Assembly: GCF_004349105.1 (NCBI RefSeq)
Contig: NZ_SMLB01000003.1
Location: 1-64,000, forward strand
Direction: 5' to 3'
DNA: 64,000 bases
DNA from: Jiangella aurantiaca
GTDB taxonomy: Bacteria; Actinomycetota; Actinomycetes; Jiangellales; Jiangellaceae
Shown here piece by piece: positions 1 through 64,000 of the stretch; the first letter of the stretch is position 1, and every line of letters begins with the position of its first letter. A program made the position numbers and the translations under genes. A model generated the notes under the pieces. That model searched no databases. It was not told where the DNA came from and saw only the letters and a program-made list of their open reading frames with translations.

Positions 1-1242
1 CCCCGGCAGATGCACCCGCACCCGCCACACGCCGTCCGCGGCCTGCGCGGACAACTCGCCGCGCAGCAACCGCACGCGCTCCCGCATGCCGCTCAGGCCG
101 CGGCCACCGTTCGCCCGGCCGGACGCACCACCCGCCGCCGCGCCGTCCGGCAGCGGGTTCGACACGTCGATGTCCAGGCCGTCCGCCGTCGCGGCGACCC
201 GGAGCCGGACCGGCACGTGCTCCGCATGCCGGGCCGCGTTCGTCAGGCCCTCCTGCACGATCCGGTACGCCTCCCGTGACAGCACCGGCGGCACCGCCGC
301 CAGATCGCCGTCGACCGTCGCCTCCAGCTCCATGCCGGTGGTCCGGGTGTCGTCGATCAGCCGGGGCAGGTCGGCCAGTGTGCGTTGCGGCGACGCGTCG
401 GCGTCCGGTGCCGTCCCGCCCGCGCGCAACACACCGAGCACGTGGTCGAGGTCTTCCATGGCCGCCCGGCCGGCCTCCTCGACCGCGACCAGCGCGCGGC
501 GGGCGAACTCCGGGTCGGAGTCGAGCACCCGGCGCGCGGCCGCCGCCTGCAGCGTCGTCACGGTCAGGGCGTGGCCGACGGAGTCGTGCAGCTCGCGGGC
601 CAGCCGGTTGCGCTCGGCGAACTCGTGGGCCTGCGCCTCCATGGCCAGCCGCAGTTCGGCCGGCGACGGGCCGAGCAGCAGCGGCGCGAACCATGCCAGC
701 AGCGCGCCGAGCCCGGCCACCAGGTACGCCGTCGCCACGACCAGCCCGAGCCCGAGCAGTACCGCCCACACCCCGGTGACGCCGTCGAGCAGCGACAGCC
801 CGGCGATCCCGCGCCCGTCGTCGAACCCGAGCCCGCGCACCACCAGCAGCACCGCCGTCGGGGCGGAGAACAGCACCGCCGCCATCGCCGCACCGCCGCT
901 GAGCAGGTGCAGCACGTACCAGCCGGCACCGAACAGCCGGCTCTCCCACGGCGGGTCGGCGGCCGGGTCGGGCAGGTCGACGTCGAGCAGGCCGCGGGTC
1001 GCGGTGATCTCCAGCGCCCGCATCGCCGGCAGGAACGGCGGCACCGTCGCGATGACCAACGTGACCGCCGCCAGCACCCCGGCCGGCACGTACGGCGTCC
1101 CCGGCTCGGTGAACAACTGCACGAAGCCGATGATCAGCAGGACGTACGGGAGCAGGATGACGCCGCCGAGCAGCAGGTGGACGCCCCGGCGGACCAGCCG
1201 GCGCACGGCGAGTGGCGCGACGATGCTCCGGAGCGATCCCAC
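1..1242 (-). CDS. Sensor histidine kinase, NarL/DesK type (3' end outside window)
   Basis: Reading leftwards from a GTG at 1242, 414 codons stay open to the window edge, so the C-terminus is missing. The N-terminal half holds several hydrophobic segments (roughly residues 20-45, 50-70, 110-140 and 150-180). A HisKA_3 dimerisation box follows, with the phospho-acceptor histidine in ELHDSVGHALT near residue 220. The ATPase N-box EGLTNAARHA and a glycine-rich GRGLSGMRER box lie close to the edge. This is the layout of kinases paired with LuxR/NarL response regulators, and the partner is probably just outside to the left. The signal sensed is unknown. The gene lies 23 bases downstream of the TetR gene on the same strand and may be co-transcribed with it. 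Confidence 0.9.
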   Translation of the reverse strand, partial: MGSLRSIVAPLAVRRLVRRGVHLLLGGVILLPYVLLIIGFVQLFTEPGTPYVPAGVLAAVTLVIATVPPFLPAMRALEITATRGLLDVDLPDPAADPPWESRLFGAGWYVLHLLSGGAAMAAVLFSAPTAVLLVVRGLGFDDGRGIAGLSLLDGVTGVWAVLLGLGLVVATAYLVAGLGALLAWFAPLLLGPSPAELRLAMEAQAHEFAERNRLARELHDSVGHALTVTTLQAAAARRVLDSDPEFARRALVAVEEAGRAAMEDLDHVLGVLRAGGTAPDADASPQRTLADLPRLIDDTRTTGMELEATVDGDLAAVPPVLSREAYRIVQEGLTNAARHAEHVPVRLRVAATADGLDIDVSNPLPDGAAAGGASGRANGGRGLSGMRERVRLLRGELSAQAADGVWRVRVHLPG

Positions 1243-1265
1243 GCCCCCGATTGTCGCAGGCTGTG

Positions 1266-1847
1266 TCAGGACGGCGGGCGCTCGCCGTCGTCGTCCCCGG
1301 GCAGCATCGACAGCGCCACCGCACACGCGGCGTCGAAGACCTCGTCCGAGGTCGCCTCGACGTCGTTCATGATCATCGGGGCGCCGTGCAGCGCGAAGAA
1401 CGCCATGCGGCCGCACAGCTGCACCGGCAGGGGGTCGCGGGGATCGACGACGAAGTCGACCAGCACCCGCATCCGGTCGCGCAACGCGCCGCCGCACTCG
1501 TGCACGCGCAGCGCCGGCTGGTTCTCCATGAGGAACCGCAGCAGTGGCGTGCCCTGGCTGCGGATCGCCTTGGCGTACCGCTCGATCAGCTCGCGCCGGT
1601 TCTCCGGCGTGCGCTCCTGGCCACGGGCCCAGTCGACCACTTCGTCGACGGCCGTCAGCAGGTCGTCGACCAGGCTCTGGACGATGTCGTCCTTGCTCTT
1701 GAAGTAGTAGTAGAGCGACGCCTTCGTCATGCCGAGGCGCTCGGACAGCTCTCGCAGCGACGTCTTGTCGTAGCCCTGCTCGGCGAACAGCTCCAGCGCG
1801 ACGTTCTGGATGCGCATTCGCGTACTGCGCGTGTCTCGGTCGAGCAT
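1266..1847 (-). CDS. TetR/AcrR family transcriptional regulator
   Basis: 193 residues with a classic N-terminal TetR helix-turn-helix. Residues 10-55 contain ALELFAEQGYDKTSLRELS and GMTKASLYYYFKSKDDI, which matches the family closely. The C-terminal ligand domain is not specific enough to predict an inducer. It precedes the sensor kinase on the same strand and lies downstream of two strong hairpins that should end the rplI operon, so it is probably its own transcription unit. Such proteins usually repress themselves and a neighbouring gene. No clear palindromic operator was found in the short upstream region. Confidence 0.93.
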   Translation of the reverse strand: MLDRDTRSTRMRIQNVALELFAEQGYDKTSLRELSERLGMTKASLYYYFKSKDDIVQSLVDDLLTAVDEVVDWARGQERTPENRRELIERYAKAIRSQGTPLLRFLMENQPALRVHECGGALRDRMRVLVDFVVDPRDPLPVQLCGRMAFFALHGAPMIMNDVEATSDEVFDAACAVALSMLPGDDDGERPPS

Positions 1848-1947
1848 GGGGCTCCGTCGTCCGTGGGGGTCCGTGCAGTGAACGTACCCAGATGCGGGAA
1901 AGGTTCCACGTCAACGACCTGGCGGAGAACCCGCCGGAGAGACAGAG

Positions 1948-1984
1948 AGGCCCGCGGGCCAGCATGGTGCTGGCGCGCGGGCCT
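1948..1984. terminator. Hairpin between rplI operon and TetR gene
   Basis: A 17-bp stem with one mismatch and a 3-base loop (TGG). There is no T-run, as is usual for high-GC actinobacteria. It is the second of two tandem stem-loops after rplI on the minus strand and would act as a back-up terminator. Confidence 0.6.
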
Positions 1985-2008
1985 ACTCAGGAGGGTCGGG
2001 CAGACCGG

Positions 2009-2041
2009 CGATAAGAGGGGGCCGGAGGCCTCCTCTTATCG
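2009..2041. terminator. Hairpin after rplI
   Basis: Two 15-base arms starting CGATAAGAGG and ending CCTCTTATCG, with one mismatch and a 3-base loop, about 85 bases after the rplI stop. This is the first and best candidate for the end of the rpsF-ssb-rpsR-rplI transcript. Confidence 0.65.
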
Positions 2042-2123
2042 CTGGTGCAGGACGCCGGGCCAGGGCGACCGTGGCTGGAGCCATGCCCGGCCCGACGACA
2101 TCCGATAGCTCGTGTGACGGGCG

Positions 2124-2570
2124 TCAGGCCGGGACGACCTCGAGCGCGACGTCGGCGGCGACCTCGGGGTGCAGGCGCACGGTCACGCGGTGGGTGCCGA
2201 CCGTCTTGATCGGCGCGCCCACCTCGATGCGGCGCTTGTCGATGGCCGGGCCACCGGACGCCGTGACCGCCGTCGCGATGTCGGCCGAGGTGACGGCGCC
2301 GAACAGCCGGCCGGAGTCGCCGGCCTTGGCGGCGAGCTTGACGGCCGTGCCCTCGAGCTGCGCCTTGACCGCACGAGCGGAGTCGAGGTCGGCGAACTCG
2401 CGGGCCGAACGGGCGCGGCGGATGGAGTCGATCTCCTTCTGCCCACCCTTGGTCCACGCGATCGCGAAGCCACGCGGCACGAGGTAGTTGCGGCCGTAGC
2501 CGTCCTTGACCTCGACGACGTCACCGGCGGCACCGAGCCCCGGCACTTCCTGAGTGAGAATCAGCTTCAT
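2124..2570 (-). CDS. rplI: 50S ribosomal protein L9
   Basis: 148 residues, normal length for bL9. The N-terminus starts [13 protein letters not shown] and continues with a glycine-rich [19 protein letters not shown] segment, the conserved 23S rRNA-binding part. A long charged connecting helix and a C-terminal domain follow. The start at 2570 is preceded by GGGAGAAG. It is the last gene of the rpsF-ssb-rpsR-rplI operon. dnaB, which often follows rplI in actinobacteria, is not present here; two hairpins and then regulatory genes follow instead. Confidence 0.98.
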
Positions 2571-2587
2571 GGCGTCTTCTCCCGTTC

Positions 2588-2824
2588 TCAGCGAGCCGTC
2601 GAGGTGTACGGCAGCAGCGCCATCTCGCGGGCGTTCTTGATCGCCGTGGCGACGTCGCGCTGGTGGCGGGTGCAGTTGCCGGTGACGCGACGGGCCCGGA
2701 TCTTGCCGCGGTCGGAGATGTACTTCCGCAGCAGCGAGGTGTCCTTGTAGTCGACGTAGTCGACCTTGTCCTTGCAGAAGGCGCAAACCTTCTTCTTCGG
2801 CTTGCGCAGCGGGGGCTTTGCCAT
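2588..2824 (-). CDS. rpsR: 30S ribosomal protein S18 (zinc-binding form)
   Basis: 78 residues with the bS18 core ([17 protein letters not shown], then [18 protein letters not shown]). CAFC near residue 15 plus a later cysteine and histidine suggest the Cys-rich, zinc-binding (C+) version; many actinobacteria also carry a zinc-free paralogue controlled by Zur. The protein pairs with S6 on the small-subunit platform. It has a strong AGGAGG ribosome-binding site and sits between ssb and rplI. Confidence 0.98.
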
Positions 2825-2949
2825 CGTGGTGCTCCTCCTTCGGGGAGCCCGGTCGCCTCGCTGGCCGCGGCTGACCGGGATGGGTTGACGGGCGCGTTCT
2901 CGAGCGGGGCGGCCTCCAGAGCCGCCCCCGAACGCTGATTACCTGGTGT

Positions 2950-3471
2950 TCAGAACGGGGGCTCGTCGGCCGGCGGACCGGCCGGGGCACCCCAGGGGTC
3001 GTTGCCGCCGCCCTGCGGCGCACCGCCGCCGGACGGGGTGGCCCACGGGTCGTTGCCACCGGCAGGGGCGCCGCCGCCGCCGAAGCCGCCGCCACCACCA
3101 CCGGACCGCTGGGTCCGGGTGACCTTGGCCGTGGCGTAGCGCAGGCTCGGACCGATCTCGTCGACGTCGAGCTCGATGACCGTGCGCTTCTCGCCCTCGC
3201 GGGTCTCGTACGAGCGCTGCTTGAGCCGGCCCGTCACGACGACACGCATACCGCGCTGCAGCGACTCGGCGGCGTTCTCGGCCGCCTGCCGCCACACCGA
3301 GCACGACAGGAACAGCGGGTCGCCGTCCTCCCACGTGCTGGTCTGCCGGTTGAACGTGCGCGGCGTGGACGCGACGCGGAAGTTCGCGACCGCGGCGCCG
3401 CTGGGCGTGAAGCGCAGCTCAGGGTCGTCGGTCAAGTTGCCGACGACCGTGATGACGGTCTCGCCTGCCAT
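2950..3471 (-). CDS. ssb: Single-stranded DNA-binding protein
   Basis: 173 residues. The N-terminal OB fold (about residues 1-115) opens [20 protein letters not shown] and is the form that binds ssDNA as a tetramer in replication, repair and recombination. The linker from about residue 120 is very rich in glycine, asparagine and proline ([11 protein letters not shown], then two NDPW-type units). The protein ends DEPPF, the acidic tail that recruits partner proteins. It lies 12 bases after rpsF, the usual arrangement. Confidence 0.98.
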
Positions 3472-3483
3472 TGGTGGTCCCTC

Positions 3484-3774
3484 TCAGTGGGCTTCCGGCC
3501 GAACGACCTTGGTACGCAGCACCGACTCGGACAGTCCGAGCTGGCGGTCGAGCTCTGCCACAGTGTCGGCCTCGCACGTGACGTCGAGCACCGCGTAGAT
3601 GCCCTCGCTCTTCTTGCCGATCTCGTACGAGAGCTTGCGGCGGCCCCAGATGTCGATCTTCTCGACCGAGCCACCGGACTCACGCACGACCCCGAGGTAC
3701 TGCTCGAGGCTGGGGGCAACGGTGCGCTCCTCGGACTCGGGGTCCAGGATCACCATGACCTCATAACGACGCAT
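3484..3774 (-). CDS. rpsF: 30S ribosomal protein S6
   Basis: 96 residues, normal length for bS6. It starts [19 protein letters not shown], and a [19 protein letters not shown] core carries the surface that meets S18. It is the first gene of the rpsF-ssb-rpsR-rplI operon. The start at 3774 is fixed by an exceptionally complete Shine-Dalgarno sequence. In many bacteria the S6:S18 pair represses its own operon through the mRNA leader, and a hairpin suited to that role lies just upstream. Confidence 0.98.
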
Positions 3775-3777
3775 GCC

Positions 3778-3820
3778 GGATCACCTCCTGTGGTCTTCGC
3801 GGCCACGGTCTCTCCGTGGC
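3778..3820 (-). promoter_or_regulatory. rpsF leader: hairpin plus extended Shine-Dalgarno
   Basis: On the minus strand a perfect 7-bp stem (GCCACGG/CCGTGGC, 5-base loop, 3802-3820) is followed by AGGAGGTGATCC (3789-3778). That run is complementary to 12 bases of the 16S rRNA 3' end, and the start codon lies 9 bases after AGGAGG. The stem carries CCG, a trinucleotide known to matter in S6:S18 leader recognition elsewhere. An autoregulatory role here is inference. Confidence 0.5.
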
Positions 3821-3920
3821 AGGAGGGCTGAACGTCGATGGCCCGGTCGGATGCACACAGGTCCGTGCATGACCAGGCCGCTGGCAAGGTTACCAGCGTT
3901 GAGCCGAAACGCCGATTCGG

Positions 3921-3929
3921 TTGTCCACA
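3921..3929 (+). promoter_or_regulatory. Single DnaA-box-like site
   Basis: TTGTCCACA is an exact match to the actinobacterial DnaA-box consensus. It lies in the 173-base gap (3775-3947) upstream of the rpsF operon. No cluster of boxes is present, so this is not an origin. It could link the operon to DnaA or be chance. Confidence 0.35.
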
Positions 3930-3947
3930 GGGTGTGACCTGCGCGTC

Positions 3948-5330
3948 TCAGGCGCGGTGGCGGAAATGCTCCTTCCGGATGATTCCGTGCACGCCAACTG
4001 TACGGTCGACCACCTGGGAGACGGCGAAGTCGGCTCCGGCCGAAAGGTAGGCGTACGCCGTCGAGCGGTCCATCCCGAGCTCGTCCTGCAGGAAGTCCAG
4101 TGCGTTCACGACGGCCCGGCGCATGGCGACGTCGAGGTCGCTCACCTGGCCACCGATGGCGCCGTCGGGGTCGGACAACCCGATCGGGACCCACGCGTCA
4201 GGCGTCTCCGCGAACGGGTAGCCGAACGCGACGCCCGGGGCACGGCCGTCCCCGCGCTTGCACACGGTCAGCCGGAAGGTCAGCCGCAGTGACCCCTCCA
4301 GCGCCGTCAGCGCCACCTCGCCGTCGCCCATGGCGAAGTGCGGGTCACCGACGTGGAACAGCGCACCCTCGGCGACCACCGGCAGATAGAACGCGGAGTC
4401 GAGGCCGAGCAAGCTGATGTCGATGTTGCCGCCGCCCTTCGTGGGCGGGATCGAGTTGACGGAGGGGTCGGTGGCCGACGCCGCGCTGGTGGTGGCGACG
4501 CCCATGAGACCGGCGAAGGGCTCGATCGGGAACGTGACCTCGCCGGAGTGGCCCACTGGCAGACGGCCGACCGCGCTGCCGCGCCGGGTGGTCACCGGCG
4601 TGAACGTCGAGACATTGCCGTAGCGCACCGGGTCGCCGGTGGCCCGCCCGTCGGTCTCGATGGGCGGCATCACCTCGGAGCGAGCGAGATCGGCGAACGC
4701 GGCGGACAACGCGCCCTTGCCGTGCCGGCTGGACACGACGCCGTACGGCACCCGCGGCAGCGCCGACAGCGTCTCGACCTTGAGGACGTCGCCCGGCTCG
4801 GCGCCCTCGACGAACACCGGACCGGTGACCACGTGGGGCCCGTCGACGTCGAAATCGCGCGGGGTGCGGTCGTACCCGGCGGCGATCGCTATGGCGTCGT
4901 CGAGCACGTCACGGCGGCGCACGCCCTTGTTCGCGAAGTACGCGACCGGGTCTCGGCCCTGATCCTCGAGGATCCCCTCGTGCGAGACGGTGTCGATGGT
5001 GACGGTCTCGCCGGAGCGCATCCGCAGCACCGGCTCGTCCCCGACGCGGGGCAGGTATCCCCACAGCACCTGGTCGGGGTCGCTGCGCAGGTAGTGCCGG
5101 CCATCGATGGGGCCGGTCCCGGGCTGCAAGACGCGTCCCGGCAGCCGCACCCGGGACGCGGGTACGGCGTCGGCGTCCGCGCTCGCCCGGCCCGCCAGCG
5201 GGACCGCCGCCGCGATGGCCGCACCGAGCGTGCCCATCGCGCGCAGCAGTCCTCGCCGGCCGAGGCCGCGCGCCAGTCTGGCGCCCACTTCGGCGGTGAC
5301 ATCGTCATCGGGCATCGCAAAGCGGCTCAT
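3948..5330 (-). CDS. Tat-exported acetamidase/formamidase family protein
   Basis: 460 residues. A twin-arginine-type leader occupies the N-terminus (RRGLLRAMG, then a hydrophobic run ending AGRASA near residue 50), so the enzyme is probably folded in the cytoplasm and exported. The rest matches the FmdA/AmdA fold: SGETVTIDTVSHEG, GPHVVTGPVFVEGAEPGDVL, a PxxxGGNIDI segment and a late GDPHFAMGDGEVALTALE motif. Family members hydrolyse short amides to ammonia and the acid; the substrate is not predictable here. It is on the same strand as rpsF, 173 bases upstream of it, and is not part of that operon in other genomes. Confidence 0.88.
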   Translation of the reverse strand: MSRFAMPDDDVTAEVGARLARGLGRRGLLRAMGTLGAAIAAAVPLAGRASADADAVPASRVRLPGRVLQPGTGPIDGRHYLRSDPDQVLWGYLPRVGDEPVLRMRSGETVTIDTVSHEGILEDQGRDPVAYFANKGVRRRDVLDDAIAIAAGYDRTPRDFDVDGPHVVTGPVFVEGAEPGDVLKVETLSALPRVPYGVVSSRHGKGALSAAFADLARSEVMPPIETDGRATGDPVRYGNVSTFTPVTTRRGSAVGRLPVGHSGEVTFPIEPFAGLMGVATTSAASATDPSVNSIPPTKGGGNIDISLLGLDSAFYLPVVAEGALFHVGDPHFAMGDGEVALTALEGSLRLTFRLTVCKRGDGRAPGVAFGYPFAETPDAWVPIGLSDPDGAIGGQVSDLDVAMRRAVVNALDFLQDELGMDRSTAYAYLSAGADFAVSQVVDRTVGVHGIIRKEHFRHRA

Positions 5331-5399
5331 GGCGACCCATGCCAGCGCGCCGCCGTGACGGCACTGTTTCGCCCGGCGCGTGGGAGCGTTACGAAACCG

Positions 5400-5822
5400 T
5401 CAGAAGTCGGGCCCGGCCTCCAGCCGCTGGCGCAGTAGCCGCTCCAGCGGCATCGACTCGCCGTCGCGGGCGCCGACGCCCACGTGCAGCGGCGGGTCCG
5501 ACGGCGCGATGCGCACGCCGAGCAGCCGCGACCGCGGCGACCGCGGCACGTCCATCAGGTAGAAGGCGCCATCCTCACCCACCGCCATGGCCCCGTTGCG
5601 GCGGACGTACCAGCCGCGCAGCCCCGTCTTGTACCGGACGGCGCCCTCGGCGGCCCGCGCCCGGAGCGGGTGCGCGGGCACACCGGCCGCCGTCATCGCG
5701 GCGACGAACTCCGCGACCAGCGCCTTGGCCCGCTCGGTCTCGGCCGCCTGCTTGCGCGCGAGCGCCTCGGCCTGCGCCCGGACAACGTCCCGCCGCTGCT
5801 CCCGCCAACTGCCCTCGCCCAC
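5400..5822 (-). CDS. Conserved actinobacterial hypothetical protein
   Basis: 140 residues from a GTG at 5822. The N-terminal third is a highly charged, probably helical segment (RRDVVRAQAEALARKQAAETERAKAL). A compact C-terminal region contains RYKTGLRGWYVRRNGAMAVGEDGAFYLMDV, then acidic and arginine-rich stretches. There is no signal peptide, membrane segment or known catalytic motif. I do not recognise a function. The alternating charge pattern and high-GC third codon positions support real coding. It is divergent from nfo. Confidence 0.65.
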   Translation of the reverse strand: MGEGSWREQRRDVVRAQAEALARKQAAETERAKALVAEFVAAMTAAGVPAHPLRARAAEGAVRYKTGLRGWYVRRNGAMAVGEDGAFYLMDVPRSPRSRLLGVRIAPSDPPLHVGVGARDGESMPLERLLRQRLEAGPDF

Positions 5823-5904
5823 CCCTGCACCCTACGGCGACGGCGCGTAGGCCGAGATCACGGCAGCCGCCGACCTGTCAGCGCCGCGCGGTAGCGTCTG
5901 TGGC

Positions 5905-6693
5905 ATGGCTGAGCAGCGCATCGGAGCCCACGTGAAGCAGGGCGACCCCATCACGACGTCCAAGGCCACCGGGGCCGGCGCGGTGCAGATCTTCCTCGGC
6001 GACCCGCAGGACTGGAAGGCGCCGAAGCTGGCCTACCCGGGCGGCGCCGAGACGCTCAAGGCCGACGCCGAGGCGGCCGGGCTGACGGTCTACGTGCACG
6101 CGCCGTACGTCGTCAACGTCGCCACCACGAACAACCGCATCCGCATCCCCAGCCGCAAGATCCTGCAGCAGCACGTCGACGTCGCGGCGCAGGTGGGCGC
6201 GGCGGGCCTCGTCGTGCACGGTGGCCACGTGCTGAAGGGCGACGACCCGCAGGTGGGCGCCGACAACTGGCGCAAGGCCGCCGAGCGGCTGGACGCGAAG
6301 GTGCCGGTGTTCATCGAGAACACCGCGGGCGGCGACTACGCCATGGCCCGCAAGCTCGACCGGCTGGCCATGCTCTGGGACGCCGTCGGCGAGTTCGGGT
6401 TCGGCTTCTGCCTCGACACCTGTCACGCCTTCTCGGCCGGCATCGCGCCGGAGGACATGGTGGAGAAGACGCGGGCCATCACCGGGCGCATCGACCTCGT
6501 GCACGCCAACGACAGCCGCGACCCGTTCGACTCCGGCGCCGACCGGCACGCCACCATCGGCACGGGCACCATCGGCGGCGAGGCCATCGTCGCCGTCATC
6601 GAGGCGGCGGGCACCGACGCCATCGTCGAAACGCCGGCCGAGGGCCAGGACGACGACGTCGCCTACCTCCTCAACTACTTCGAAGCCCGCTAG
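5905..6693 (+). CDS. nfo: Endonuclease IV (AP endonuclease)
   Basis: 262 residues, slightly short for the family. It is a TIM-barrel enzyme that cuts DNA 5' to abasic sites in base-excision repair using a trinuclear zinc cluster. Metal-ligand motifs are in order: VHAPYVVN near residue 66, VHGGH near 105, IENTAGG near 140, CLDTCHAFSAG near 172, VHANDS near 200 and DRHATIGTGTIG near 213. The start at 5905 begins MAEQRIGAHVKQGDP. It is monocistronic, facing the MarR gene across a long inverted repeat. Confidence 0.95.
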   Translation: MAEQRIGAHVKQGDPITTSKATGAGAVQIFLGDPQDWKAPKLAYPGGAETLKADAEAAGLTVYVHAPYVVNVATTNNRIRIPSRKILQQHVDVAAQVGAAGLVVHGGHVLKGDDPQVGADNWRKAAERLDAKVPVFIENTAGGDYAMARKLDRLAMLWDAVGEFGFGFCLDTCHAFSAGIAPEDMVEKTRAITGRIDLVHANDSRDPFDSGADRHATIGTGTIGGEAIVAVIEAAGTDAIVETPAEGQDDDVAYLLNYFEAR

Positions 6694-6742
6694 CGGCGGT
6701 GGGCGGCGAGCCCCCGTGGACCGCGGGACGACAGGTCAGCCA

Positions 6743-6834
6743 GGCCGGTGTCCGGGGATGCCGGCGGGGCAGGCTCGGGCGTCCGAGCGAGGAACGAGCG
6801 AGGCGGGCGGGGCCGGCATCCCCGGACACCGGCC
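6743..6834. repeat. Long inverted repeat between convergent nfo and marR
   Basis: Two perfect 22-base arms (6743-6764 and 6813-6834) begin GGCCGGTGTCCGGGG and enclose 48 bases that contain GAGCGAGGAACGAGCGAG. It sits between two convergent genes, so it may end transcription from both sides. The arm length and the large loop are more than a simple terminator needs, and a REP-like element is possible. Confidence 0.75.
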
Positions 6835-6869
6835 GGACCCACGGCAGCCGGCCACCCCGGCCGAGCGGA

Positions 6870-7376
6870 TCAGACGTCCACGCGCGGCCGCGCCCGGGCC
6901 GCCTCCGCCACGCCGGCGACGGCCTCCGGCCTGACGGTGTCGCGCACGATACGCAGTGCCTCGGTCAGGGCGGCCAGCTGCTCGGGCGTCAGCAGTCCGG
7001 TGTACCAGCGGTCGACGTCCTCCATGTGGTCGGCGACGGCGGCCGTCACGCGCTCCAGGCCGGCGTCGGTGAGGACCGCCCAGGTGCCGCGGCGGTCGGT
7101 GTCGCAGCTGGCGCGCACCACCAGCCCGGCCCGTTCCAGGCGGTCGACCACCCGGGTCACGCCACTGGTGGTCAGGCTGGTCTGGGCAGCGAGGTCGCTC
7201 ATGCGCAGCTGGGTGTTGGGCGTGCGGCCGAGCCGCAGCATGATCTCCAGCTCGTTCTCGGACAGGCCGTGGCGGGCCAGGCGGGCGGCGAACTTCTGCG
7301 TCAGCCCCCGATGCACCTCGACGAGCAGCCCCACGGCAGTGAGCCGGTCGTCGTCGATGATTCGCGTCGTCGCCAT
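6870..7376 (-). CDS. MarR family transcriptional regulator
   Basis: 168 residues from an ATG at 7376; a longer frame exists upstream but would run into the divergent gene's promoter. The winged-helix core is clear: LRMSDLAAQTSLTTSGVTRVV is the recognition helix region and CDTDRRGTWAVLTDAG is the wing, with flanking dimerisation helices. MarR proteins are ligand- or redox-sensing dimers that usually repress a divergent neighbour, here the YceI gene 77 bases away. A palindrome-like site lies between them. Confidence 0.92.
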   Translation of the reverse strand: MATTRIIDDDRLTAVGLLVEVHRGLTQKFAARLARHGLSENELEIMLRLGRTPNTQLRMSDLAAQTSLTTSGVTRVVDRLERAGLVVRASCDTDRRGTWAVLTDAGLERVTAAVADHMEDVDRWYTGLLTPEQLAALTEALRIVRDTVRPEAVAGVAEAARARPRVDV

Positions 7377-7413
7377 AGATGCTGATGCTAACAATGGTTG
7401 ACGGCGCAAGATA

Positions 7414-7425
7414 TTGAACGTTGAA
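7414..7425. promoter_or_regulatory. Candidate MarR operator
   Basis: TTGAACGTTGAA is a 12-base inverted repeat (10 of 12 positions symmetric) centred between the divergent MarR and YceI starts, as expected for an autoregulated pair. The surrounding bases are the most A/T-rich in this neighbourhood. Confidence 0.4.
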
Positions 7426-7452
7426 GCACATTCGCCAGAGAAAGGGCAGGCC

Positions 7453-8061
7453 ATGGCCGAGGCGCACACCGCCCGCAACGTGCACCCGTGGAACGGGCTC
7501 ACCGTGCCGGGCGCCGGCGTCTTCACGCTCGACCCCGCGCACGCCGACGTCACCTTCGCCGTCCGCTACCTCATGGTCAGGCAGATCAGGGGGCGATTCG
7601 GCGACGTCCGCGCCACGCTGACGGTCGGCGAAGACCCCACGGCGTCGCACGTCGAGGTCGTCGTCGGGACGGCCAGCCTGGGCACCGGCGAGGACGACCG
7701 GGACGAGCGGCTCCGCTCGGCCGACTTCTTCGACGTCGTCCACCACCCGGACCTGACGTTCCGGTCCACCCGCATCGCCCACGTCGAGGGCAACGAGTTC
7801 GTGCTGGCCGGCGACCTCACCATCCGCGGCACCACCCGGCCGGTGGAGTTCCGGGCCAGCTTCGACGGCGTCGGCTTCGACCCGTGGGGGGCCCAGGTCG
7901 TGGGTCTCAGCGCGCGCACCGAGATCGACCGCGAGCGCTGGGGACTCACGTGGAACCGGGCGCTCGAGACCGGCGGCGTGCTGATCGGCAAGACTGTGGT
8001 GCTGGAGATCGACGCGGAGTTCACCCGCCCGGCCCAACCGGACACTCCCGGACGTTCGTGA
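7453..8061 (+). CDS. YceI family protein
   Basis: 202 residues from the ATG at 7453, chosen over a TTG 39 bases upstream because GGCAGG precedes it. The YceI lipocalin-like barrel is visible: FTLDPAHADVTFAVRYLMV near the start, then FRSTRIAHVEGNEFVLAGDLTIRGTTRPVEF, and a GLSARTEIDRERWGLTW motif. The fold binds polyisoprenoid or amphiphilic lipids. There is no obvious signal peptide, so this copy looks cytoplasmic, as is common in actinobacteria. It is probably controlled by the divergent MarR protein. Confidence 0.92.
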   Translation: MAEAHTARNVHPWNGLTVPGAGVFTLDPAHADVTFAVRYLMVRQIRGRFGDVRATLTVGEDPTASHVEVVVGTASLGTGEDDRDERLRSADFFDVVHHPDLTFRSTRIAHVEGNEFVLAGDLTIRGTTRPVEFRASFDGVGFDPWGAQVVGLSARTEIDRERWGLTWNRALETGGVLIGKTVVLEIDAEFTRPAQPDTPGRS

Positions 8062-8101
8062 TCGTTCTCGGGTCCACACCGGAACCGGGTACCCTCGCCC
8101 C

Positions 8102-9241
8102 GTGACACGCTCCCCCGCCCTCGCCGTCCGAGAGATCACCAGCGACCAGCACCTCGCCGCGATCGCCGAGCGGCCCTCGGTCAGCTTCCTCCAGACGCCG
8201 GCGTGGGGTGTGGTCAAGCGCGACTGGCGGTCCGGCTCCGTCGGCTGGTTCGACGGCGACAAGCTGGTCGGCGTGGCGCTGGTGCTGTACCGCAAGGCGC
8301 CGCGCATCCGCCGCTACCTCGCCTACATTCCCGAGGGTCCGAGCATCGACTGGGACGGCGCCGCGGCCGCCGGCGACCTGCATCGGTGGCTCGCCCCGCT
8401 GGCCGAGCACGTCAAGTCTCAGGGCGCGTTCGGCCTGCGCATGGGGCCTGCGGTGGTGACCCGCCGGTGGCACAACGCCACCCTCAAGAACGCCCTGGCC
8501 GATCCCGTCATCACCCGGCTGCGCGACCTGCCGGCCGACGAGACCACCGCCACCGGCACCGCGCTGGCCGAGCAGCTGACGGCGCTGGGCTGGCGCCCGC
8601 CCGCGGACATCGACGGGTTCGCCGCCGGCCAGCCGCGGCACGTGTTCCAGCTGCCGCTGGAGGGACGCGACGCCGACGACGTGCTCAAGGGTTTCAACCA
8701 GCTGTGGCGGCGCAACATCAAGAAGGCCGACAAGGCCGGCGTCGTCGTCTCGTCCGGCACCGCCGCCGACCTGCCCGAGTTCCACCGCATCTACGCCGAG
8801 ACCGCCCAGCGCGACGGCTTCACGTCCCGCCCGCTCTCCTACTTCGAGGGCATGTGGGCGGCCATGACCGCCGAGGCCCCGGAGCGGCTGCGGCTGTACC
8901 TGGCGCACCACGAGGGCGACCTCGTCGCGGCCACCACCATGACCCGCGTCGGCACGCACGCCTGGTACTCCTACGGCGCCTCGACGACGGCCAAGCGCGA
9001 CGTCCGCGGCTCCAACGCCATCCAGTGGCGCATGATGCAGGACGCGCTGGCCGAGGGCTGCGCCGTCTACGACTTGCGCGGCATCACCGACACCCTGTCC
9101 GAGGACGACCCGCACGCCGGCCTGATCCGGTTCAAGCTGGGCACCGGTGGGCAGGCGGTCGAGTACCTCGGGGAGTGGGACCTGCCCATCTCACGGGTGC
9201 TCTACTCTGCCTTCGACCTCTACATGAAGCGCCGGAGCTGA
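8102..9241 (+). CDS. FemAB-like peptidoglycan aminoacyltransferase
   Basis: 379 residues from a GTG at 8102. It has two GNAT-like halves, as in FemX/FemA enzymes that move amino acids from aminoacyl-tRNA onto lipid II or peptidoglycan stem peptides. FLQTPAWGVVKRDW in the first half and LWRRNIKKADKAGV near residue 205 are typical, followed by FHRIYAETAQRDGF and a C-terminal YDLRGITDTL with GLIRFKLGTGG. The gene ends 5 bases before an alanine-racemase-like gene, which suggests joint work on cell-wall peptide chemistry. Confidence 0.9.
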   Translation: MTRSPALAVREITSDQHLAAIAERPSVSFLQTPAWGVVKRDWRSGSVGWFDGDKLVGVALVLYRKAPRIRRYLAYIPEGPSIDWDGAAAAGDLHRWLAPLAEHVKSQGAFGLRMGPAVVTRRWHNATLKNALADPVITRLRDLPADETTATGTALAEQLTALGWRPPADIDGFAAGQPRHVFQLPLEGRDADDVLKGFNQLWRRNIKKADKAGVVVSSGTAADLPEFHRIYAETAQRDGFTSRPLSYFEGMWAAMTAEAPERLRLYLAHHEGDLVAATTMTRVGTHAWYSYGASTTAKRDVRGSNAIQWRMMQDALAEGCAVYDLRGITDTLSEDDPHAGLIRFKLGTGGQAVEYLGEWDLPISRVLYSAFDLYMKRRS

Positions 9242-9246
9242 CCCCG

Positions 9247-10290
9247 TTGTCCCTGACCCTGCACATCGCCGCCGGCCAGTGGCGCGGCCGGGTGCGTCGC
9301 TACGTTGAGGACGCCACCGAGGCGGGCGTCACCGTCGTCCCCGTCGCCAAGGGCAACGGCTACGGCTTCGGCAACGCCGTGCTGGCGGCCGAGGCGGCCC
9401 GGCTCCGGGTGGCCACGCTGGCCGCCGGCACCTATGAGGAGGTCCCGGCCGTCACCGGCGAGTTCGGCGGCGACGTGCTGGTGCTGACGCCGTGGCGGCC
9501 CTGGCTGGCCGGCGCGCTCGGCGACGACCGCGTCGTGCACACCGTGTCGCGGCTGGAGGACCTACGCCAGCTGGCCGCCGGAACCGCCCGGCCGCGGGTC
9601 GTCGTCGAGGTCCTGACGAGCATGCGGCGGCACGGTATCGTCCCCGGCGAACTGGCCGAGACGGCGAAGCTGCTCGACGACGTGCGGTTCGAGGGGTTCG
9701 CGCTGCACCTGCCGCTGGCCGGCGACCACACCGCCGAGGCGACGACGCTGGCCCGGCAGGCGTTCGAGGCGGTGCCGGCGGCGGCCCGCACGATCTGGGT
9801 CAGCCATCTCACCGCCGCCCGGGCCGCGGCGGTGGGCATTGCCACGTCCGCGGAGGTGCGGCTGCGGGTGGCGACGGCGCTCTGGCTCGGCGACCGCTCC
9901 GGGCTGACCCCTAAGGCGGCCGTCCTCGACGTGCACCGGGTCCGGCGCGGCGAGACGTACGGCTACCGGCAGCGCCGCGCCCGCCGCGACGGCACCGTCG
10001 TGGTGGTCGCGGGCGGGACGGCACACGGCATCGCGCTGCAGGCCCCGACGGCGGCGAGCACGCTGCGGCAGCGGGCGACGGCGCTGGCCCGCGGCGGGCT
10101 GGAGGCGGGTGGGCGGGCGCTCTCGCCGTTCCGCGTCGCCGGCAAGCAGCGCTGGTTCGCCGAGCCGCCACACATGCAGTGCTCGATGATCTGGCTCCCC
10201 GACGGCGTCGAGCCGCCGGCCGTGGGCGACGAGGCCGACGTCGAGGTCCGCTTCACGACGACGTCCTTCGACACCCTCGCCTGGGACTGA
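9247..10290 (+). CDS. Alanine racemase-like PLP enzyme
   Basis: 347 residues from a TTG at 9247, five bases after the FemAB-like gene. The N-terminal PLP barrel shows VVPVAKGNGYGFGN near residue 33, where the lysine should hold pyridoxal phosphate, followed by VVVEVLTSMRRHG and a GFALHLPLAGD segment. The C-terminal domain (GYRQRRARRDGTVVVVAGGTAHG) is shorter and more diverged than in housekeeping Alr. It may therefore racemise another amino acid or supply D-residues for the partner enzyme. Pairing with a FemAB protein is a recurrent actinobacterial arrangement. Catalytic activity is probable, not proven. Confidence 0.82.
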   Translation: MSLTLHIAAGQWRGRVRRYVEDATEAGVTVVPVAKGNGYGFGNAVLAAEAARLRVATLAAGTYEEVPAVTGEFGGDVLVLTPWRPWLAGALGDDRVVHTVSRLEDLRQLAAGTARPRVVVEVLTSMRRHGIVPGELAETAKLLDDVRFEGFALHLPLAGDHTAEATTLARQAFEAVPAAARTIWVSHLTAARAAAVGIATSAEVRLRVATALWLGDRSGLTPKAAVLDVHRVRRGETYGYRQRRARRDGTVVVVAGGTAHGIALQAPTAASTLRQRATALARGGLEAGGRALSPFRVAGKQRWFAEPPHMQCSMIWLPDGVEPPAVGDEADVEVRFTTTSFDTLAWD

Positions 10291-10298
10291 CGTCGCGC

Positions 10299-11864
10299 TC
10301 AGCCCGGGTGCAGGGTCGGGTCCCGGTCCTCGACGACGAACGTCGCCGCCGTCTGCGCCTCGGCACCCGGAGCGGTGACGTAGGGCAGGATGCGGAAGTC
10401 CGCGCGCAGCTCGCCCTCGGTGAACCTGGTGCGGACGTAGCCGCGGCGGTTCTTGAAGAACTTAATGTGCGGGTTCTCTGAGAGCTCGCGCGAGTTCGTG
10501 TTCTCGTTGCCGTCACCCGTGCTGGTGATCGAGGTGGTGACCAGTTCGACGCCGACGCCCGCGGAATCCGGCTGGTCGGGGTTCTCCCTGAGGTCCGCGG
10601 CCCAGTGCCGATGCACGTCACCGGTGAGCACCACACCGTTGCGCACCTGGCTGCCGCCCATCGCGGCGGCGATCCGGTCGCGGCTGGCCCGATAGCCGTC
10701 CCAGGAGTCCATGTCGAAACCTTGCAGCTCACCGTAGGTTCGGTCGCGCTGGGCGAAGAACACTTGCTGGCCGAGTACGTCCCAGCGGGCTCGGGAACGG
10801 TGGAACCCGTTGATCAGCCAGCGCTCCTGCTCGGTGCCGGTCATGGTGCGGTTCGGGTCCAGCCGCTCCGCGCAGTCGACTCGCAGGCCGTCGCCGCAGG
10901 CCTGATCGTCGCGGTACTGGCGGGTGTCCAGCATGTGGAAGGTGGCGAGGTCGCCCCAGGCGAACCTGCGGTAGAGCCGCATGTCGGTTCCGCGGGGGCG
11001 GGCCGTCCGGCGCAGCGGCATGTTCTCGTAGTAGGCCTGGAAGGCCGCGGTCCGCCGGTCCGGAAACCCCGGGTCGGGTGCCTCGGGCACCTCGCCGGCC
11101 CAGTTGTTCTCGATCTCGTGGTCGTCCCAGATCACCAGCCACGGCGCGGCGGCATGGGCCGACTGCAGATCCGGGTCGGCCTTGTACTGGGCGTACCGCC
11201 GGCGGTAGTCGGCCAGTGTGCGGATCTCCGGGCCGAGCACGGCTCGGATGTCGCCGGAGTTGGCGGGGTACTCGTACAGGTAGTCGCCGAGGTGCAGGAC
11301 GAGGTCCGGGTGGTCCTCGGCGAGCCGTCGATACGCGGTGAAGTAGCCGTCGCCGTAGTCCGCGCACGACGCGAAGCACATGGTCAGGTCGGGCATCGTG
11401 CCTGGCGCCGGCATGGTGAGGGTCCGGCCGACCGGCGAGATGTGGCGGTCGGCACGGAAGCGGTAGTAGTACTCCGTGCCCGGGCGCAGGCCACCGGCCT
11501 CCACGTGCACGCTGTGCGCGGCCGCGGATCGTGCGGTCGTCGCCCCGCCGCGCACGACGTGCCGGAACCGCTCGTCCGTCGCGATCTGCCACTGAACGAC
11601 GAGGTCGCGGTCGGGCATGCCGCCGAGTCCGCTGTCGGCGAGCGGGTCGGTGGCCAGGCGGGTCCAGAGCACCACGCTGTCGGGCCACGGGTCCCCTGAC
11701 GCCACGCCGAGCGTGAACGGGTTCGTCGTCAGCGGGCCGCGCCCGGCGCCCCGCTGAGCGGCCGCGGCCGGTTCGGCGGCGAGGCCCGCCAAGCCGAGGC
11801 CGACGGCGGCGGTGCCGCCGAGCAGGATCGAGCGGCGGTTGACGGTGGACGGGGCATCAGACAC
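10299..11864 (-). CDS. phoD: Tat-exported PhoD-type alkaline phosphatase/phosphodiesterase
   Basis: 521 residues. The leader has a twin-arginine motif (NRRSILLGG) and a hydrophobic stretch ending AAAA near residue 36. The mature part matches PhoD: FTLGVASGDPWPDSVVLWTRL, a Fe/Ca-site run FASCADYGDGY, LHLGDYLYEYP, IWDDHEIENNWAG, and VVLTGDVHRHWAADL near the C-terminus. Such enzymes release phosphate from esters and teichoic-acid-like diesters outside the cell and are usually under PhoPR control. No clear PHO box was found upstream. It converges on the racemase gene with only 8 bases between stops. Confidence 0.95.
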   Translation of the reverse strand: MSDAPSTVNRRSILLGGTAAVGLGLAGLAAEPAAAAQRGAGRGPLTTNPFTLGVASGDPWPDSVVLWTRLATDPLADSGLGGMPDRDLVVQWQIATDERFRHVVRGGATTARSAAAHSVHVEAGGLRPGTEYYYRFRADRHISPVGRTLTMPAPGTMPDLTMCFASCADYGDGYFTAYRRLAEDHPDLVLHLGDYLYEYPANSGDIRAVLGPEIRTLADYRRRYAQYKADPDLQSAHAAAPWLVIWDDHEIENNWAGEVPEAPDPGFPDRRTAAFQAYYENMPLRRTARPRGTDMRLYRRFAWGDLATFHMLDTRQYRDDQACGDGLRVDCAERLDPNRTMTGTEQERWLINGFHRSRARWDVLGQQVFFAQRDRTYGELQGFDMDSWDGYRASRDRIAAAMGGSQVRNGVVLTGDVHRHWAADLRENPDQPDSAGVGVELVTTSITSTGDGNENTNSRELSENPHIKFFKNRRGYVRTRFTEGELRADFRILPYVTAPGAEAQTAATFVVEDRDPTLHPG

Positions 11865-12013
11865 GAGAACCTCCCTGATCGGGTGTTACTCGTGCATGCA
11901 ACATTACGGTCATGGCCGATATTGGTGGCGGTGAGTGAACCCTCCGGAACGCGTGGGTGAACGGATCACCGGCTCGGCGTCATGGGCACGCCGTGCCCGG
12001 CCTCGGTCAGAGC

Positions 12014-13156
12014 TCAGCCGGCCCAGCGACCCGTCAGATAGGCCGCCGCCCACACCGACATCAACGGCACCGAGACCGCCAGGTACGCCCACAGCACCCA
12101 GCGCCGCCGGGCCGCCAGCAGGGCGATCGTCACCCACAGGGGCCACCACAGCAGCGTGGCCCGCGGCACCGAGAAGAACCACGTCGACGTGCCGAACGCG
12201 ATGACCTGGAGGCCGACCCAAGTCGCCTCACCCCAGCGACGCCACCACAGCAGCGCAGCCGTCAGCACGACGCCGACCAGCATGGCGACGATCTCGGCCC
12301 GGAACATCCAGGCGAACCCGGGCGTCTGGGTGCCACCGAACGCCGCCTGCCAGGTGGTGTCGAAGGCCGTCCACGGCCAGCTGAAGTGCCGGTCCCAGCC
12401 CTCGGCCTGGGCATGCAGCCACGCCAGCCAGTCGCCGGTCTCGGACTCCAGGTACAGCGACCACGCCAGCAACGGCAGCGCGGGCAGGAACAGCCAGCCG
12501 AGCCCGGACCACCACGGCCGGCCGGTCCGCTCGATCGCCTCGCGCCGCGTCGTCAGCCACTGGACGGCGATGGCCGCCGCCAGGAACAGGCCGCTGACCC
12601 GCACGGTGCACGACAGCGCCGTCAGCACGCCGGCCGCCAGCCAGTGCTGCCGCCGCGCCGCCAGCCAGGCCGGCAGCGCGCAGGCGAGGAACAGCGACTC
12701 GGTGTACGGGGCGGCCAGGAACACCGCCGACGGCGACGTCACCCACACCAGGACGGTGAGCCGGCCGATCCGCTCGCCGCCCTCCAGTTCGCCGATGCGG
12801 CCCAGCGCCACCGCGGCGACGGCGCCGGCCAGCACGGACACGACCAGCCCGGCGAGGACGTGCCGCAGCCCCAGCTCGGCGCCGAGCCACAGCAGCGCCG
12901 GGAAGCCGGGGAAGAACGCCTCGTTGGGCACGCCGGTGGGCTCGCCGCCGTAGCCGTGGATCGCGATGCCGGCGTAGTGCCAGAAGTCCCACTGATGCCA
13001 CCGGTCCAGCGCAGGGACGACGTCCTGGCCCTGGGCGACGAACATCCAGCCGGTCGCGCCGGCGATCACCCACATCGAAACCCGGCTGGCCAGCCAGATG
13101 CCCAGCGAGTCGTAGTCGATCGCGCGCACCCGCTCGGCCAGCGTCCGCGCCGTCAT
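12014..13156 (-). CDS. Polytopic membrane glycosyltransferase (PIG-V/GT-C-like)
   Basis: 380 residues from an ATG at 13156 that overlaps the upstream stop by 4 bases. About ten hydrophobic segments are present. The first loop has WHQWDFWHYAGIAIHGYG, with the acidic residue typical of GT-C enzymes that use polyprenyl-phosphate sugars, and FFPGFPALLWLG follows. Actinobacterial relatives are annotated as mannosyltransferases. The next gene upstream is another GT-C enzyme, so both probably decorate lipid-linked or cell-wall glycans. The exact sugar and acceptor are unknown. Confidence 0.8.
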   Translation of the reverse strand: MTARTLAERVRAIDYDSLGIWLASRVSMWVIAGATGWMFVAQGQDVVPALDRWHQWDFWHYAGIAIHGYGGEPTGVPNEAFFPGFPALLWLGAELGLRHVLAGLVVSVLAGAVAAVALGRIGELEGGERIGRLTVLVWVTSPSAVFLAAPYTESLFLACALPAWLAARRQHWLAAGVLTALSCTVRVSGLFLAAAIAVQWLTTRREAIERTGRPWWSGLGWLFLPALPLLAWSLYLESETGDWLAWLHAQAEGWDRHFSWPWTAFDTTWQAAFGGTQTPGFAWMFRAEIVAMLVGVVLTAALLWWRRWGEATWVGLQVIAFGTSTWFFSVPRATLLWWPLWVTIALLAARRRWVLWAYLAVSVPLMSVWAAAYLTGRWAG

Positions 13157-14571
13157 GCCGGCATCGCCCCCCGGCGCCGGTGCCTGGGTTCGACGGCGCC
13201 AGGCGGCGGCGTGAGGAACCGGCGGATGGGGTCCTCCTCGGGACGGCGGATGTCGCGCACGACCATGACAACGAGCCAGAGCAGCCCGGCGATCCGCAGC
13301 ATGATGGCCAGCGCGTACTGGTCGTTCGACAGCAGCGGCGCCGACGGGTCGTAGAGCGTGGCCAGGTAGCGCCACACGAGCAGGAAGTAGACGGCCTCGG
13401 CGACCTGCCAGACGGCCAGGTCGCGCACCCGCGGCCGGGCCAGCACCGCCAGCGGCAGCAGCCAGAGCGAGTACTGCGGCGACCACACCTTGTTCACCAG
13501 CAAGAACGCGGCGACGGCGAGGAAGGCGAGCTGGGCGACGCGGGGCGGGACCGGCGCCGTCAGGGCGAGCGCGGCGATGAGCACCAGCAAGACCACCGCG
13601 GACGCAACGACGAGGTCGTCGACGGACTCGGGCAGCAGGTCCGGCGCCAGCAGGTCCACCGCGAACCACGTCGACCCGAAGTCGGCCGCGCGGTCGGCGT
13701 TGAACGTGAAGAACTCGCGCCAGCCGGTCGGCGCCCACCACGCCACCGGAAGGTTCACCGCGGACCACGCGACGACGGCACCCGCCACGGCCACGGCGGC
13801 ATCGCGCAGCGCGCCGCGCCGGTCCGGCGACCGCAGCGCCACCAGGACCAGCACGCCGAGCAGCAGCGCCGGGTACAGCTTCGTGGCAGTGCCGAGCCCG
13901 ATCAGCACTCCGGCGAGCAGCGGCCGGTCACGCGACCACGCCAGCATCGCCAGTGCCGTGGCCAGCACCGCCAGCAGGTCCCAGTTGACGTACGCGCTGA
14001 GCAGCAGCAACGGCGAGGCCGCCACCAGGAGCCCGTCCCACGGACGGCGCGGTACCGTGCGAGCGGTCGCGACCACCACGCCGAGCGCCGCGACCGCCAT
14101 GATCACAGCGGTGAGGTCGAAGAAGACCACGCTCTCCGCGATCGCCGGCGGGAGCCCGCCTCCACCGCCGAACGCGCCGTACAGCGCGGCCGCCGCGACC
14201 GCGGTCACCTGCATGACCGCGCCGGTCAGCACCGGGTACTCCAGCAGGCTGTCGCGGTAGGCCACCAGCCCGTCGACGAAGCCGCGCTCGCGGTACAGGA
14301 ACGCGACGTCGCTGTAGCACAGCGACGTCCACATCGACCGGTCCGCGCGGTCGGCCCAGCCGTCGGCCCGGCAGGGCTGGTCGGCGAGGAACCCGAGCGC
14401 CAGCACGACGACCGCGACCAGCAGCGCGATCCGGACCGGACCCCACCAGCGCCGCGGCGTGGCCGCATGGCGGCCGAACGGCCCACCGATCGCCTCGCTC
14501 AGGCCCGCGACGACCGGATCCTCACGACTGGGCGCGGCGGACTCCTCGCGGCCCTGCTGCGGCACCGACAC
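13153..14571 (-). CDS. GT87 family (DUF2029) mannosyltransferase-like membrane protein
   Basis: 472 residues with about twelve membrane segments. Early loops contain CYSDVAFLYRERGF and LLEYPVLTGAVMQ, the DUF2029/GT87 signature including the acidic residue in the first loop. A YVNWDLLAVLATALAML segment and a GTATKLYPALLLGVLVL segment follow. The family includes PimE-type polyprenyl-phosphate-mannose-dependent enzymes. It keeps the conserved actinobacterial position next to the class A PBP, and its stop overlaps the next GT gene. Confidence 0.88.
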   Translation of the reverse strand: MSVPQQGREESAAPSREDPVVAGLSEAIGGPFGRHAATPRRWWGPVRIALLVAVVVLALGFLADQPCRADGWADRADRSMWTSLCYSDVAFLYRERGFVDGLVAYRDSLLEYPVLTGAVMQVTAVAAAALYGAFGGGGGLPPAIAESVVFFDLTAVIMAVAALGVVVATARTVPRRPWDGLLVAASPLLLLSAYVNWDLLAVLATALAMLAWSRDRPLLAGVLIGLGTATKLYPALLLGVLVLVALRSPDRRGALRDAAVAVAGAVVAWSAVNLPVAWWAPTGWREFFTFNADRAADFGSTWFAVDLLAPDLLPESVDDLVVASAVVLLVLIAALALTAPVPPRVAQLAFLAVAAFLLVNKVWSPQYSLWLLPLAVLARPRVRDLAVWQVAEAVYFLLVWRYLATLYDPSAPLLSNDQYALAIMLRIAGLLWLVVMVVRDIRRPEEDPIRRFLTPPPGAVEPRHRRRGAMPA

Positions 14572-14601
14572 GAGTCGACAGCCTAGACGGACGGCGTGAC
14601 G

Positions 14602-17010
14602 TCAGCGGTCGGTACCGCCGGCGTCACCCCAGGTACCGCCGTTGGCGTTCCCGTTGCCGGTGTCGTCGCTGGTCGGTTCCTCGGTGGGTTCCTCGGTGGG
14701 TTCCTCAGTGGGTTCCTCGGTGGGGTCGCCGCCCGTGTCGCCGTCTCCGCCGTCGGTGCCGCCCCACTCGCTCCCGGACTCGTCGCCGCCGGTGTCGCCG
14801 GACACATCACCACCGTCGCCGGACTCGTCCGAGCCGGACTCGTCGCCACCGTCGCCGTTGCCGTCACCGCCGCCATTGCCGTTGTCGCCGTTCTCGTCCT
14901 CGGTCGGGCTCTCGGTCGGGGTGGGCGTGGGTGTCGGCGACGGGTTGACCGGCTCGCCGACCTCCGCGGGCTCCGGGAACTCCTCGACCTCGATGCCTTC
15001 CAGCGCGCCGGCCATGAACGCGGTCCAGATGCGGGCCGGAAACGCGCCACCCGTGAAGGTGTCCATGCCGTCGACGCCGTCGAGCGACACGGTGCCGGCG
15101 GTCTCGCCGTCGCCGCGGAAGATCGCGACGCTGGCCGACAACTGCGGCACGTAGCCGGAGAACCACGCGGTGAGGTCCTCGTGGGTGCCGGTCTTGCCGG
15201 CGGCCGGCCGGCCGAGGTTCTGCGCCTCGCGGCCGCTGCCGTTCTCGACCACCTGGCTGAGCGCGAAGGTGGTGTCGGCGACGACGCCCGCGTCGAGCAC
15301 CGTCTCGGGGACGGGCTCGACGCGGTACGGGACGTTGCCGCCGGGCTCGGTGACCGAGCGGACGGTGTACCAGTCGGCGTGCCGGCCGCCCGCTGCCAGC
15401 GTGGCGTACGCCTCGGCCATGTCGATGGGCCGGACGTGGCCGATGCCGATGGTGACACGGGGGTCCAGGCGCAGGTCGGCCTCCTCGTCGGCAGCGTAGG
15501 TCAGTCCGGAGGCCAGCTGGGTGTCGACGATGGTGTCGGGCCCGATATCCAAGGCGAGGTCGACGTATGCCGTGTTCATCGACTGCTCGGTCGCGGTGAC
15601 GAGGTCGATGGCCTCGCCGTACTCCTCGTCGCCCTGGTTGTGCACGGGCGGGCCGAGGATCGGGTCGGTGAGGGTGTTGCCGGAGTAGCGGCTCTCCAGT
15701 GAGATGCCCTGACTCAGGGCCGTGGCCAGCGTGAACGGCTTCACCGCCGAGCCGCCTTGGACGGAGCCGTCGATGGCGTCGTTGAACGGCTGCTCGACGG
15801 CGTCGGGCCCGCCGTACATCGCGACCACCGCGCCGTCGCCGGGTGTGACCGCCGCGAGGGCGACGCGGACGCCGTCGGCGTCCTCCTTCGGCCGCTCCGC
15901 CTCCACGGCCTGGATCGCTGCCGACTGCGCCTTGGGGTCGAACGTCGTGACGACGCGCAGACCGCCGGTGTCGATCTCGTTCTCGGTGAAGCCGTTGTCG
16001 AGCAGCTCGTTGCGGACCTGCTGGAGCAGGTAGCCGTTCGGACCGCCGTAGACGTTGGTGTTCTGCTCCGGCACGACGGCGGGCGGCACCAGGGTGTCGG
16101 CGGTGGCGGCGTCGAGCTTGCCGATCTCGACCATGCCGTCGACGACGTACTGGAACCGCCGCTCGTACCGCTCGGCGTTCTCGGGACCCAGCGTGGGGTC
16201 GTAGCGCGTGGGCGAGCGCAGGATGCCGGCCAGCGCCGCGCACTCGGCGGTGCCGAGCTCGGACACCGGCTTGCCGAAGTAGGAGCGCGACGCGGTCTGG
16301 ATGCCGTAGACGCCGCGGCCGAACCAGATGGTGTTGAGGTAGGACGCGAGGATGTCGTCCTTGTCCAGCTGCTGGTCGATCTTGACCGAGATGAACAGCT
16401 CCTGCACCTTGCGGGTGAGGGTCTGCTCCTGGGTCAGGTAGTAGTTCTTGACGTACTGCTGCGTGATGGTGGAGCCACCGCCGGCCGCCGTCGACCCGTT
16501 GTTGCGGATGTAGCCGATGCCCGCGCGCATCATGCCGACCGGGTCGAAGCCGTTGTTCTCGTAGAAGCTGCGGTCCTCGGCGGCCACGACGCCGTCCTGG
16601 CAGGCCTGCGGGATGTCGGAGATGTCGACGGTCTCGCGGTTCTCGGCGCTGAACCGGCCCAGCTCGGTCTCGCCGTCGTTCCAGTAGACGATGGTCGCCT
16701 CGGACCGGGCGAACGCGTTGGCCTCGGGGATGTCCGTCATGGCGTAGGCGATGCTGACCCCCGCGACGCCGAGCAGCATCATGCCGAGTGCGTAGAGACC
16801 GAACGCCTTCCAGGAGACGAACCGGCGCCAGCCCTTGCGGCGGCCCTTGGCGCCCTTCTTGCCGTTACGGCCGGCGGCGTAGCGGCGGCCGCCGCGTTCA
16901 GGGGTCGCCGACGGGACCGCTCCGGCGGACGCGGCGGTTCTCGGAGCCGCGTTCCGGGACGCGGCTGTACGCGCGCGGTCGCCCGCGCGGCGTCGCCCTT
17001 CGTTCGTCAC
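14602..17010 (-). CDS. Class A penicillin-binding protein (bifunctional)
   Basis: 802 residues from a GTG at 17010. A basic cytoplasmic tail (1-65) leads to one membrane anchor (about 68-92). The GT51 glycosyltransferase has its catalytic glutamate in AAEDRSFYENNGFD near residue 145, then GGSTITQQYVKN. The transpeptidase has SAVK near 422, SMN near 476 and KTGTHED near 605. The last 130 residues are a low-complexity tail of P/T/E/D/G that includes a tandem EEPT repeat, probably exposed at the cell surface. Its position between GT87 and PadR/ino1 is conserved. It is transcribed away from PadR. Confidence 0.96.
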   Translation of the reverse strand: MTNEGRRRAGDRARTAASRNAAPRTAASAGAVPSATPERGGRRYAAGRNGKKGAKGRRKGWRRFVSWKAFGLYALGMMLLGVAGVSIAYAMTDIPEANAFARSEATIVYWNDGETELGRFSAENRETVDISDIPQACQDGVVAAEDRSFYENNGFDPVGMMRAGIGYIRNNGSTAAGGGSTITQQYVKNYYLTQEQTLTRKVQELFISVKIDQQLDKDDILASYLNTIWFGRGVYGIQTASRSYFGKPVSELGTAECAALAGILRSPTRYDPTLGPENAERYERRFQYVVDGMVEIGKLDAATADTLVPPAVVPEQNTNVYGGPNGYLLQQVRNELLDNGFTENEIDTGGLRVVTTFDPKAQSAAIQAVEAERPKEDADGVRVALAAVTPGDGAVVAMYGGPDAVEQPFNDAIDGSVQGGSAVKPFTLATALSQGISLESRYSGNTLTDPILGPPVHNQGDEEYGEAIDLVTATEQSMNTAYVDLALDIGPDTIVDTQLASGLTYAADEEADLRLDPRVTIGIGHVRPIDMAEAYATLAAGGRHADWYTVRSVTEPGGNVPYRVEPVPETVLDAGVVADTTFALSQVVENGSGREAQNLGRPAAGKTGTHEDLTAWFSGYVPQLSASVAIFRGDGETAGTVSLDGVDGMDTFTGGAFPARIWTAFMAGALEGIEVEEFPEPAEVGEPVNPSPTPTPTPTESPTEDENGDNGNGGGDGNGDGGDESGSDESGDGGDVSGDTGGDESGSEWGGTDGGDGDTGGDPTEEPTEEPTEEPTEEPTSDDTGNGNANGGTWGDAGGTDR

Positions 17011-17042
17011 AGAGTTCCCGGTCGGTTCGCGGACATCGGCCT

Positions 17043-17070
17043 TCCGGGGCGCGCGATGAGGCGCCCCGGA
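17043..17070. promoter_or_regulatory. Hairpin in the PBP leader
   Basis: Perfect 10-bp arms (TCCGGGGCGC and GCGCCCCGGA) with an 8-base loop, 33 bases upstream of the PBP GTG. It lies within the PBP 5' leader on the minus strand, so it could affect mRNA stability or attenuation. Confidence 0.5.
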
Positions 17071-17270
17071 TTCATGCAGAGCCTACGACGCTCCATGCTC
17101 GATCACGCCAATCCTGCTCCGGCCTCGGACGTTTCAAACCTGCGTGTGACGGCACAGCCGTCCCACCCGTCACGCCGGTGTACAGGGCCCGGGCCTGCGG
17201 CAGCGCGATCGTGAGGCCGGTCACTTGCGGTTCACGTCGGAGACGTTCTATCGTCCTGAACTATCGTATG

Positions 17271-17291
17271 GATGTATCGGTTCGATACATC
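17271..17291. promoter_or_regulatory. Probable PadR operator
   Basis: A perfect palindrome with 9-base arms (GATGTATCG and CGATACATC) around a 3-base centre, 30 bases upstream of the padR-like start. It has the ATGT...ACAT ends typical of PadR boxes, although the spacing between them is 11 rather than the usual 8. Autoregulation of the PadR-ino1 operon is the natural reading; the divergent PBP could also be affected. Confidence 0.65.
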
Positions 17292-17320
17292 GATCTGAAT
17301 GATGCAAGGGAGCGTACCTC

Positions 17321-17968
17321 GTGGGCAAGCGGGCAGAGGCGCTGGAGCTGGCCATCCTGGGCCTGCTCCACGACGCGCCGCTGCACGGCTATGAGCTCCG
17401 CAAGAGGGTGAACTCGCTGCTGGGGTGGGGGCGAGCCTTCTCGTACGGCACCTTGTATCCGACCCTCAAGGCGATGGTGCGGCAGAACTACCTGGCGGAG
17501 GACCAGCCGGTCGACACCTTGGTGACGCCGGCTCCGCATCGCAGCGGGCGCCGCGGCCGCATCGCCTACCGGCTCACCCCGGAGGGCAAGGAGCGCTTCG
17601 CCGAGCTGCTCTCCCAGACCGGACCATCGGCCTGGGACGACGAGCACTTCGGTGTGCACTTCGCGTTCTTCGGCCGGGCCGACGCCGATACCCGCATGCG
17701 GATCCTCATCGGCCGGCGCAGCCGGCTGCAGGAGAAGCTCGACCAGTTCCGCTCGGCGCTGTCGCGCACCCGCGAGCGGCTCGACGCCTACACGCTGGAG
17801 CTCCAGCGGCACGGCCTGGAGTCGGTCGAGCGTGAGGTCAAGTGGCTCGACGACCTGATCAGCGCCGAACGGCGCTCGATCGACAGGCCACCGGGCGCCA
17901 TGCCCACCCCAGGGGCCGGTGAGCCACCGGCGCCCCCCACCGGAAACGAAGGAGAGAACGGCCGATGA
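17321..17968 (+). CDS. PadR family transcriptional regulator
   Basis: 215 residues from a GTG at 17321 with AAGGGAG eight bases before it. The winged-helix domain covers residues 1-85: [23 protein letters not shown], then [14 protein letters not shown] and a basic wing [16 protein letters not shown]. The C-terminal part (90-175) is the helical dimerisation region of the longer PadR type (Vir-like). The last 40 residues are proline-rich. Its stop overlaps the ino1 start, so the two are co-translated and the protein probably governs inositol synthesis. A palindrome just upstream fits autoregulation. Confidence 0.94.
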
Positions 17969-19044
17969 GCTCGGTACGTGTTGGCATCGTCGGCGTGGGT
18001 AACTGCGCCGCCTCGCTCGTGCAGGGCGTGCACTATTACCGTGACGCCGACCCGGCGACGAAGGTCCCCGGGCTGATGCACGTTCAGTTCGGCGACTACC
18101 ACGTCCGTGACGTCGAGTTCGTCGCCGCGTTCGACGTCGACGCGAAGAAGGTCGGGCAGGATCTCGCCGACGCGATCGGCGCCAGCGAGAACAACACCAT
18201 CAAGATCTGCGACGTGCCGCCCACCGGCGTCGTCGTGCAGCGCGGCCACACGCTGGACGGCCTGGGCAAGTACTACCGCGAGACCATCGTCGAGGACGAG
18301 AGCGAGCCGGTCGACGTCGTCGCCGCGCTGAGGGCCGCCAAGGTCGACGTGCTCGTCTGCTACCTGCCGGTGGGCTCGGAGCAGGCCGCGAAGTTCTACG
18401 CGCAGGCCGCCATCGACGCAGGGGTGGCGTTCGTCAACTGCCTCCCGGTCTTCATCGCCGGCACCCAGGAGTGGGCGGACAAGTTCACCGCCGCTGGTGT
18501 CCCGATCGTCGGCGACGACATCAAGTCGCAGATCGGCGCCACCATCACGCACCGCGTGCTGGCCAAGCTGTTCGAGGACCGCGGCGTCACCGTCGACCGG
18601 ACCTACCAGCTCAACGTCGGCGGCAACATGGACTTCAAGAACATGCTCGAGCGCGAGCGGCTGGAGTCCAAGAAGATCTCGAAGACGCAGTCGGTCACCT
18701 CGCAGCTGGTCGAGGGCCTTGAGCCGCGCAACGTCCACATCGGCCCGTCCGACTACGTGGCGTGGCTGGACGACCGCAAGTGGGCGTTCATCCGGCTCGA
18801 GGGCCGCAACTTCGGCGACGTCCCGCTGAGCCTCGAGTACAAGCTCGAGGTCTGGGACTCGCCCAACTCGGCCGGCATCGTCATCGACGCCATCCGCGCG
18901 GCGAAGATCGCACAGGACCGCGGCATCGGCGGGCCGATCCTCTCCGCGTCGTCCTACTTCATGAAGTCGCCGCCGGAGCAGTACTCCGACGACGTCTGCC
19001 GCGAGAAGGTCGAGCAGTTCATCCGCGGAGAGATCGAGCGCTGA
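17965..19044 (+). CDS. ino1: Inositol-3-phosphate synthase
   Basis: 359 residues, the size of the actinobacterial form. It turns glucose-6-phosphate into 1L-myo-inositol-3-phosphate with NAD, the first step to phosphatidylinositol, PIMs and mycothiol. The N-terminal Rossmann motif is [16 protein letters not shown]. Conserved core segments include [28 protein letters not shown], and [12 protein letters not shown]. It overlaps PadR by 4 bases. The last bases of the gene are part of a 26-base direct repeat that recurs 112 bases downstream. Confidence 0.97.
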
Positions 19045-19163
19045 GCGAGCGGAGGCAGGGGCGTCGCCGCAACGCGGCTCGCCGCGGCGACGAAGCCCCT
19101 GCCGGAGCGAGCGAAGCCGAGATCTCGACCAATGTGGCGGAGAGATCGAGCGCTGAGCGAGCG
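19026..19163. repeat. Direct repeat flanking a large hairpin after ino1
   Basis: A 26-base sequence occurs identically at 19026-19051 (covering the last ino1 codons and stop) and 19138-19163. Between the copies, 19054-19103 folds as two stems of 9 and 7 bp (GGCAGGGGC/GCCCCTGCC and TCGCCGC/GCGGCGA) with a 13-base loop. The layout is that of a small palindromic element bounded by a target duplication, or of a local 112-base duplication. Nothing in it looks coding. Confidence 0.8.
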
Positions 19164-19177
19164 TCGCACGGGTGACA

Positions 19178-19241
19178 GGAGCCGGCGCCCCACGGGGTGC
19201 CGGCTCCCTCGCGTTCGTACCGACGCCCGGGCGTTGGTACG
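19178..19241. terminator. Tandem terminators after ino1
   Basis: The first hairpin, 19178-19207, has arms beginning GGAGCCGGC with a stem of at least 12 bp including one G-T pair. The second, 19216-19241, is a near-perfect 26-base palindrome beginning CGTACCGACG. Neither has a T-run. They close the PadR-ino1 unit before the conservon. The rest of the gap to 19504 holds a TTGACA at 19373 with no convincing -10 partner. Confidence 0.6.
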
Positions 19242-19504
19242 AGCCCCGATCGGCCGAACGGCATGAGAATCCCATCAGCGATGCGGCAGTTTGACGTGGC
19301 TCGTCTACCATTTCCGTCATGCTCCGGTGGGATCGTGTGCCAGATTGAGGTGTTTCACCCATCGGTCGCCTATTGACAGAACGCTGCCGGGCAGCAAGCG
19401 TCGTCTAGCGGCGCGTGTGCGTCCCGGAGCACGACGGCGGCCATGAGGGGCCCGAGTCGCTCATTGTCGAGCGGCCATGGGGGACGACAGAGGAAGGATC
19501 ATCG

Positions 19505-22500
19505 ATGACGCGGACCGCCCGAGGACGCCGTAGCAACGACGGCGCCACGAAGCGGGCGCGCGCGAACCTGCGCCCAGCAGACCAGCGCCCAGCCGTGAAG
19601 TCCGGCCGTGCGAGGGAGGGCGGCGACAGCGACCGCTCGCGGTCGTTCTGGCAGTCCTTCCTGCACGACCGCAGCGTCCGGTCGCGGGTCGCCGCACTGG
19701 TTCTCCTCCCGCTGCTGGGCACGCTGGTGCTCGGCACGCTGTTCTTCCAGAACGCCCTCGACGAGGCGTCGTCGGCCTCGCGCACCGAGAGCCTGGCCGA
19801 GGTCGGCATGGTGTCGCTCCAGGCGCTCCAGGCACTCCAGGACGAACGCGACATCACCGGTCTCGCCCAGGGCGGCGGCGCCGACGCCGAGTCGGTCGAC
19901 AATGCGCGCCAGACGACCGACGCCGCCCTGGCGGCACTGTCCGACGAGATCGAGGAGCGCCGCGGCGACGACCTCGGCGCCAGCTACGAGGCCGCGGTCG
20001 AGCAGTTCGATACCGAGGTCGACCGGCTGAGCGGCACCGAGCACGAGTCGAACTACCGCATCCAGCGCGACGCCGACGACCCGCCCTTCAACGAGGGCGG
20101 CACCGACGGCTACCACCGGTTCGCCGAGACCCTGCAGCGGCTCGCCACGGCCTCCGCCGCCGGCACCGACGACCCCACGCTGGCCCGCCGCATCTCAGCG
20201 CTCGCCGACATCGCCCAGGCGGTCGAGTCGGCGTCGCTGGAGCGCGGCATCGTCGCCTACTTCATGCAGCCCGAAACCGTGCCGACGACGGCCCAGCGCG
20301 ACCAGGCCGTCCTCCTGCAGGGTGAGCAGGACCTGCTCCTCGACGGCCGGTTCCTCCGCGCCCTCGGCTTCACCGAGCAGGCCCGCATCTACTCCAACGA
20401 GATCTACGTCGCCAACCGCGCGCTCACCGAGGCCCGCACCGACATCGCCGACGGCGCCGCACCGCGGGTCTCCAAGCAGGACTGGTGGACGGCGTCGACG
20501 GAGCGGCTCGACGCCCTGCGCGACATCCAGCAGGAGTCCGGCAACACCGTCCTGTCCCTCGCCGCCGACCGCACCGACAGCGCCCGGGTGACCGCGCTGT
20601 TCAGCGCGCTCGGCGTGCTCGCCGTCCTGGCGCTCACCGTCTACCTCGCCATCGTCGTGGCGCGGTCCATCATCGGCCCGCTGCGCCGGCTGCGCGCCTC
20701 GGCGCTCGAGACCGCGCAGACCCAGCTGCCGGCGCTGGTCGACCGGGTGCACAAGGACGGCCCGGTGGTGGCCCGCAACCTGCCCGACGCCGTCCAGGCC
20801 GAGGGCCGCGACGAGATCGGCCAGGTCGCCACCGCGTTCAACAACGTCCACGCCACAGCCGTCCGGGTCGCCGCCGAGCAGGCGCTGCTGCGGCAGAACC
20901 TCGACACCATCGTCGTCAACCTCTCCCGCCGCACGCAGTCGCTGGTCGACCGCCAGCTCGGCGAGATCGAGGGCCTCGAGCAACGCGAGCGCGACCCCGA
21001 CCAGCTGAGCACGCTGTTCCGCATCGACCACATGGCCACCCGCGTCCGGCGGCACGCCGAGAGCCTCCTGGTCCTCGCCGGTGTCGACGAGATGCGCAAG
21101 CACACCAGCGCGGCCGGTGTCCTCGACGTCGTCCGCACCGCGGTCGGCGAGGTCGAGCAGTACCCCCGGGTGAAGTTCGGCGTCATGCCGACCGACCTCA
21201 TCACCGCCGGCGCCGTCGACGACATCGCCCACCTGCTGGCCGAGCTGATCGACAACGCGACCGAGTTCTCCGCGCCCGCCACGCCGGTCCGGGTGACCAG
21301 CCAGCCGCTGCTCGGTGGCGGCCTGCGCCTGCAGGTCACCGACTCCGGCCTGGGCATCTCCCCCGGCCAGCTCGAGGAGCTCAATGAGCGGTTGCGCAAC
21401 GTCGGTGACATCGACGTCGCCGCCTCGCGCACCCTGGGTCTCTACGTGGTCGCCCGGCTGGCCGCCAAGCATGGCATTCAGGTGCGGCTCGAGGCGGTGC
21501 CCGAGGGCGGCACGGCCGCGCAGGTCGACCTCCCGGCGCACCTGATCCTCTCGCCGCTCGACACCAGCGAGGGCGTCATCCCGGCGGTACAGGCCGAGCC
21601 GGCCACGCCGCAGCAGTCCGGCGGCCTCGGCGACTCGTGGAGCCTCGCCCCGAGCTCGGCGCCGTTGCGTCGCGACGACTCCTCGCCGTCGATCCCGCTC
21701 ACCCCGACGACGGCGTCCGGCCTGACCCGTCGCGAGGAGCGGTCCGACGAGACCCGCTTCCCGGCCGAGCCCGGCCGGTCCGACCAGCCACGCCCGGCCG
21801 AGCCCGCGCCCGCGATGGACGCCGGCCGGCCCACCTGGCCCAGCCCGGAGGAGTCGCGGCTGCGTCCCGACACCGGCGAGTCGCGCATCGCGCCCATCAC
21901 GGCGGAGACCCGCCCGGCCGACACCGCCGAGCGCGACCTGACCGAGTCCGGTGAGCGACAGCTCACCGAGACGGGCGAGCGTCGCCTCACCGACACCGGT
22001 GAGCGCCGGTTCACCACCGACCACGGCACCCGGCCGGACGAGTCGTGGCGGCAGCCGCTGACCAACGGAACCACGGGCGGGGCGCTGCCCACCCGCGAGC
22101 CCCGTCAGGAGCCGCTTCCCGAGGTCCGACCGCCCGCCCCACCGGTGCCGCCCGCGACACCGGCCAGGCCCGCCGCCGCCCGCGCCTCGCTGCGCGCGCC
22201 GGAGCCGGTGCTCCCGGAGAGCGACTCGCCCATCTACGACTCCGTCGCCTCGGCCTGGTTCAGCCGGTCGGGCAGCTCGTCCAGCGACTGGTCCAGCCCG
22301 GCCGACGAGGGCTGGCGGCGGGCCGCGGAGGCGCTGCGCTCGGCCGAGGAGGCCGCCAGCGCCCGCGCCGGGCAGCGCGACACCGAGCCGATCGCGACCT
22401 CGCCTCAGGTCGGTTCCGGCTGGGCGAACCGCGAGACGCCGTCTGTGCCCGAGCCGGTCGCGCAGGCGGAGCCCGCGCTCAGCGCGTCCGGCCTGCCGCT

Positions 22501-22708
22501 GCGGCGGCGCGGTGCCTCGCTGGTCCCCGGCTCCATCGGCGAGCTGGGCGAGACCGAAAGTACTGGACGGCCTGCGGCCGCGTCCAAGGACGCGAGTACC
22601 GTGGCCTCCACACTGGCCAGCCTGCAGCGAGGTGTCGGGCGTGGCCGGGAGGAAACAGGTGGCTGGGTCCCGAAGCGGCCCAGTGACCCCGAGAGGAGCG
22701 ATTCGTGA
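19505..22708 (+). CDS. cvnA: Conservon sensor kinase-like protein CvnA
   Basis: 1067 residues from an ATG at 19505 preceded by GAGGAAGG. A basic N-terminus leads to a membrane segment (about 59-82), an extracellular helical nitrate/nitrite-sensing-type domain (about 85-350), a second membrane segment (about 360-385), HAMP and a coiled linker. The ATPase domain has the N-box ELIDNATEFSAP near 578, the G1 box DSGLGI near 612 and the G2 segment TLGLYVVARLA. A long disordered, P/R/E-rich tail from about 690 includes four near-identical 8-residue units ending TGE or SGE (about 21928-22026). It overlaps cvnB by 4 bases. CvnA proteins act with the Roadblock/GTPase partners rather than with a response regulator. 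Confidence 0.93.
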   Translation: MTRTARGRRSNDGATKRARANLRPADQRPAVKSGRAREGGDSDRSRSFWQSFLHDRSVRSRVAALVLLPLLGTLVLGTLFFQNALDEASSASRTESLAEVGMVSLQALQALQDERDITGLAQGGGADAESVDNARQTTDAALAALSDEIEERRGDDLGASYEAAVEQFDTEVDRLSGTEHESNYRIQRDADDPPFNEGGTDGYHRFAETLQRLATASAAGTDDPTLARRISALADIAQAVESASLERGIVAYFMQPETVPTTAQRDQAVLLQGEQDLLLDGRFLRALGFTEQARIYSNEIYVANRALTEARTDIADGAAPRVSKQDWWTASTERLDALRDIQQESGNTVLSLAADRTDSARVTALFSALGVLAVLALTVYLAIVVARSIIGPLRRLRASALETAQTQLPALVDRVHKDGPVVARNLPDAVQAEGRDEIGQVATAFNNVHATAVRVAAEQALLRQNLDTIVVNLSRRTQSLVDRQLGEIEGLEQRERDPDQLSTLFRIDHMATRVRRHAESLLVLAGVDEMRKHTSAAGVLDVVRTAVGEVEQYPRVKFGVMPTDLITAGAVDDIAHLLAELIDNATEFSAPATPVRVTSQPLLGGGLRLQVTDSGLGISPGQLEELNERLRNVGDIDVAASRTLGLYVVARLAAKHGIQVRLEAVPEGGTAAQVDLPAHLILSPLDTSEGVIPAVQAEPATPQQSGGLGDSWSLAPSSAPLRRDDSSPSIPLTPTTASGLTRREERSDETRFPAEPGRSDQPRPAEPAPAMDAGRPTWPSPEESRLRPDTGESRIAPITAETRPADTAERDLTESGERQLTETGERRLTDTGERRFTTDHGTRPDESWRQPLTNGTTGGALPTREPRQEPLPEVRPPAPPVPPATPARPAAARASLRAPEPVLPESDSPIYDSVASAWFSRSGSSSSDWSSPADEGWRRAAEALRSAEEAASARAGQRDTEPIATSPQVGSGWANRETPSVPEPVAQAEPALSASGLPLRRRGASLVPGSIGELGETESTGRPAAASKDASTVASTLASLQRGVGRGREETGGWVPKRPSDPERSDS

Positions 22709-23100
22709 CCAACGCCTCCAGCGACGAGCTTGGCTGGCTGCTCGACCGGTTCGTCGACCGCACCACGGGCGCCGCCCACGCAGTCGTGGTCTCGGCCGAC
22801 GGTCTGCACCTGGCCGGCTCCACGGGCATGCCGCGCGAACGCGGCGAGCAGCTCGCTGCGGTGGTGTCCGGACTGGCCAGCCTCACGGTCGGCGCCTCCC
22901 TGATCCTGGGCGCCGGCACGGTCCAGCAGACCCTGGTCGAGATGTCCAACGGCTTCCTGCTGGTCATGGCGGTCGGCGACGGCGCGCACCTGGCCGTCCT
23001 GGCAGCCTCCACCGCTGACCTCGGTCAGGTGGGCTACGAGATGGCCCTGCTCGTCGAGCGTGTCGGTGCCGTCCTCAACCCCGCCACCCGGGTGGGGTGA
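22705..23100 (+). CDS. cvnB: Roadblock/LC7 protein CvnB
   Basis: 131 residues from a GTG at 22705 inside the cvnA stop. It is a Roadblock/LC7 fold (WLLDRFVDRTTGAAHAVVVSADGLHLAGS, then GERGEQLAAVVSGLASL and a TLVEMSNGFLLVMAVGDGAHLAVL hydrophobic strand-helix run). In conservons it forms the scaffold that links the membrane kinase with the GTPase, much as MglB does for MglA. It is the second gene of the cvnABCD operon. Confidence 0.94.
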   Translation: MTNASSDELGWLLDRFVDRTTGAAHAVVVSADGLHLAGSTGMPRERGEQLAAVVSGLASLTVGASLILGAGTVQQTLVEMSNGFLLVMAVGDGAHLAVLAASTADLGQVGYEMALLVERVGAVLNPATRVG

Positions 23101-23186
23101 GATACGACGTGCGCGGGCGCCTGATGTGGTAGGGATCGGGTCAGCATCGCGCAGATCCATGGTCCGACGATGGTCAGGAGGTAACG

Positions 23187-23549
23187 ATGGCGGCACCTGA
23201 CGGCCGGAGGGTACGGCCGTACCTTGCGACGCGTGGGCGCACGCGCCCGGTGCAGGACATCGCCATCGAGGCCCTCGTCTCCACCACCAAGAACGGCCGC
23301 ACCAACGGCTCCGACCCCGAGCCGGAGCGGGAACGTATCCTCCGGCTGTGCCACTCGCCGCGGTCCGTGGCCGAGGTGGCGGCAATCGTCTCGATGCCAC
23401 TCGGCGTAGCCCGCGTGCTCGTCGCCGATCTCGAGACCGAGGGACTGGTGCGGGTCGCTGACCCGCATGCGGCCTTCGCCGGCTCCGAGGAGCCGGCCCG
23501 TAATCTGAGCGTGCTGGAAAGGGTGAGGGATGGCCTTCGTCGACTCTGA
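23187..23549 (+). CDS. cvnC: DUF742 winged-helix protein CvnC
   Basis: 120 residues. DUF742 proteins are small winged-helix-like members of conservons. Residues 1-35 contain RRVRPYLATRGRTRP, a typical DUF742 start, and ERERILRLCHSPRSVAEVAAIVSMPLGVARVLVADL is the helix-turn-helix part. A role as DNA-binding output is suspected in the family but unproven. It overlaps cvnD by 20 bases, which indicates tight coupling. Confidence 0.93.
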   Translation: MAAPDGRRVRPYLATRGRTRPVQDIAIEALVSTTKNGRTNGSDPEPERERILRLCHSPRSVAEVAAIVSMPLGVARVLVADLETEGLVRVADPHAAFAGSEEPARNLSVLERVRDGLRRL

Positions 23550-24126
23550 GGTGTCTGGCGGCACACAGGCCGACCAAGACGCACTGTCGGTCAAGATCGT
23601 CGTGGCCGGCGGCTTCGGCGTGGGCAAGACGACCTTCGTCGGCGCTGTGAGCGAGATCGAGCCGCTGCGAACCGAGGCACTCATGACCGAGGCCTCGACC
23701 AGCGTCGACGACCTCTCCATGCTGCCCGAGAAGCGCACCACCACGGTCGCCATGGACTTCGGCCGCATCACGCTGGCCGACGACCTCGTGCTGTACCTGT
23801 TCGGCACGCCGGGCCAGAACCGGTTCTGGTTCATGTGGGACGACATCACCCGCGGCGCCATCGGTGCCGTCGTGCTCGTCGACACCCGCCGGCTGGCCGA
23901 CTGCTTCGGCGCCATCGACTACGTCGAGCAGCGGGGCATCCCGTTCGTCGTCGCGCTCAACGCGTTCAACGGCGTCCAGGAGCACGACGTCGAGGACGTC
24001 CGCGACGCACTCCAGGTCGGCCCCGAGGTCCCGTTCGTCGTCACCGACGCCCGCGAACGCGAGTCGGTCAAGGTCGTGCTCGTCACGCTGGTCGAGCACG
24101 CGATGTCGCTGATCCAGCAGACCTGA
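23530..24126 (+). CDS. cvnD: Conservon GTPase CvnD
   Basis: 198 residues of MglA/Ras-like GTPase. The P-loop is GGFGVGKTT near residue 29, the switch I region contains KRTTTVAMDFG, the G3-like box is LFGTPGQNRFWFMW near 88, and the specificity region VALNAFNG near 137 departs from NKxD. The nucleotide cycle is probably governed by CvnB. It is the last gene of cvnABCD. Confidence 0.95.
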   Translation: MAFVDSEVSGGTQADQDALSVKIVVAGGFGVGKTTFVGAVSEIEPLRTEALMTEASTSVDDLSMLPEKRTTTVAMDFGRITLADDLVLYLFGTPGQNRFWFMWDDITRGAIGAVVLVDTRRLADCFGAIDYVEQRGIPFVVALNAFNGVQEHDVEDVRDALQVGPEVPFVVTDARERESVKVVLVTLVEHAMSLIQQT

Positions 24127-24211
24127 CGATTCTTTTGCCCGTGCCGTCAGCCGGCGGCCCATTGTCCGGTTCCTCCTGGAACCTCCAGCCCGCACGATCC
24201 GTCCTAGTGAC

Positions 24212-25400
24212 ATGCGTCACAGGGGGTGGCTGGCTGGGCTCGTCGTCACGCTGACGGCGTGCACGGCCGCGGACGCCGAGCCCGGCGGTGGTTCCGCGAC
24301 CGACGTGGAGCAGCGCTACACGGGCTCGTTCACCGTGCTCGAGAACGCCGAGCACGGCCCGCAGCTGTGTCCCGCCGGCGCGCTCGCGAGCAACCCGCCG
24401 CAGTGCGGCGGGCCGGACATCCCGAACTGGGACTGGGCCGCCGTCGAGCACGAGACGCTCGACGGCGTCAGCTGGGGCGACTACACCGTCACCGGGACGT
24501 TCGACGGCACCGAGTTCACGCTGACCGAGCCGGCCGGCCCGCCCGAGCCGCCCGGCCTCGGCGACGAGAAGCCCGACCTCACCGTCCGGCTCGACACGCC
24601 CTGCCCGGCGCCGGCGGGCGGCTGGGTGCTGGTCGACGCCGCCACCGCGAGCACGGAGGCACTCGACGCCGTCGTCCGCTATGCCGAGGGTCTGCCCGGC
24701 TACGGCGGCCTGTGGGTCGACCGCGAGGTGGAGCAGCCGCCGGACGCCCCGCCGTCAGCGGCCGCGGCGGCGGCGATCCTCAACGTCAGCTTCACCGGCG
24801 AGCTCGCTGCGCGCGAGGCAGACCTGCGCGCGGTCTGGGGCGGCGCGCTCTGCGTCACGACGGCCCGGCACCCGCACGGCGCCGCCCGAGCCACCGCCGC
24901 CGCCCGGGCCGCCGGAGGACCTGAACCAGCGCTTCGACACCTCCTGCCCCACCCCGCCCGGCGGCTGGGCCATCGCCGACGGCACGTTGACGCATGCCGC
25001 CGACTTCCAGCGCGCCCACGCCTACGCCCTGGCCGCGCCCGGCTACGTCGACTCCTGGCTGGACCGCCACGTCGCCCCCGAGGACAGGTCGGCGACGGCG
25101 CCGGCGGAGATCATCGTGAACTTCCGGTTCACCGGCGACCTCGCCACCCACGAAGCCGCACTGCGGAGCCTGTACGGCGGCGCCATCTGCGTGAGCCAAG
25201 GCGAGCGGAGCGAGCAGGAGATGGAGGCCATCGCCGCCGAGGTCGCGGCCGAACACGACGCGCTCGCCTGGACGGTGGAGACGCCGGCCAACGCGGCGTG
25301 GATTCAGGTGATCGTCGACGACGGCCTGCAGGAGCAACTCGACGCCGCGTACGGGCCAGGCGTGGTGCGGGTCGAGGCGCTGCTGCAGCCGGTGGAGTGA
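24212..25400 (+). pseudogene. Broken tandem lipoprotein gene (frameshift or deletion fusion)
   Basis: Reading from an ATG at 24212 gives a lipoprotein signal (LTACTAADA; cysteine near residue 17) and a domain sharing YTGSFTVLENAEHGPQLC and WGGALC with the next gene. After about residue 220 the frame turns into arginine-rich nonsense, while the +1 frame carries good protein from about 24885 to a TGA at 25400. That part repeats the second half (RFDTSCPTPPGGW, FTGDLATHEAALRSLYGGAICV) and ends LLQPVE like the intact copy. Either a deletion fused two tandem copies out of frame, or one base has been lost or gained in a two-domain gene. No stop intervenes in the first frame before 26338, so automatic callers will predict a chimera of about 708 residues; that protein is not real. 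Confidence 0.75.
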
Positions 25401-25444
25401 GCCGGCCGCCGGAACGCCGTGGCCCTCGCCGCCGTCCAAGTGGC

Positions 25445-26338
25445 ATGCGTCACTTCGGGTGGATCGTCGCCGCGCCGGTCGCGGCCCTGTTGCTCGCCGC
25501 TTGCGGCGACGAGGAGGCGCCCATCAGCGCCTCGCCGTCGGACGCCCCGTCGTCCGCCGACCCCGGTCAGGTCTACACGGGGTTCTTCACCGTGCTGGAG
25601 AGTGCCGAGCACGGCCCGCAGCTGTGCAGCGTGGTCATGGAGTCCTATCCGCCGCAGTGTGGCGGTCCCGACGTCCTCGGCTGGAACTGGGACGAGACAC
25701 CGGACGCGGAGACGGTCGACGGCGTCACCTGGGGCTTCTACTCCGTTACCGGCACCTGGGACGGAACCGCACTCACCCTCACCGAGGCGCCGCTGCCCGG
25801 CGCGGCCACCTCGCCCATGGTCCCCGACGACGCCCTGCCCGACTTCACCTCGCCGTGCGAGCCTCCGGCCGGCGGCTGGGCCGTCGTCGATCCCGCCACC
25901 GCCACGCAGGCGGCGCTCGACGCTGCCACGGCGCTCGCGGCGAGCGAACCCGACTTCGCCGGTGTGTGGGTCGACCAGTCGATCAACCCCGCGAGCACCG
26001 AACCGACGCCGGACGAGGGCGCCATGAACGACCCCACCAAACTCGTGCTCAACGCCCGGTTCACCGGCGACCTCGAGCGGCACGAGGCCGACCTGCGCGC
26101 CGTCTGGGGCGGCGCCCTGTGCGTCAGCGCGGCCGAGCACACCGAGCAGGACCTGCTGGCGATCCAGGAGGAGGTGCTCGCTGAACTGGGCGAGCTGGCC
26201 AGCGGCGCCGGTACCGACCCGACCACCGGCGCCGTCACGGTCGACGTGTTCGTCGACGACGGTCTGCAGGCGCGGCTGGACCAGCAGTACGGCGCCGGCG
26301 TGGTCCGGGTGACGGCCGCGCTGCAACCGGTCGAGTGA
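25445..26338 (+). CDS. Secreted lipoprotein of unknown function (intact paralogue)
   Basis: 297 residues from an ATG at 25445. A lipobox (ALLLAACGDEE) predicts lipid attachment at the cysteine near residue 20, and a Ser/Pro/Asp-rich linker follows. The body contains YTGFFTVLESAEHGPQLC, a paired PPQCGGPD cysteine, WGFYSVTGTWDG, SPCEPPAGGW, DLRAVWGGALCV and a C-terminal VFVDDGLQARLDQQYGAGVVRV. Four or five conserved cysteines suggest disulfides outside the membrane. I recognise no family. The broken upstream gene is its tandem paralogue. No Shine-Dalgarno sequence is visible, and both copies share ATGCGTCAC at the start. Confidence 0.85.
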   Translation: MRHFGWIVAAPVAALLLAACGDEEAPISASPSDAPSSADPGQVYTGFFTVLESAEHGPQLCSVVMESYPPQCGGPDVLGWNWDETPDAETVDGVTWGFYSVTGTWDGTALTLTEAPLPGAATSPMVPDDALPDFTSPCEPPAGGWAVVDPATATQAALDAATALAASEPDFAGVWVDQSINPASTEPTPDEGAMNDPTKLVLNARFTGDLERHEADLRAVWGGALCVSAAEHTEQDLLAIQEEVLAELGELASGAGTDPTTGAVTVDVFVDDGLQARLDQQYGAGVVRVTAALQPVE

Positions 26339-26399
26339 CCTCTGCCGTCAGCGAAGGAGCCGTGACGGGCGCCAGGCCGGCTGGCTACCGTCGGGCGCC

Positions 26400-27437
26400 A
26401 TGAGTCCTCACGCGATCGTCGTCGGCGGCACCGGTCAGATCGGCCGGGCCGCCGTGGAGTCCCTGCTCGATCACGGCTGGGCCGTCACCGCCGTACACCG
26501 CGGCAGCACGCCGCAGCCGACCGGCTGGGCCGCGCGCGGTCTCGTCGAGCGGCGGGCCGACCGCGCCGACCTCGCCTCCCTCGTGCGCGAGGCGGGCGGG
26601 GCGGACGTGCTCATCGACACGATCGCCTACGACGACGCCGACGCGCGGCAGCTGCTGGACCTTGCCGGCGACGTCGGCTCGCTGATCGTCGTCTCCAGCG
26701 CCTCGGTGTACGCCGACGACGACGGCCGAACGCTCGACGCAGCGACCGGGCCGGACGACTTCCCGCGGTTCGCCGGGCCGGTCCCGGAGACCCAGGCGAC
26801 GCTGCCACCAGGCCCGGCCACCTACTCGACGAAGAAGGCGCTGCTCGAGACCACCCTGCTCGACGACGGCCGGCTGCCGGTCACCGTGCTGCGGCCGGGC
26901 GCCATCCACGGTCCCGGCAGCAGCAGCCCGCGCGAGGTCTGGCCGCTGCTGCGCGCACTAGCCCGGCGGCCGCGCGTCCCGCTGGCCTACGGCGGCGAGA
27001 GCCGGTTCCACACCACCAGCGCGCCGAACCTCGCCGAATTGATCCGGCTCGCGGCCGAGCGTCCGGGCAGCCGGATCCTCAACGCCGGCGACCCGGAACC
27101 GCCGACCGTCGCCGAGATCGTCCGCGCGGTCAGCGCCTCCGCCGGCCACGAGCCGGACCTGGTGCCACTCGACGGGCCGGCCCCGGCGAACGGCGTCGGC
27201 CGGACCCCGTGGTCGGTGCCACGCCCGTTCGTCGTCGACATGACGGCGGCCACGACGGAGCTCGGCTACGCGCCGGTCGTGGCCTACACCGACGCCGTCG
27301 CCCATACGTCGGCCTGGCTGCGCGAGCGGCTGGCCGAGCGACCCTGGCGCGAGGCGTTCCCGCTACCGGCGCGGTACTACGGCGACCGGATGGACGACTT
27401 CGCCGCCGAGGACGAGCTGCTCGCGACGCTGCCCTGA
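26400..27437 (+). CDS. NAD-dependent epimerase/dehydratase family protein
   Basis: 345 residues. It is an atypical/extended short-chain dehydrogenase fold with the N-terminal nucleotide motif VVGGTGQIGR (residues 7-16). A YSTKKALLE segment near residue 142 carries the catalytic Tyr-x-x-x-Lys. GAIHGPGSS and HTTSAPNLAELI in the C-terminal half fit the isoflavone-reductase/epimerase-like branch. The substrate is unknown. The gene ends before a dispersed inverted repeat and faces the DUF3054-pcnA pair. Confidence 0.88.
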   Translation: MSPHAIVVGGTGQIGRAAVESLLDHGWAVTAVHRGSTPQPTGWAARGLVERRADRADLASLVREAGGADVLIDTIAYDDADARQLLDLAGDVGSLIVVSSASVYADDDGRTLDAATGPDDFPRFAGPVPETQATLPPGPATYSTKKALLETTLLDDGRLPVTVLRPGAIHGPGSSSPREVWPLLRALARRPRVPLAYGGESRFHTTSAPNLAELIRLAAERPGSRILNAGDPEPPTVAEIVRAVSASAGHEPDLVPLDGPAPANGVGRTPWSVPRPFVVDMTAATTELGYAPVVAYTDAVAHTSAWLRERLAERPWREAFPLPARYYGDRMDDFAAEDELLATLP

Positions 27438-27473
27438 CGCCGCCGGATCACCCACCCGACTCGGCCCCGACTC

Positions 27474-27549
27474 CCGTTGATCTTGGAGTTCTTCGGCAAT
27501 CGTGGGGTGAAATGTCCGGTAGATGGCCGAACAACTCCAAGATCAACGG
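27474..27549. repeat. Dispersed inverted-repeat element, copy 1
   Basis: A 76-base palindromic element with 24-base arms containing GTTGATCTTGGAGTT and one arm mismatch. It lies between convergent genes, and its right arm supplies the TGA stop of the DUF3054 gene. A second copy with the same arms lies at 38889-38960, so this is a mobile or REP/MITE-like family, possibly used as a bidirectional terminator. Confidence 0.85.
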
Positions 27550-27908
27550 GGCGGTGCCGGTTCGGCGGGGAGGCGAGCGGCCAAGCCGCGCCAGCCGACC
27601 AGGAACACGCCGAGCACCACGGTCGCGACCACCACGAACGACGCCGCCGTCCCCTGGCCGGAGGCCGCCCGCAGCAGCATGCCCGCGGCCACCGTCGCGA
27701 CCCACACCGTCACCCCGGTGACCACCGACGCCGCCGGCCGCCGTCGCAGCACGGTCACGGCCCATCCAGCGGCCAGGCCGGCCGCGAACGGCCACGCCGT
27801 CGTCGCCAGCCCGGCGAGCTCCAGCGGGTGGTCGTGCGTGCGGCGGCCGATCAGCACGAACACCAGCACCAGGACGGCGTCGACGACGGCCGCCGGGCCG
27901 GCTCTCAC
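27543..27908 (-). CDS. DUF3054 membrane protein
   Basis: 121 residues from a GTG at 27908 that overlaps the pcnA stop (GTGA). Four hydrophobic segments span nearly the whole chain, with the DUF3054 signature LVFVLIGRRTHDHPLELAGLA early and VWVATVAAGMLLRAASGQG in the third segment. The function of the family is unknown. The stop codon and last residues lie inside the dispersed inverted repeat, so the element has set the end of this gene. Confidence 0.85.
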   Translation of the reverse strand: MRAGPAAVVDAVLVLVFVLIGRRTHDHPLELAGLATTAWPFAAGLAAGWAVTVLRRRPAASVVTGVTVWVATVAAGMLLRAASGQGTAASFVVVATVVLGVFLVGWRGLAARLPAEPAPPR

Positions 27909-29416
27909 GCCGAGCGCTCCGGCTGCTCGGACCACCACCGCAGCAGCTCCGCGCGCGCTTCGTCCTCGGACAGCACGCCGCGGTCGAGCCGGATCTCGAG
28001 CAGGTGGTTGTACGCACGCCCGACCAGCGGCCCCGGACGGATGCCCAGGATCTGCATGATCTGGTTGCCGTCGAGGTCGGGCCGGATGGCGGCCAACTCC
28101 TCCTCCTCGGCCAGCCGGGAGATGCGGTCCTCGAGGCTGTCGTACGACTGCTGCAAGGCCAGTGCCTTGCGCCGGTTGCGCGTCGTGCAGTCGGCTCTGG
28201 TCAGCACGTGCAGCCGCTCGAGCTCGTCGCCGGCATCGCGGACGTAGCGGCGCACCGCGGAGTCGGTCCACTCGCCGCCGCCGTAGCCGTGGAAGCGCAG
28301 GTGCAGCTGGATGAGCTTCGCCACACTGTCGATGACGGCGGACGGGTAGCGCAGCGCCGTGAGCCGCTTGCGGGCCAGCTTCGCGCCGACCACGTCGTGG
28401 TGGTGGAAGCTCACCCCGCCTCCGGGCTCGAACTTGCGGGTGCGCGGCTTGCCGATGTCGTGCAGCAGCGCGGCCATCCGGGTGACGAGGTCGGGGGCGC
28501 CGCCGGGCAGCCGCCGCTCCAGCTCGATGGCCTGCTCGAGGACCGTGAGCGAGTGCTCGTAGACGTCCTTGTGCCGGTGGTGCTCGTCGATCTCCAGGCG
28601 CAGCGCGGGCAGCTCGGGCAGCACGTGGCCGGCGATGCCGGTGTCGACCAGCAGCGTCAGCCCGGTGCGCGGCGACGGCGAGACCAGGATCTTCGTCAGC
28701 TCGTCGCGGACCCGCTCGGCCGACACGATCTCGATGCGGCCGGCCATGTCGGTCATCGCCGCAACCACCTCGGGCGCCACCTCGAAGCCCAGCTGCGACG
28801 CGAACCGGGCGGCCCGCATCATGCGCAGGGGGTCGTCGGAGAACGACTGCTCAGGCGTGCCGGGGGTGCGGATGACCCGCCGGCCGAGGTCAGTGAGCCC
28901 TCCGTACGGGTCGACGAACTCGCGGCCGGGAAGCAGCACGGCCATCGCGTTGATGGTGAAGTCACGGCGCACGAGGTCGTCGGTGATGGACTCGCCGTAC
29001 GCGACCGCCGGCTTGCGGCTGTCGGCGTCGTAGCTGTCGGCGCGGTAGGTGGTGATCTCGATCTGGAAGCCGTCCTTGGTGCCCCCGATGGTGCCGAACT
29101 TCTGCCCGACGTCCCAGAGGCTGTCGACCCAGCCCGCGAGCAGCTGCTTCGTCTCCTCGGGGCGGGCGGACGTCGTGAAGTCGAGGTCCTGGCCCAGACG
29201 GTCGAGCAGGGCGTCGCGGACCGAGCCGCCGACCAGCGCCAGCTCGTGCCCGGCGGCCTCGAAACGGGCACCCAGCTCGTCGGCCACGGGCGCGATGCGC
29301 AGGAGCTGCCGCACTGCCTGCCGCTGGGCCTTCGAGAGCACGTGGGTCGCCGCTTCCTTCGTTCCGATCACGACGGACCAGCCTACGGGTCGACACCCCC
29401 GGGATCCCAACCACAT
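27905..29416 (-). CDS. pcnA: CCA tRNA nucleotidyltransferase / poly(A) polymerase family with HD domain
   Basis: 503 residues from an ATG at 29416. An in-frame GTG at 29371 is an equally plausible start, since neither has a clear Shine-Dalgarno. The nucleotidyltransferase head is unmistakable: LVGGSVRDALLDRLGQDLDF, then RRDFTINAMAVLL and DPLRMMRAARFASQLGF. An HD hydrolase domain follows with HHRHKDVYEHSL and LLHDIGKP. The enzyme adds or repairs the CCA end of tRNAs. It is divergent from the NUDIX gene, as in most actinobacteria, and coupled to DUF3054. Confidence 0.95.
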   Translation of the reverse strand: MWLGSRGCRPVGWSVVIGTKEAATHVLSKAQRQAVRQLLRIAPVADELGARFEAAGHELALVGGSVRDALLDRLGQDLDFTTSARPEETKQLLAGWVDSLWDVGQKFGTIGGTKDGFQIEITTYRADSYDADSRKPAVAYGESITDDLVRRDFTINAMAVLLPGREFVDPYGGLTDLGRRVIRTPGTPEQSFSDDPLRMMRAARFASQLGFEVAPEVVAAMTDMAGRIEIVSAERVRDELTKILVSPSPRTGLTLLVDTGIAGHVLPELPALRLEIDEHHRHKDVYEHSLTVLEQAIELERRLPGGAPDLVTRMAALLHDIGKPRTRKFEPGGGVSFHHHDVVGAKLARKRLTALRYPSAVIDSVAKLIQLHLRFHGYGGGEWTDSAVRRYVRDAGDELERLHVLTRADCTTRNRRKALALQQSYDSLEDRISRLAEEEELAAIRPDLDGNQIMQILGIRPGPLVGRAYNHLLEIRLDRGVLSEDEARAELLRWWSEQPERSA

Positions 29417-29506
29417 GATCGGAGACTGGCGTCAGACCTTCGCGGTCGGCGACCACCGTATCCGCAGCAGCGCAGGTTGCGGCCGCATCCCGGCTACTCT
29501 GGACGT

Positions 29507-30088
29507 ATGCCCGGCTCGCCGTCCTCGCCAGCCGACGGTCCGCACCATCGGCGACGTCGGGGGGCGCGGCGACGGCGGAAGGCGAGCCGGCCGCGGCTGC
29601 GCACCGTCCGCGAGACCTCAGCGGGGGGCCTGGTGGTCGACCACTACGCGCACCCGTCGAGCGTCGCCCTCATCGGCCGCATCGACCGGCGTGGCCGGCT
29701 GGAGTGGGTACTGCCCAAGGGACACGTCGAAGCAGGTGAAACGCCCGAGGAAGCTGCGGTGCGGGAGGTATCGGAGGAAACTGGTCTGCAGTCGAGAGTC
29801 GTCGCCCCGGTCGGCGACATCGACTACTGGTTCGTGGCGGACAATCGGAGGATCCACAAGACGGTGCACCACTTTCTCCTCGAGGCCACCGGTGGGAGCC
29901 TGAGCACCGACGACGTGGAGGTGAGCGAAGTGGCGTGGGTGCCACTGGACGAACTGGCCGGCCGGATGCGCTACGCGTCCGAGCGGCGGCTGGCGCGACG
30001 GCTGCGCGAGCTGCTCCCGGCCTCGCCCGGCGACACCACGGCCAGCACCGTCCCGGAGCCCGGCGGCGCCCGGAAGGACGGGTCATGA
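29507..30088 (+). CDS. NUDIX hydrolase
   Basis: 193 residues from an ATG at 29507. The basic N-terminal 35 residues are rich in arginine. The Nudix box runs from GHVEAGETPEEAAVREVSEE near residue 74 with all catalytic glutamates. The fold hydrolyses nucleoside diphosphates linked to another group; MutT-like relatives at this locus are conserved in actinobacteria. The stop overlaps the next gene (ATGA), so it leads the murJ-sigM operon. Confidence 0.94.
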   Translation: MPGSPSSPADGPHHRRRRGARRRRKASRPRLRTVRETSAGGLVVDHYAHPSSVALIGRIDRRGRLEWVLPKGHVEAGETPEEAAVREVSEETGLQSRVVAPVGDIDYWFVADNRRIHKTVHHFLLEATGGSLSTDDVEVSEVAWVPLDELAGRMRYASERRLARRLRELLPASPGDTTASTVPEPGGARKDGS

Positions 30089-32325
30089 GGCCCGCCGGCC
30101 TCCGAGCGCTCGCCGCGATCTGCGCACCCGCCGCCGTCATCGCAGTGGGGCTGCTCTCGCCGAGTACGGCCGCGGCCGAGGAGAACGCGCCCGAACCCGA
30201 CCCCATCAGCGCCGCGAGCACGCTGACCGGCGTCACGCCCAGCGTTCTCACCCCCGACTCCGACGGCCTCACGCTCACCGGGACGGTGCGCAACACCGGC
30301 GACGCTCCGCTCCAAGAGGTGCGGGCGATGATCAGGCTCAGTGGCAACCGGGTCGAGTCGCGGTCCGAGATCCGCGAGATCGGTACCGACGAGGAGCTCT
30401 ACTGGGGGTCGCGGCCCGGCGACGGCCTCGACGACGTGGCCGACACGCTCGAGCCGGGTCAGGGCGAGACGTTCACCGTCACGATCACCAACGAGCAGCT
30501 CGGCTTCGACACGTCGGGCGTCTACGTGGTCGGCATCGACATCCTCGCGTCGCCGCCCGGCAGCGGTGACCGCGAGCGCGTCACCACCTCCCGCACCGTC
30601 GTGCCGTGGATCGAGAGCCCTGACGAGCTCCCGGCCGTGCCCGTCGCCATGCTCTGGCCACTCGCGGCCCGGCCGGCGCTGCTGCCCGACGACACGCTGA
30701 CCGACGAGACGCTGGCCGAGCAACTGGGCGCCGACCAGCCACTGTCCGCCGTCCTGGAGGCCGCCGCCGACGCCCCCGTCACTTGGGCCGTCGACCCCGA
30801 CCTGCTCGACACCGTCTCGGTCCTGGCTGACGGCTACCGCGTCGTCTCGCCCGAGGGCCCCATCGACGGCACACAGGCGAACGCCGACGCCGCTCTGGCC
30901 TGGCGCGAGCGCTTCGACGAGGTCACCCAGGACCACGACGTCTGGATGATGCCCTACGCGCTGCCCGACGTCGGCGCCCTCGAGGAGCACGACCCACCGC
31001 TGGCCACGGAGTTGACCCAGCAATCACTGGCGGCCGCCGACGCCGCGGCGGAGCGGCTGCCGTCAGCGACCGGCGGCGTCGCCTGGCTCGACGACGGCTC
31101 GGTCACCGACGAGGTCCTGACGACGCTGGCCGACGCCGGCGCCCGGACCGTCGTCGTGCCCTCCGGCGCGGTCCAGCCCACGGACGACGCCGACGCCGAT
31201 GCCGAGGACGACGGCGGGAGCGGTGGGGACGGCGAGGGCGGCGCGCTCGGCGAGATCACCGCCGGCGACCACACGCTACGCGTCGTCTCCGCCGATGCCG
31301 GGCTGAGCTCCGCCATTGCCGACGCCGCCGCCCACGACGACCCGACCGCCGGCGCCGCGGACCTCCAGCAGCGCTGGATCGCCGAAACCGCCATGGTCGC
31401 GCTGGCCGCCGCGGGCGACGACACCGAGCCGCCGCTCCTGGTCGCCGCGCCGCCGGTGCGCTGGCGCCCGGCCGACCCGATCCCGCAGAGTCTGGTGGCC
31501 GCCTGGACGTCCAGCACCTGGGTCGAGCCGGTCGGCCTCACAGACCGCATCGACACCGTCGACGCGCCCGAGGTTTCGGCGGCGCCGTCGGAGGGCACGA
31601 CCGTCCTACCCGAAGCCAACGTCGCCGCCACGGCCCAGCTGCGCGACGACGCCACGCAGTACGCCACGCTGCTGGCCGACCCCGAGGACGTGACCACAGC
31701 GCTCGACCACGCCACGCTCCGTTCGGCGTCCACCGGCTGGCGCGACCGTCCCGACACCGGGGTCTCCTACGCCCGGGGGATCGGCGACGGCCTCACCCGG
31801 CGGGTCGAGCAGGTCAGCATCAACGTGCCCGAGTCGGTCACGCTGTCCAGCCGGACCGGCTCCTTCCCGCTCACCGTCACCAACGAGCTGCCCGAGGCGG
31901 TCAACGTCCGGCTCGAGGTGCAGTCCGAGAACCCCGACCGGCTACGCATCTCCGAGGTCGAGACGCAGGAGATGGGACCGGGCGAGCAGAAGCTGGTCGA
32001 GGTGACCGCCCAGGCCGCCGCCAACGGCCGGGTGCCGATCGAGGTGCAGCTGACCACCGACGACGGCCGGCCCATCGGGCACCCGGTGGCCACCGTCGTC
32101 AACGCCACGGAGTACGGCACCATCGGCTGGGTCATCGTCGGCGGGGCCGGCGCCCTGTTCCTGGGCGCGATCGTCCGCCGGACGCTGCGCAACCGCCGGC
32201 CGCGTCGGCGGCCCCGTCGCGGCTCCGAGCCGCCCGAGCCGCCCGCACCGTCCGCACCGTCCGCCGGGGGCGTCCTCGACGAGTTGCCCGCGGAGGCGAG
32301 GCCGACCCAGGAGGCGGCGCGGTGA
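30085..32325 (+). CDS. DUF6049 family secreted/membrane protein
   Basis: 746 residues from an ATG at 30085 overlapping the NUDIX stop. An N-terminal signal peptide ends STAAAEE near residue 32. The long extracellular part has SDGLTLTGTVRNTGDAPLQEV and later FPLTVTNELPEAVNVRLEV, two immunoglobulin-like strands. One C-terminal membrane segment (about 677-700) is followed by a basic cytoplasmic tail. The family is always next to murJ in actinobacteria and is presumed to help in envelope assembly; its function is unproven. Its stop overlaps the murJ GTG. Confidence 0.88.
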   Translation: MRPAGLRALAAICAPAAVIAVGLLSPSTAAAEENAPEPDPISAASTLTGVTPSVLTPDSDGLTLTGTVRNTGDAPLQEVRAMIRLSGNRVESRSEIREIGTDEELYWGSRPGDGLDDVADTLEPGQGETFTVTITNEQLGFDTSGVYVVGIDILASPPGSGDRERVTTSRTVVPWIESPDELPAVPVAMLWPLAARPALLPDDTLTDETLAEQLGADQPLSAVLEAAADAPVTWAVDPDLLDTVSVLADGYRVVSPEGPIDGTQANADAALAWRERFDEVTQDHDVWMMPYALPDVGALEEHDPPLATELTQQSLAAADAAAERLPSATGGVAWLDDGSVTDEVLTTLADAGARTVVVPSGAVQPTDDADADAEDDGGSGGDGEGGALGEITAGDHTLRVVSADAGLSSAIADAAAHDDPTAGAADLQQRWIAETAMVALAAAGDDTEPPLLVAAPPVRWRPADPIPQSLVAAWTSSTWVEPVGLTDRIDTVDAPEVSAAPSEGTTVLPEANVAATAQLRDDATQYATLLADPEDVTTALDHATLRSASTGWRDRPDTGVSYARGIGDGLTRRVEQVSINVPESVTLSSRTGSFPLTVTNELPEAVNVRLEVQSENPDRLRISEVETQEMGPGEQKLVEVTAQAAANGRVPIEVQLTTDDGRPIGHPVATVVNATEYGTIGWVIVGGAGALFLGAIVRRTLRNRRPRRRPRRGSEPPEPPAPSAPSAGGVLDELPAEARPTQEAAR

Positions 32326-35300
32326 CGGCGACGCAAGAGCCGCCCCGCAGCTCCGGCCTGCTGGGCTCCAGCGCCATCATGGCCGCCGGGACCGTGGTCT
32401 CGCGGCTCACCGGCTTCGCGCGCGCGGCCGTCATCGCGGCCGCCATCGGCCTGACCGCGGCGACGGCCGACGTGTTCAACGTGCCGAACGTGCTGCCGAA
32501 CATGATCTACATCCTGGTCGGCGGCGGCGTGCTCAACTCCGTCCTCGTCCCGGTGCTGGTCCGGGCCATCAAGAACGACGCCGACGGCGGCGAGGCGTTC
32601 TCGCAGCGGCTGTTCAGCCTGGCCGTGACGGTGCTGGCGCTCGCGACGGGGATCGCGGTGCTGGCCGCGCCCTGGCTCATGCAATTGATCGTCGACGACC
32701 GCTTCCTCGATCCGGACATGCGGCCGTACTTCGACAACATGGTGATGTTCGCCCGGTTCTGCCTGCCGCAGATCTTCTTCTACGGGCTGTACGTGCTGAT
32801 CGGCCAGATGCTCAACGCCAAGGGCCGGTTCGGCCCGATGATGTGGTCGCCGATCCTCAACAACGTCGTCTCGATCGCCGTGTTCGGCGTGTTCCTCTTC
32901 GTCTACGGGACCCAGGGGTTCGAGCCGTTCACCACCACGCAGACGCTCCTCCTGGGGCTCGGTTCCACGCTCGGCGTCGTGGCCCAGGCCGTGATCCTGA
33001 TCCCGGTCCTGCGCAAGACCGGGTTCTCGCTGCGGTTCCGCACCGACTGGCGCGGCCAGGGTCTCGGCGAGTCGGTGCGGCTGGGCCTGTGGACCGTCGC
33101 GTTCGTGGTGGTCAACCAGCTCGCGTATCTGGTGGTCGTGAAGGTCGCGTCCGGGGCCAGCAGCGTGAGCGCGGGCGACGCCGGCGCCGGTTACTCGGTG
33201 TACGCGAACGCGATGCTGATCATGATGGTGCCGCACTCCATCATCACGGTGTCGCTGGCGACGGCGCTGCTGCCGCGGCTGTCCGACCTCGCCTCCGACG
33301 GCCACCTCGACGAGGTCCGCGAGAAGCTGGTCTCGGCGCTGCGCATGTGCCTGGCGGTGATCATCCCGCTGGGTGCGCTGATGGCGGCGCTCGCGTTCCC
33401 GCTGACCGCGATGATCTTCGACTACGGGTCGGCCGGCGGCCAGACCGACCGGCTGGCGCTGACGTTGATCGTGCTCATGCCGGGGCTGGTCGCGTTCACC
33501 GTCCACTACCTCGTGCTGCGCGGCTTCTACGCCCTGCAGGACACCAAGACGCCGTTCTACACCCAGATCTGGGTGTCCGCGGTCATCATGGTCGGCGCCG
33601 TCGCGGTCGCCATCTTCGCGCCGGGCGACCAGTACGTCACCATGGCGCTGGCCGGCGGCTACAGCCTCGCGTACCTCGTCGGCGCCACTGTCGGCGCCGT
33701 CCGGCTGCAGCAGCGCATCGGCGCGCTCGGCGGCGCCCGGCTCGTCCAGCACGTCGTCCGGCTGCTGATCCACTCGGCCATCGCGGCCGGGCTGGCCTGG
33801 CTGGTGTGGCGCGGCTGGACCGGCCTGGGCATCGGCGACGCGCTGCCGTCGCTGCTCGCTCGGGCGCTGGAACTGGTCCTCGGCGGAAGCGTGGGCCTCG
33901 CGACATTCGTCGGCCTGGCCTACGCCTTCCGGGTGGCCGAGGTCCGTACCGCCGTCGCGATGGTGCTGTCGCGGCTGCGCGGCGGCGGCCGGACCGCTCC
34001 CGCCGTCGACGCCGGCGACCTGCTCGAGGACACCGCCGAGTACAACATCCCGATCGAGACCGGCACGCTCAGCATCTTCCGCCGTCCCGTCGATCCCGAC
34101 ATGACGTCGGAGTTCTTCCTCGACGAGACACTTCCCGGCGTGCCGAGCTTCTTCGACACCCATGCCGGCGGGTATCGCGACCGCGCAGGCGTGGGCGGCG
34201 CCGCCGCCATCGGTCTGGACGGGGCCCGCGACGGCGCCCGGGTGGTGCAGCCGCTGCCGGGCACCCCGCCGGGAACGCCCACGGAGCCGGCGCCGGGTCC
34301 CCGCGGGCTGGTGCCGGGCCAGCGGCGCACGGTCGCTGGACGCTACCGCTTCGAGCGGCTGCTCGAGGACGCCGACGGCATTCAGTCCTGGCAGGCGGTC
34401 GACGACGTCCTGCGGCGGGCCGTGTTCGTCCAGGCCGTCGCGCTGGACGACCCGCGGGCGCCGGGGTTCGCCACCGCGGCCCGGGTCTCGTCGACCGTCT
34501 CCGACCCGCGGTTCCTCCGCGTCCTCGATGTCGGCAGCGACGCCGACGTCGCCTACGTCGTGCGCGAGTGGACGCCGGGGCAGAGCCTGGCCGCGCTGCT
34601 CGCCAACGCCGGCGCCTTCCACCCCGAGCAGGCGGCCGCCGTCGGGCGCGAGGTCGCCGAGGCCATGGCCACGGCGCACGCGCAGGGGCTGGCACACCGG
34701 CATCTCGACCCCACGCTGGTGTTCGTCACAACCGACGGCTCGGTGAAGATCGCCGGGCTGGAGACGGAGTACGCGCTGCGCGGACCGGCCCAGACGCCGT
34801 GCGCGCCCACGGACCCGTCCCACCCGCACCCCGCCGAACTCGACGCCATCGGCATCGGCGGCGTGCTCTACGCCGCGCTGACCGCTCGCTGGCCCGTCGG
34901 CACGCCCGGCGGACTGCCGGAGGCGCCGCTCATCGACGGCCGGCTCGCTTCGCCCCGTCAGGTCCGGCCCGGGGTGCCGCGGCAGCTGGACGCCGTCACC
35001 GACCGCGCCATCGGGCACGCCCGCCGGCACCACGCGACGCCGCTGCTCACCCCGTTGGAGGTGGCGACGGAGCTGGCCAACGGCGCGCGGAACCACCACC
35101 GCGCCGTCGTCGCCGACGAAGCGGTCGTCGCCGCACCGCCTGCCCTGCTGGACGAGCCCGGCGAGGCGCCGCCGTCGAGCCGGGTCGAGCAGCTGCGCGA
35201 ACGGCGGAAGTCCGGCCGCACCGCCCGCCTGCTCGGCGTCATGGCGGCGATGCTGCTGCTGGTCGGCGCCACGTTGGTCGGGCTGCAACTGCTGCTCGGT

Positions 35301-35846
35301 GCCATCGACGACGCCGGCGACGACGAGTCCCCGTCGGCGTCCGCGCCGGGCGTCACCGGCACCACTCCGGCCGAGGAGAGCCCGGCGACGGAACCGACCG
35401 CGATCGCGGCCACCGCCGCCACCGACTACGACCCCGCCGGGAACGGCGAGGAGAACCCGAGCGACGTCGACAACGTCATCGACGGCGACCGCGAGAGCAC
35501 GTGGACCACCGTCAACTACTACGACCCGCTCGAGGACCAGAAGGACGGCGTCGGCGTCTACCTCGACCTCGGGCAGGCGGTGCCGGTGCGCGAGGTGCGG
35601 CTGGCGTTGATGAACGCCGGCGCGAGCGTCGAGCTGCGGGTCGCTCCCGAGGACGCCACCCAGGCGCCGGCCGATCTCGACGGCTGGACCGCGGTCGACA
35701 CCGTCGAGGACGCTGAGCAGAATGTCACGCGCACACTTGACGAGGCGGTGACCACTCGGTATCTCCTCGTGTGGTTCACTCAGTTGCCTCTTGCCGATGA
35801 CGGCAACTACCGGAGCGGAATAGCCGAAGCGGAGGTGCTCGGGTGA
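32322..35846 (+). CDS. murJ: Lipid II flippase MurJ/MviN fused to pseudokinase and sugar-binding-like domain
   Basis: 1174 residues from a GTG at 32322. Residues 15-540 form the 14-helix MurJ transporter that flips lipid II (SRLTGFARAAVIAA, NVPNVLPNMIYILVGGGVLNS). A kinase-like domain follows at about 665-890. Its catalytic loop reads HRHLDPTLVF rather than HRD..N and there is no DFG, so it is a pseudokinase, as in the mycobacterial protein that recruits FhaA. A membrane segment lies near 970-993. The last 140 residues (NVIDGDRESTWTT onward) resemble a discoidin/galactose-binding fold outside the cell. It is coupled to the genes on both sides. Confidence 0.94.
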   Translation: MTATQEPPRSSGLLGSSAIMAAGTVVSRLTGFARAAVIAAAIGLTAATADVFNVPNVLPNMIYILVGGGVLNSVLVPVLVRAIKNDADGGEAFSQRLFSLAVTVLALATGIAVLAAPWLMQLIVDDRFLDPDMRPYFDNMVMFARFCLPQIFFYGLYVLIGQMLNAKGRFGPMMWSPILNNVVSIAVFGVFLFVYGTQGFEPFTTTQTLLLGLGSTLGVVAQAVILIPVLRKTGFSLRFRTDWRGQGLGESVRLGLWTVAFVVVNQLAYLVVVKVASGASSVSAGDAGAGYSVYANAMLIMMVPHSIITVSLATALLPRLSDLASDGHLDEVREKLVSALRMCLAVIIPLGALMAALAFPLTAMIFDYGSAGGQTDRLALTLIVLMPGLVAFTVHYLVLRGFYALQDTKTPFYTQIWVSAVIMVGAVAVAIFAPGDQYVTMALAGGYSLAYLVGATVGAVRLQQRIGALGGARLVQHVVRLLIHSAIAAGLAWLVWRGWTGLGIGDALPSLLARALELVLGGSVGLATFVGLAYAFRVAEVRTAVAMVLSRLRGGGRTAPAVDAGDLLEDTAEYNIPIETGTLSIFRRPVDPDMTSEFFLDETLPGVPSFFDTHAGGYRDRAGVGGAAAIGLDGARDGARVVQPLPGTPPGTPTEPAPGPRGLVPGQRRTVAGRYRFERLLEDADGIQSWQAVDDVLRRAVFVQAVALDDPRAPGFATAARVSSTVSDPRFLRVLDVGSDADVAYVVREWTPGQSLAALLANAGAFHPEQAAAVGREVAEAMATAHAQGLAHRHLDPTLVFVTTDGSVKIAGLETEYALRGPAQTPCAPTDPSHPHPAELDAIGIGGVLYAALTARWPVGTPGGLPEAPLIDGRLASPRQVRPGVPRQLDAVTDRAIGHARRHHATPLLTPLEVATELANGARNHHRAVVADEAVVAAPPALLDEPGEAPPSSRVEQLRERRKSGRTARLLGVMAAMLLLVGATLVGLQLLLGAIDDAGDDESPSASAPGVTGTTPAEESPATEPTAIAATAATDYDPAGNGEENPSDVDNVIDGDRESTWTTVNYYDPLEDQKDGVGVYLDLGQAVPVREVRLALMNAGASVELRVAPEDATQAPADLDGWTAVDTVEDAEQNVTRTLDEAVTTRYLLVWFTQLPLADDGNYRSGIAEAEVLG

Positions 35847-36508
35847 CGCTGTCCGCGCCCGGTTCCCGGGTGCCCGACGAAGAGCTCCTGCGCCTGCACG
35901 TCGACGGCGATCCCGATGCCTTCGGGGAGCTGGTCAAACGCCATCAGGACCGCATGTGGGCGGTCGCGCTGCGCACCCTCGGCGACCCGCACGACGCCGC
36001 CGACGCCCTGCAGGACGCGATGATCAACGCGTTCCGGCGGGCCGCGTCGTTCCGGTCGGAGTCCGCGGTCACCACCTGGCTGCACCGCATCGTCGTCAAC
36101 GCCTGCCTCGACCGCGTCCGGCACGCCGCCGCCCGGCCCGCCGACCCCGTCGCCTTCGACGGCACCGAGATCCCCGGCGTCGCGCCGGCCACGCAACCGT
36201 CCAGCGACCCCGCAGAGCGGACCGCGCTGCGCGTCGACCTCGAGCAGGCGCTCGCCTCGCTCCCCGCCGACCAGCGCCTGCCGCTGATCCTCGTCGACGT
36301 CGAGGGCTTTCCAGTGGCGGAGGCGGCCGAGCTGCTCGGGCTGCCGGTCGGCACCGTCAAGAGCCGCTGTGCCCGGGCCCGCGCCAAACTGGTGCCACTG
36401 CTGGCCCCCGGCCGGTTGAGCACCACGGGCAATGCGACGGGGAACCAAGGCGCCGGTGCCGACGTCCCATCTGAGACGTCGCGTGGAACAGGAGGTGAGC
36501 ATCGGTGA
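35843..36508 (+). CDS. sigM: ECF RNA polymerase sigma factor SigM
   Basis: 221 residues. Region 2 shows FGELVKRHQDRMWAVALRTLGDPHDAADALQD and FRSESAVTTWLHRIVVNACLDRVR; region 4 shows LPLILVDVEGFPVAEAAELLGLPVGTVKSR. Its position between murJ and the zinc-finger anti-sigma gene, just before trxBA, is the conserved SigM locus. It overlaps both neighbours by 4 bases. It is probably held inactive by the next protein and responds to redox or envelope stress. Confidence 0.94.
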   Translation: MTLSAPGSRVPDEELLRLHVDGDPDAFGELVKRHQDRMWAVALRTLGDPHDAADALQDAMINAFRRAASFRSESAVTTWLHRIVVNACLDRVRHAAARPADPVAFDGTEIPGVAPATQPSSDPAERTALRVDLEQALASLPADQRLPLILVDVEGFPVAEAAELLGLPVGTVKSRCARARAKLVPLLAPGRLSTTGNATGNQGAGADVPSETSRGTGGEHR

Positions 36509-37347
36509 CCACTGCCGGCGCCCATCCGCCCACGCACGTGCTGGCCGGCCTCGCCGAAGGCGTCCTCGACGACGCCCAGGCCCGCGAGGTCCAGGCCCAC
36601 GTCGATCAGTGCCTCACCTGCCGGGCCACCCTCGACGAGTTGGCCCAGGTCACCGTCGCGCTGCGCGCGCTGCCGCCCGAGCTGCCGGTCCCCGAGTTCG
36701 TGGCGGCGCGCATCTCGCATGCGCTCGCGGCCGAGCGCGCGGGCAGTTCCAGTGTTGGTAACGGGGCCGAGGGGCCGGCTGCGGGTGCCGAGGGCGGAAC
36801 CGTCGCCTGGTTCCGGCGCCGGCTGCCCCAGGGACTCGCGGCCGCCGCCAGCGTCGCCGTCCTCGGCCTGGCCGGCTACGTCGCCGTCGAAGGCGGCGGC
36901 GACGACTCGGGCAGCGACACCGCCGCCGACGAGGCCGCGGCCGGTGCCCAGGCCCAAACCGAAGACGCCGCGCCGGGGCTCGGCCCGTCCCTTGAAGGCT
37001 CCCGGCTAGGCGCCCCGGACACGACGCTGCAGGACACCACGTCGGAGTCACCGACCGGGCCAGGCGAGGAGGCCTACACGTCCACTGACGGTGCCGACGT
37101 CGACGCCGCGGAGCTGACCGCCAGCGCGCAGAACGTGATCCGCCAGCGCACAGCCGTCAATGACACGTGCGGCGAGAAGCTCGCCGAGCAGCAGGGGCTG
37201 CCGCTGGTCGGCTCCGCGTATGACTTCGCAGGGGTCGTCGTCGTCCTCGATGCCGACACGACCTACCAGGGCTGGCTCATCGACACCTGCAACTCGGTCG
37301 ATGCCGGAGAGATCGTGCCGCACGTTGACGTGCCGAAGGCGGAGTGA
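36505..37347 (+). CDS. rsmA: Zinc-finger anti-sigma factor of SigM
   Basis: 280 residues from a GTG at 36505. The N-terminal anti-sigma motif is AHVDQCLTC (His-x3-Cys-x2-Cys) near residue 32, inside a small helical domain that binds the sigma factor. One membrane segment lies near 112-132 (LAAAASVAVLGLAGYVAV). The extracytoplasmic part has an acidic, Ser/Thr-rich linker and a compact C-terminal domain with two cysteines (NDTCGEKL and IDTCNS) that could form a disulfide. Confidence 0.9.
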   Translation: MTTAGAHPPTHVLAGLAEGVLDDAQAREVQAHVDQCLTCRATLDELAQVTVALRALPPELPVPEFVAARISHALAAERAGSSSVGNGAEGPAAGAEGGTVAWFRRRLPQGLAAAASVAVLGLAGYVAVEGGGDDSGSDTAADEAAAGAQAQTEDAAPGLGPSLEGSRLGAPDTTLQDTTSESPTGPGEEAYTSTDGADVDAAELTASAQNVIRQRTAVNDTCGEKLAEQQGLPLVGSAYDFAGVVVVLDADTTYQGWLIDTCNSVDAGEIVPHVDVPKAE

Positions 37348-37359
37348 ACCGCCCCGTCG

Positions 37360-37385
37360 GGAATGCCGACCGCCTAGGATCCGTT
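37360..37385 (+). promoter_or_regulatory. Sigma-R-type promoter of trxBA
   Basis: GGAAT at 37360-37364 and GTT at 37383-37385 are separated by exactly 18 bases, the GGAAT-N18-GTT consensus of Streptomyces SigR / mycobacterial SigH promoters. The trxB start is 42 bases on. Known SigR control of trxBA supports this. It implies thiol-stress induction independent of the upstream sigM operon. Confidence 0.75.
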
Positions 37386-37426
37386 GGGGCAGATGAACCA
37401 ACGCGAATGCTACGGAAGGCACAGGC

Positions 37427-38398
37427 GTGACAGACATCCGTGACCTGATCATCATCGGTTCCGGGCCGGCCGGCTATACGGCCGCTGTGTACGCTGCCCG
37501 GGCGCGTCTCGAACCGCTGCTCATCGAGGGCGAGGTCAGCTGGGGCGGCGCGCTCATGAACACCACCGAGGTCGAGAACTACCCCGGCTTCCGCGACGGC
37601 ATCCTGGGCCCGGCGCTGATGGAGGAGATGCGCGCTCAGGCCGAGCGGTTCGGTGCGCAGATCCTCACTCGCGACGTCGTCGAGGCCGACCTCACCGGCA
37701 CGGTGAAGTCGGTCACCGACAGCGAGGGCAACGTCCACCGCGCTCGCGCCGTCATCATCGCCACCGGTTCGCGCTACCGCGAGCTGGGCCTGACGAACGA
37801 GAAGCGGCTGTCCGGGCACGGCGTGTCGTGGTGTGCCACGTGTGACGGGTTCTTCTTCCGCGACCAGGACATCGCCGTCGTCGGCGGTGGCGACTCCGCC
37901 ATGGAGGAGGCCACGTTCCTCACGCGGTTCGCGCGGAAGGTCTACGTGATCCACCGCCGCGACACGCTGCGCGCGTCGAAGGTCATGCAGGAGCGGGCCT
38001 TGACCAACGACAAGATCGAGTTCGTGTGGAACACCGAGGTGGTCGACGTCCTCGGCGACGACAAGGTGAGTGGCCTGCGGCTGCGCGACACCGTCACCGG
38101 TGCCGAGCGCGAGCTCGCCGTCACCGGCCTGTTCATCGCCATCGGGCACGACCCCCGCTCGGAGCTGTTCAAGGGCCAGCTCCGACTCGACGACGAGGGC
38201 TACGTGCTGGTCGACGCACCGACCACGAAGACCGAGCTGGCCGGCGTCTTCGCCGCCGGCGACGTCGTCGACCACATCTACCGCCAGGCCGTCACGGCGG
38301 CCGGCACCGGTTGCCAGGCCGCTCTCGACGCTGAGCGCTACCTCGCCGACCTCGAGGCCGCCGACCACGCTGCCAAGCCCGAGCTCGCCGTCCGCTGA
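37427..38398 (+). CDS. trxB: Thioredoxin reductase
   Basis: 323 residues from a GTG at 37427 with GGAAGG upstream. The N-terminal FAD motif is [18 protein letters not shown], the redox-active site is [10 protein letters not shown] near residue 137, the NADPH motif is [12 protein letters not shown], and the C-terminal FAD motif is [10 protein letters not shown]. It passes electrons from NADPH to thioredoxin. trxA follows 46 bases later and both probably come from the sigma-R-type promoter. Confidence 0.97.
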
Positions 38399-38444
38399 CG
38401 CCGAGCTCCGTCACCATAGAAGCGCCCACCATCAAGGAGTCCCC

Positions 38445-38768
38445 ATGGGCAACATCCAGCACGTCACCAGCGCCGACTTCGACGAGAAGGTCCTCAACAG
38501 CGACAAGCCCGTACTTGTCGACTTCTGGGCCGAGTGGTGCGGGCCGTGCCGCATGATCGCCCCGGTTCTCGAGGAGATCGCCGCCACGCAGGACAATCTC
38601 GAGATCGTCAAGCTCAACGTCGACGAGAACCCCGAGATCGCGGCCAGCTACCGCATCACCTCGATCCCGGCGCTGAACGTCTACTCCGGTGGTCAGGTCG
38701 TCAAGCAGATCGTCGGCGCCAAGCCGAAGGCCGCCCTGCTCAACGACCTCGCCGACTACGTGAACTGA
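38445..38768 (+). CDS. trxA: Thioredoxin
   Basis: 107 residues from an ATG at 38445 with AAGGAG nearby. The active site is FWAEWCGPCRMIAP near residue 31, and the cis-proline segment is ITSIPALNVY near 73. It is a cytoplasmic disulfide reductase and partner of TrxB. In most actinobacteria parB/parA or cwlM would follow shortly; here the conserved order ends and a dispersed repeat and accessory genes begin. Confidence 0.97.
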   Translation: MGNIQHVTSADFDEKVLNSDKPVLVDFWAEWCGPCRMIAPVLEEIAATQDNLEIVKLNVDENPEIAASYRITSIPALNVYSGGQVVKQIVGAKPKAALLNDLADYVN

Positions 38769-38888
38769 CGCCCTCGCGGCGACCAGACGGCCCGCGCAAC
38801 GGCCGCACCCGGCGCCCGCCGGTGGACCCCACGGTCCGCCCGGCGGGCGTCGTCGCGTCCGAGGGCACCGTCGTCCTTCCACCACGTT

Positions 38889-38960
38889 GTTGATCTTGGA
38901 CTAGTTCGGGTATCAATCGGGCGAACCGGGCCGCAATTGCCGAACAACTCCAAGATCAAC
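38889..38960. repeat. Dispersed inverted-repeat element, copy 2
   Basis: Arms of 22 bases (GTTGATCTTGGA at the left, TCCAAGATCAAC at the right) with three mismatches. This is the same family as 27474-27549, but the loop is unrelated. It lies at the point where core synteny gives way to accessory DNA. The rest of 38769-39210 shows no supportable gene; 39030-39180 is less G/C-rich than its surroundings. Confidence 0.8.
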
Positions 38961-39138
38961 GGAGGCAGCTAGGCTCGGTGGCGCGGGCCGGGCCGACCGA
39001 GCCCGCATCGGCCGATCGGCGGCCGGCCATCGCCCATCCGGAGGAAAAATCATTCGGACATAACCGCCACAATCGCCTTAAAAACACGTTGTACCGCGTA
39101 CTAGATTGCTCCGGACCTCTTGCCCTGTGGACCGAAAC

Positions 39139-39153
39139 CGACATTGAATGTCG
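39139..39153. promoter_or_regulatory. Short palindrome upstream of the first regulon promoter
   Basis: CGACATTGAATGTCG is a perfect 7+1+7 palindrome 58 bases before the first GTCAC(A/G)-N17-ACCTAC site. It is a possible operator for a dimeric regulator. Confidence 0.3.
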
Positions 39154-39210
39154 TAACCGCAGAAACGAACCGCTCCGTTTGCCGAGCGCCGAGTTCTCCC
39201 GGATCATCTC

Positions 39211-39239
39211 GTCACGGAAGTCCTTGCTCGGACACCTAC
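39211..39239 (+). promoter_or_regulatory. Accessory-regulon promoter P1
   Basis: GTCACG at 39211-39216, 17 bases, ACCTAC at 39234-39239. This is the only one of six sites with G at the last -35-like position. The membrane-protein start is 44 bases downstream. Confidence 0.65.
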
Positions 39240-39283
39240 CGTGTCAGTGACCGGGCCCTCGGGACGTCAGGCGAGAGGTGTAC

Positions 39284-39772
39284 ATGGAATACAGAGACGA
39301 TTTGGTGAACGCCGAGAACGCCGCCGTCGAGGCCTACACCTCGATGGCGGTTCGGCAGACCAAGCTGTTGCTGCTCGGCATCGGCACGATGATCGCCTCG
39401 ATCGTGGCGATCGTCTTGGCCGCGCTGGCGACCCTCGCCGACCTGGCGGGTGTGGCCGATCTCCACGCGGCCTTCATTCCGGTGGCGGTGATCGGCCTCG
39501 CGTGTGGCGGGGTGGACTTCATCGCCCGGCGGCGTGACAACGACTACGTCGCGGGATGGGCGACGGTGGTCGGCCAGGGCGCGCTCACGGCGGCCGGCGC
39601 CATTGCTGTGCTCGGATGGTTCTCAGCAGACCTCTGGGTGTTCGGAGTTGGCCTCGTCATCGGAATTGTAACCAGTTCGATCTTGGTCAAGTATCCCGAA
39701 TGGGAAACCGAAGCGGAAATGCTCGAACGGTTTGTCCGAGTTCCCGATGACGGTGAGGACGATTTCTTCTGA
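39284..39772 (+). CDS. Small polytopic membrane protein, unknown function
   Basis: 162 residues from an ATG at 39284, chosen because GAGAGGTG lies just before it. Four hydrophobic stretches are visible (about residues 28-52, 60-80, 92-110 and 113-130), with a basic RRRDN loop between the second and third. The N-terminus is charged and helical, and the acidic tail ends VPDDGEDDFF. I recognise no family. It is headed by the same promoter motif as the FtsK-like operon and the secretion cluster, which links it to them. Base composition is slightly lower in G/C than in the core genes. Confidence 0.75.
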   Translation: MEYRDDLVNAENAAVEAYTSMAVRQTKLLLLGIGTMIASIVAIVLAALATLADLAGVADLHAAFIPVAVIGLACGGVDFIARRRDNDYVAGWATVVGQGALTAAGAIAVLGWFSADLWVFGVGLVIGIVTSSILVKYPEWETEAEMLERFVRVPDDGEDDFF

Positions 39773-39918
39773 CCGTCGTCCGTTCGGACGACCCTGACCG
39801 AACCCTCGAGCACCTCTGCCGGCCGACGCCCCGGAGTCGGCCGGCCGCGTCATCCCCGGCGCGCCCCGCCGCCTGACGACCGTCCCCAGCCCGTCCGCAC
39901 AGAATCACCGCCCTCCCA

Positions 39919-39947
39919 GTCACAATCCGGCCATCCCGCGCACCTAC
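39919..39947 (+). promoter_or_regulatory. Accessory-regulon promoter P2
   Basis: GTCACA at 39919-39924 and ACCTAC at 39942-39947 with a 17-base spacer, 34 bases before the FtsK-like gene. The -10-like half is part of a perfect 10-base palindrome CCTACGTAGG. Confidence 0.8.
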
Positions 39948-39981
39948 GTAGGGGACAGGCACCTCGACAGGAAGGGCAGGC

Positions 39982-42783
39982 ATGCGCGTTTCCGCCCTCC
40001 GCCTCGGTCTGCTGCGCGGCCCCGATCCCGACGACGACGGCCCGGCCGCCCTGGCGCATGCCGTCCAGGCGACCGAGGACGCCGCACTCCACCTGCGTGC
40101 TCTCGCCGACTCCGCCGCCGAGCGCGAGCGTCGCCGGCTCGCCGAGGACCAGCAGTCCATCGCCCGCGAGTCCCGCCGCCGGCAGGCCCGGTCGCAAGCC
40201 TCGCTGCTCGCCGCCGCCGACCGCGTCCGCCTCGACATCACCGAGCTGCTCGGCCGCGGCCCCGGCTACGCCCACGAGGGCTGGGAGTCACCGCTCTGGG
40301 CCGAGCCGTACGACCAGCCCGTCGACGTCACCCAGCTGGTGCGCGCCGCGACCCTCGGGCTCGCCTCCCCCAGCAGCATCGTCGAGCTGCCGTTCGTGCT
40401 GCCCGCGCTGGGCGGCAATATCGTCATCACGCACGCGCCGGCCGGCCGGGCGCCGGCCCACAACCTCGCGCAGGCGTTCGTCACCCGCGCGCTCGCGTCG
40501 GCGCTGCCCGGCTCGCTTCGGCTGCACCTGCTCGACCCCGGCGGGCTCGGGCAGAACCTCGGCATCCTCAGCCGGCTGCCTGAGCCGCTGGTCGCGGGCG
40601 GCGTGCGGGCCACCCACGAAGAGGTCTCGGCCGAGCTCCGGGCACTGCGCGAGCACGTCCACCGCCTCAACAGCCAGGTCCTGCTCGGCGACGACGACTC
40701 CCTGGTCACCCGCTGGCACGAGGGCACGGCGCAGGGCATCCCGTGCTCGCTGGTGCTCGCGGCCGGCCTCGGCCCCAACCTCACCGCCGACGACGCCCAG
40801 CAGCTCTGGTCGTTGGCGCGAACGGGCAACCGCTGCGGCGTCGCGGTGGTCGCCGTCATCGACACCGGGCGCGAGCTGCCGCAGGGCGTGGCGCTGGCCG
40901 ACTTGCTCGAGAACGCCGAGCACCTCCACGTCGACCACGAGGGCGGCGCCACCTGGGCATCGTCGCCGCCGGCGCTGCTGCACAACGCCCGCGTGCGCTG
41001 CCCCAATCCGCCCGGCTCGGCCCAGCACCGGTTCCTCACCACCATCCTGGCGCCGGCGGTCCGCCGCGGCGTCAACAAGCCGGTCGTGCTCAGCGACCTG
41101 CTGGCCGCGGATCGGCCTGGCACCGGCACCACGCATGCCCGCGTCGCCGCAACCGTCGGCCAGGCCGCCGACGGCTCCACCATCGAGCTCGCGGTCGGCG
41201 ACGACGAAGGCGTGGCCATCGGCGGAATCGTCGTGGGACCGTCCGGCTCCGGCAAGACGACCCTGCTGCACGCGTTCATCCACGCGCTGGCGCACCGGTA
41301 CCCGCCCGACGAGCTCGAGCTCTACCTGCTGGACATGAAGGCCGGCGTCGAGTTCGCGGAGTACGCACCTCGGCCGGGCCGGCCCGCGCTGCCGCACGTG
41401 CGCGCCGTCGGCATAGAGGCCGACGCCACGTTCGCGCTCGGCGTCCTGCAGCACCTCGCCGCCGTCGACGCCCAGCGCAAGCAGCTGTTCAAGCAGGCGT
41501 CCGCCGACACCGGCCGCGAGATCAAGAACATCGCGCAGTACCGCGAGGTCACCGGCGAGGTGTTGCCGCGCGTGCTGTTCGTCGCCGACGAGTTCCAGCT
41601 CATGCTCGCCGGGCCGACCGAGGACGCCGCCTGGGACACCCTCGACGTGCTGGTCAAGCAGGGCCGCAGCCAGGGCATCCACGTGGTGCTGGCCACCCAG
41701 AGTCTCAACTCCGTCGGCTCCGGGCGGGCAGCGCAGAAGGCGTCGGTCTTCGACCAGCTCGAGCTGCGGGTCGGGCTGCGCTGCAAGCCCGACGAGCTGA
41801 GCCTGCTGCTCGACCGCACGGTCCGCGACCGCCTCGACACCGGCCGCCGCGGCTCCGGAGTGCTCAACCAGGCGCGTGGCGACAAGGACGCCGACCAGCT
41901 GTTCCAGGGCGGACTGCTCGACACCGACGACCGCCGCCGCATCCGCGACTCTGTCGTCGCCCGCTACGGCACCGACCCCCGCATCCGGGTCAGCCGCGGC
42001 ACCGGCGGCGTCGAACTGGCCGACGCCGCGCCGGTGCTGGCGTCGACGCTGCGGCCGACCGTCTACGTCGGCGCGCCGGTCGGCGTCTCGCCGCCGCTGG
42101 TGGGCATCCCGGCCCGATCCGGCGACGGCCGCGGCCTGCTGCTCGCCGGCCGCGACGAAGCGCACGCCGTCGGGGCGGTCAGCGCCACGCTGGCCGGCCT
42201 CGCCCTGCAGCCCTCCTGCGACGACGCCGGCTTCGTCGTCGTCGACCTCCTGCCCGAGCGCATCCCCGGACGACGGCCGCTCGACCAGGTCGTCCAGTGG
42301 CTCGGCGACCGCGCCGTCACGCTCGACGAGGCGCGGCTCGACCAGCTGCCCCAGGTCGCCACGCGGCCGTCCGGGCCGGTGTTCGTGGCCGTGCTCGGGC
42401 TGCAGTACTCCAGTGTCGAGGCGCCGCTCTACACCGACGAGCCGCATCCGCTCGGCTGGCTGTGCGGCACCGGCCCGTCGCTGTCGGTGTTCCCGCTCGT
42501 CTGGCTCGACACCCCCGACCGGCTCCGCAAGCTGGGCCAGCACGGCCAACGGCTGCAGCTACGCGCCGACGCCGGCGGCGACATCATCGACAGCACCTCG
42601 TTCCTCGGCGTGCGGCCGCCGTTCCCCGCGTCCCGCGGGCGGCTCTGGTTCCACGACCTCGCCGGCGACGCCGACCCCGTCCTGCTCGATCCGCTCCAGG
42701 TGGGCGCCTACCTGCCCGAGCCGCGTCAGGTCGTGCCTCCTGGCCCAGCGGTGTCGGAACCCGGGTTCGGAGTGCTCCCATGA
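39982..42783 (+). CDS. FtsK/SpoIIIE-type ATPase with EccC-like multi-domain layout
   Basis: 933 residues from an ATG at 39982. Residues 1-110 are charged helices without membrane segments. The central FtsK domain is canonical: Walker A VVGPSGSGKTTLLHAF near residue 417, LYLLDMKAGVEF, Walker B RVLFVADEFQLML near 530, and HVVLATQSLNSV. A P-loop-like but degenerate unit precedes it (GGNIVITHAPAGRAPAHNL, near 148) and another follows (GRGLLLAGRDEAHAVGAV, near 715), so three FtsK-like modules occur in a row with one intact site. That pattern is seen in EccC ATPases of type VII secretion. It could be a DNA or protein motor. It is coupled to the next gene by ATGA. Confidence 0.85.
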   Translation: MRVSALRLGLLRGPDPDDDGPAALAHAVQATEDAALHLRALADSAAERERRRLAEDQQSIARESRRRQARSQASLLAAADRVRLDITELLGRGPGYAHEGWESPLWAEPYDQPVDVTQLVRAATLGLASPSSIVELPFVLPALGGNIVITHAPAGRAPAHNLAQAFVTRALASALPGSLRLHLLDPGGLGQNLGILSRLPEPLVAGGVRATHEEVSAELRALREHVHRLNSQVLLGDDDSLVTRWHEGTAQGIPCSLVLAAGLGPNLTADDAQQLWSLARTGNRCGVAVVAVIDTGRELPQGVALADLLENAEHLHVDHEGGATWASSPPALLHNARVRCPNPPGSAQHRFLTTILAPAVRRGVNKPVVLSDLLAADRPGTGTTHARVAATVGQAADGSTIELAVGDDEGVAIGGIVVGPSGSGKTTLLHAFIHALAHRYPPDELELYLLDMKAGVEFAEYAPRPGRPALPHVRAVGIEADATFALGVLQHLAAVDAQRKQLFKQASADTGREIKNIAQYREVTGEVLPRVLFVADEFQLMLAGPTEDAAWDTLDVLVKQGRSQGIHVVLATQSLNSVGSGRAAQKASVFDQLELRVGLRCKPDELSLLLDRTVRDRLDTGRRGSGVLNQARGDKDADQLFQGGLLDTDDRRRIRDSVVARYGTDPRIRVSRGTGGVELADAAPVLASTLRPTVYVGAPVGVSPPLVGIPARSGDGRGLLLAGRDEAHAVGAVSATLAGLALQPSCDDAGFVVVDLLPERIPGRRPLDQVVQWLGDRAVTLDEARLDQLPQVATRPSGPVFVAVLGLQYSSVEAPLYTDEPHPLGWLCGTGPSLSVFPLVWLDTPDRLRKLGQHGQRLQLRADAGGDIIDSTSFLGVRPPFPASRGRLWFHDLAGDADPVLLDPLQVGAYLPEPRQVVPPGPAVSEPGFGVLP

Positions 42784-43610
42784 CCGCCGACCTCGAGTTC
42801 GGCACGACCGGCGACCACGGCACGGCCTGGCGCCCCGGCCCGCCCGTCCGGAGCCCGGCCATGCGCGCCTACTGCGCCACCCTGGCCCGCTTCACCTCGT
42901 CAGTGCAGAGCACAGAGCAGCTGCTGCGCAATGACGACGCCGGTACTCGCGAAGACACCGAACAGCGCGAGCTGGCCGCGGCCACCCGTCTGCGCGGCAT
43001 CGACCGTGCTGGCGCCGCCGCCGACGACGGCCTCGCACAGTGCGCCGCCGTCCGCGCTGAGTACGGCCTGCCCGCTGGTTCCGCGCTCCACGCCGTCCGC
43101 CGGCCGTCCGACGATGTCACCGTGGCGCCCCCGTCCGGGCCGCCCGCCGGCGCCGGCCGCCTCGACGACTCGGCGCCGCCACTCGATCGGCTGCGTCGCA
43201 CCGGTGGCGCCGATCTCGGCATCGCCCTGACCGCGCTCGGCCGCCGGCGCGACGAACTCAAGCTGGCCGAGACCGAGTTCGCGCACTGGCTCGAGGCGGA
43301 CGACGAGCGGTCCCGCCGCGTCACGCTCGGCGCCCTCGCCGCTGCCGGCCTGGGCGCCGCCGCCGTCATGGCCGTCGCCGGCACCCGGACGTCCGCCGGC
43401 ACGGCGCTCGCCCTGCTGATCGTCTGCGCGCTGACCGTCGTCGCGGTCGGGCTGGGCGTGGCCGCGGCCCGGCGGCTCCCCCGGGTCTGCCGGGGCGCCG
43501 GACTCGCACGCCGACCGGATGGTCGGGCGCTGGTCAAGTACGGCGCGCGGATCGGCGGCGTGGCGCTGCTCGCGCTCACGGCAGCCAACCTCACCGCCGG
43601 AGCGCTCTGA
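42780..43610 (+). CDS. Helical protein with two C-terminal membrane segments, unknown function
   Basis: 276 residues from an ATG at 42780 overlapping the ATPase stop. Residues 20-170 are mostly polar and helical with acidic and arginine-rich runs. A pair of hydrophobic segments follows at about residues 185-205 and 208-228 (GALAAAGLGAAAVMAVAG, LLIVCALTVVAVGLGVAAA), and a last hydrophobic stretch lies near the C-terminus. It may anchor the soluble ATPase upstream to the membrane. No known domain is recognised. Confidence 0.8.
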   Translation: MTADLEFGTTGDHGTAWRPGPPVRSPAMRAYCATLARFTSSVQSTEQLLRNDDAGTREDTEQRELAAATRLRGIDRAGAAADDGLAQCAAVRAEYGLPAGSALHAVRRPSDDVTVAPPSGPPAGAGRLDDSAPPLDRLRRTGGADLGIALTALGRRRDELKLAETEFAHWLEADDERSRRVTLGALAAAGLGAAAVMAVAGTRTSAGTALALLIVCALTVVAVGLGVAAARRLPRVCRGAGLARRPDGRALVKYGARIGGVALLALTAANLTAGAL

Positions 43611-43623
43611 ATGGCCACCGAGT

Positions 43624-43652
43624 GTCACATTCACCATCCCAGAACGACCTAC
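43624..43652 (+). promoter_or_regulatory. Accessory-regulon promoter P3
   Basis: GTCACA at 43624-43629 and ACCTAC at 43647-43652 with a 17-base spacer, 62 bases before the first helical-protein gene. The -10-like half belongs to an inverted repeat CCTAC-N4-GTAGG. Confidence 0.8.
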
Positions 43653-43714
43653 AGAAGTAGGCGGCCCCACCCGGTCCCGGCAGGTGCGGCCACAGACCGA
43701 GAAGGGCGGCATCC

Positions 43715-44320
43715 ATGCCGAGCATCAAGGAATCCGGCGAGATCCTGATCGACGTCTCCGCCGGCCTGTCCCGCGGCGGCGACGAGACCTCGCGCGGCCT
43801 CACCGAGCTGGAACAGAAGGCCAACGCGGCCATCGAGGCGCTGCGCGACCTCCGGGCGCCGGCCGAGGAGGCCAAGGCGGCCGCCGAGCGGCTGCGCGCC
43901 CGGGCCGAGAACGCGCGGTCCAAGTTCGAGGAGCTCGAACGCGCGGCCTCGGTCACCGAGGACGGCGCCCGTCTCCTCCAATCGGCCTGCGACGATCTCC
44001 AACGGGGTGATGCCGACCTCGCCGCCGTATTCGAGCCGCAGATCCGGCCCATCGCGACACAGGTCAGCCAGTTCACCGACACGCTGCGCCAGAGCGCCGA
44101 CCGCCTCGAACGGGCCGTCGACGGCGTCGCCGAGGGCGCGCAGCAGATCGGCCGGAGCACCGACCAGCTGCTCGATCACGGCGAACAGATCACCCAGGGC
44201 GCCGGCCAGGTCACGGCCAACCTCGCGCAGGTGAAGAAGCGCCTCGCCCAGATCATCCCGGCCGCCGCCCGCGCCGTCCGCGACCGCGGCCGCGAAGCCG
44301 TCCACGTCGCGCGGAGGTAG
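43715..44320 (+). CDS. All-helical coiled-coil protein
   Basis: 201 residues. After a short start (MPSIKESGEILIDVSAGLSRGG) nearly the whole chain is predicted helix with heptad-like spacing (TELEQKANAAIEALRDL, EEAKAAAERLRARAENAR). A Gln/Thr/Ser-rich middle reminiscent of methyl-accepting chemotaxis helices follows (IGRSTDQLLDHGEQITQGAG), then a basic tail. There is no signal peptide or membrane segment. It resembles a long helical hairpin of the kind exported by or bound to type VII ATPases, but no WxG motif is present. The next gene starts 3 bases after its stop. Confidence 0.8.
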   Translation: MPSIKESGEILIDVSAGLSRGGDETSRGLTELEQKANAAIEALRDLRAPAEEAKAAAERLRARAENARSKFEELERAASVTEDGARLLQSACDDLQRGDADLAAVFEPQIRPIATQVSQFTDTLRQSADRLERAVDGVAEGAQQIGRSTDQLLDHGEQITQGAGQVTANLAQVKKRLAQIIPAAARAVRDRGREAVHVARR

Positions 44321-44322
44321 CC

Positions 44323-44709
44323 GTGTCCTCGGCGCCGAACCACGCCCTCTCCGTCATGGAGGAGGAGATCCGCCTGTTGCTCGAATCGCGGCGCGCCTTA
44401 CGAGAGGCCGTCGCCGCGGCGGAACGCGGTCGCGACGCCACCGCGGACGACCTCAGGGCCGTCCGGCAACGGCTCACCGCCAAGACCGACGAGGCACTGC
44501 CCCACGACGAACAGATCCGCCGGCGCATCACCAGCGCGATCGAGTCCGCCTTCACGACGGCCCTTCGCGCGCTGACCGCCCGCTGGAACCAGATCGTCAA
44601 CCTTCTCAAGTCGGCGTGTGAACGACTCGACGAGGCGTTGAAGGAGGCTGAACTTAGGCTGCTGCAGCGCGAGGAGGCCGTGCGCCAGGCTCAGCAGCGG
44701 ACCACCTGA
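44323..44709 (+). CDS. Small helical protein, partner of the coiled-coil protein
   Basis: 128 residues from a GTG at 44323. Two long charged helices (MEEEIRLLLESRRALREAV, ALKEAELRLLQREEAVRQ) flank a short polar region with one tryptophan (LTARWNQIVNLLKSA). The size and hairpin-like pattern recall WXG100 proteins, but the WxG turn is absent. It is co-transcribed with the previous helical gene from P3. Function is unknown. Confidence 0.75.
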   Translation: MSSAPNHALSVMEEEIRLLLESRRALREAVAAAERGRDATADDLRAVRQRLTAKTDEALPHDEQIRRRITSAIESAFTTALRALTARWNQIVNLLKSACERLDEALKEAELRLLQREEAVRQAQQRTT

Positions 44710-44781
44710 CGGGCAGCAGGGCGGCAATCACCGGGCCGAAAACCCCTGGCCCGGCCCGGAACCATGCGCTAGACAGAGACG

Positions 44782-46011
44782 GTGACGAACGACCTGGTCT
44801 TGCGCACCGCGACCGAAGCCGACTACCCCGAGCTGGAAGCGCACATCCACAGCGCCTTCCTCGACGACGTCGACGAGGACACCGCCGACCTCAACCGGCT
44901 GATCTTCGAGCCCGACCGCACCCAGCTGATGACCGACGGCGGGCGCATCGTCGGCTCCGGTCTCGTCCTCACGCGCGACCTCAGCGTGCCAGGCGGCATC
45001 GTCCCGGCCGCGCACGTCACCGGGGTCGGGGTCGCGTCGACGCATCGGCGGCGCGGTGTGCTGACGGCGCTCATGAACGCCATGCTGACCGAGGCGCACG
45101 GCCGCGGCACGGAGCCGCTGGCGGTGCTCTGGGCCAGCGAGGGCGCCATCTACGGACGGTTCGGCTACGGCCTGGCGTCGTGGCGGGTGTCGTACGAGAT
45201 CGCCACTCGCGACATGTCCGTCGGCGGCACGGTACCGGCCGGCGCCCGGCTGCGGCAGGCCGCCACCCGCGACGCCCTCGACGAGATCGTCGCGGTGTAC
45301 GACCGCGTGCTGGCGCAGCGGCCCGGGCTGTCCACCCGGCGGGGCAAGTGGTGGGAGTACCTGACCGCCGACCCGAAGGGCTGGCGGCGCGGCATGTCCG
45401 CCGAGCGCGCCGCTCTCTACGAGGACGAGGGCGGCGTCCGCGGCTACGTCCGTTTCCGCACCAAGGCCGGCTGGGGCAAGAGCGGCCCCGACGGCGAGGT
45501 CCGGGTCACCGAGCTGCTTGCCGAGACGCCCGAAGCGCACGCCGCGCTGTGGCGGTTCCTGACATCCATCGACCTGGTCCGCACGGTCAAGTACATGCAC
45601 GGGCCCATCGACGACCCGCTGCCGCACCTGGTCAGCAACCCCGACGCCCTGGTCGGCACGGCCGGCGGGTCGCTGTGGGTCCGCATCCTCGACGTCCCGG
45701 GCGCGCTGGCCGTCCGGCGCTACGCCGCCCCGGTCGACGTCGTGCTGGAGGTCACCGATACCGGGTTCACTGGCAACACCGGCCGCTGGCGGCTGGTCGC
45801 CGACGACGACAAGGTCGATGTCTCGCGCACCGATGCCGACGCCGACCTTGCCCTGGACGTCCGGACGCTCGGCTCGCTCTACCTCGGCGGGGTCTCGGCG
45901 GGCACGCTGGCCGCCGGTGGGCTGATCATCGAGCGCGCGCCCGGCGCCCTCGCGCGGTTGTCGGCGGCGTTCGGCTGGCACCGGGTCCCGCTCTCGGTCG
46001 AGGTCTTCTGA
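44782..46011 (+). CDS. Eis-like GNAT N-acetyltransferase
   Basis: 409 residues from a GTG at 44782. The N-terminal GNAT domain has the acetyl-CoA site VTGVGVASTHRRRGVLTALMNAML near residue 77 and LWASEGAIYGRFGYGLAS, the hallmark of the Eis family. A second GNAT-like domain and a C-terminal sterol-carrier-like domain (from about 300) follow and end in VEVF, where the C-terminal carboxylate is catalytic in Eis enzymes. Relatives acetylate aminoglycosides or protein amines. It has no regulon promoter and looks like an unrelated gene between the two accessory blocks. Confidence 0.92.
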   Translation: MTNDLVLRTATEADYPELEAHIHSAFLDDVDEDTADLNRLIFEPDRTQLMTDGGRIVGSGLVLTRDLSVPGGIVPAAHVTGVGVASTHRRRGVLTALMNAMLTEAHGRGTEPLAVLWASEGAIYGRFGYGLASWRVSYEIATRDMSVGGTVPAGARLRQAATRDALDEIVAVYDRVLAQRPGLSTRRGKWWEYLTADPKGWRRGMSAERAALYEDEGGVRGYVRFRTKAGWGKSGPDGEVRVTELLAETPEAHAALWRFLTSIDLVRTVKYMHGPIDDPLPHLVSNPDALVGTAGGSLWVRILDVPGALAVRRYAAPVDVVLEVTDTGFTGNTGRWRLVADDDKVDVSRTDADADLALDVRTLGSLYLGGVSAGTLAAGGLIIERAPGALARLSAAFGWHRVPLSVEVF

Positions 46012-46037
46012 CGCATCGCACAGGCCCGTCGGGCGGG

Positions 46038-46346
46038 TCAGCTGCTACCCCAGCCCTCGGTGTCGATCTTCCGGTTGCGGTTGCGCCGGGAGACGATGGT
46101 GCCGAGGGCGAGGACGAAGAGCACCAGGCAGACCAGCAGGACGATGTGGGCCCCGCTGATACCGGCACCGTTCCAGCCCGGGACGTCCCAGACGGCGTCC
46201 TCCGCGGAGGCGATGAAGCCGCGCTCGATCATCCACTCGCGGCCCTCCTCCCAGGAACTGAACACGAGCGGCGCCACCACCGGGAGGGCCAGCGGCGCGG
46301 CCAGGAACATCATGAACACGTCGTTGTCGGAGACGTTGTCGGCCAA
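46038..46346 (-). CDS. Small two-span membrane protein
   Basis: 102 residues. One hydrophobic segment lies near residues 10-30 (FMMFLAAPLALPVVAPLVF), then comes a loop with three tryptophans, and a second segment lies near 66-88 (AHIVLLVCLVLFVLALGTIVS) before a basic tail. It is 11 bases downstream of the TcpA-like coupling ATPase on the same strand, hence probably an accessory of the secretion machine. No family is recognised. Confidence 0.75.
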   Translation of the reverse strand: MADNVSDNDVFMMFLAAPLALPVVAPLVFSSWEEGREWMIERGFIASAEDAVWDVPGWNGAGISGAHIVLLVCLVLFVLALGTIVSRRNRNRKIDTEGWGSS

Positions 46347-46357
46347 GGCGCGTCTCC

Positions 46358-48214
46358 TCAGTAGATGCCGTCGTTGAGGTGCCGGATGCGGACCGCGCGC
46401 GTGCGCGACACCACCTGGGAGCCGGCGCCCTCATTGCCGCGCCAGCGGATCAGCAGCTTGGTGCCGTCGTTCTGGATCGGCTCGACCTGCTCGATGATCA
46501 CCCAGCCGGTGTCGTCGTCGAGGCGGGCGAGGCTTCCGGCCTGTAGCTGCGACACCATGACCATCTCGGACCAGCCTGCGGTCTCGACCTGAGTGGACGC
46601 GGCCGCGGAGGAGCCGCCGGAGGTACGCGCGCGGCTCCAGTCGGCGAGGCCGGACGTGCTGGCGCCGTAGCCCTCGGCGAGGTCGGCGTTGAGGTTGACG
46701 CGCCAGGACGCCTCCGGGCTGTCGGCCAGCGCCCGTGACCGCTGCACGTGCAGGACGGGGTGCGTGACGAGGCTCGGCCGGAGGGCATCGAGCAGGTAGA
46801 TGTCCTGTTCGTCGTCGACGCGGCGAGCCTCGCGCGGGTCGGGGGTCCAGTAGCACTGGATGAGCACCGGCTTCGCGTCGCCGGACTGTACTGTCGCCCG
46901 GCCGGGGACGGGTTCGGCGGGCTCCGTCGGGCGATCGCTCCCCCACAGCGCCGAGGCGACGCGGCTGTCGAGCCGGCCGAGCGCCACGACGGCGCCGAGG
47001 TCGTCGCGGTTCTCCTCGCGCAGCAGCGGATCGTCGGCCCGCTGCATGCTCAGGACGACGTAGACGTTCACCTGACGGCCATGGCGGAGCAGGTCGGTGA
47101 CGCGGTCGTGCGCGAGCGACGCGGCCGCCGGACCCTGACCGGCCCGGTTGGCGGCGTCGGCGACGGCGGTGGCGAACTCGCGGAAGTGGTGGATGACGAC
47201 GACGAGCGGCTCGAGCTCCGCGCGGCTGGACCCGGACTCGATGAGCGCGACGCGGCCCTCCATCTCGCGCCACGCCTGGTTCAGAACGACGATCTGGTCG
47301 TCCAGCGTCGACGCGACGATCTGCACGTTCGGCCAGTCGCGCACACCCAGGAGGTCGACGCGACGGTGGTCGATGATCCACACCGGCCAGCCGCGCGCTG
47401 CCGCCTCGACGACGATGCCGGTGAGCAGCACCCGTTTGCCGGCGCCGGACCGGCCGAGCACCAGCAAGTGCCCCTGCGGCGCGGCCAGGTTCCAGCCGAC
47501 CCGGGTCCCCGTGGCGTCGACGCCGAGCGGCACCAGCCACGACGACAGGTCGGGCTGCGTCGGCACCGGCCGGGCGACCTTCTCCGGCAGCGCCCGCCGA
47601 ACGGCGTCGCGCGCCCGCTCCGCGCGTGCCGCCGGCTCCGGGGTGAGCGACCCGCCGGTGCGGGTGGGGTCGCGCAGCGTGAGCCGATGGCCGCGGATGT
47701 TGTGCCGGCCGACCGTGTACTGCTGCTCCAGCTCGTGGTGGACGGCCTCGGCGATTCCGGCGGCCCAGTCGGGGGCGGAGTCGTCGACCTCGGTCGGGTA
47801 CTGGATGTTCAGCACGTGCGGGACGCCGACCCATCCGCCCTGCCACTGCCGCGCGTCGACGTCGAGGTACGACGCGTCGGGCACGCCGATGTGCCGCGCC
47901 AGCGCCTCGGCGAGGTCGGCGACCACCCCCTCGCGCGTCCGCCGCCGCACCGACACCGCGTACAGCGCACCGGCGCAGGCCAGCGTCGGCAGGAGGAACA
48001 GCACACCGATGTCCGGCTCGTCGAGAGCGGCCAGGATCGCCCACATCGACACGGCGAGGAACACGACGCCGACGGCGCTGGCGGCCAGCTGCCACGGCGT
48101 GAAGCCCTTGATGGTGGGCTCGGCCGGGCGCGCCGACGCGAACCTGTCGTCCTTGTCTTCCGGATCCGGTCCGGACGAGGCGGCGAAGGTGTCCACCGGG
48201 TCATGTGGCGCCAC
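46358..48214 (-). CDS. TcpA/VirD4-like coupling ATPase (FtsK fold)
   Basis: 618 residues from the GTG at 48214, which has GAGAGG seven bases before it. A GTG 30 bases further up would sit directly against the promoter. Two membrane segments lie near residues 35-57 and 61-80, as in TcpA of pCW3. The ATPase has Walker A LGRSGAGKR near residue 254, with arginine where serine or threonine is normal, then VWIIDHRRVDLLG and LVVVIHHFREFAT. NVYVVLSMQRADDPLL closes the core. The C-terminus has an SH3-like hydrophobic/charged pattern. Its expected role is to bring substrate to the secretion channel. It is headed by P4. Confidence 0.82.
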   Translation of the reverse strand: MAPHDPVDTFAASSGPDPEDKDDRFASARPAEPTIKGFTPWQLAASAVGVVFLAVSMWAILAALDEPDIGVLFLLPTLACAGALYAVSVRRRTREGVVADLAEALARHIGVPDASYLDVDARQWQGGWVGVPHVLNIQYPTEVDDSAPDWAAGIAEAVHHELEQQYTVGRHNIRGHRLTLRDPTRTGGSLTPEPAARAERARDAVRRALPEKVARPVPTQPDLSSWLVPLGVDATGTRVGWNLAAPQGHLLVLGRSGAGKRVLLTGIVVEAAARGWPVWIIDHRRVDLLGVRDWPNVQIVASTLDDQIVVLNQAWREMEGRVALIESGSSRAELEPLVVVIHHFREFATAVADAANRAGQGPAAASLAHDRVTDLLRHGRQVNVYVVLSMQRADDPLLREENRDDLGAVVALGRLDSRVASALWGSDRPTEPAEPVPGRATVQSGDAKPVLIQCYWTPDPREARRVDDEQDIYLLDALRPSLVTHPVLHVQRSRALADSPEASWRVNLNADLAEGYGASTSGLADWSRARTSGGSSAAASTQVETAGWSEMVMVSQLQAGSLARLDDDTGWVIIEQVEPIQNDGTKLLIRWRGNEGAGSQVVSRTRAVRIRHLNDGIY

Positions 48215-48248
48215 GGGACTGCCTCTCGGTTGGTCGGTCCTCACTGTC

Positions 48249-48277
48249 GAAGGTGCGCTCGGGCGGGCTGTTGTGAC
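48249..48277 (-). promoter_or_regulatory. Accessory-regulon promoter P4
   Basis: On the minus strand GTCACA (48277-48272), 17 bases, ACCTTC (48254-48249). It has one change in the -10-like half compared with the other sites. Its -10-like half ends 34 bases before the preferred TcpA-like GTG at 48214. Confidence 0.65.
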
Positions 48278-48304
48278 AAGGGACGGCTGGAGACGTCGAC
48301 GCGG

Positions 48305-49123
48305 TCAGCGGTGCGCCAGCGGGGTCTGAAGCTCGACGATGCGCCACGGGCCGGCGGCGGACTCGCGCTCGAGGAAGGCGAACCACTGGTGCTCGACCAG
48401 CGGGCCGTTCCACGCATCGCGGCCGATCGGCGTCATGCGCACGTAGAACCGGCGCTCGGCCCGGGTCTCGGTGTCAGGGGTGTCGATGTCGGTGGTGTGC
48501 GGCTCGATGGCGTTGATCGAGGCGAATGCCTGGTGCTCGGCCCACAGGTCCCAGTCGCGCTGGACGTCCTGCCGCAGGCCGTCGAGGTCGTAGGCGGAGG
48601 AGTCGTACGGCGCGACCAGCCAGGTCTGGACCCGGTTCATCGCGTCCTCGGACGAGGCGTCGTGCGTGGTGTCGAAGCTGTACGCGGCGGTCAGGGCGGC
48701 GACGGCCACGGCGGTCGGATCGGCGCCGTCGACGGTCGCCGGATCGGGCACGACGACGGGTTCGGGCACCTGCATCCCGGGCGGCAGGGTCGGGGTCTGG
48801 CGCGGACCCGGGGTGGAACGGGCGGTCGGGGTGTCGGACGGTTCCAACCTCTCCGCGGTCGTGTCCTCGGTGTCGGTCTCGTCGGCCGCCTCGGTGCCGG
48901 GTGCGGGCTGGTCGCCGGATGGGTCGGTGGCGCTGGTGTCGCCCGGCGTGGTGGAGCCGTCCTCCGGCGCTGGTCGTGGCGCCCGGCTGTCTTCAGCGGT
49001 GACCACAGGGGAGTTGCCACCCACCCCGTCATTCCCACCGCCACCGAAGACCAGCAGCAACCCGACGAGGGCGAGCACCACGGCGGCGCCGATGAGCAGC
49101 AGCGAGGAGCGCGAGCGGATCAT
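48305..49123 (-). CDS. Membrane-anchored VirB8/NTF2-like protein
   Basis: 272 residues. One membrane anchor (about 7-27) is followed by a long Pro/Thr/Asp/Glu-rich spacer (30-130). The C-terminal domain of about 135 residues (AVAVAALTAAYSF..., WFAFLERESAAGPWRIVEL) has the pattern of an NTF2-like fold used by VirB8/TcpC-type assembly factors. It overlaps the TcpG-like gene by 4 bases, so it probably works in the cell-wall part of the apparatus. The family assignment is by fold pattern only. Confidence 0.65.
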   Translation of the reverse strand: MIRSRSSLLLIGAAVVLALVGLLLVFGGGGNDGVGGNSPVVTAEDSRAPRPAPEDGSTTPGDTSATDPSGDQPAPGTEAADETDTEDTTAERLEPSDTPTARSTPGPRQTPTLPPGMQVPEPVVVPDPATVDGADPTAVAVAALTAAYSFDTTHDASSEDAMNRVQTWLVAPYDSSAYDLDGLRQDVQRDWDLWAEHQAFASINAIEPHTTDIDTPDTETRAERRFYVRMTPIGRDAWNGPLVEHQWFAFLERESAAGPWRIVELQTPLAHR

Positions 49124-50490
49124 GGGTTCATCCGCCCGTAGCCGACCACCGGCCCGCTCGGGCCCATGGTGAAAGTACCGGACGAGCGACTGATGCGGTT
49201 GCTCTCGTTGCCGCCGACGGTGACCAGCGTGCGGCTGGCCTCGTCGACCTCGACGACGATGCTCACGTGGCCGGAGTAGATCATGACGTCACCTGGCCGG
49301 GGCGGCTTCGTCGGGCCGGCGCTGCCGACGGGGATGAACTCCTGGCCGTGGCCGCCGGACTCGAACCACGCCTGCATGCCTATGACGGCCGGGATCTGCC
49401 ATGGATGTCGCCAGAAATACATCTGTGTGCCGGGTTCGGCCTGGAACGGGATGCCGGCCGCTTGGAAGACCCAGCTGACGAAGTCGGCGCACCATTGCTC
49501 GCAGCCGGTGGCGATGTAGGTGTCGCTGATGGTGGGGCCGCAGTTGCTGCCGAACGGCTGCTCGACGATGCCCTTCGCGTACTCCTGCTCCGCGATCTGC
49601 ACGACGCCGTCGAGGCCACCGCCGCTGATGCCGCCGCAGCCGGCCCACCCGCCGCCCTCGCCCTGCTCGCCGTCCTCGCCCTCGCCGATGCCCATGCCGT
49701 GCGGCGGCGGGTAGGTGGCGTACTGTCCGTAGTCGCCGGTGCCGCCCTGGGTGAAGTTGGACGAGACGAGCGCGTGGACGTTCTCGACGTAGCGGCGGGT
49801 CTCGTTGTTGTTCCAGTTGCCGGCGGGCCCGGCGTTGTAGCTGGCCGCCGAGTACACGAACGTGCCTGGCTCCCATCTGGCGACGTCGCCGAGCGGTGTC
49901 TCGGCGGTGACGCTGCCGTAGACGCCGTCGGCATGGGTGAAGAGGTTGGCCGCGGTGAAGATGGCGTCCCAGGGGTCCATGTAGTCGGGTGGGCCGCCGT
50001 CGGCGCTGTACTTGTACGCGTCCCAGGTGCCGGCGCCGACGTTGAACTGCATGGGGCCGTGGCAGCAGCCGGAGCTGGGCCAGTCGGTGTCGAGGTCCTT
50101 CCAGGCGTTGCCGTTCTCGGTCAGGTAGATGGCTGCCAGGTAGGCGGGTTCGACGCTGAACTCGTTGCCGGCGGCGGTGAAGATCTCGGCCCACGGTTCC
50201 GGGACGTTGGCCAACGTGGCGCCGCCCGTGCAGACCTCGTCGCCGGGCGTCATGGTGCACTCGGCGAGCGGGGCACGGTCGGTGATCTCGCACCAGAGCG
50301 CCATGACGGTGGCGACCGGGATGAACGCCAGCGACGCCGCGCCGACCACGCCGAACACGGTGAGCAGCGCGATGCCGAGCAGCCACTTCTTGACCCGGCC
50401 GGAGCCCTTGCCGCCCGGCGTGCGCGCCGGCTTCGCCCTCGTACGCCTCGCGACGACGGCCCCGCCGGCGGCGACCGAACCCTCTGCCAT
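49120..50490 (-). CDS. TcpG/VirB1-like cell-wall hydrolase (lytic transglycosylase + CHAP)
   Basis: 456 residues from an ATG at 50490. A basic N-terminus leads to one membrane segment (about 38-62). A transglycosylase-like domain has LAAIYLTENGNAWKD (likely catalytic glutamate near 115), GPMQFNVGAGTWDAY and ASYNAGPAGNW. After a glycine-rich linker, a CHAP amidase/peptidase domain shows CEQWCADFVSWVF near 330 and GHVSIVVEVD. Double-domain hydrolases of this kind open the peptidoglycan for Gram-positive type IV secretion systems. It is first in the P5 unit. Confidence 0.92.
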   Translation of the reverse strand: MAEGSVAAGGAVVARRTRAKPARTPGGKGSGRVKKWLLGIALLTVFGVVGAASLAFIPVATVMALWCEITDRAPLAECTMTPGDEVCTGGATLANVPEPWAEIFTAAGNEFSVEPAYLAAIYLTENGNAWKDLDTDWPSSGCCHGPMQFNVGAGTWDAYKYSADGGPPDYMDPWDAIFTAANLFTHADGVYGSVTAETPLGDVARWEPGTFVYSAASYNAGPAGNWNNNETRRYVENVHALVSSNFTQGGTGDYGQYATYPPPHGMGIGEGEDGEQGEGGGWAGCGGISGGGLDGVVQIAEQEYAKGIVEQPFGSNCGPTISDTYIATGCEQWCADFVSWVFQAAGIPFQAEPGTQMYFWRHPWQIPAVIGMQAWFESGGHGQEFIPVGSAGPTKPPRPGDVMIYSGHVSIVVEVDEASRTLVTVGGNESNRISRSSGTFTMGPSGPVVGYGRMNP

Positions 50491-50542
50491 ACCCGCCCTC
50501 CATCCGGGCGCCCGCCACCGCGGCTGTGTAGCGGACGTCTGT

Positions 50543-50571
50543 GTAGGTCGGTGAGGGGGCGGTTCTGTGAC
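50543..50571 (-). promoter_or_regulatory. Accessory-regulon promoter P5
   Basis: On the minus strand GTCACA (50571-50566), 17 bases, ACCTAC (50548-50543), 52 bases before the TcpG-like start and in the 92-base gap after the J-domain gene. Confidence 0.8.
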
Positions 50572-50582
50572 AGACGGGACGA

Positions 50583-51818
50583 TCAGGTCGTCCATTCCGG
50601 TGTCGCTCTGCGCCGGTCGATCAGCGACGAGGTCGCGTACTGCGCGCCCACGTGCAGGGCCCACGCCAGCGCGACCAGCCCGAACAGCCAGCGCTCGGTC
50701 GTCGTCGCAAGATGCCAGTACGCGAGCGGCCAAGCCAGCAGGCCGATGGCCGCCGGAACGTAGATGAGCTCCAAGCCGCTGCGGTGTCCGATGGAGATGT
50801 AGGCGATGTAGCCATAGAGGGCCACCACGATGGCGACGGCGATCGGATACCGCAACGCGACGTCCAGTGCGTCCGGCCCGGCCGCCGCCGGGCGGATGAG
50901 CCCGTGCGCCACGAGCAGAACCACCGCCAGGAACACGAACGTGGCGCCGATGACGACGTAACCGACCCGGACGACGCGGCCTCCCACGTCCGTCCGTGCC
51001 CATAGCGTCAGGTCGCTGACCTGCGACGTGCCCGAGGTGTCGCGGAACATCCGTGCCTCGTCCCATCGGCCGAGGACGATCGACAGACCAAGGAGCAGGC
51101 CGTTGTAGATCAGCCAGACGACGACACCGGCGACGTAGGTCCATCGCTCCGCCGCCCTGGCGAGGTCCCAGTAGGCGATCGGCCAGGCCAGCAGAAAAAC
51201 CGAGAAGAGCGCGTGGACGAAGATCAAGCCGACGGCCGACTCCGATCGCGCGGCCCCGAGCAGGAGGACGTAGCCGAGCGTGACGATCAGGCGCAGCACC
51301 GGCTGCCCGTCGTACCAGCTGACGAGGTCGGAACCGGCGTCCGCGGGGCGCATGAACCCGGGGTCGTACAGCAGGATCAGAGTCCCCAGGACGAAGATCA
51401 CACCCGTAGCGGCGGCCAGCGCCACCAGGGTCCGGCTCCCCCGGCGTGTGCCGGCCCCGGACTCGTCAGTATCGGAAGCGAACGGCCGGTCCGGCCTGCC
51501 GTCCCCGGCGGCCCAGCTCGTCTCCTCGCCCCACTCGGCGTCCGCCTCGTCCGGGCCGGGCTGGGCAGCGGGGCCGGGCGCGTCGGACCACTCATCGACT
51601 CGTGGACCACTCCTGGCGCCCAGGCGCGCGTCGTAGTCGGCTCGTCTGGCCGGGTCGCTCAGCGTCTCGTACGCGGCGGTGATGAGCCGGAACATGCCGC
51701 TCGTGCCGCCGACGTCGGGATGCGCGGCGCGCACGGCCCGGCGATAGGCCTCCTTGATCTCGGCCGTGGTCGCCGTGGGCGCGACGTCCAGCAGCTCGTA
51801 GTAGTCGAGGTCCGCCAC
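50583..51818 (-). CDS. DnaJ-domain polytopic membrane protein
   Basis: 411 residues from a GTG at 51818, two bases after the upstream stop. The N-terminal J-domain (residues 1-65) is intact: DLDYYELLDVAPTATTAEIKEAYRRAVRAAHPDV, with the HPD triad that stimulates Hsp70. An acidic linker follows, and then about eight membrane segments from residue 140 on, in two similar halves (each with a PIAYWDLA or PLAYWHLA motif). It could recruit DnaK to the secretion apparatus for unfolding or assembly. J-domain proteins are not standard type IV parts, and I know of no named family. Confidence 0.8.
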   Translation of the reverse strand: MADLDYYELLDVAPTATTAEIKEAYRRAVRAAHPDVGGTSGMFRLITAAYETLSDPARRADYDARLGARSGPRVDEWSDAPGPAAQPGPDEADAEWGEETSWAAGDGRPDRPFASDTDESGAGTRRGSRTLVALAAATGVIFVLGTLILLYDPGFMRPADAGSDLVSWYDGQPVLRLIVTLGYVLLLGAARSESAVGLIFVHALFSVFLLAWPIAYWDLARAAERWTYVAGVVVWLIYNGLLLGLSIVLGRWDEARMFRDTSGTSQVSDLTLWARTDVGGRVVRVGYVVIGATFVFLAVVLLVAHGLIRPAAAGPDALDVALRYPIAVAIVVALYGYIAYISIGHRSGLELIYVPAAIGLLAWPLAYWHLATTTERWLFGLVALAWALHVGAQYATSSLIDRRRATPEWTT

Positions 51819-51820
51819 GG

Positions 51821-52648
51821 TCAGCCGATCTGCGTGCCTCGGGAGCCAGGAAGTCCGCGTCGCGGCGAGCGGTCGTCCAGCACCGACTGGGTGGCATCGA
51901 GCCCGCCGACCTCGACCCGGCCGAGGGACGCGGTCACGGCGTGGACGAACCACGACTCGGCGGCCAGCGCCGCTGCTGCCTCCGCCGAGTCCGGTGACCG
52001 CGTGATCGCACGACTCGCGACGATCGCGATGACCACCCCAGCCGTGGCCCGCACCAGGCATGCCTCCTGCCGAAGCCCCGAACCGCGGTCGAAGCTCTGG
52101 ATCAGCCGTTCGTCCTCGAAGTCCGGCTCCGGCACCGTCGCCAGGACCTGGCGGCGCACCGGCGCCGGGAGCACGTCGAGTACCTCGGGTTCGTCCTGCT
52201 CGTGCACTGCTGAGCCGCTCGGAGGAGTTGGGGCGCCGGCCGAGACGACGCCTCTGCGTTCCTTCACCTCACCGACGAACGGGCGGCGGTGGATGGTGAA
52301 CCGCCAGCCCTCGCGCCCGGCGGAGTGGACCGGACGCACGGCGTCGATGATGGTCAGGGCGTCGTCGTCGACCGTCCAGGCATGGCCGACCTCGACGTCG
52401 ACGCCCCCGCGGACCTCTCGCTCCGGCGGGAGGGCGCCCGAGGCGAACGCGAGCTCACCGGCGTGGCCGGCGCGATCGAGAGCGAGATGAACATCGACCG
52501 GGAGGTAGTCCCAGCTCGACCAGTCGCCGGGCACCGTCCTGACGAAGCTGATGTCGAGCGTCGAACCGGACTGCCCAGCATCGAGCCTTGCACGCGACGT
52601 GGTCCGTCGCTGCGGTGCGGGCGCTCCGCTGCGGTCCAGTTCCGACAT
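51821..52648 (-). CDS. Hypothetical protein in the secretion cluster
   Basis: 275 residues from an ATG at 52648. There is no signal or membrane segment until a weak hydrophobic helix near 215-235 (ATAGVVIAIVASRAI). The first half has YLPVDVHLALDRAGHAGELAF and WRFTIHRRPFVGE, an alpha/beta pattern; the second half is acidic. It precedes the J-domain gene with two bases between them and follows a YbjN-like gene, suggesting a small accessory operon. No domain is recognised. Confidence 0.75.
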   Translation of the reverse strand: MSELDRSGAPAPQRRTTSRARLDAGQSGSTLDISFVRTVPGDWSSWDYLPVDVHLALDRAGHAGELAFASGALPPEREVRGGVDVEVGHAWTVDDDALTIIDAVRPVHSAGREGWRFTIHRRPFVGEVKERRGVVSAGAPTPPSGSAVHEQDEPEVLDVLPAPVRRQVLATVPEPDFEDERLIQSFDRGSGLRQEACLVRATAGVVIAIVASRAITRSPDSAEAAAALAAESWFVHAVTASLGRVEVGGLDATQSVLDDRSPRRGLPGSRGTQIG

Positions 52649-52711
52649 CACTATGCCCCGTCCTGCGGCTGACGTGCTCGAACACACCCTAGGTGGATCA
52701 AGGTCGGGCTG

Positions 52712-53293
52712 TCACTCGCTCTCGTCGAGGTCGGCGGCGCCGGCGATCCGCCGCGCATCCGGAAAGGCCAGCTCTGCGGCGTCGAACACGGCGAGCCCCG
52801 ACACGATGCCGGTGTTGATGGCCAGATCGACACGGTCGACGGTCGGGTCGGCGCCGAGATCGGCCGTGACCTCGCAGTGCAGGCCGATCCACCCCTCGTT
52901 GTCGGGCAGCACGAACACCTTCGGCCACACGTGCTGCGCGTTCCACTCGTTCGCGAAGACGACAGCCGCCTGGAATCCGCCAGGCGGCATCATCCGCTCC
53001 CACAGGCCGTGAACCTGCAGCACTTCGGCGCGACCTTCGTCGTCCGCCAGCACACCGAAGTCGAAGATGCCGTTCTCCCAAACGCCGATGACGTCGCCGC
53101 CGTCCGCCTCGTAATCGGCAGAAATGGCGTCGAGTGCGGCCCGGACCAGCTGGTGCAGGTGGCTGGTGGCCCCCGTCGCGGCCGCCGGCCTGGCCGGAAG
53201 GTGGCCGCTGGCTGTGACCGGCACCGGGAGCCGGCCCGTTGCCGGCCTCGGCCCCCCGGACAGGTCGGCTCGCAGGCGGTCGAGCTGACTCAC
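52712..53293 (-). CDS. YbjN-like / secretion-chaperone-fold protein
   Basis: 193 residues from a GTG at 53293. The first 55 residues are Pro/Ala-rich. The remainder (HQLVRAALDAISADYEADGGD, IGLHCEVTADLGADPTVDRVD) has the helix-strand pattern of YbjN/DUF1790-like proteins, a fold shared with type III secretion chaperones. In this setting a substrate-binding or chaperone role is plausible but inferred. It lies downstream of the TcpH-like gene on the same strand. Confidence 0.65.
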   Translation of the reverse strand: MSQLDRLRADLSGGPRPATGRLPVPVTASGHLPARPAAATGATSHLHQLVRAALDAISADYEADGGDVIGVWENGIFDFGVLADDEGRAEVLQVHGLWERMMPPGGFQAAVVFANEWNAQHVWPKVFVLPDNEGWIGLHCEVTADLGADPTVDRVDLAINTGIVSGLAVFDAAELAFPDARRIAGAADLDESE

Positions 53294-53343
53294 GGCATGA
53301 TCCTCTCGTCGTCCGTCGTCGGCGGGATTCGATCGACCGTTTA

Positions 53344-55566
53344 TCACGGCTTGCCCTTCTTGCGGCGGCGGGCCTGTCGCTGCTCCCTGAGCTGATCCTC
53401 CCTGATCTGCTGCCACTTCTTCTGCTGCATGTCCCGACGATCGCGCTCGTGTGCGGCTCGCAGCTCGTCGGGCGTGAGGCGGCTGCGCTCGGCCCGGTTC
53501 TGCGCCCGGTGGTCGCGGTTCAGGTGGCGTCGCTCGCGCCGCATCTGCTGGATCAGCCGACGGCGTTCCTCCGGTGCCGAATTGACCCGCTCAGCGCCGT
53601 AGCGTCCTTGCGTCATGCGCGCGAGCCGCTCGGCGCGGCGCGTCTGGTTGTCGAACTTGCGCAGCCGGGCCTGGTCCGCGCGCACCGCCCGGGCCATCTC
53701 GGACCGGCGTCGAAGGGTGTTGACGCGATTGACCGCGGCGTGGTTGCCCTGGCGGAGGTGGTGCTGGACCCGGTGCCGGCGGGCGAACTCGACCGTGCGG
53801 CTCGCGCCGTTGGCCATCGCGTTCCGGGCGGCGTAGCCGGCGCTACGGGCGGCAGTGGACTTGGCGGCCATGGCGCCGCCCTTCGCAACGACGGAGCCGC
53901 CACCGGTGGCCCAGGCGAGGCCGACGTGGCCGGCGAGGCCGCTGGTGCGGCGGATCACGCCTTGGAGGCGACCTTGGCCGGACTGGCCGCCGAGGTTGCG
54001 GGCGGCGTCGCTCATGGCGTTGAAGTTGCCGGCGACCCGGTTGAGGGCGCCACGGGCACCGCCGCCGCCGGAGGGGACGAGGGGCGAGCCGCCGAAACCG
54101 CCGCCGCCTCCGCCGCCACCGGAGTTGAACCTCGACGCCATCGCGGCGGCGACGCGGTCCTTGGTCTCGTGGACGGCGCCGCGGCCGCGCCAGAAGAGGA
54201 CGATGCCGGCGATCAGCAGCAGGTCGATGAGCAGGAACTTGCCGATCTCGGCCCACCGGACGGAGCGGTCGTCGGGGTTGCCGGTGGGTGCTCGTCCGGA
54301 CGACATGATGTCGGTGACGACGTGGAGGAACACGCCGAGGAAGACGATGCAGAACATGAGCATCAGGACGGTGGCGAACAGCTGGCCGATGTTGCGCCAC
54401 AGCACCGATCTGGCGCCGCCGGGGAGGATCGCCAGCAGCAGCGTGACCAGCAGCTTCACGCACTGCACGAGGGCGGACAGGCCGGCGATGAACACGACGC
54501 CGGCGACGATGAGGATGAGCACGGCGAGGATGGTGACGGCCGGCTGGATCGCGAACTGGGCCATCCAGCTGTCCGGCCGCGCCATCTTGGCGAACGTGTC
54601 GACCTCGTCGTTGAGGCAGCTGCCGACCACCTTCCAGACCTCGGGGTCGTAGTCGACGGGCTCGTCGCCGGTGCCGCCCCACCAGGTGCCGGGGTCGGTC
54701 AGCTCGGATCCGGTGTCGACGCCGTCGGCCGCGGAGCCGCGGCCGGCGAGGTCGCGGCTCTCCAGGTCCTCGCGGAGATCGTCCTTCGACGTGCTGTTGC
54801 CGGCGTGGGACAGCGCGACGACGTAGGCCTCTTCGCAGTCGCCGTCGAGGATGTAGCCGAAGTTGACCAGCATCGCCGGGTGGTAGAGGAACGTGTCGAG
54901 AATGCTCTCGCCGGGACTGACCCGCTGGTTGTCGGGATCGCTGAGGTCGTCGAGATAGTCGTCGTCGTTGACGATCTGGCCGACGAGGTACTGGGAGGTG
55001 TCGCGGGCGTCGTAGAGCAGGCCCTCCTGGCTGTCGTTGTCGCCGACGAGCCAGGTGATCGGGTTGATCGGCGCGAGGTTGTTGTCGGGATGCTGGCCGT
55101 TGTAGCTGATCGCGGCCACCGCGTAGTTGGCGACGATCAGCGACAACAGGAGTTGGACGAGGCCCTTCCCCCACATGCCCCTGGCCATCCAGAGCATGCA
55201 CACGAACGCGGTGATCGTCAGCATCGCCACGTAGACGTTCAGGTTCGACAGCATGCCGGCGATGGAGTCCTGGAAGTCGCCGGCGATGCCGGTGAACCAG
55301 TCGAGCCACGTCATGCCGAGCACGAAGTCAGTGACCCACGCCAAGGCGATGACCTGGAACTGGTAGATCGCCCACGTGATCGTCATGAGCACCTTGAAGA
55401 TCAGGTGGAACGGATCGGTGATGCCACCGGCCAGCGACAGTTGCACGTGAAACGCCGACAGCTCGCAGTCGCCGGTCGGGTTGATGAACTGGTCGCCGAG
55501 GCCGTTGCCGCCGGGGACCTGGCAGGCCTCGGCGACGATGTTGACCGCGCCGGCGACGACGCTCAT
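53344..55566 (-). CDS. TcpH/VirB6-like polytopic channel protein
   Basis: 740 residues from an ATG at 55566 overlapping the TcpF-like stop. Eight or so membrane segments fill about residues 45-120, 130-150 and 335-475, with a large extracellular loop between (about 155-335, rich in Asp, Gly and Trp, with several cysteines). A glycine run near 485 begins a long cytoplasmic, arginine/glutamine-rich tail of about 230 residues. The pattern matches TcpH/VirB6 inner-membrane pore proteins in size, order and position next to the VirB4-type ATPase. Confidence 0.85.
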   Translation of the reverse strand: MSVVAGAVNIVAEACQVPGGNGLGDQFINPTGDCELSAFHVQLSLAGGITDPFHLIFKVLMTITWAIYQFQVIALAWVTDFVLGMTWLDWFTGIAGDFQDSIAGMLSNLNVYVAMLTITAFVCMLWMARGMWGKGLVQLLLSLIVANYAVAAISYNGQHPDNNLAPINPITWLVGDNDSQEGLLYDARDTSQYLVGQIVNDDDYLDDLSDPDNQRVSPGESILDTFLYHPAMLVNFGYILDGDCEEAYVVALSHAGNSTSKDDLREDLESRDLAGRGSAADGVDTGSELTDPGTWWGGTGDEPVDYDPEVWKVVGSCLNDEVDTFAKMARPDSWMAQFAIQPAVTILAVLILIVAGVVFIAGLSALVQCVKLLVTLLLAILPGGARSVLWRNIGQLFATVLMLMFCIVFLGVFLHVVTDIMSSGRAPTGNPDDRSVRWAEIGKFLLIDLLLIAGIVLFWRGRGAVHETKDRVAAAMASRFNSGGGGGGGGFGGSPLVPSGGGGARGALNRVAGNFNAMSDAARNLGGQSGQGRLQGVIRRTSGLAGHVGLAWATGGGSVVAKGGAMAAKSTAARSAGYAARNAMANGASRTVEFARRHRVQHHLRQGNHAAVNRVNTLRRRSEMARAVRADQARLRKFDNQTRRAERLARMTQGRYGAERVNSAPEERRRLIQQMRRERRHLNRDHRAQNRAERSRLTPDELRAAHERDRRDMQQKKWQQIREDQLREQRQARRRKKGKP

Positions 55567-58151
55567 GCGGGCCTCGACCCGACGGCGTGGTCTGTACGGC
55601 CGGCCTCGAGCTCGGGCGGGCCGAGCCGCGCGGCGCCCGGACCGTAACCGCCGATCTGCACCTCCGGCGGCGACGTCTTCATGGCCTCGAACCGCTCGGG
55701 CCGGGACGGCGGCATGACCTTGATGCGGGCGACGTTGCCGAGGGCGTCGCGCATGAGCGCCTCGCCGCGCCGCATCTCGGGGACGCCGTCGGGGCCGACC
55801 GGGGACGTGTGTTCCGTGATCAGCGCGACCAGCGACTCGTCGTCGGGGTCGAGGTCGAGCCACTTCAGGCCGCGCTTGGCCAGCGTCTTGTCGCGGTGCC
55901 GCATGAGGATGCGGGTCGGGATGAGGCCGCGCAGGGTGGCGTCGCCGAAGTCGCTTTCAGGGTCGTGGCTGCCCAGCGCGACCGCGGCCTGGTGCTTGCG
56001 GCCGTCGCGGACGAAGACGGTGATCTCGCGCTCGCCCTCGGGCGAGGCCGTGACGTGGTGCGCCTCGTCGACGATGAACAGGGCCAGCTCGGAGCGATCG
56101 CCGAAGCAGACCTGCCGGCCCATGCTGGCCATCAGCGCGTACATGGCGCGGCCGAAGATCTTCTCCAGTTTCAGCTGCTCGAACAGGTGCGCGTGCTGCA
56201 GCTCGTCGCGGTCGGGCAGCTCCAGCGTCCGGGTCCAGAAGACGATGGCGCGGTCGCTCAGCTCGACCGGCGGCAGCGAGGTGTCGAAGATGACCCGGCC
56301 GAACTCCTTGCGGGCGAACACGTTCATCAGCCGGCCCAGCTCGTAGGCGCCGTCGAGCGTGCAGCTCTCGAGCAGGTGCTTGGTGAGGTCGCCCAGCCCG
56401 CGGATGCCGTGCCGGGCGAGGTAGCCGACCTCGAGCACCTCGGACAGCAGCACGCCGCGCTCCGACGTCGGCGACACGTTGAGTAGCGGGGTGAGGAACG
56501 ACTGCGCGACCCGCGAGCCGGTGTGCCGGTCGAACACCCGCAGCGGGTCCATGCTCATCGTCGGGTCGACGACGGAGACGACGGTGGGGGTGGTGAGCGC
56601 GCGGGCCATCGTCACCCACTCGCCGGACTCCGTGCGGTCCAGCGCGATGAACCGGCCGCCGCGGTCGACGGTGTCGGCGGCGATCTTCTTCAACGCGACC
56701 GACTTACCGGCACCCAGTTCGCCTGCGATGGCCAGCGAGCCGGACACGTCGAGGCGGGTGGTGGCGCCGGCGGGATCGTGGTGCACGACACCGGTCTGGC
56801 CGGTGGAGATGTTCAGGCCCAGCAGGGTGCCCTTGTTGTCGCCGACGTCGCAGGTGACCACCGGAACCGACGCGGAGAAGGAGTGCGACGTGGTGATCTG
56901 CGCGAACTCGCGGACGGACTTGGACAGCGGCGTGCCGGGCAGCATGGCCCACCAGAGGTCCTCCTGGTTGCCCAGCGGGTGGGTCAGCTTGAACCCGGAG
57001 GCCCCGTAGAACGCCTGCAGTTCCTTGGCCTGCTCCATGACCTGCTCGCCCGTGCGCCCGGCCACGCAGAAGATGACGGTGGCCTCGACCTCGACCTCGA
57101 GGTCGTCGGCGGACAGCAGCGCCTCGTACTCGGCGAGGTCGCGGGCGGAGCGCTCGATGGCGTGCATGCCGGTGGCGAGCTGGCCCTCCTGCTGGAGGAA
57201 CTGGTCGTTGAGGTTGGCGACGGCGCGGCGGTTGCGCGCGATGACCTCTTCGCGGGTGCGGGTGTGCAGCCGCACCGCCCAGTCGACGTCGAGGCCGGCG
57301 TCGTCGACGCGGCCCAGGTACTCGCCGCCGGGGAAGACCATTCCGTCGGCCGGGGTGTCGGCCAGCGCCAGGAGGCCCTGGTAGGAGACGGCGTCGGGCT
57401 GGTCGGGCTGGGTGATCTTGAGGTACTTGCGGCGCAGCGGGTTCCAGCTCTTGAGCTGCTTGCGGTCGAGCTCGGACTGGCCGCCCTCGTCGATGAGCGC
57501 GTCGGGCCACAGCACGCCGTGACGGGGCACGACGGCGGCCTCGTGGTCGGCCCGGGTCTCGGGGAGGTCCATGTCGGCGAACAGGCCGCGCTGCAGTGTG
57601 TGCTGATAGAGCCAGACCAGCTGGGCGACGGTGGCCGGCCGGGGCCGGAACACGGCCGGGATGCCCAGCTCGACCTTGCGGGCCTGCTCGGTGCGCACCT
57701 TCAACTCGGCCGGCGAGATGCCGTGCCGCGGCAGTGCGAGCTGGTCGCGGAAGTCGTCGACGGCGGCCCGGAAGGACTCGCCGAGGTTGCCGAACCGGCC
57801 GCCGTTGCGCAGCGGGACGCTCAGCCAGAACGTCCGCTGCCCCAGGGCGAGGTCGTCGAGGGTGTCGAGGGTGGCCTCGCACTCGGCCGCCCACTCGGGG
57901 CAGTGCTCCAGCGGGATGCCGGTGATCATCCGCTCGACGATGGCCGCCGGGTCGAGCGCCGCGCAGGCACCCACCAGCAGCGCCTCACCGGGCAACGCCC
58001 GCAGCAGAGCCTGATGCGCCGCCCGCACGCCGTGTTTGTCCTTGTCGGGACGGAAGCCGTACGGCAGAGCCTGCAGCCGCCACGTCGCCCACACCGTCCC
58101 GCCCCGCGACCAGAGCAGATGGCCGGCCATGGCCCGCGCCGGACTACGCAT
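55563..58151 (-). CDS. TcpF/VirB4-like secretion ATPase
   Basis: 862 residues from an ATG at 58151 overlapping the TcpE-like stop by 8 bases. Walker A is AGELGAGKSVALKKI near residue 477, Walker B LALFIVDEAHHVTAS near 695, and the arginine-finger region RGLIPTRILMRHRD follows. The N-terminal 400 residues match the VirB4/TraC non-ATPase part (LWSRGGTVWATWRL, TRTREEVIARNRRAV). It is the main motor of type IV assembly. It has the same neighbours (TcpE before, TcpH after) as the tcp/Tn916-type systems. Confidence 0.93.
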   Translation of the reverse strand: MRSPARAMAGHLLWSRGGTVWATWRLQALPYGFRPDKDKHGVRAAHQALLRALPGEALLVGACAALDPAAIVERMITGIPLEHCPEWAAECEATLDTLDDLALGQRTFWLSVPLRNGGRFGNLGESFRAAVDDFRDQLALPRHGISPAELKVRTEQARKVELGIPAVFRPRPATVAQLVWLYQHTLQRGLFADMDLPETRADHEAAVVPRHGVLWPDALIDEGGQSELDRKQLKSWNPLRRKYLKITQPDQPDAVSYQGLLALADTPADGMVFPGGEYLGRVDDAGLDVDWAVRLHTRTREEVIARNRRAVANLNDQFLQQEGQLATGMHAIERSARDLAEYEALLSADDLEVEVEATVIFCVAGRTGEQVMEQAKELQAFYGASGFKLTHPLGNQEDLWWAMLPGTPLSKSVREFAQITTSHSFSASVPVVTCDVGDNKGTLLGLNISTGQTGVVHHDPAGATTRLDVSGSLAIAGELGAGKSVALKKIAADTVDRGGRFIALDRTESGEWVTMARALTTPTVVSVVDPTMSMDPLRVFDRHTGSRVAQSFLTPLLNVSPTSERGVLLSEVLEVGYLARHGIRGLGDLTKHLLESCTLDGAYELGRLMNVFARKEFGRVIFDTSLPPVELSDRAIVFWTRTLELPDRDELQHAHLFEQLKLEKIFGRAMYALMASMGRQVCFGDRSELALFIVDEAHHVTASPEGEREITVFVRDGRKHQAAVALGSHDPESDFGDATLRGLIPTRILMRHRDKTLAKRGLKWLDLDPDDESLVALITEHTSPVGPDGVPEMRRGEALMRDALGNVARIKVMPPSRPERFEAMKTSPPEVQIGGYGPGAARLGPPELEAGRTDHAVGSRPA

Positions 58152-58884
58152 CGTCCTCACCCCACGAATCGCTGACCTCGCCGCTCCCCTGCCGGACGGC
58201 GGTGCGCTGCTGGCCCCGCGGACGCGGCGCCGCACGCCGTGCGTTCGCGGGTCGATGGTCGTGCTGTTCGGCCGGGAGCAGGGCCAGCAGCGCCTGCACC
58301 CCGCTCAGTGGTGCGGCGGGCTGCGCCGTGACCGGCGCGACCGCGGTGGCCGGTTCGCCGACCGGTTCGACCGGTGCCGGGGTCCGGTCCAGCCGGCGCC
58401 GCAACGCGTCGGGCAGCTCCCGTTCGACGGCGACGGCGACGCCCGGCTCGAGACCGGCCCACGGGTCGGTGCCGGGCAGCGGACCGAGATGGACGCTGGT
58501 CCGGTGCCGGATGCGCCGCGGCCGGCGGAACCGCACCGGCCGGCCCTGGTACTTGCCCGACGCGGGCGCGTTGAGCACCCGGTACAGGCCGAGCAGCGCA
58601 TACAGCGGGTTGCGGCCGTTCATCGGCAGCCGGCCGATGAGGAAGACCGCGCCGAAGGCCGCCCCGAACAGCAGCGCGATGTTGCCGAAGACCCCGAAGA
58701 CGCCCCAGGTGTCGATGGTCAGCCCGCCGACGACGATGATGATGATGGCCGCGATGAGCTGCTGGACCGTGTACGGCCCGCCGGGGATCTTCGTGCCATC
58801 GGGCATCCGCCCCAGCAGCTGCGGGAACTTCCGGGCCCGCGTGTAGTACTTGACGGTCTCCAGTTCGTCCGGGTCCTCGGCCAT
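58144..58884 (-). CDS. TcpE-like conjugal transfer membrane protein
   Basis: 246 residues. It starts MAEDPDELETVKYYTRARKFPQLLGRMPDG, a tyrosine/arginine-rich cytoplasmic segment, then two adjacent membrane spans (about residues 40-60 and 63-83) and RNPLYALLGLYRVLNAP. This is the TcpE shape. The C-terminal 130 residues are a Pro/Arg/Ala-rich cytoplasmic extension not found in the short clostridial TcpE. It lies directly before the VirB4-like ATPase. Confidence 0.8.
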   Translation of the reverse strand: MAEDPDELETVKYYTRARKFPQLLGRMPDGTKIPGGPYTVQQLIAAIIIIVVGGLTIDTWGVFGVFGNIALLFGAAFGAVFLIGRLPMNGRNPLYALLGLYRVLNAPASGKYQGRPVRFRRPRRIRHRTSVHLGPLPGTDPWAGLEPGVAVAVERELPDALRRRLDRTPAPVEPVGEPATAVAPVTAQPAAPLSGVQALLALLPAEQHDHRPANARRAAPRPRGQQRTAVRQGSGEVSDSWGEDDA

Positions 58885-58935
58885 CGATCGTCACCTCCGC
58901 CCTCGGTCTCGTGGCTGGCCTGCTCGTGGGGACGA

Positions 58936-59259
58936 CTAGGTCAGGTCGACCTGCTGTGACGCCGGCGCCGACCCGGGAAGGTCCTCGCCGACGGTGTCGC
59001 GCAGGGCGGTGACGTTGTAGACGATCCAGATGAAGACGCCGGCCGCGAGCGCGGAGACGATGATCGTGCCGATGGCGAACTTGGACTGGACGGCCTTGTA
59101 GACGACGAACAGGATCGCCACCGTGATGGCCACCACCCGCAGCACGGTCTGCAGGCTCGATGCGGTGTCGGTGGTCCAGTCGAGCAGGCCGGCCTGGATG
59201 GTGATGGACGAGGTGGCGAGGTCGGGTGCCGTCGCCGTGAGTCCGGTGATGAGGCTCAT
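58936..59259 (-). CDS. TcpD/VirB2-VirB3-like small membrane protein
   Basis: 107 residues. Two membrane segments lie at about 37-57 (VLRVVAITVAILFVVYKAV) and 64-84 (IGTIIVSALAAGVFIWIVY), separated by a short basic turn, with a polar N-terminus and a short acidic tail. The size and position between TcpC- and TcpE-like genes match TcpD, a small inner-membrane part; a pilin-like role is also possible. It is inside the P6 unit. Confidence 0.75.
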   Translation of the reverse strand: MSLITGLTATAPDLATSSITIQAGLLDWTTDTASSLQTVLRVVAITVAILFVVYKAVQSKFAIGTIIVSALAAGVFIWIVYNVTALRDTVGEDLPGSAPASQQVDLT

Positions 59260-59305
59260 GGCTCCTTCTCCTTGTGAGCGGGCTGTGGTGCTGGGGTCGG
59301 GTGAT

Positions 59306-60589
59306 CTAGGGCGACTCGGTGGTCGTCCCCGTCGGTGGGTCTGATCCGGCCTCCCTCGTCGGTTCCTCGGACGGTGTGGGGCTTGGGCCCTGGGACGAGG
59401 TCCCCTGCGACGTGCTCGTCCCAGAAGGAGGTGTGTGGCCGTCAGCCGATGACGATCCGGACGATGGCGTGGTGGTGACCGGCACCGGCTCGGGCAGCGG
59501 GACCGGCTCGGCCAGCGCGGGCGACGTGCGCAGCCGGGCCACCTCCCACCGGCCCTCGCGTGCCTGGAGCACCAGGGAGTACTGCGCGCCGAGCTGCTCG
59601 CCGTTGGAGCCGCTCAACGTCACGTTGGCCTGGACCTCGGCGGTCTCGCCGTCGGACGGCTCTTCGCTGGGCGCCTCGCCGCCGGCGGCGACGATGGTCT
59701 CGACCCGGACGCCGGCGTACGGCACCGGGTTCAGCACCCGGAACGACGTGCCCGGGCTGCTGTAGGCCTCGAGCGAGGCCTGGTCGCCGCTGACGAGCAT
59801 GGCGTTGAGGAAGTTGGCCACCCGGGCGAACGCGGGGTGGTCGGCCGCCAGTCCGTGGTCGTAGGCCGAGGCCAGCTGGTCGAACTCGTCAGGCGCCGGC
59901 ACCGGCGCGGGCAGCGCCTGCGCGATCATCTCGCCGTCGACGTAGAGGACCGGCACCTGGAAGTAGAGGCGGCCGGAGGTGATGCGCTCGACCGGCTCGG
60001 CGTCGCCGTCGTCACTGTCGCCCTCCGCGGGCGTTTCGGCGGGGGTCTCGACTGGCGCGTCTGCCGGCGTCTCGGCCGGCTCCGAGGCGGGCTCGGCGTC
60101 GGGCGGGGACGTGCCCTCGGCGGCGTCGACGCCCACCGTGACCGACCACAGCCCGCTGTCGTCCTTGACGATCTCGGCGACGGCGGACCCGGAGGTGGTC
60201 CACGGGATGTCGGGCCGGCTCTGCCCGAGGTCGCCGAAGTAGGCACGCAGCGCGTCGGACTCCTCGGACGGTGTCTCGAGCCAGGCGACGACGGCGCGCT
60301 CGGCGAACTCGCTGACGGCGGCGGCCTCGCCGATGCGGTCGACGTAGCCGTCCTGACGGACGACGGGGCGGCTCTCGGGCAGGAGCACCTGCAGCGCCAG
60401 CGCCAGTGGGCCGGCGATCAGCGCGCCCCACAGCAGCCCGACGACTATGCGGGTGGCGAGCTGGGAGCCGCCGGTCCAGGTGTGCTGCTCCGAGCGCGGG
60501 GACGCGACACTCGCGCCGTCGCGCGCGGCACCCTCGCCGTCGGTGCCCTTCGGCTCCTTCGGCGGGCCGAAACCCCAGTTGATCTTCAT
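59306..60589 (-). CDS. TcpC-like (VirB8-type) conjugal transfer protein
   Basis: 427 residues from an ATG at 60589. A basic N-terminus is followed by one membrane segment (about residues 45-68). Two NTF2-like domains (about 85-155 and 225-365) are split by an acidic Glu/Pro/Ala-rich insertion near 170-200. The last 60 residues are a Ser/Thr/Pro/Gly tail reaching the wall. It matches TcpC, which forms the trimeric outer ring of Gram-positive systems. The short preceding gene overlaps its start. Confidence 0.88.
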   Translation of the reverse strand: MKINWGFGPPKEPKGTDGEGAARDGASVASPRSEQHTWTGGSQLATRIVVGLLWGALIAGPLALALQVLLPESRPVVRQDGYVDRIGEAAAVSEFAERAVVAWLETPSEESDALRAYFGDLGQSRPDIPWTTSGSAVAEIVKDDSGLWSVTVGVDAAEGTSPPDAEPASEPAETPADAPVETPAETPAEGDSDDGDAEPVERITSGRLYFQVPVLYVDGEMIAQALPAPVPAPDEFDQLASAYDHGLAADHPAFARVANFLNAMLVSGDQASLEAYSSPGTSFRVLNPVPYAGVRVETIVAAGGEAPSEEPSDGETAEVQANVTLSGSNGEQLGAQYSLVLQAREGRWEVARLRTSPALAEPVPLPEPVPVTTTPSSGSSSADGHTPPSGTSTSQGTSSQGPSPTPSEEPTREAGSDPPTGTTTESP

Positions 60590-60912
60590 GGTGCCGGTTC
60601 CTCGTGTGTCGCGTCGTGCCGGTGCGGGCTCGAGGACGGCGGAGCCACCTCACCGTCCGAGCCCGCACCGGGGTCCGTCCCGACCGCGCCGGATTCCCAT
60701 GGCTCGCGTAGATCTGCCACCTGCACCAGCCGTTCGAGCGCCTCCTGCGCGCGGTCGGCGTTGGCGCCGACAGCGTCGTGCAGCCGCTTGGCGGCGTCGC
60801 GGTCGAAAGGGTCGGCGATGAGGTGGGCGAGCTCCCTGTCGATGGCCCGTCGCGCCGCCAGAACCGTCGCCGCGTCCATGAGGGACTGCCGGTTGCTGAA
60901 GCGCTCTGCCAT
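60586..60912 (-). CDS. Small soluble helical protein heading the tcp-like operon
   Basis: 108 residues from an ATG at 60912 overlapping the TcpC-like start (ATGA). It is entirely polar: MAERFSNRQSLMDAATVLAARRAIDRELAHLIAD and RAQEALERLVQVADL form two or three helices, and a Ser/Pro/His tail follows. There is no membrane segment or known domain. It is the first gene of the largest transcription unit, 35 bases from P6. Confidence 0.75.
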   Translation of the reverse strand: MAERFSNRQSLMDAATVLAARRAIDRELAHLIADPFDRDAAKRLHDAVGANADRAQEALERLVQVADLREPWESGAVGTDPGAGSDGEVAPPSSSPHRHDATHEEPAP

Positions 60913-60947
60913 CTCGGGCTCCCTCGGTCGGCGGGTCGGTTGTCTGC

Positions 60948-60976
60948 GTAGGTGCCGGGGGATGGCGTCTTGTGAC
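60948..60976 (-). promoter_or_regulatory. Accessory-regulon promoter P6
   Basis: On the minus strand GTCACA (60976-60971), 17 bases, ACCTAC (60953-60948), 35 bases before the first gene of the tcpCDEFH-like operon. It is divergent from the sigma-like gene. Confidence 0.8.
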
Positions 60977-61033
60977 GGTGTGATCGGTGCGGGTTGCGGC
61001 GGCGGATCGGGCATTCGGACCATCACGGGCATC

Positions 61034-61117
61034 GGGCAAGCCGCTGACCTGCGCACTCCCCGAGCGGGCAAGAGAATGAACCCGCGCCGGAGCCTTGCGG
61101 GCAAGAGCCGGGGCAAG
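61034..61117 (+). repeat. Four GGGCAAG direct repeats in the divergent control region
   Basis: GGGCAAG occurs at 61034-61040, 61066-61072, 61099-61105 and 61111-61117, with start-to-start spacings of 32, 33 and 12 bases, near whole numbers of helical turns. They lie between P6 and the sigma-like gene. The sites would suit cooperative binding of a regulator. A hairpin GGGGC-AA-GCCCC includes the last copy. Confidence 0.45.
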
Positions 61118-61166
61118 CCCCGCCCACCACGGTTGAGGGGTCGATCCACCCCGGAGGAGCCACCCG

Positions 61167-61967
61167 ATGCCGATACCTGGAGCCCCTGCCCACGACGTCA
61201 CCTGCACCGGCGCCCGCCGCCGCACGGACGCCAGTCTCGTGGGCCGGTTGAACGGCGAATGGAGCCGGCTCTGCGCCGACCCCCGCACCGAGTCCGCCGT
61301 CGCCCACTGGGCCCGCCGGCACCCCGAGCTCGCCGGCTGCCTCGCCCTCGAGGACGTCGAGCTGGCGGTTACCGCGGCCGACGCGGAACAGGCCGACCGG
61401 ATCCTGCTGGCGCTGCTGCGCCTCGCCCGCGCGGGCGACTCACTCGCCGGCCGGACCGTGCTCCAGCTGATGCTCGGCAAGGCGGTGCGCATCGCCACGA
61501 CCCGCGCCGGCCGCGACACCAAGCCGAGCCTCGAGCACACCGCCGTCGCCGCCCTGTGGACGACCATCGCGACGTATCCGATCGAGCGGCGGCCGGCCAA
61601 GGTCGCGGCGAACATCGCGATGGAGACGCTGCGTGCCGTCACCGGCGAACTGACCCATCAGCTCAGCGAGACCCCCACCAGCCCCGACGTCCTGGCCGCC
61701 GACCTCATGCCACTGACCCCGTCCAAGCGCACCACCGCCGACCACGAACTGCTCGACCTGCTCACCTGGGCGGTCGACGAAGGCACCATCACCGCGGCCG
61801 ACGCGACGCTGATCCTCGACATCTACACCCCCGCGCCCGGTTCGGAGGGCGGGGCGGCCGCGGCGGAACGGCACGGCCTCAGCTGGCCGGCGGCGCGGCA
61901 GCGGGCCAGCCGAGCCATCCGCAAGGTCGCCCGCCAGCTCCGCGCCGACGTGCCCACGGCCGCCTGA
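61167..61967 (+). CDS. Sigma-factor-like protein, candidate regulator of the cluster
   Basis: 266 residues from an ATG at 61167 with GGAGGAG upstream. The middle (about 70-160) looks like a diverged sigma region 2: LLRLARAGDSLAGRTVLQLML, then WTTIATYPIERRPAKVAANIA and METLRAV, echoing the W...I..N..LR pattern. The C-terminal 80 residues resemble region 4: LLDLLTWAVDEGTITAADATLI, then a helix-turn-helix AAERHGLSWPAARQRASRAIRKV. No anti-sigma gene is adjacent. It is divergent from P6, so it is the natural candidate to read the GTCACA-N17-ACCTAC promoters. A plain DNA-binding regulator is the alternative. Confidence 0.7.
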   Translation: MPIPGAPAHDVTCTGARRRTDASLVGRLNGEWSRLCADPRTESAVAHWARRHPELAGCLALEDVELAVTAADAEQADRILLALLRLARAGDSLAGRTVLQLMLGKAVRIATTRAGRDTKPSLEHTAVAALWTTIATYPIERRPAKVAANIAMETLRAVTGELTHQLSETPTSPDVLAADLMPLTPSKRTTADHELLDLLTWAVDEGTITAADATLILDIYTPAPGSEGGAAAAERHGLSWPAARQRASRAIRKVARQLRADVPTAA

Positions 61968-62351
61968 CGGATGACGGAGGCTGGGTCGACGTGGGCCGAT
62001 GCCACGTTCGTCGAGGTCGGCTCCACACATCGTTGATGATCACGGCTGGGCGGCGACGGCCGGAGTGCCGGAGATCTTCCGGCGCTGCCTGCCAGGTGAG
62101 CCTCGAACCAGCAGCAGGAGCCTCTCTGTTCACGCGGGTCACACCTGAACCGTAGTGATCACGGAACTGGGCTGTTCGGGTTGCGCCGACGCTGGTCAGC
62201 CGTGAAGATCGGCTGAACGGCCGAGTCGGCAGGGATGTTCGGCCGCCCCGGATGGAGCCCATACATGGGTCATACAGTCACCAGACGGTCGCCAAGACTT
62301 AACAATCCGTGGCCTATACGGTTGTGGGCCCAGTCACATACCCTCATGCCA

Positions 62352-62380
62352 CGAGGCCGCCCGTGCAGGGCGCGGCCTCG
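62352..62380 (+). promoter_or_regulatory. Leader hairpin before the ribbon-helix-helix gene
   Basis: Perfect 9-bp arms CGAGGCCGC and GCGGCCTCG around an 11-base loop, ending 9 bases before the GAGGAGG ribosome-binding site. The rest of 61968-62403 (436 bases) contains no gene I can support; 62270-62340 is unusually rich in A/T and probably holds the promoter, but no regulon motif is present. Confidence 0.5.
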
Positions 62381-62403
62381 CACGTGTATCGAGGAGGCCG
62401 GCG

Positions 62404-62823
62404 TTGACCGAGAGCACTCCGACCGCTGAGTTCCTGCGGCAGGGCATGAATCCAGCGGTCGACGTCGCGCCGGTCATCAAGCCGAGCGTGGTGCACGTCC
62501 CGTCCAGCCTGCTGTCGCTGGTGGCGGCGGAGCGCCAGCGGTCGGGCCGGTCGAACGGGCAGATCCTCATCGATGCGATCGAAGCCGGACACGAACACCT
62601 GGTCAAACTGCACAATGAGTCCAACAGCATAGGAGGCCGACTCTTCACCGCCCGCACGGCGAAGCCCCAACTTCCCGTGGCCCAGCCCCTCTCGCCGCTC
62701 AACATCCGTCTCTACAAACAGGACTACGAGGTACTGGACCGACTCGTCACCGAGCTCGGCGCAGGCTCCCGCAGCCGGCTGGCGACCCTGGCCCTCGCCC
62801 ACTACCTCGACCGCTCCACCTAG
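62404..62823 (+). CDS. Double ribbon-helix-helix DNA-binding protein
   Basis: 139 residues from a TTG at 62404 with GAGGAGG upstream. Two ribbon-helix-helix-like units are visible. The first is near residues 28-65 (VVHVPSSLLSLVAAERQRSGRSNGQILIDAI). The second, near 97-137, is PLNIRLYKQDYEVLDRLV then AGSRSRLATLALAHYL. One chain would thus form a pseudo-dimer. Such proteins act as repressors or as the centromere-binding partner of ParA. A ParA-like gene follows two genes on, which fits a partition-like or pilus-positioning role. Confidence 0.7.
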   Translation: MTESTPTAEFLRQGMNPAVDVAPVIKPSVVHVPSSLLSLVAAERQRSGRSNGQILIDAIEAGHEHLVKLHNESNSIGGRLFTARTAKPQLPVAQPLSPLNIRLYKQDYEVLDRLVTELGAGSRSRLATLALAHYLDRST

Positions 62824-62892
62824 CGACCAGCACAGCCCTGCCCAACCAGCAACACCAGCGACACCTCCCTTCCCCGGACATGCAGGACGGCA

Positions 62893-63594
62893 ATGATGAG
62901 TTCGCCCCCCACCCATCAGCCGGCGCCCGATCAGCTCGACGACGACTTCGAGATCGCCGAGGCCAAGCTGGAACCGGCCGTCGCCGCGCCGCCTAAGCAG
63001 CGCCGCCGGCCGGCGTTGATCGGCCTCGGCGTGGCCCTGGTCGCCCTCGGTGGCCTGGGCGCCGCCTGGCTGGCCACGAGCATGAGTGAGACGGTCGACG
63101 TCATCGCGGTGCGCGAGGACGTCGCCCGCGGCGAGCAGATCACCGAGGACGACCTCACGAGGGCGAGCATCAACGCCGACCCCGCGCTCGACCCGATACC
63201 CGAGACGCGCCGCAGCGAGGTGGTCGGCCAGTACGCGTCCGTCGACCTCGCGGCCGGCACGCTGGTCACCGAGAACTCGTTCAGCGGGAGCATCCAGCCC
63301 GCCGAGGGCGAGTCGATGGTCGGTGTCGCGGTGACGACCGCCCAGCTGCCCAGCGAGCCGCTGCGCCCCGGCGACACCGTCCGCATCGTCGACACCCCGA
63401 ACCCGCAGGACGACCCGCCCGGCTCGACGCCCGACTCGATCGAGGCGACGGTCGTGTCGACGTCGGTCGACCCGGAGACGGGTCAGCGGATGGTCAACGT
63501 CGTCCTGCCCGAGGTGCGCGCCCCCGACCTCGCCGCCCGCGTCGCGACCGGGCGCATCGTCGTCATTCTGATGTCGCGCGCGGGAGGCGAGTGA
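62893..63594 (+). CDS. SAF-domain membrane protein (CpaB/RcpC-like)
   Basis: 233 residues from an ATG at 62893 (a second ATG is at 62896). The acidic N-terminal 35 residues and a basic PPKQRRRPA stretch precede a single membrane segment (about 41-63). A SAF/CpaB domain follows outside: IAVREDVARGEQITEDDLTRA, VVGQYASVDLAAGTLVT, and VAVTTAQLPSEPLRPGDTVRIV. CpaB/RcpC proteins belong to Tad pilus systems. The stop overlaps the ParA-like start, as in Tad loci where cpaB and cpaE are close. Confidence 0.88.
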   Translation: MMSSPPTHQPAPDQLDDDFEIAEAKLEPAVAAPPKQRRRPALIGLGVALVALGGLGAAWLATSMSETVDVIAVREDVARGEQITEDDLTRASINADPALDPIPETRRSEVVGQYASVDLAAGTLVTENSFSGSIQPAEGESMVGVAVTTAQLPSEPLRPGDTVRIVDTPNPQDDPPGSTPDSIEATVVSTSVDPETGQRMVNVVLPEVRAPDLAARVATGRIVVILMSRAGGE

Positions 63595-64000
63595 TGGCCG
63601 TCGTCGCGCTCACCTCGGCACGAGGGGCCCCTGGCGTCACAACCACGGCGCTGGCCATGGCGATGCTGTGGCCGCGGTCGGTCGTGCTGGTCGAGGCCGA
63701 CGTCGCCGGAAGCAGCAGCATCCTCGCTGGGTACCTGCGCGGCACCGTCCCACCCGACCGCGGCCTGGTCAGCCTGGCCGTCGCGCACCGGCGCGGCGTG
63801 CTGGACGAGAAGTTCTACGACCAGAGCATCCCGCTCATCGAGAACCGCGTCCGGCTGGTCCCCGGGCTGGTCAACGCCCAGCAGGCGGCCAGCATGGACA
63901 AGCTGTGGTCGCCGCTGAGCATCGTGCTGGCCAACCTCGAGCGCACGGGCACCGACGTCATCATCGACGCCGGGCGGCTCGGCATGCGGCACGGGCCGAT
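63594..64000 (+). CDS. ParA/CpaE-like protein (3' end outside window)
   Basis: The first 135 residues from an ATG at 63594. The fold start is MAVVALTSARGAPGVTTTALAMAML, then VVLVEADVAGSSSILAGYL, which matches the deviant Walker A and switch I of the ParA/MinD/CpaE group. The P-loop reads GAPGVTT, so the conserved lysine is valine, and ATP hydrolysis is doubtful. Similar lysine-less CpaE/TadZ proteins localise pili without normal ATPase activity. More of a Tad-like locus (CpaF ATPase, TadBC) may lie beyond the edge. Confidence 0.8.
   Translation, partial: MAVVALTSARGAPGVTTTALAMAMLWPRSVVLVEADVAGSSSILAGYLRGTVPPDRGLVSLAVAHRRGVLDEKFYDQSIPLIENRVRLVPGLVNAQQAASMDKLWSPLSIVLANLERTGTDVIIDAGRLGMRHGP

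What the first reader, a model, noticed from the sequence alone, without database searches (positions are those of the whole stretch)
39982..44709. Four-gene FtsK/EccC-like operon set with helical partners: candidate unknown secretion or tethering system
The ATPase has one intact and two degenerate FtsK-like modules, the pattern of EccC in type VII secretion. It is coupled to a membrane protein, and a second unit under the same promoter encodes two helical proteins (201 and 128 residues) that look like helical hairpins but lack WxG. It may be a new branch of ATPase-driven export co-regulated with a type IV channel.
Basis: partly seen in the sequence, partly recalled or inferred. Interest (0 to 1): 0.78.

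Follow-up and report, generated by a model that had tools for sequence, protein, structure and literature searches.

The report
Soluble EccC-like ATPase with hairpin partners
A soil actinobacterium (Jiangella type) carries a relative of the type VII secretion motor with helical partner proteins, and the same rare promoter-like element precedes these genes and a neighbouring conjugation-type channel, which suggests that the two are made together.

Summary
At 39982-44709 lie a 933-aa ATPase with one intact and two degenerate FtsK-like modules, a translationally coupled membrane protein, and two helical proteins without WxG. AlphaFold2 gives a long N-terminal helix and three FtsK-like domains; the best Foldseek match is the type VII ATPase EccC. 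The 201-aa protein is modelled as a hairpin with arms of about 95 residues.

The ATPase is not an unknown branch. It fits a soluble EssC-like family described in 2024 with the same anatomy, next to WXG100 proteins in CoCoNuT defence loci.

What looks new is regulation. GTCACR-N16-ACCTWC occurs six times in the window, upstream of a missed fifth gene (164-aa membrane protein), the ATPase, the hairpin unit and three units of a Tcp-type IV-like cluster. The genome has nine exact matches; the other three lie inside long open frames. Five of the six sites are present in 12 of 12 genus genomes, the sixth in 11 of 12.

Best reading: a membrane-tethered motor that handles helical partner proteins and is deployed with the channel. 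Export is unproven: the helical proteins lack WxG and any tyrosine for a YxxxD/E signal.

The parts
39278..39772 (+). 164-aa membrane protein, fifth member of the set, no family above cut-off
   Evidence: same element upstream; in the same 14 of 60 genomes as the ATPase orthologue
39982..42783 (+). 933-aa EccC/EssC-like ATPase: N-terminal helix, degenerate D1, active D2 (P-loop from residue 419), degenerate D3
42780..43610 (+). 276-aa protein: N-terminal helical part, linker of variable length, hydrophobic C-terminal segments; inferred membrane anchor of the ATPase
   Evidence: three hydrophobic segments in orthologues L052-L054 by simple hydropathy; no Pfam match
43715..44320 (+). 201-aa protein modelled as a long helical hairpin (helices 4-98 and 100-200), no W, no Y
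44323..44709 (+). 128-aa helical-type protein with one invariant W (in ARWNQIV); not modelled
39211..39239 (+). promoter-like element before the 164-aa gene
39919..39947 (+). promoter-like element before the ATPase unit
43624..43652 (+). promoter-like element before the 201/128 unit
48249..48277 (-). promoter-like element before the FtsK-like gene of the type IV-like cluster
50543..50571 (-). promoter-like element before the transglycosylase/CHAP gene
60948..60976 (-). promoter-like element before the head of the type IV-like operon (gene 60586-60912)
   Evidence: exact match in 11 of 12 genus genomes
46358..60912 (-). co-regulated Tcp-type IV-like cluster: FtsK-like (46358-48214), CHAP/SLT-like (49120-50490), VirB4/TcpF-like (55563-58235), TcpC (59306-60589), 108-aa protein (60586-60912) and others
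   Evidence: start codons read
61167..61967 (+). 266-aa divergent gene; weak lead for a sigma-like/HTH regulator of the element
   Evidence: hhalign to SigM only 27 columns, probability 8%; no Pfam, NCBIfam or PDB match

Best explanation
A stand-alone module built on a soluble EccC/EssC-like ATPase. Shown by sequence or model: three FtsK-like domains of which only the middle one keeps the ATPase motifs, a long N-terminal helix where EccC has membrane segments, and a translationally coupled protein with hydrophobic C-terminal segments. Inferred: that protein tethers the ATPase to the membrane; the 201-aa long hairpin and the 128-aa helical protein form a rod-like complex that the degenerate domains bind and the middle domain acts on, as EccC/EssC does with WXG100 proteins. 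Shown: the units and the 164-aa membrane gene carry the same rare promoter-like element as the adjacent Tcp-type IV-like cluster. Inferred: the module is made when that channel is made, and prepares or moves proteins for it or beside it. Export of the helical proteins is possible but not shown.
For: Three-domain model and EccC as best Foldseek match; one P-loop in 54 of 55 relatives; the described EssC-like family with the same anatomy sits with WXG100 proteins, and WXG100-type proteins lie beside relatives found here, 12 of 13 hand-picked ones matching PF06013; a membrane protein follows the ATPase in many actinobacterial relatives; five-gene order kept in 15 of 15 Jiangellaceae loci read, some being the same genome from two collections; shared element six times in the window, mean 0.015 in 200 shuffles, kept in the genus and present before the VirB4-containing cluster in 2 of 3 loci of other families.
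Against: No direct evidence of export, complex formation or expression. The helical proteins lack WxG and tyrosine and show no profile relation to WXG100-type or to the actinobacterial W-less neighbours. Outside the family, strong ATPase relatives (G038, G042, G058) and VirB4 relatives (G024, G028, G030, G051) do not coincide in the 38 other genomes, so the pairing may be local. Domain arrangement is not established (TM-score 0.39, rmsd 12.6). About 1300-aa relatives, mostly planctomycete, carry one or two predicted hydrophobic segments, so 'soluble' does not hold for the whole family.
Confidence: 0.5

Rival explanations
1. A self-contained minimal export system: the ATPase-membrane pair exports the two helical proteins by itself, and the type IV-like channel is merely expressed at the same time.
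For: Relatives of the ATPase occur with a membrane protein and small helical proteins in other Actinobacteria, and strong ATPase and VirB4 relatives do not coincide in the 38 non-family genomes searched. PMC11090510 predicts defensive protein secretion and cites stand-alone versions.
Against: The element ties the module to the channel genes in 12 of 12 genus genomes. The helical proteins have no WxG and no tyrosine, and the 201-aa protein is highly conserved (61-96% in the seven loci), unlike a fast-changing effector.
Confidence: 0.22
2. A stress or defence signalling module: like the TerY-P/CoCoNuT-associated relatives, the ATPase senses or remodels something at the membrane and exports nothing.
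For: A relative on a Caballeronia plasmid sits with vWA, CARF, PP2C and kinase genes; a Rhodococcus plasmid relative lies near TerD genes.
Against: The genes of the module and of the type IV-like cluster gave no vWA, kinase, phosphatase, TerD or nuclease match in Pfam (not every gene of the window was scanned), and the module is a fixed chromosomal feature of the genus, not a sporadic island.
Confidence: 0.13
3. A DNA translocase: the ATPase pumps DNA for the conjugation-type cluster or in segregation.
For: The middle domain fits FtsK motors best in VIA-align (Z 29.9), and the neighbouring cluster is conjugation-type.
Against: The genome has a separate FtsK and the cluster its own FtsK-like gene. 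PF03432 relaxase is absent from the genome and TrwC lies on other contigs. Two dead domains flanking or accompanying an active one is the EccC/EssC layout.
Confidence: 0.1

Closest known systems
EssC-like ATPase module of extended Type III-A CoCoNuT loci (PMC11090510, section 10 read in full)
   Same: N-terminal coiled coil or long helix, three ATPase domains with only D2 active, no transmembrane part in the ATPase, small helical partner genes
   Different: No vWA, CARF, nuclease or McrBC genes found among the scanned neighbours; helical partners not related to WXG100 by profile; coupled membrane protein; shared element with a type IV-like cluster
Type VII secretion ATPases EccC/EssC (T7SSa, T7SSb; variants T7SSc-j in PMC11217815: abstract, section 7 and passages seen)
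   Same: Tandem FtsK-like domains; best Foldseek hits
   Different: No membrane segment in the ATPase, active domain is the middle one only, no WXG100 partner in the set. PMC11217815 does not contain the word Jiangella
Tcp (pCW3-type) conjugation system, for the neighbouring cluster
   Same: TcpC over its Pfam cut-off, TcpF/VirB4-like ATPase (below that model's cut-off; AAA_10 E 2.2e-43), FtsK-like protein
   Different: No relaxase of the two families searched near it; fixed chromosomal place in the genus
LXG toxins with Lap partners (PMC9600955, search listing and start of abstract only)
   Same: About 200-residue helical part with small helical partners; analogy from recall
   Different: No toxin domain follows the hairpin; homology not tested directly

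Membership tests
EssC-like ATPase family of CoCoNuT loci (PMC11090510) | Three ATPase domains with only the middle one active | tested here: met
EssC-like ATPase family of CoCoNuT loci (PMC11090510) | N-terminal coiled coil and no transmembrane segment in the ATPase | tested here: met
   Helix 20-91; no hydrophobic segment in 7 of 7 Jiangellaceae orthologues by simple hydropathy; coiled-coil pairing itself not tested
EssC-like ATPase family of CoCoNuT loci (PMC11090510) | WXG100 partner proteins | tested here: not met
   No WxG; Pfam WXG100 E 0.0057 for the 201-aa protein, below cut-off, none for the 128-aa protein; hhalign 0.6-1.8%. Hence the claim is 'ATPase of this family', not 'complete module of this kind'
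Type VII secretion system | EccC/EssC with its own membrane segments | tested here: not met
Type VII secretion system | WXG100 substrate with WxG | tested here: not met
   the genome's WXG100 match (E 3.9e-5, 26.5 bits, just under cut-off) is on another contig beside an EccC-like gene
Type VII secretion system | C-terminal YxxxD/E signal (recalled motif) | tested here: not met
   No tyrosine in either helical protein
Type VII secretion system | Further machine parts (EccB/D/E or EsaA/EssA/EssB) | tested here: inconclusive
   No such Pfam match among the scanned genes of the module and neighbour cluster; rest of the genome not searched for them
Type III-A CoCoNuT system | McrBC-type genes, TerY vWA, kinase and phosphatase nearby | tested here: not met
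   None among the genes scanned; not every gene of the window was scanned
Tcp-type conjugation system (neighbouring cluster) | TcpC, VirB4/TcpF-like ATPase, FtsK-like protein | tested here: met
Tcp-type conjugation system (neighbouring cluster) | Own relaxase | tested here: inconclusive
   PF03432 has no match in the genome; PF08751 only on contigs C50, C61 and C68, the window being C36; other relaxase families not searched; genome in 102 contigs

The most novel reading that the evidence does not exclude
A hybrid export machine: a membrane-tethered EccC-like motor and a long helical-hairpin carrier deliver cargo into a relaxase-free Tcp-type channel, the whole being one regulon of a private promoter read by a divergent, so far unclassified sigma-like factor encoded beside the channel.
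Probability: 0.22. Interest if true: 0.8.

Novelty: new variant of a known kind. Interest (0 to 1): 0.52.

Why it matters
EssC-like ATPases without membrane segments occur in several phyla, but how they could move proteins without a channel of their own is open. Here one is coupled to a membrane protein and shares a rare promoter-like element with a conjugation-type channel throughout a soil genus. That gives a testable channel partner and a testable regulon, and would join two machine classes usually treated apart.

Tried and rejected
Homology of the helical proteins to WXG100: hhalign of the 201-aa and 128-aa families against 13 WXG100-type and 13 W-less neighbour proteins gave probabilities of 0.6 to 1.8%, and the two neighbour families against each other 0.2%; not shown. 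The helical alignments are shallow (Neff 1.6 and 2.4), so distant homology is not excluded.

The 201-aa protein as a chemoreceptor: the best fold hits are chemoreceptor hairpins, but no hit reached E 0.001 and long hairpins match one another freely; no chemoreceptor family was among the 25 Pfam rows shown.

The generic sigma-70 scan found no promoter in 38700-46400. A palindrome idea (CCTACNNAGTAGG) matched only one unrelated place. SigM (35843-36508), the fifth gene upstream of the ATPase, was considered as reader of the element; I read no SigM promoter consensus to compare (one search was a listing), so it stays open.

Tree of the active domain: EccC domains form one side of a branch with support 78/98, the present family lies on the other side with FtsK; several branches are very long and the family's single origin appears in 54% of bootstrap trees, so I do not lean on it.

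Literature: the 2012 Anantharaman paper is not held. Searches found no paper on this locus among the rows listed; none of the 8 papers listed contains the word Jiangella. This is no proof that nothing is in print.

Dropped before counts: alignment A6 holds the window and 54 of the 80 loci; loci with no ATPase ORF found (L066, L098, L120), loci mis-picked by my ORF chooser (L095, L112, L127, and the plasmid locus L037), near-copies and some others were left out, and ORFs above 1000 aa were cut to their last 1000. The neighbour sets A4 and A5 (13 proteins each) were picked by hand, one of them (L111) trimmed at its N-terminus.
Full report
What the window is. Upstream of the locus lie ordinary chromosomal genes: a CCA-adding-type polymerase and DUF6049, an MviN-type frame, SigM, its anti-sigma, thioredoxin reductase and thioredoxin (MviN, anti-sigma and thioredoxin names are my own reading). 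The nearest named relatives of the ATPase are in Jiangella species, 82 to 94% identical. The window is on contig C36 of a 6.6 Mb genome in 102 contigs.

The observation. The four genes are where stated. The ATPase has one Pfam FtsK_SpoIIIE match, residues 410-575. AlphaFold2 with a 55-row alignment gives three FtsK-like domains after a 72-residue helix, mean pLDDT 84.9. Foldseek's best match is the three-ATPase EccC of Thermomonospora curvata (950 columns, E 3.9e-32, TM-score 0.39). VIA-align places 712 residues of it over model 98-909 with Z 26.7 and rmsd 12.6, while the middle part fits FtsK motors at Z 29.9. The domain arrangement is therefore not established. Across 55 members, exactly one P-loop is found in 54. 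The active domain is the middle one, whereas PMC11090510 states that EssC keeps the motifs in D1 and D2.

Known family. PMC11090510 section 10, read in full, describes EssC-like ATPases with an N-terminal coiled coil, no transmembrane part and only D2 active, beside two WXG100 proteins of which one lacks WxG, and reports from a 2012 study that such an operon can stand alone. A relative on a Caballeronia plasmid (31.5% identity over half the query) sits with vWA, WXG100, CARF, PP2C and kinase genes. A scan of named genomes gave 386 confirmed stretches, of which the best 80 were returned, from Actinobacteria, Planctomycetes, Chloroflexi, Proteobacteria, Verrucomicrobia, Armatimonadetes and a cyanobacterium. 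Relatives of about 1300 aa, mostly planctomycete, carry one or two predicted hydrophobic segments, unlike the Jiangella protein. So the ATPase is a new member of a described family.

Partners elsewhere. Beside many non-actinobacterial relatives lie small W-x-D/G proteins; 12 of 13 hand-picked ones match PF06013. In Frankia-type and other Actinobacteria the ATPase is often followed by a membrane protein, and 86-88-aa proteins without W, with an invariant Gly and an invariant C-terminal Tyr, lie nearby; 1 of 13 of these matches WXG100, at E 0.0017. The window's 201- and 128-aa proteins stand in the same position but are not demonstrably related.

The Jiangellaceae set. The order 164-aa membrane protein, ATPase, 276-aa membrane protein, 201, 128 was seen in 15 of 15 loci read (L044-L051, L052-L058; several are the same genome from two collections). 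ATPase orthologues are in 12 of 12 genomes of the genus, in 2 of 2 of one sister genus, and in none of the 8 other family genomes searched. Identities to the window in the seven loci are: ATPase 70-94%, 164-aa 70-98%, 201-aa 61-96%, 128-aa 33-73%. The linker of the 276-aa protein varies from a few to over 200 residues. The 201-aa protein is modelled with pLDDT 91.3 and pTM 0.58 as helices 4-98 and 100-200; its best solved matches are long chemoreceptor hairpins, TM-score up to 0.80 at E 2.3e-3. Around the tip (residues 89-120) 18 of 32 positions are invariant against 70 of 169 elsewhere, a modest excess.

The shared element. Alignment of upstream regions showed GTCAC followed by CACCTAC-like sequence before all three units. 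A scan of the window with spacing 14-18 allowed found six hits, all with spacing 16, each 34-62 nt before a start codon by my count: three in this set and three in the type IV-like cluster. Two hundred dinucleotide shuffles of the window gave a mean of 0.015 at the fixed spacing, maximum 1. The genome has nine exact matches and none for the reversed control; the three outside the window lie within long open frames. With a slightly wider pattern over 25 genomes, the 164-aa, ATPase, 201-aa, FtsK-like and transglycosylase sites are present in 12 of 12 genus genomes and the operon-head site in 11 of 12 (G001 lacks an exact match); these are my counts from the listing. Each genus genome has two to seven further matches, four of them (G001, G002, G008, G010) a seventh place in the cluster; the reversed control gives zero to four per genus genome. 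I examined the further matches only in the window's genome. Both sister-genus genomes have the three left sites and a divergent pair before the FtsK-like and transglycosylase genes. In loci of other families with a VirB4 relative, two of three have the element before the cluster (G030 two sites, spacing 15 and 16; G028 one, spacing 17; G051 none). In 80 other loci of the ATPase family (1.29 Mb, two of them second copies in G018 and G007) the wider pattern hit three times, once in the G018 second-copy locus. The simplest reading is that the element belongs to the type IV-like cluster and that the ATPase set was brought under it in this family.

The neighbouring cluster. It has TcpC, a VirB4/TcpF-like ATPase, an FtsK-like protein, a CHAP enzyme with a sub-threshold transglycosylase match, and a DnaJ-domain protein. 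PF03432 is absent from the genome and TrwC relaxases lie on other contigs. A divergent 266-aa protein at its head recurs beside the cluster in two other families and has relatives in 18 of 60 genomes, including all 14 family genomes with the cluster, but with paralogues elsewhere in those genomes and one relative in G015, which has no VirB4 match. Its C-terminus aligns over 27 columns with SigM, hhalign probability 8%. Calling it sigma-like is a lead only.

Co-occurrence. In the 22 family genomes, ATPase orthologue, 164-aa protein and VirB4-like protein are together in 14 and absent together from 8. The 14 are two genera, so this may be one event. In the other 38 genomes, strong ATPase relatives (G038, G042, G058) and VirB4 relatives (G024, G028, G030, G051) do not coincide. 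This limits any claim of a general functional bond.

Judgement. The class of the ATPase is secure, co-regulation is well supported at the sequence level but untested in the cell, and function is inferred. The most economical mechanism is a tethered EccC-like motor acting on helical partner proteins while the type IV-like channel is deployed.

Noticed in passing
L042 (G018:C18) and L043 (G007:C1): Two Jiangellaceae genomes carry a second, distant member of the ATPase family with W-less 86-aa proteins nearby; the copy in L043 is broken (a stop inside its frame).
   Followed up: partly
Alignment A4 (13 proteins): A family of 86-88-aa helical proteins without W beside actinobacterial relatives of the ATPase, with invariant Gly45 and Tyr82, WXG100-like in size but barely matched by Pfam.
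   Followed up: partly
window 61167-61967 +: 266-aa protein without any family match, divergent from the type IV-like operon; its C-terminus looks like a sigma region 4 helix-turn-helix (weak evidence).
   Followed up: partly
L038 5577-9545 (Rhodococcus plasmid NZ_CP126457.1): A relative of the ATPase annotated FtsK/SpoIIIE whose N-terminus reads to me like a TerD domain, followed by a small W-x-D protein, with TerD family genes nearby.
   Followed up: no
G000:C9 about 22000-26600: A separate EccC-like 1563-aa frame with a borderline WXG100 match (26.5 bits, cut-off 27.3) close by: probably the genome's ordinary type VII-like locus.
   Followed up: no
window 46358-48214 -: The FtsK-like protein of the type IV-like cluster has GRSGAGKR at the P-loop, with Arg where Ser/Thr is usual.
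   Followed up: no
window 62893-63594 +: SAF-domain protein (PF08666) beside the cluster, possibly the start of a pilus-type operon that runs off the window.
   Followed up: no
G001, G002, G008, G010: A seventh copy of the promoter-like element lies within the type IV-like cluster of these four genomes, between the transglycosylase and operon-head sites.
   Followed up: no
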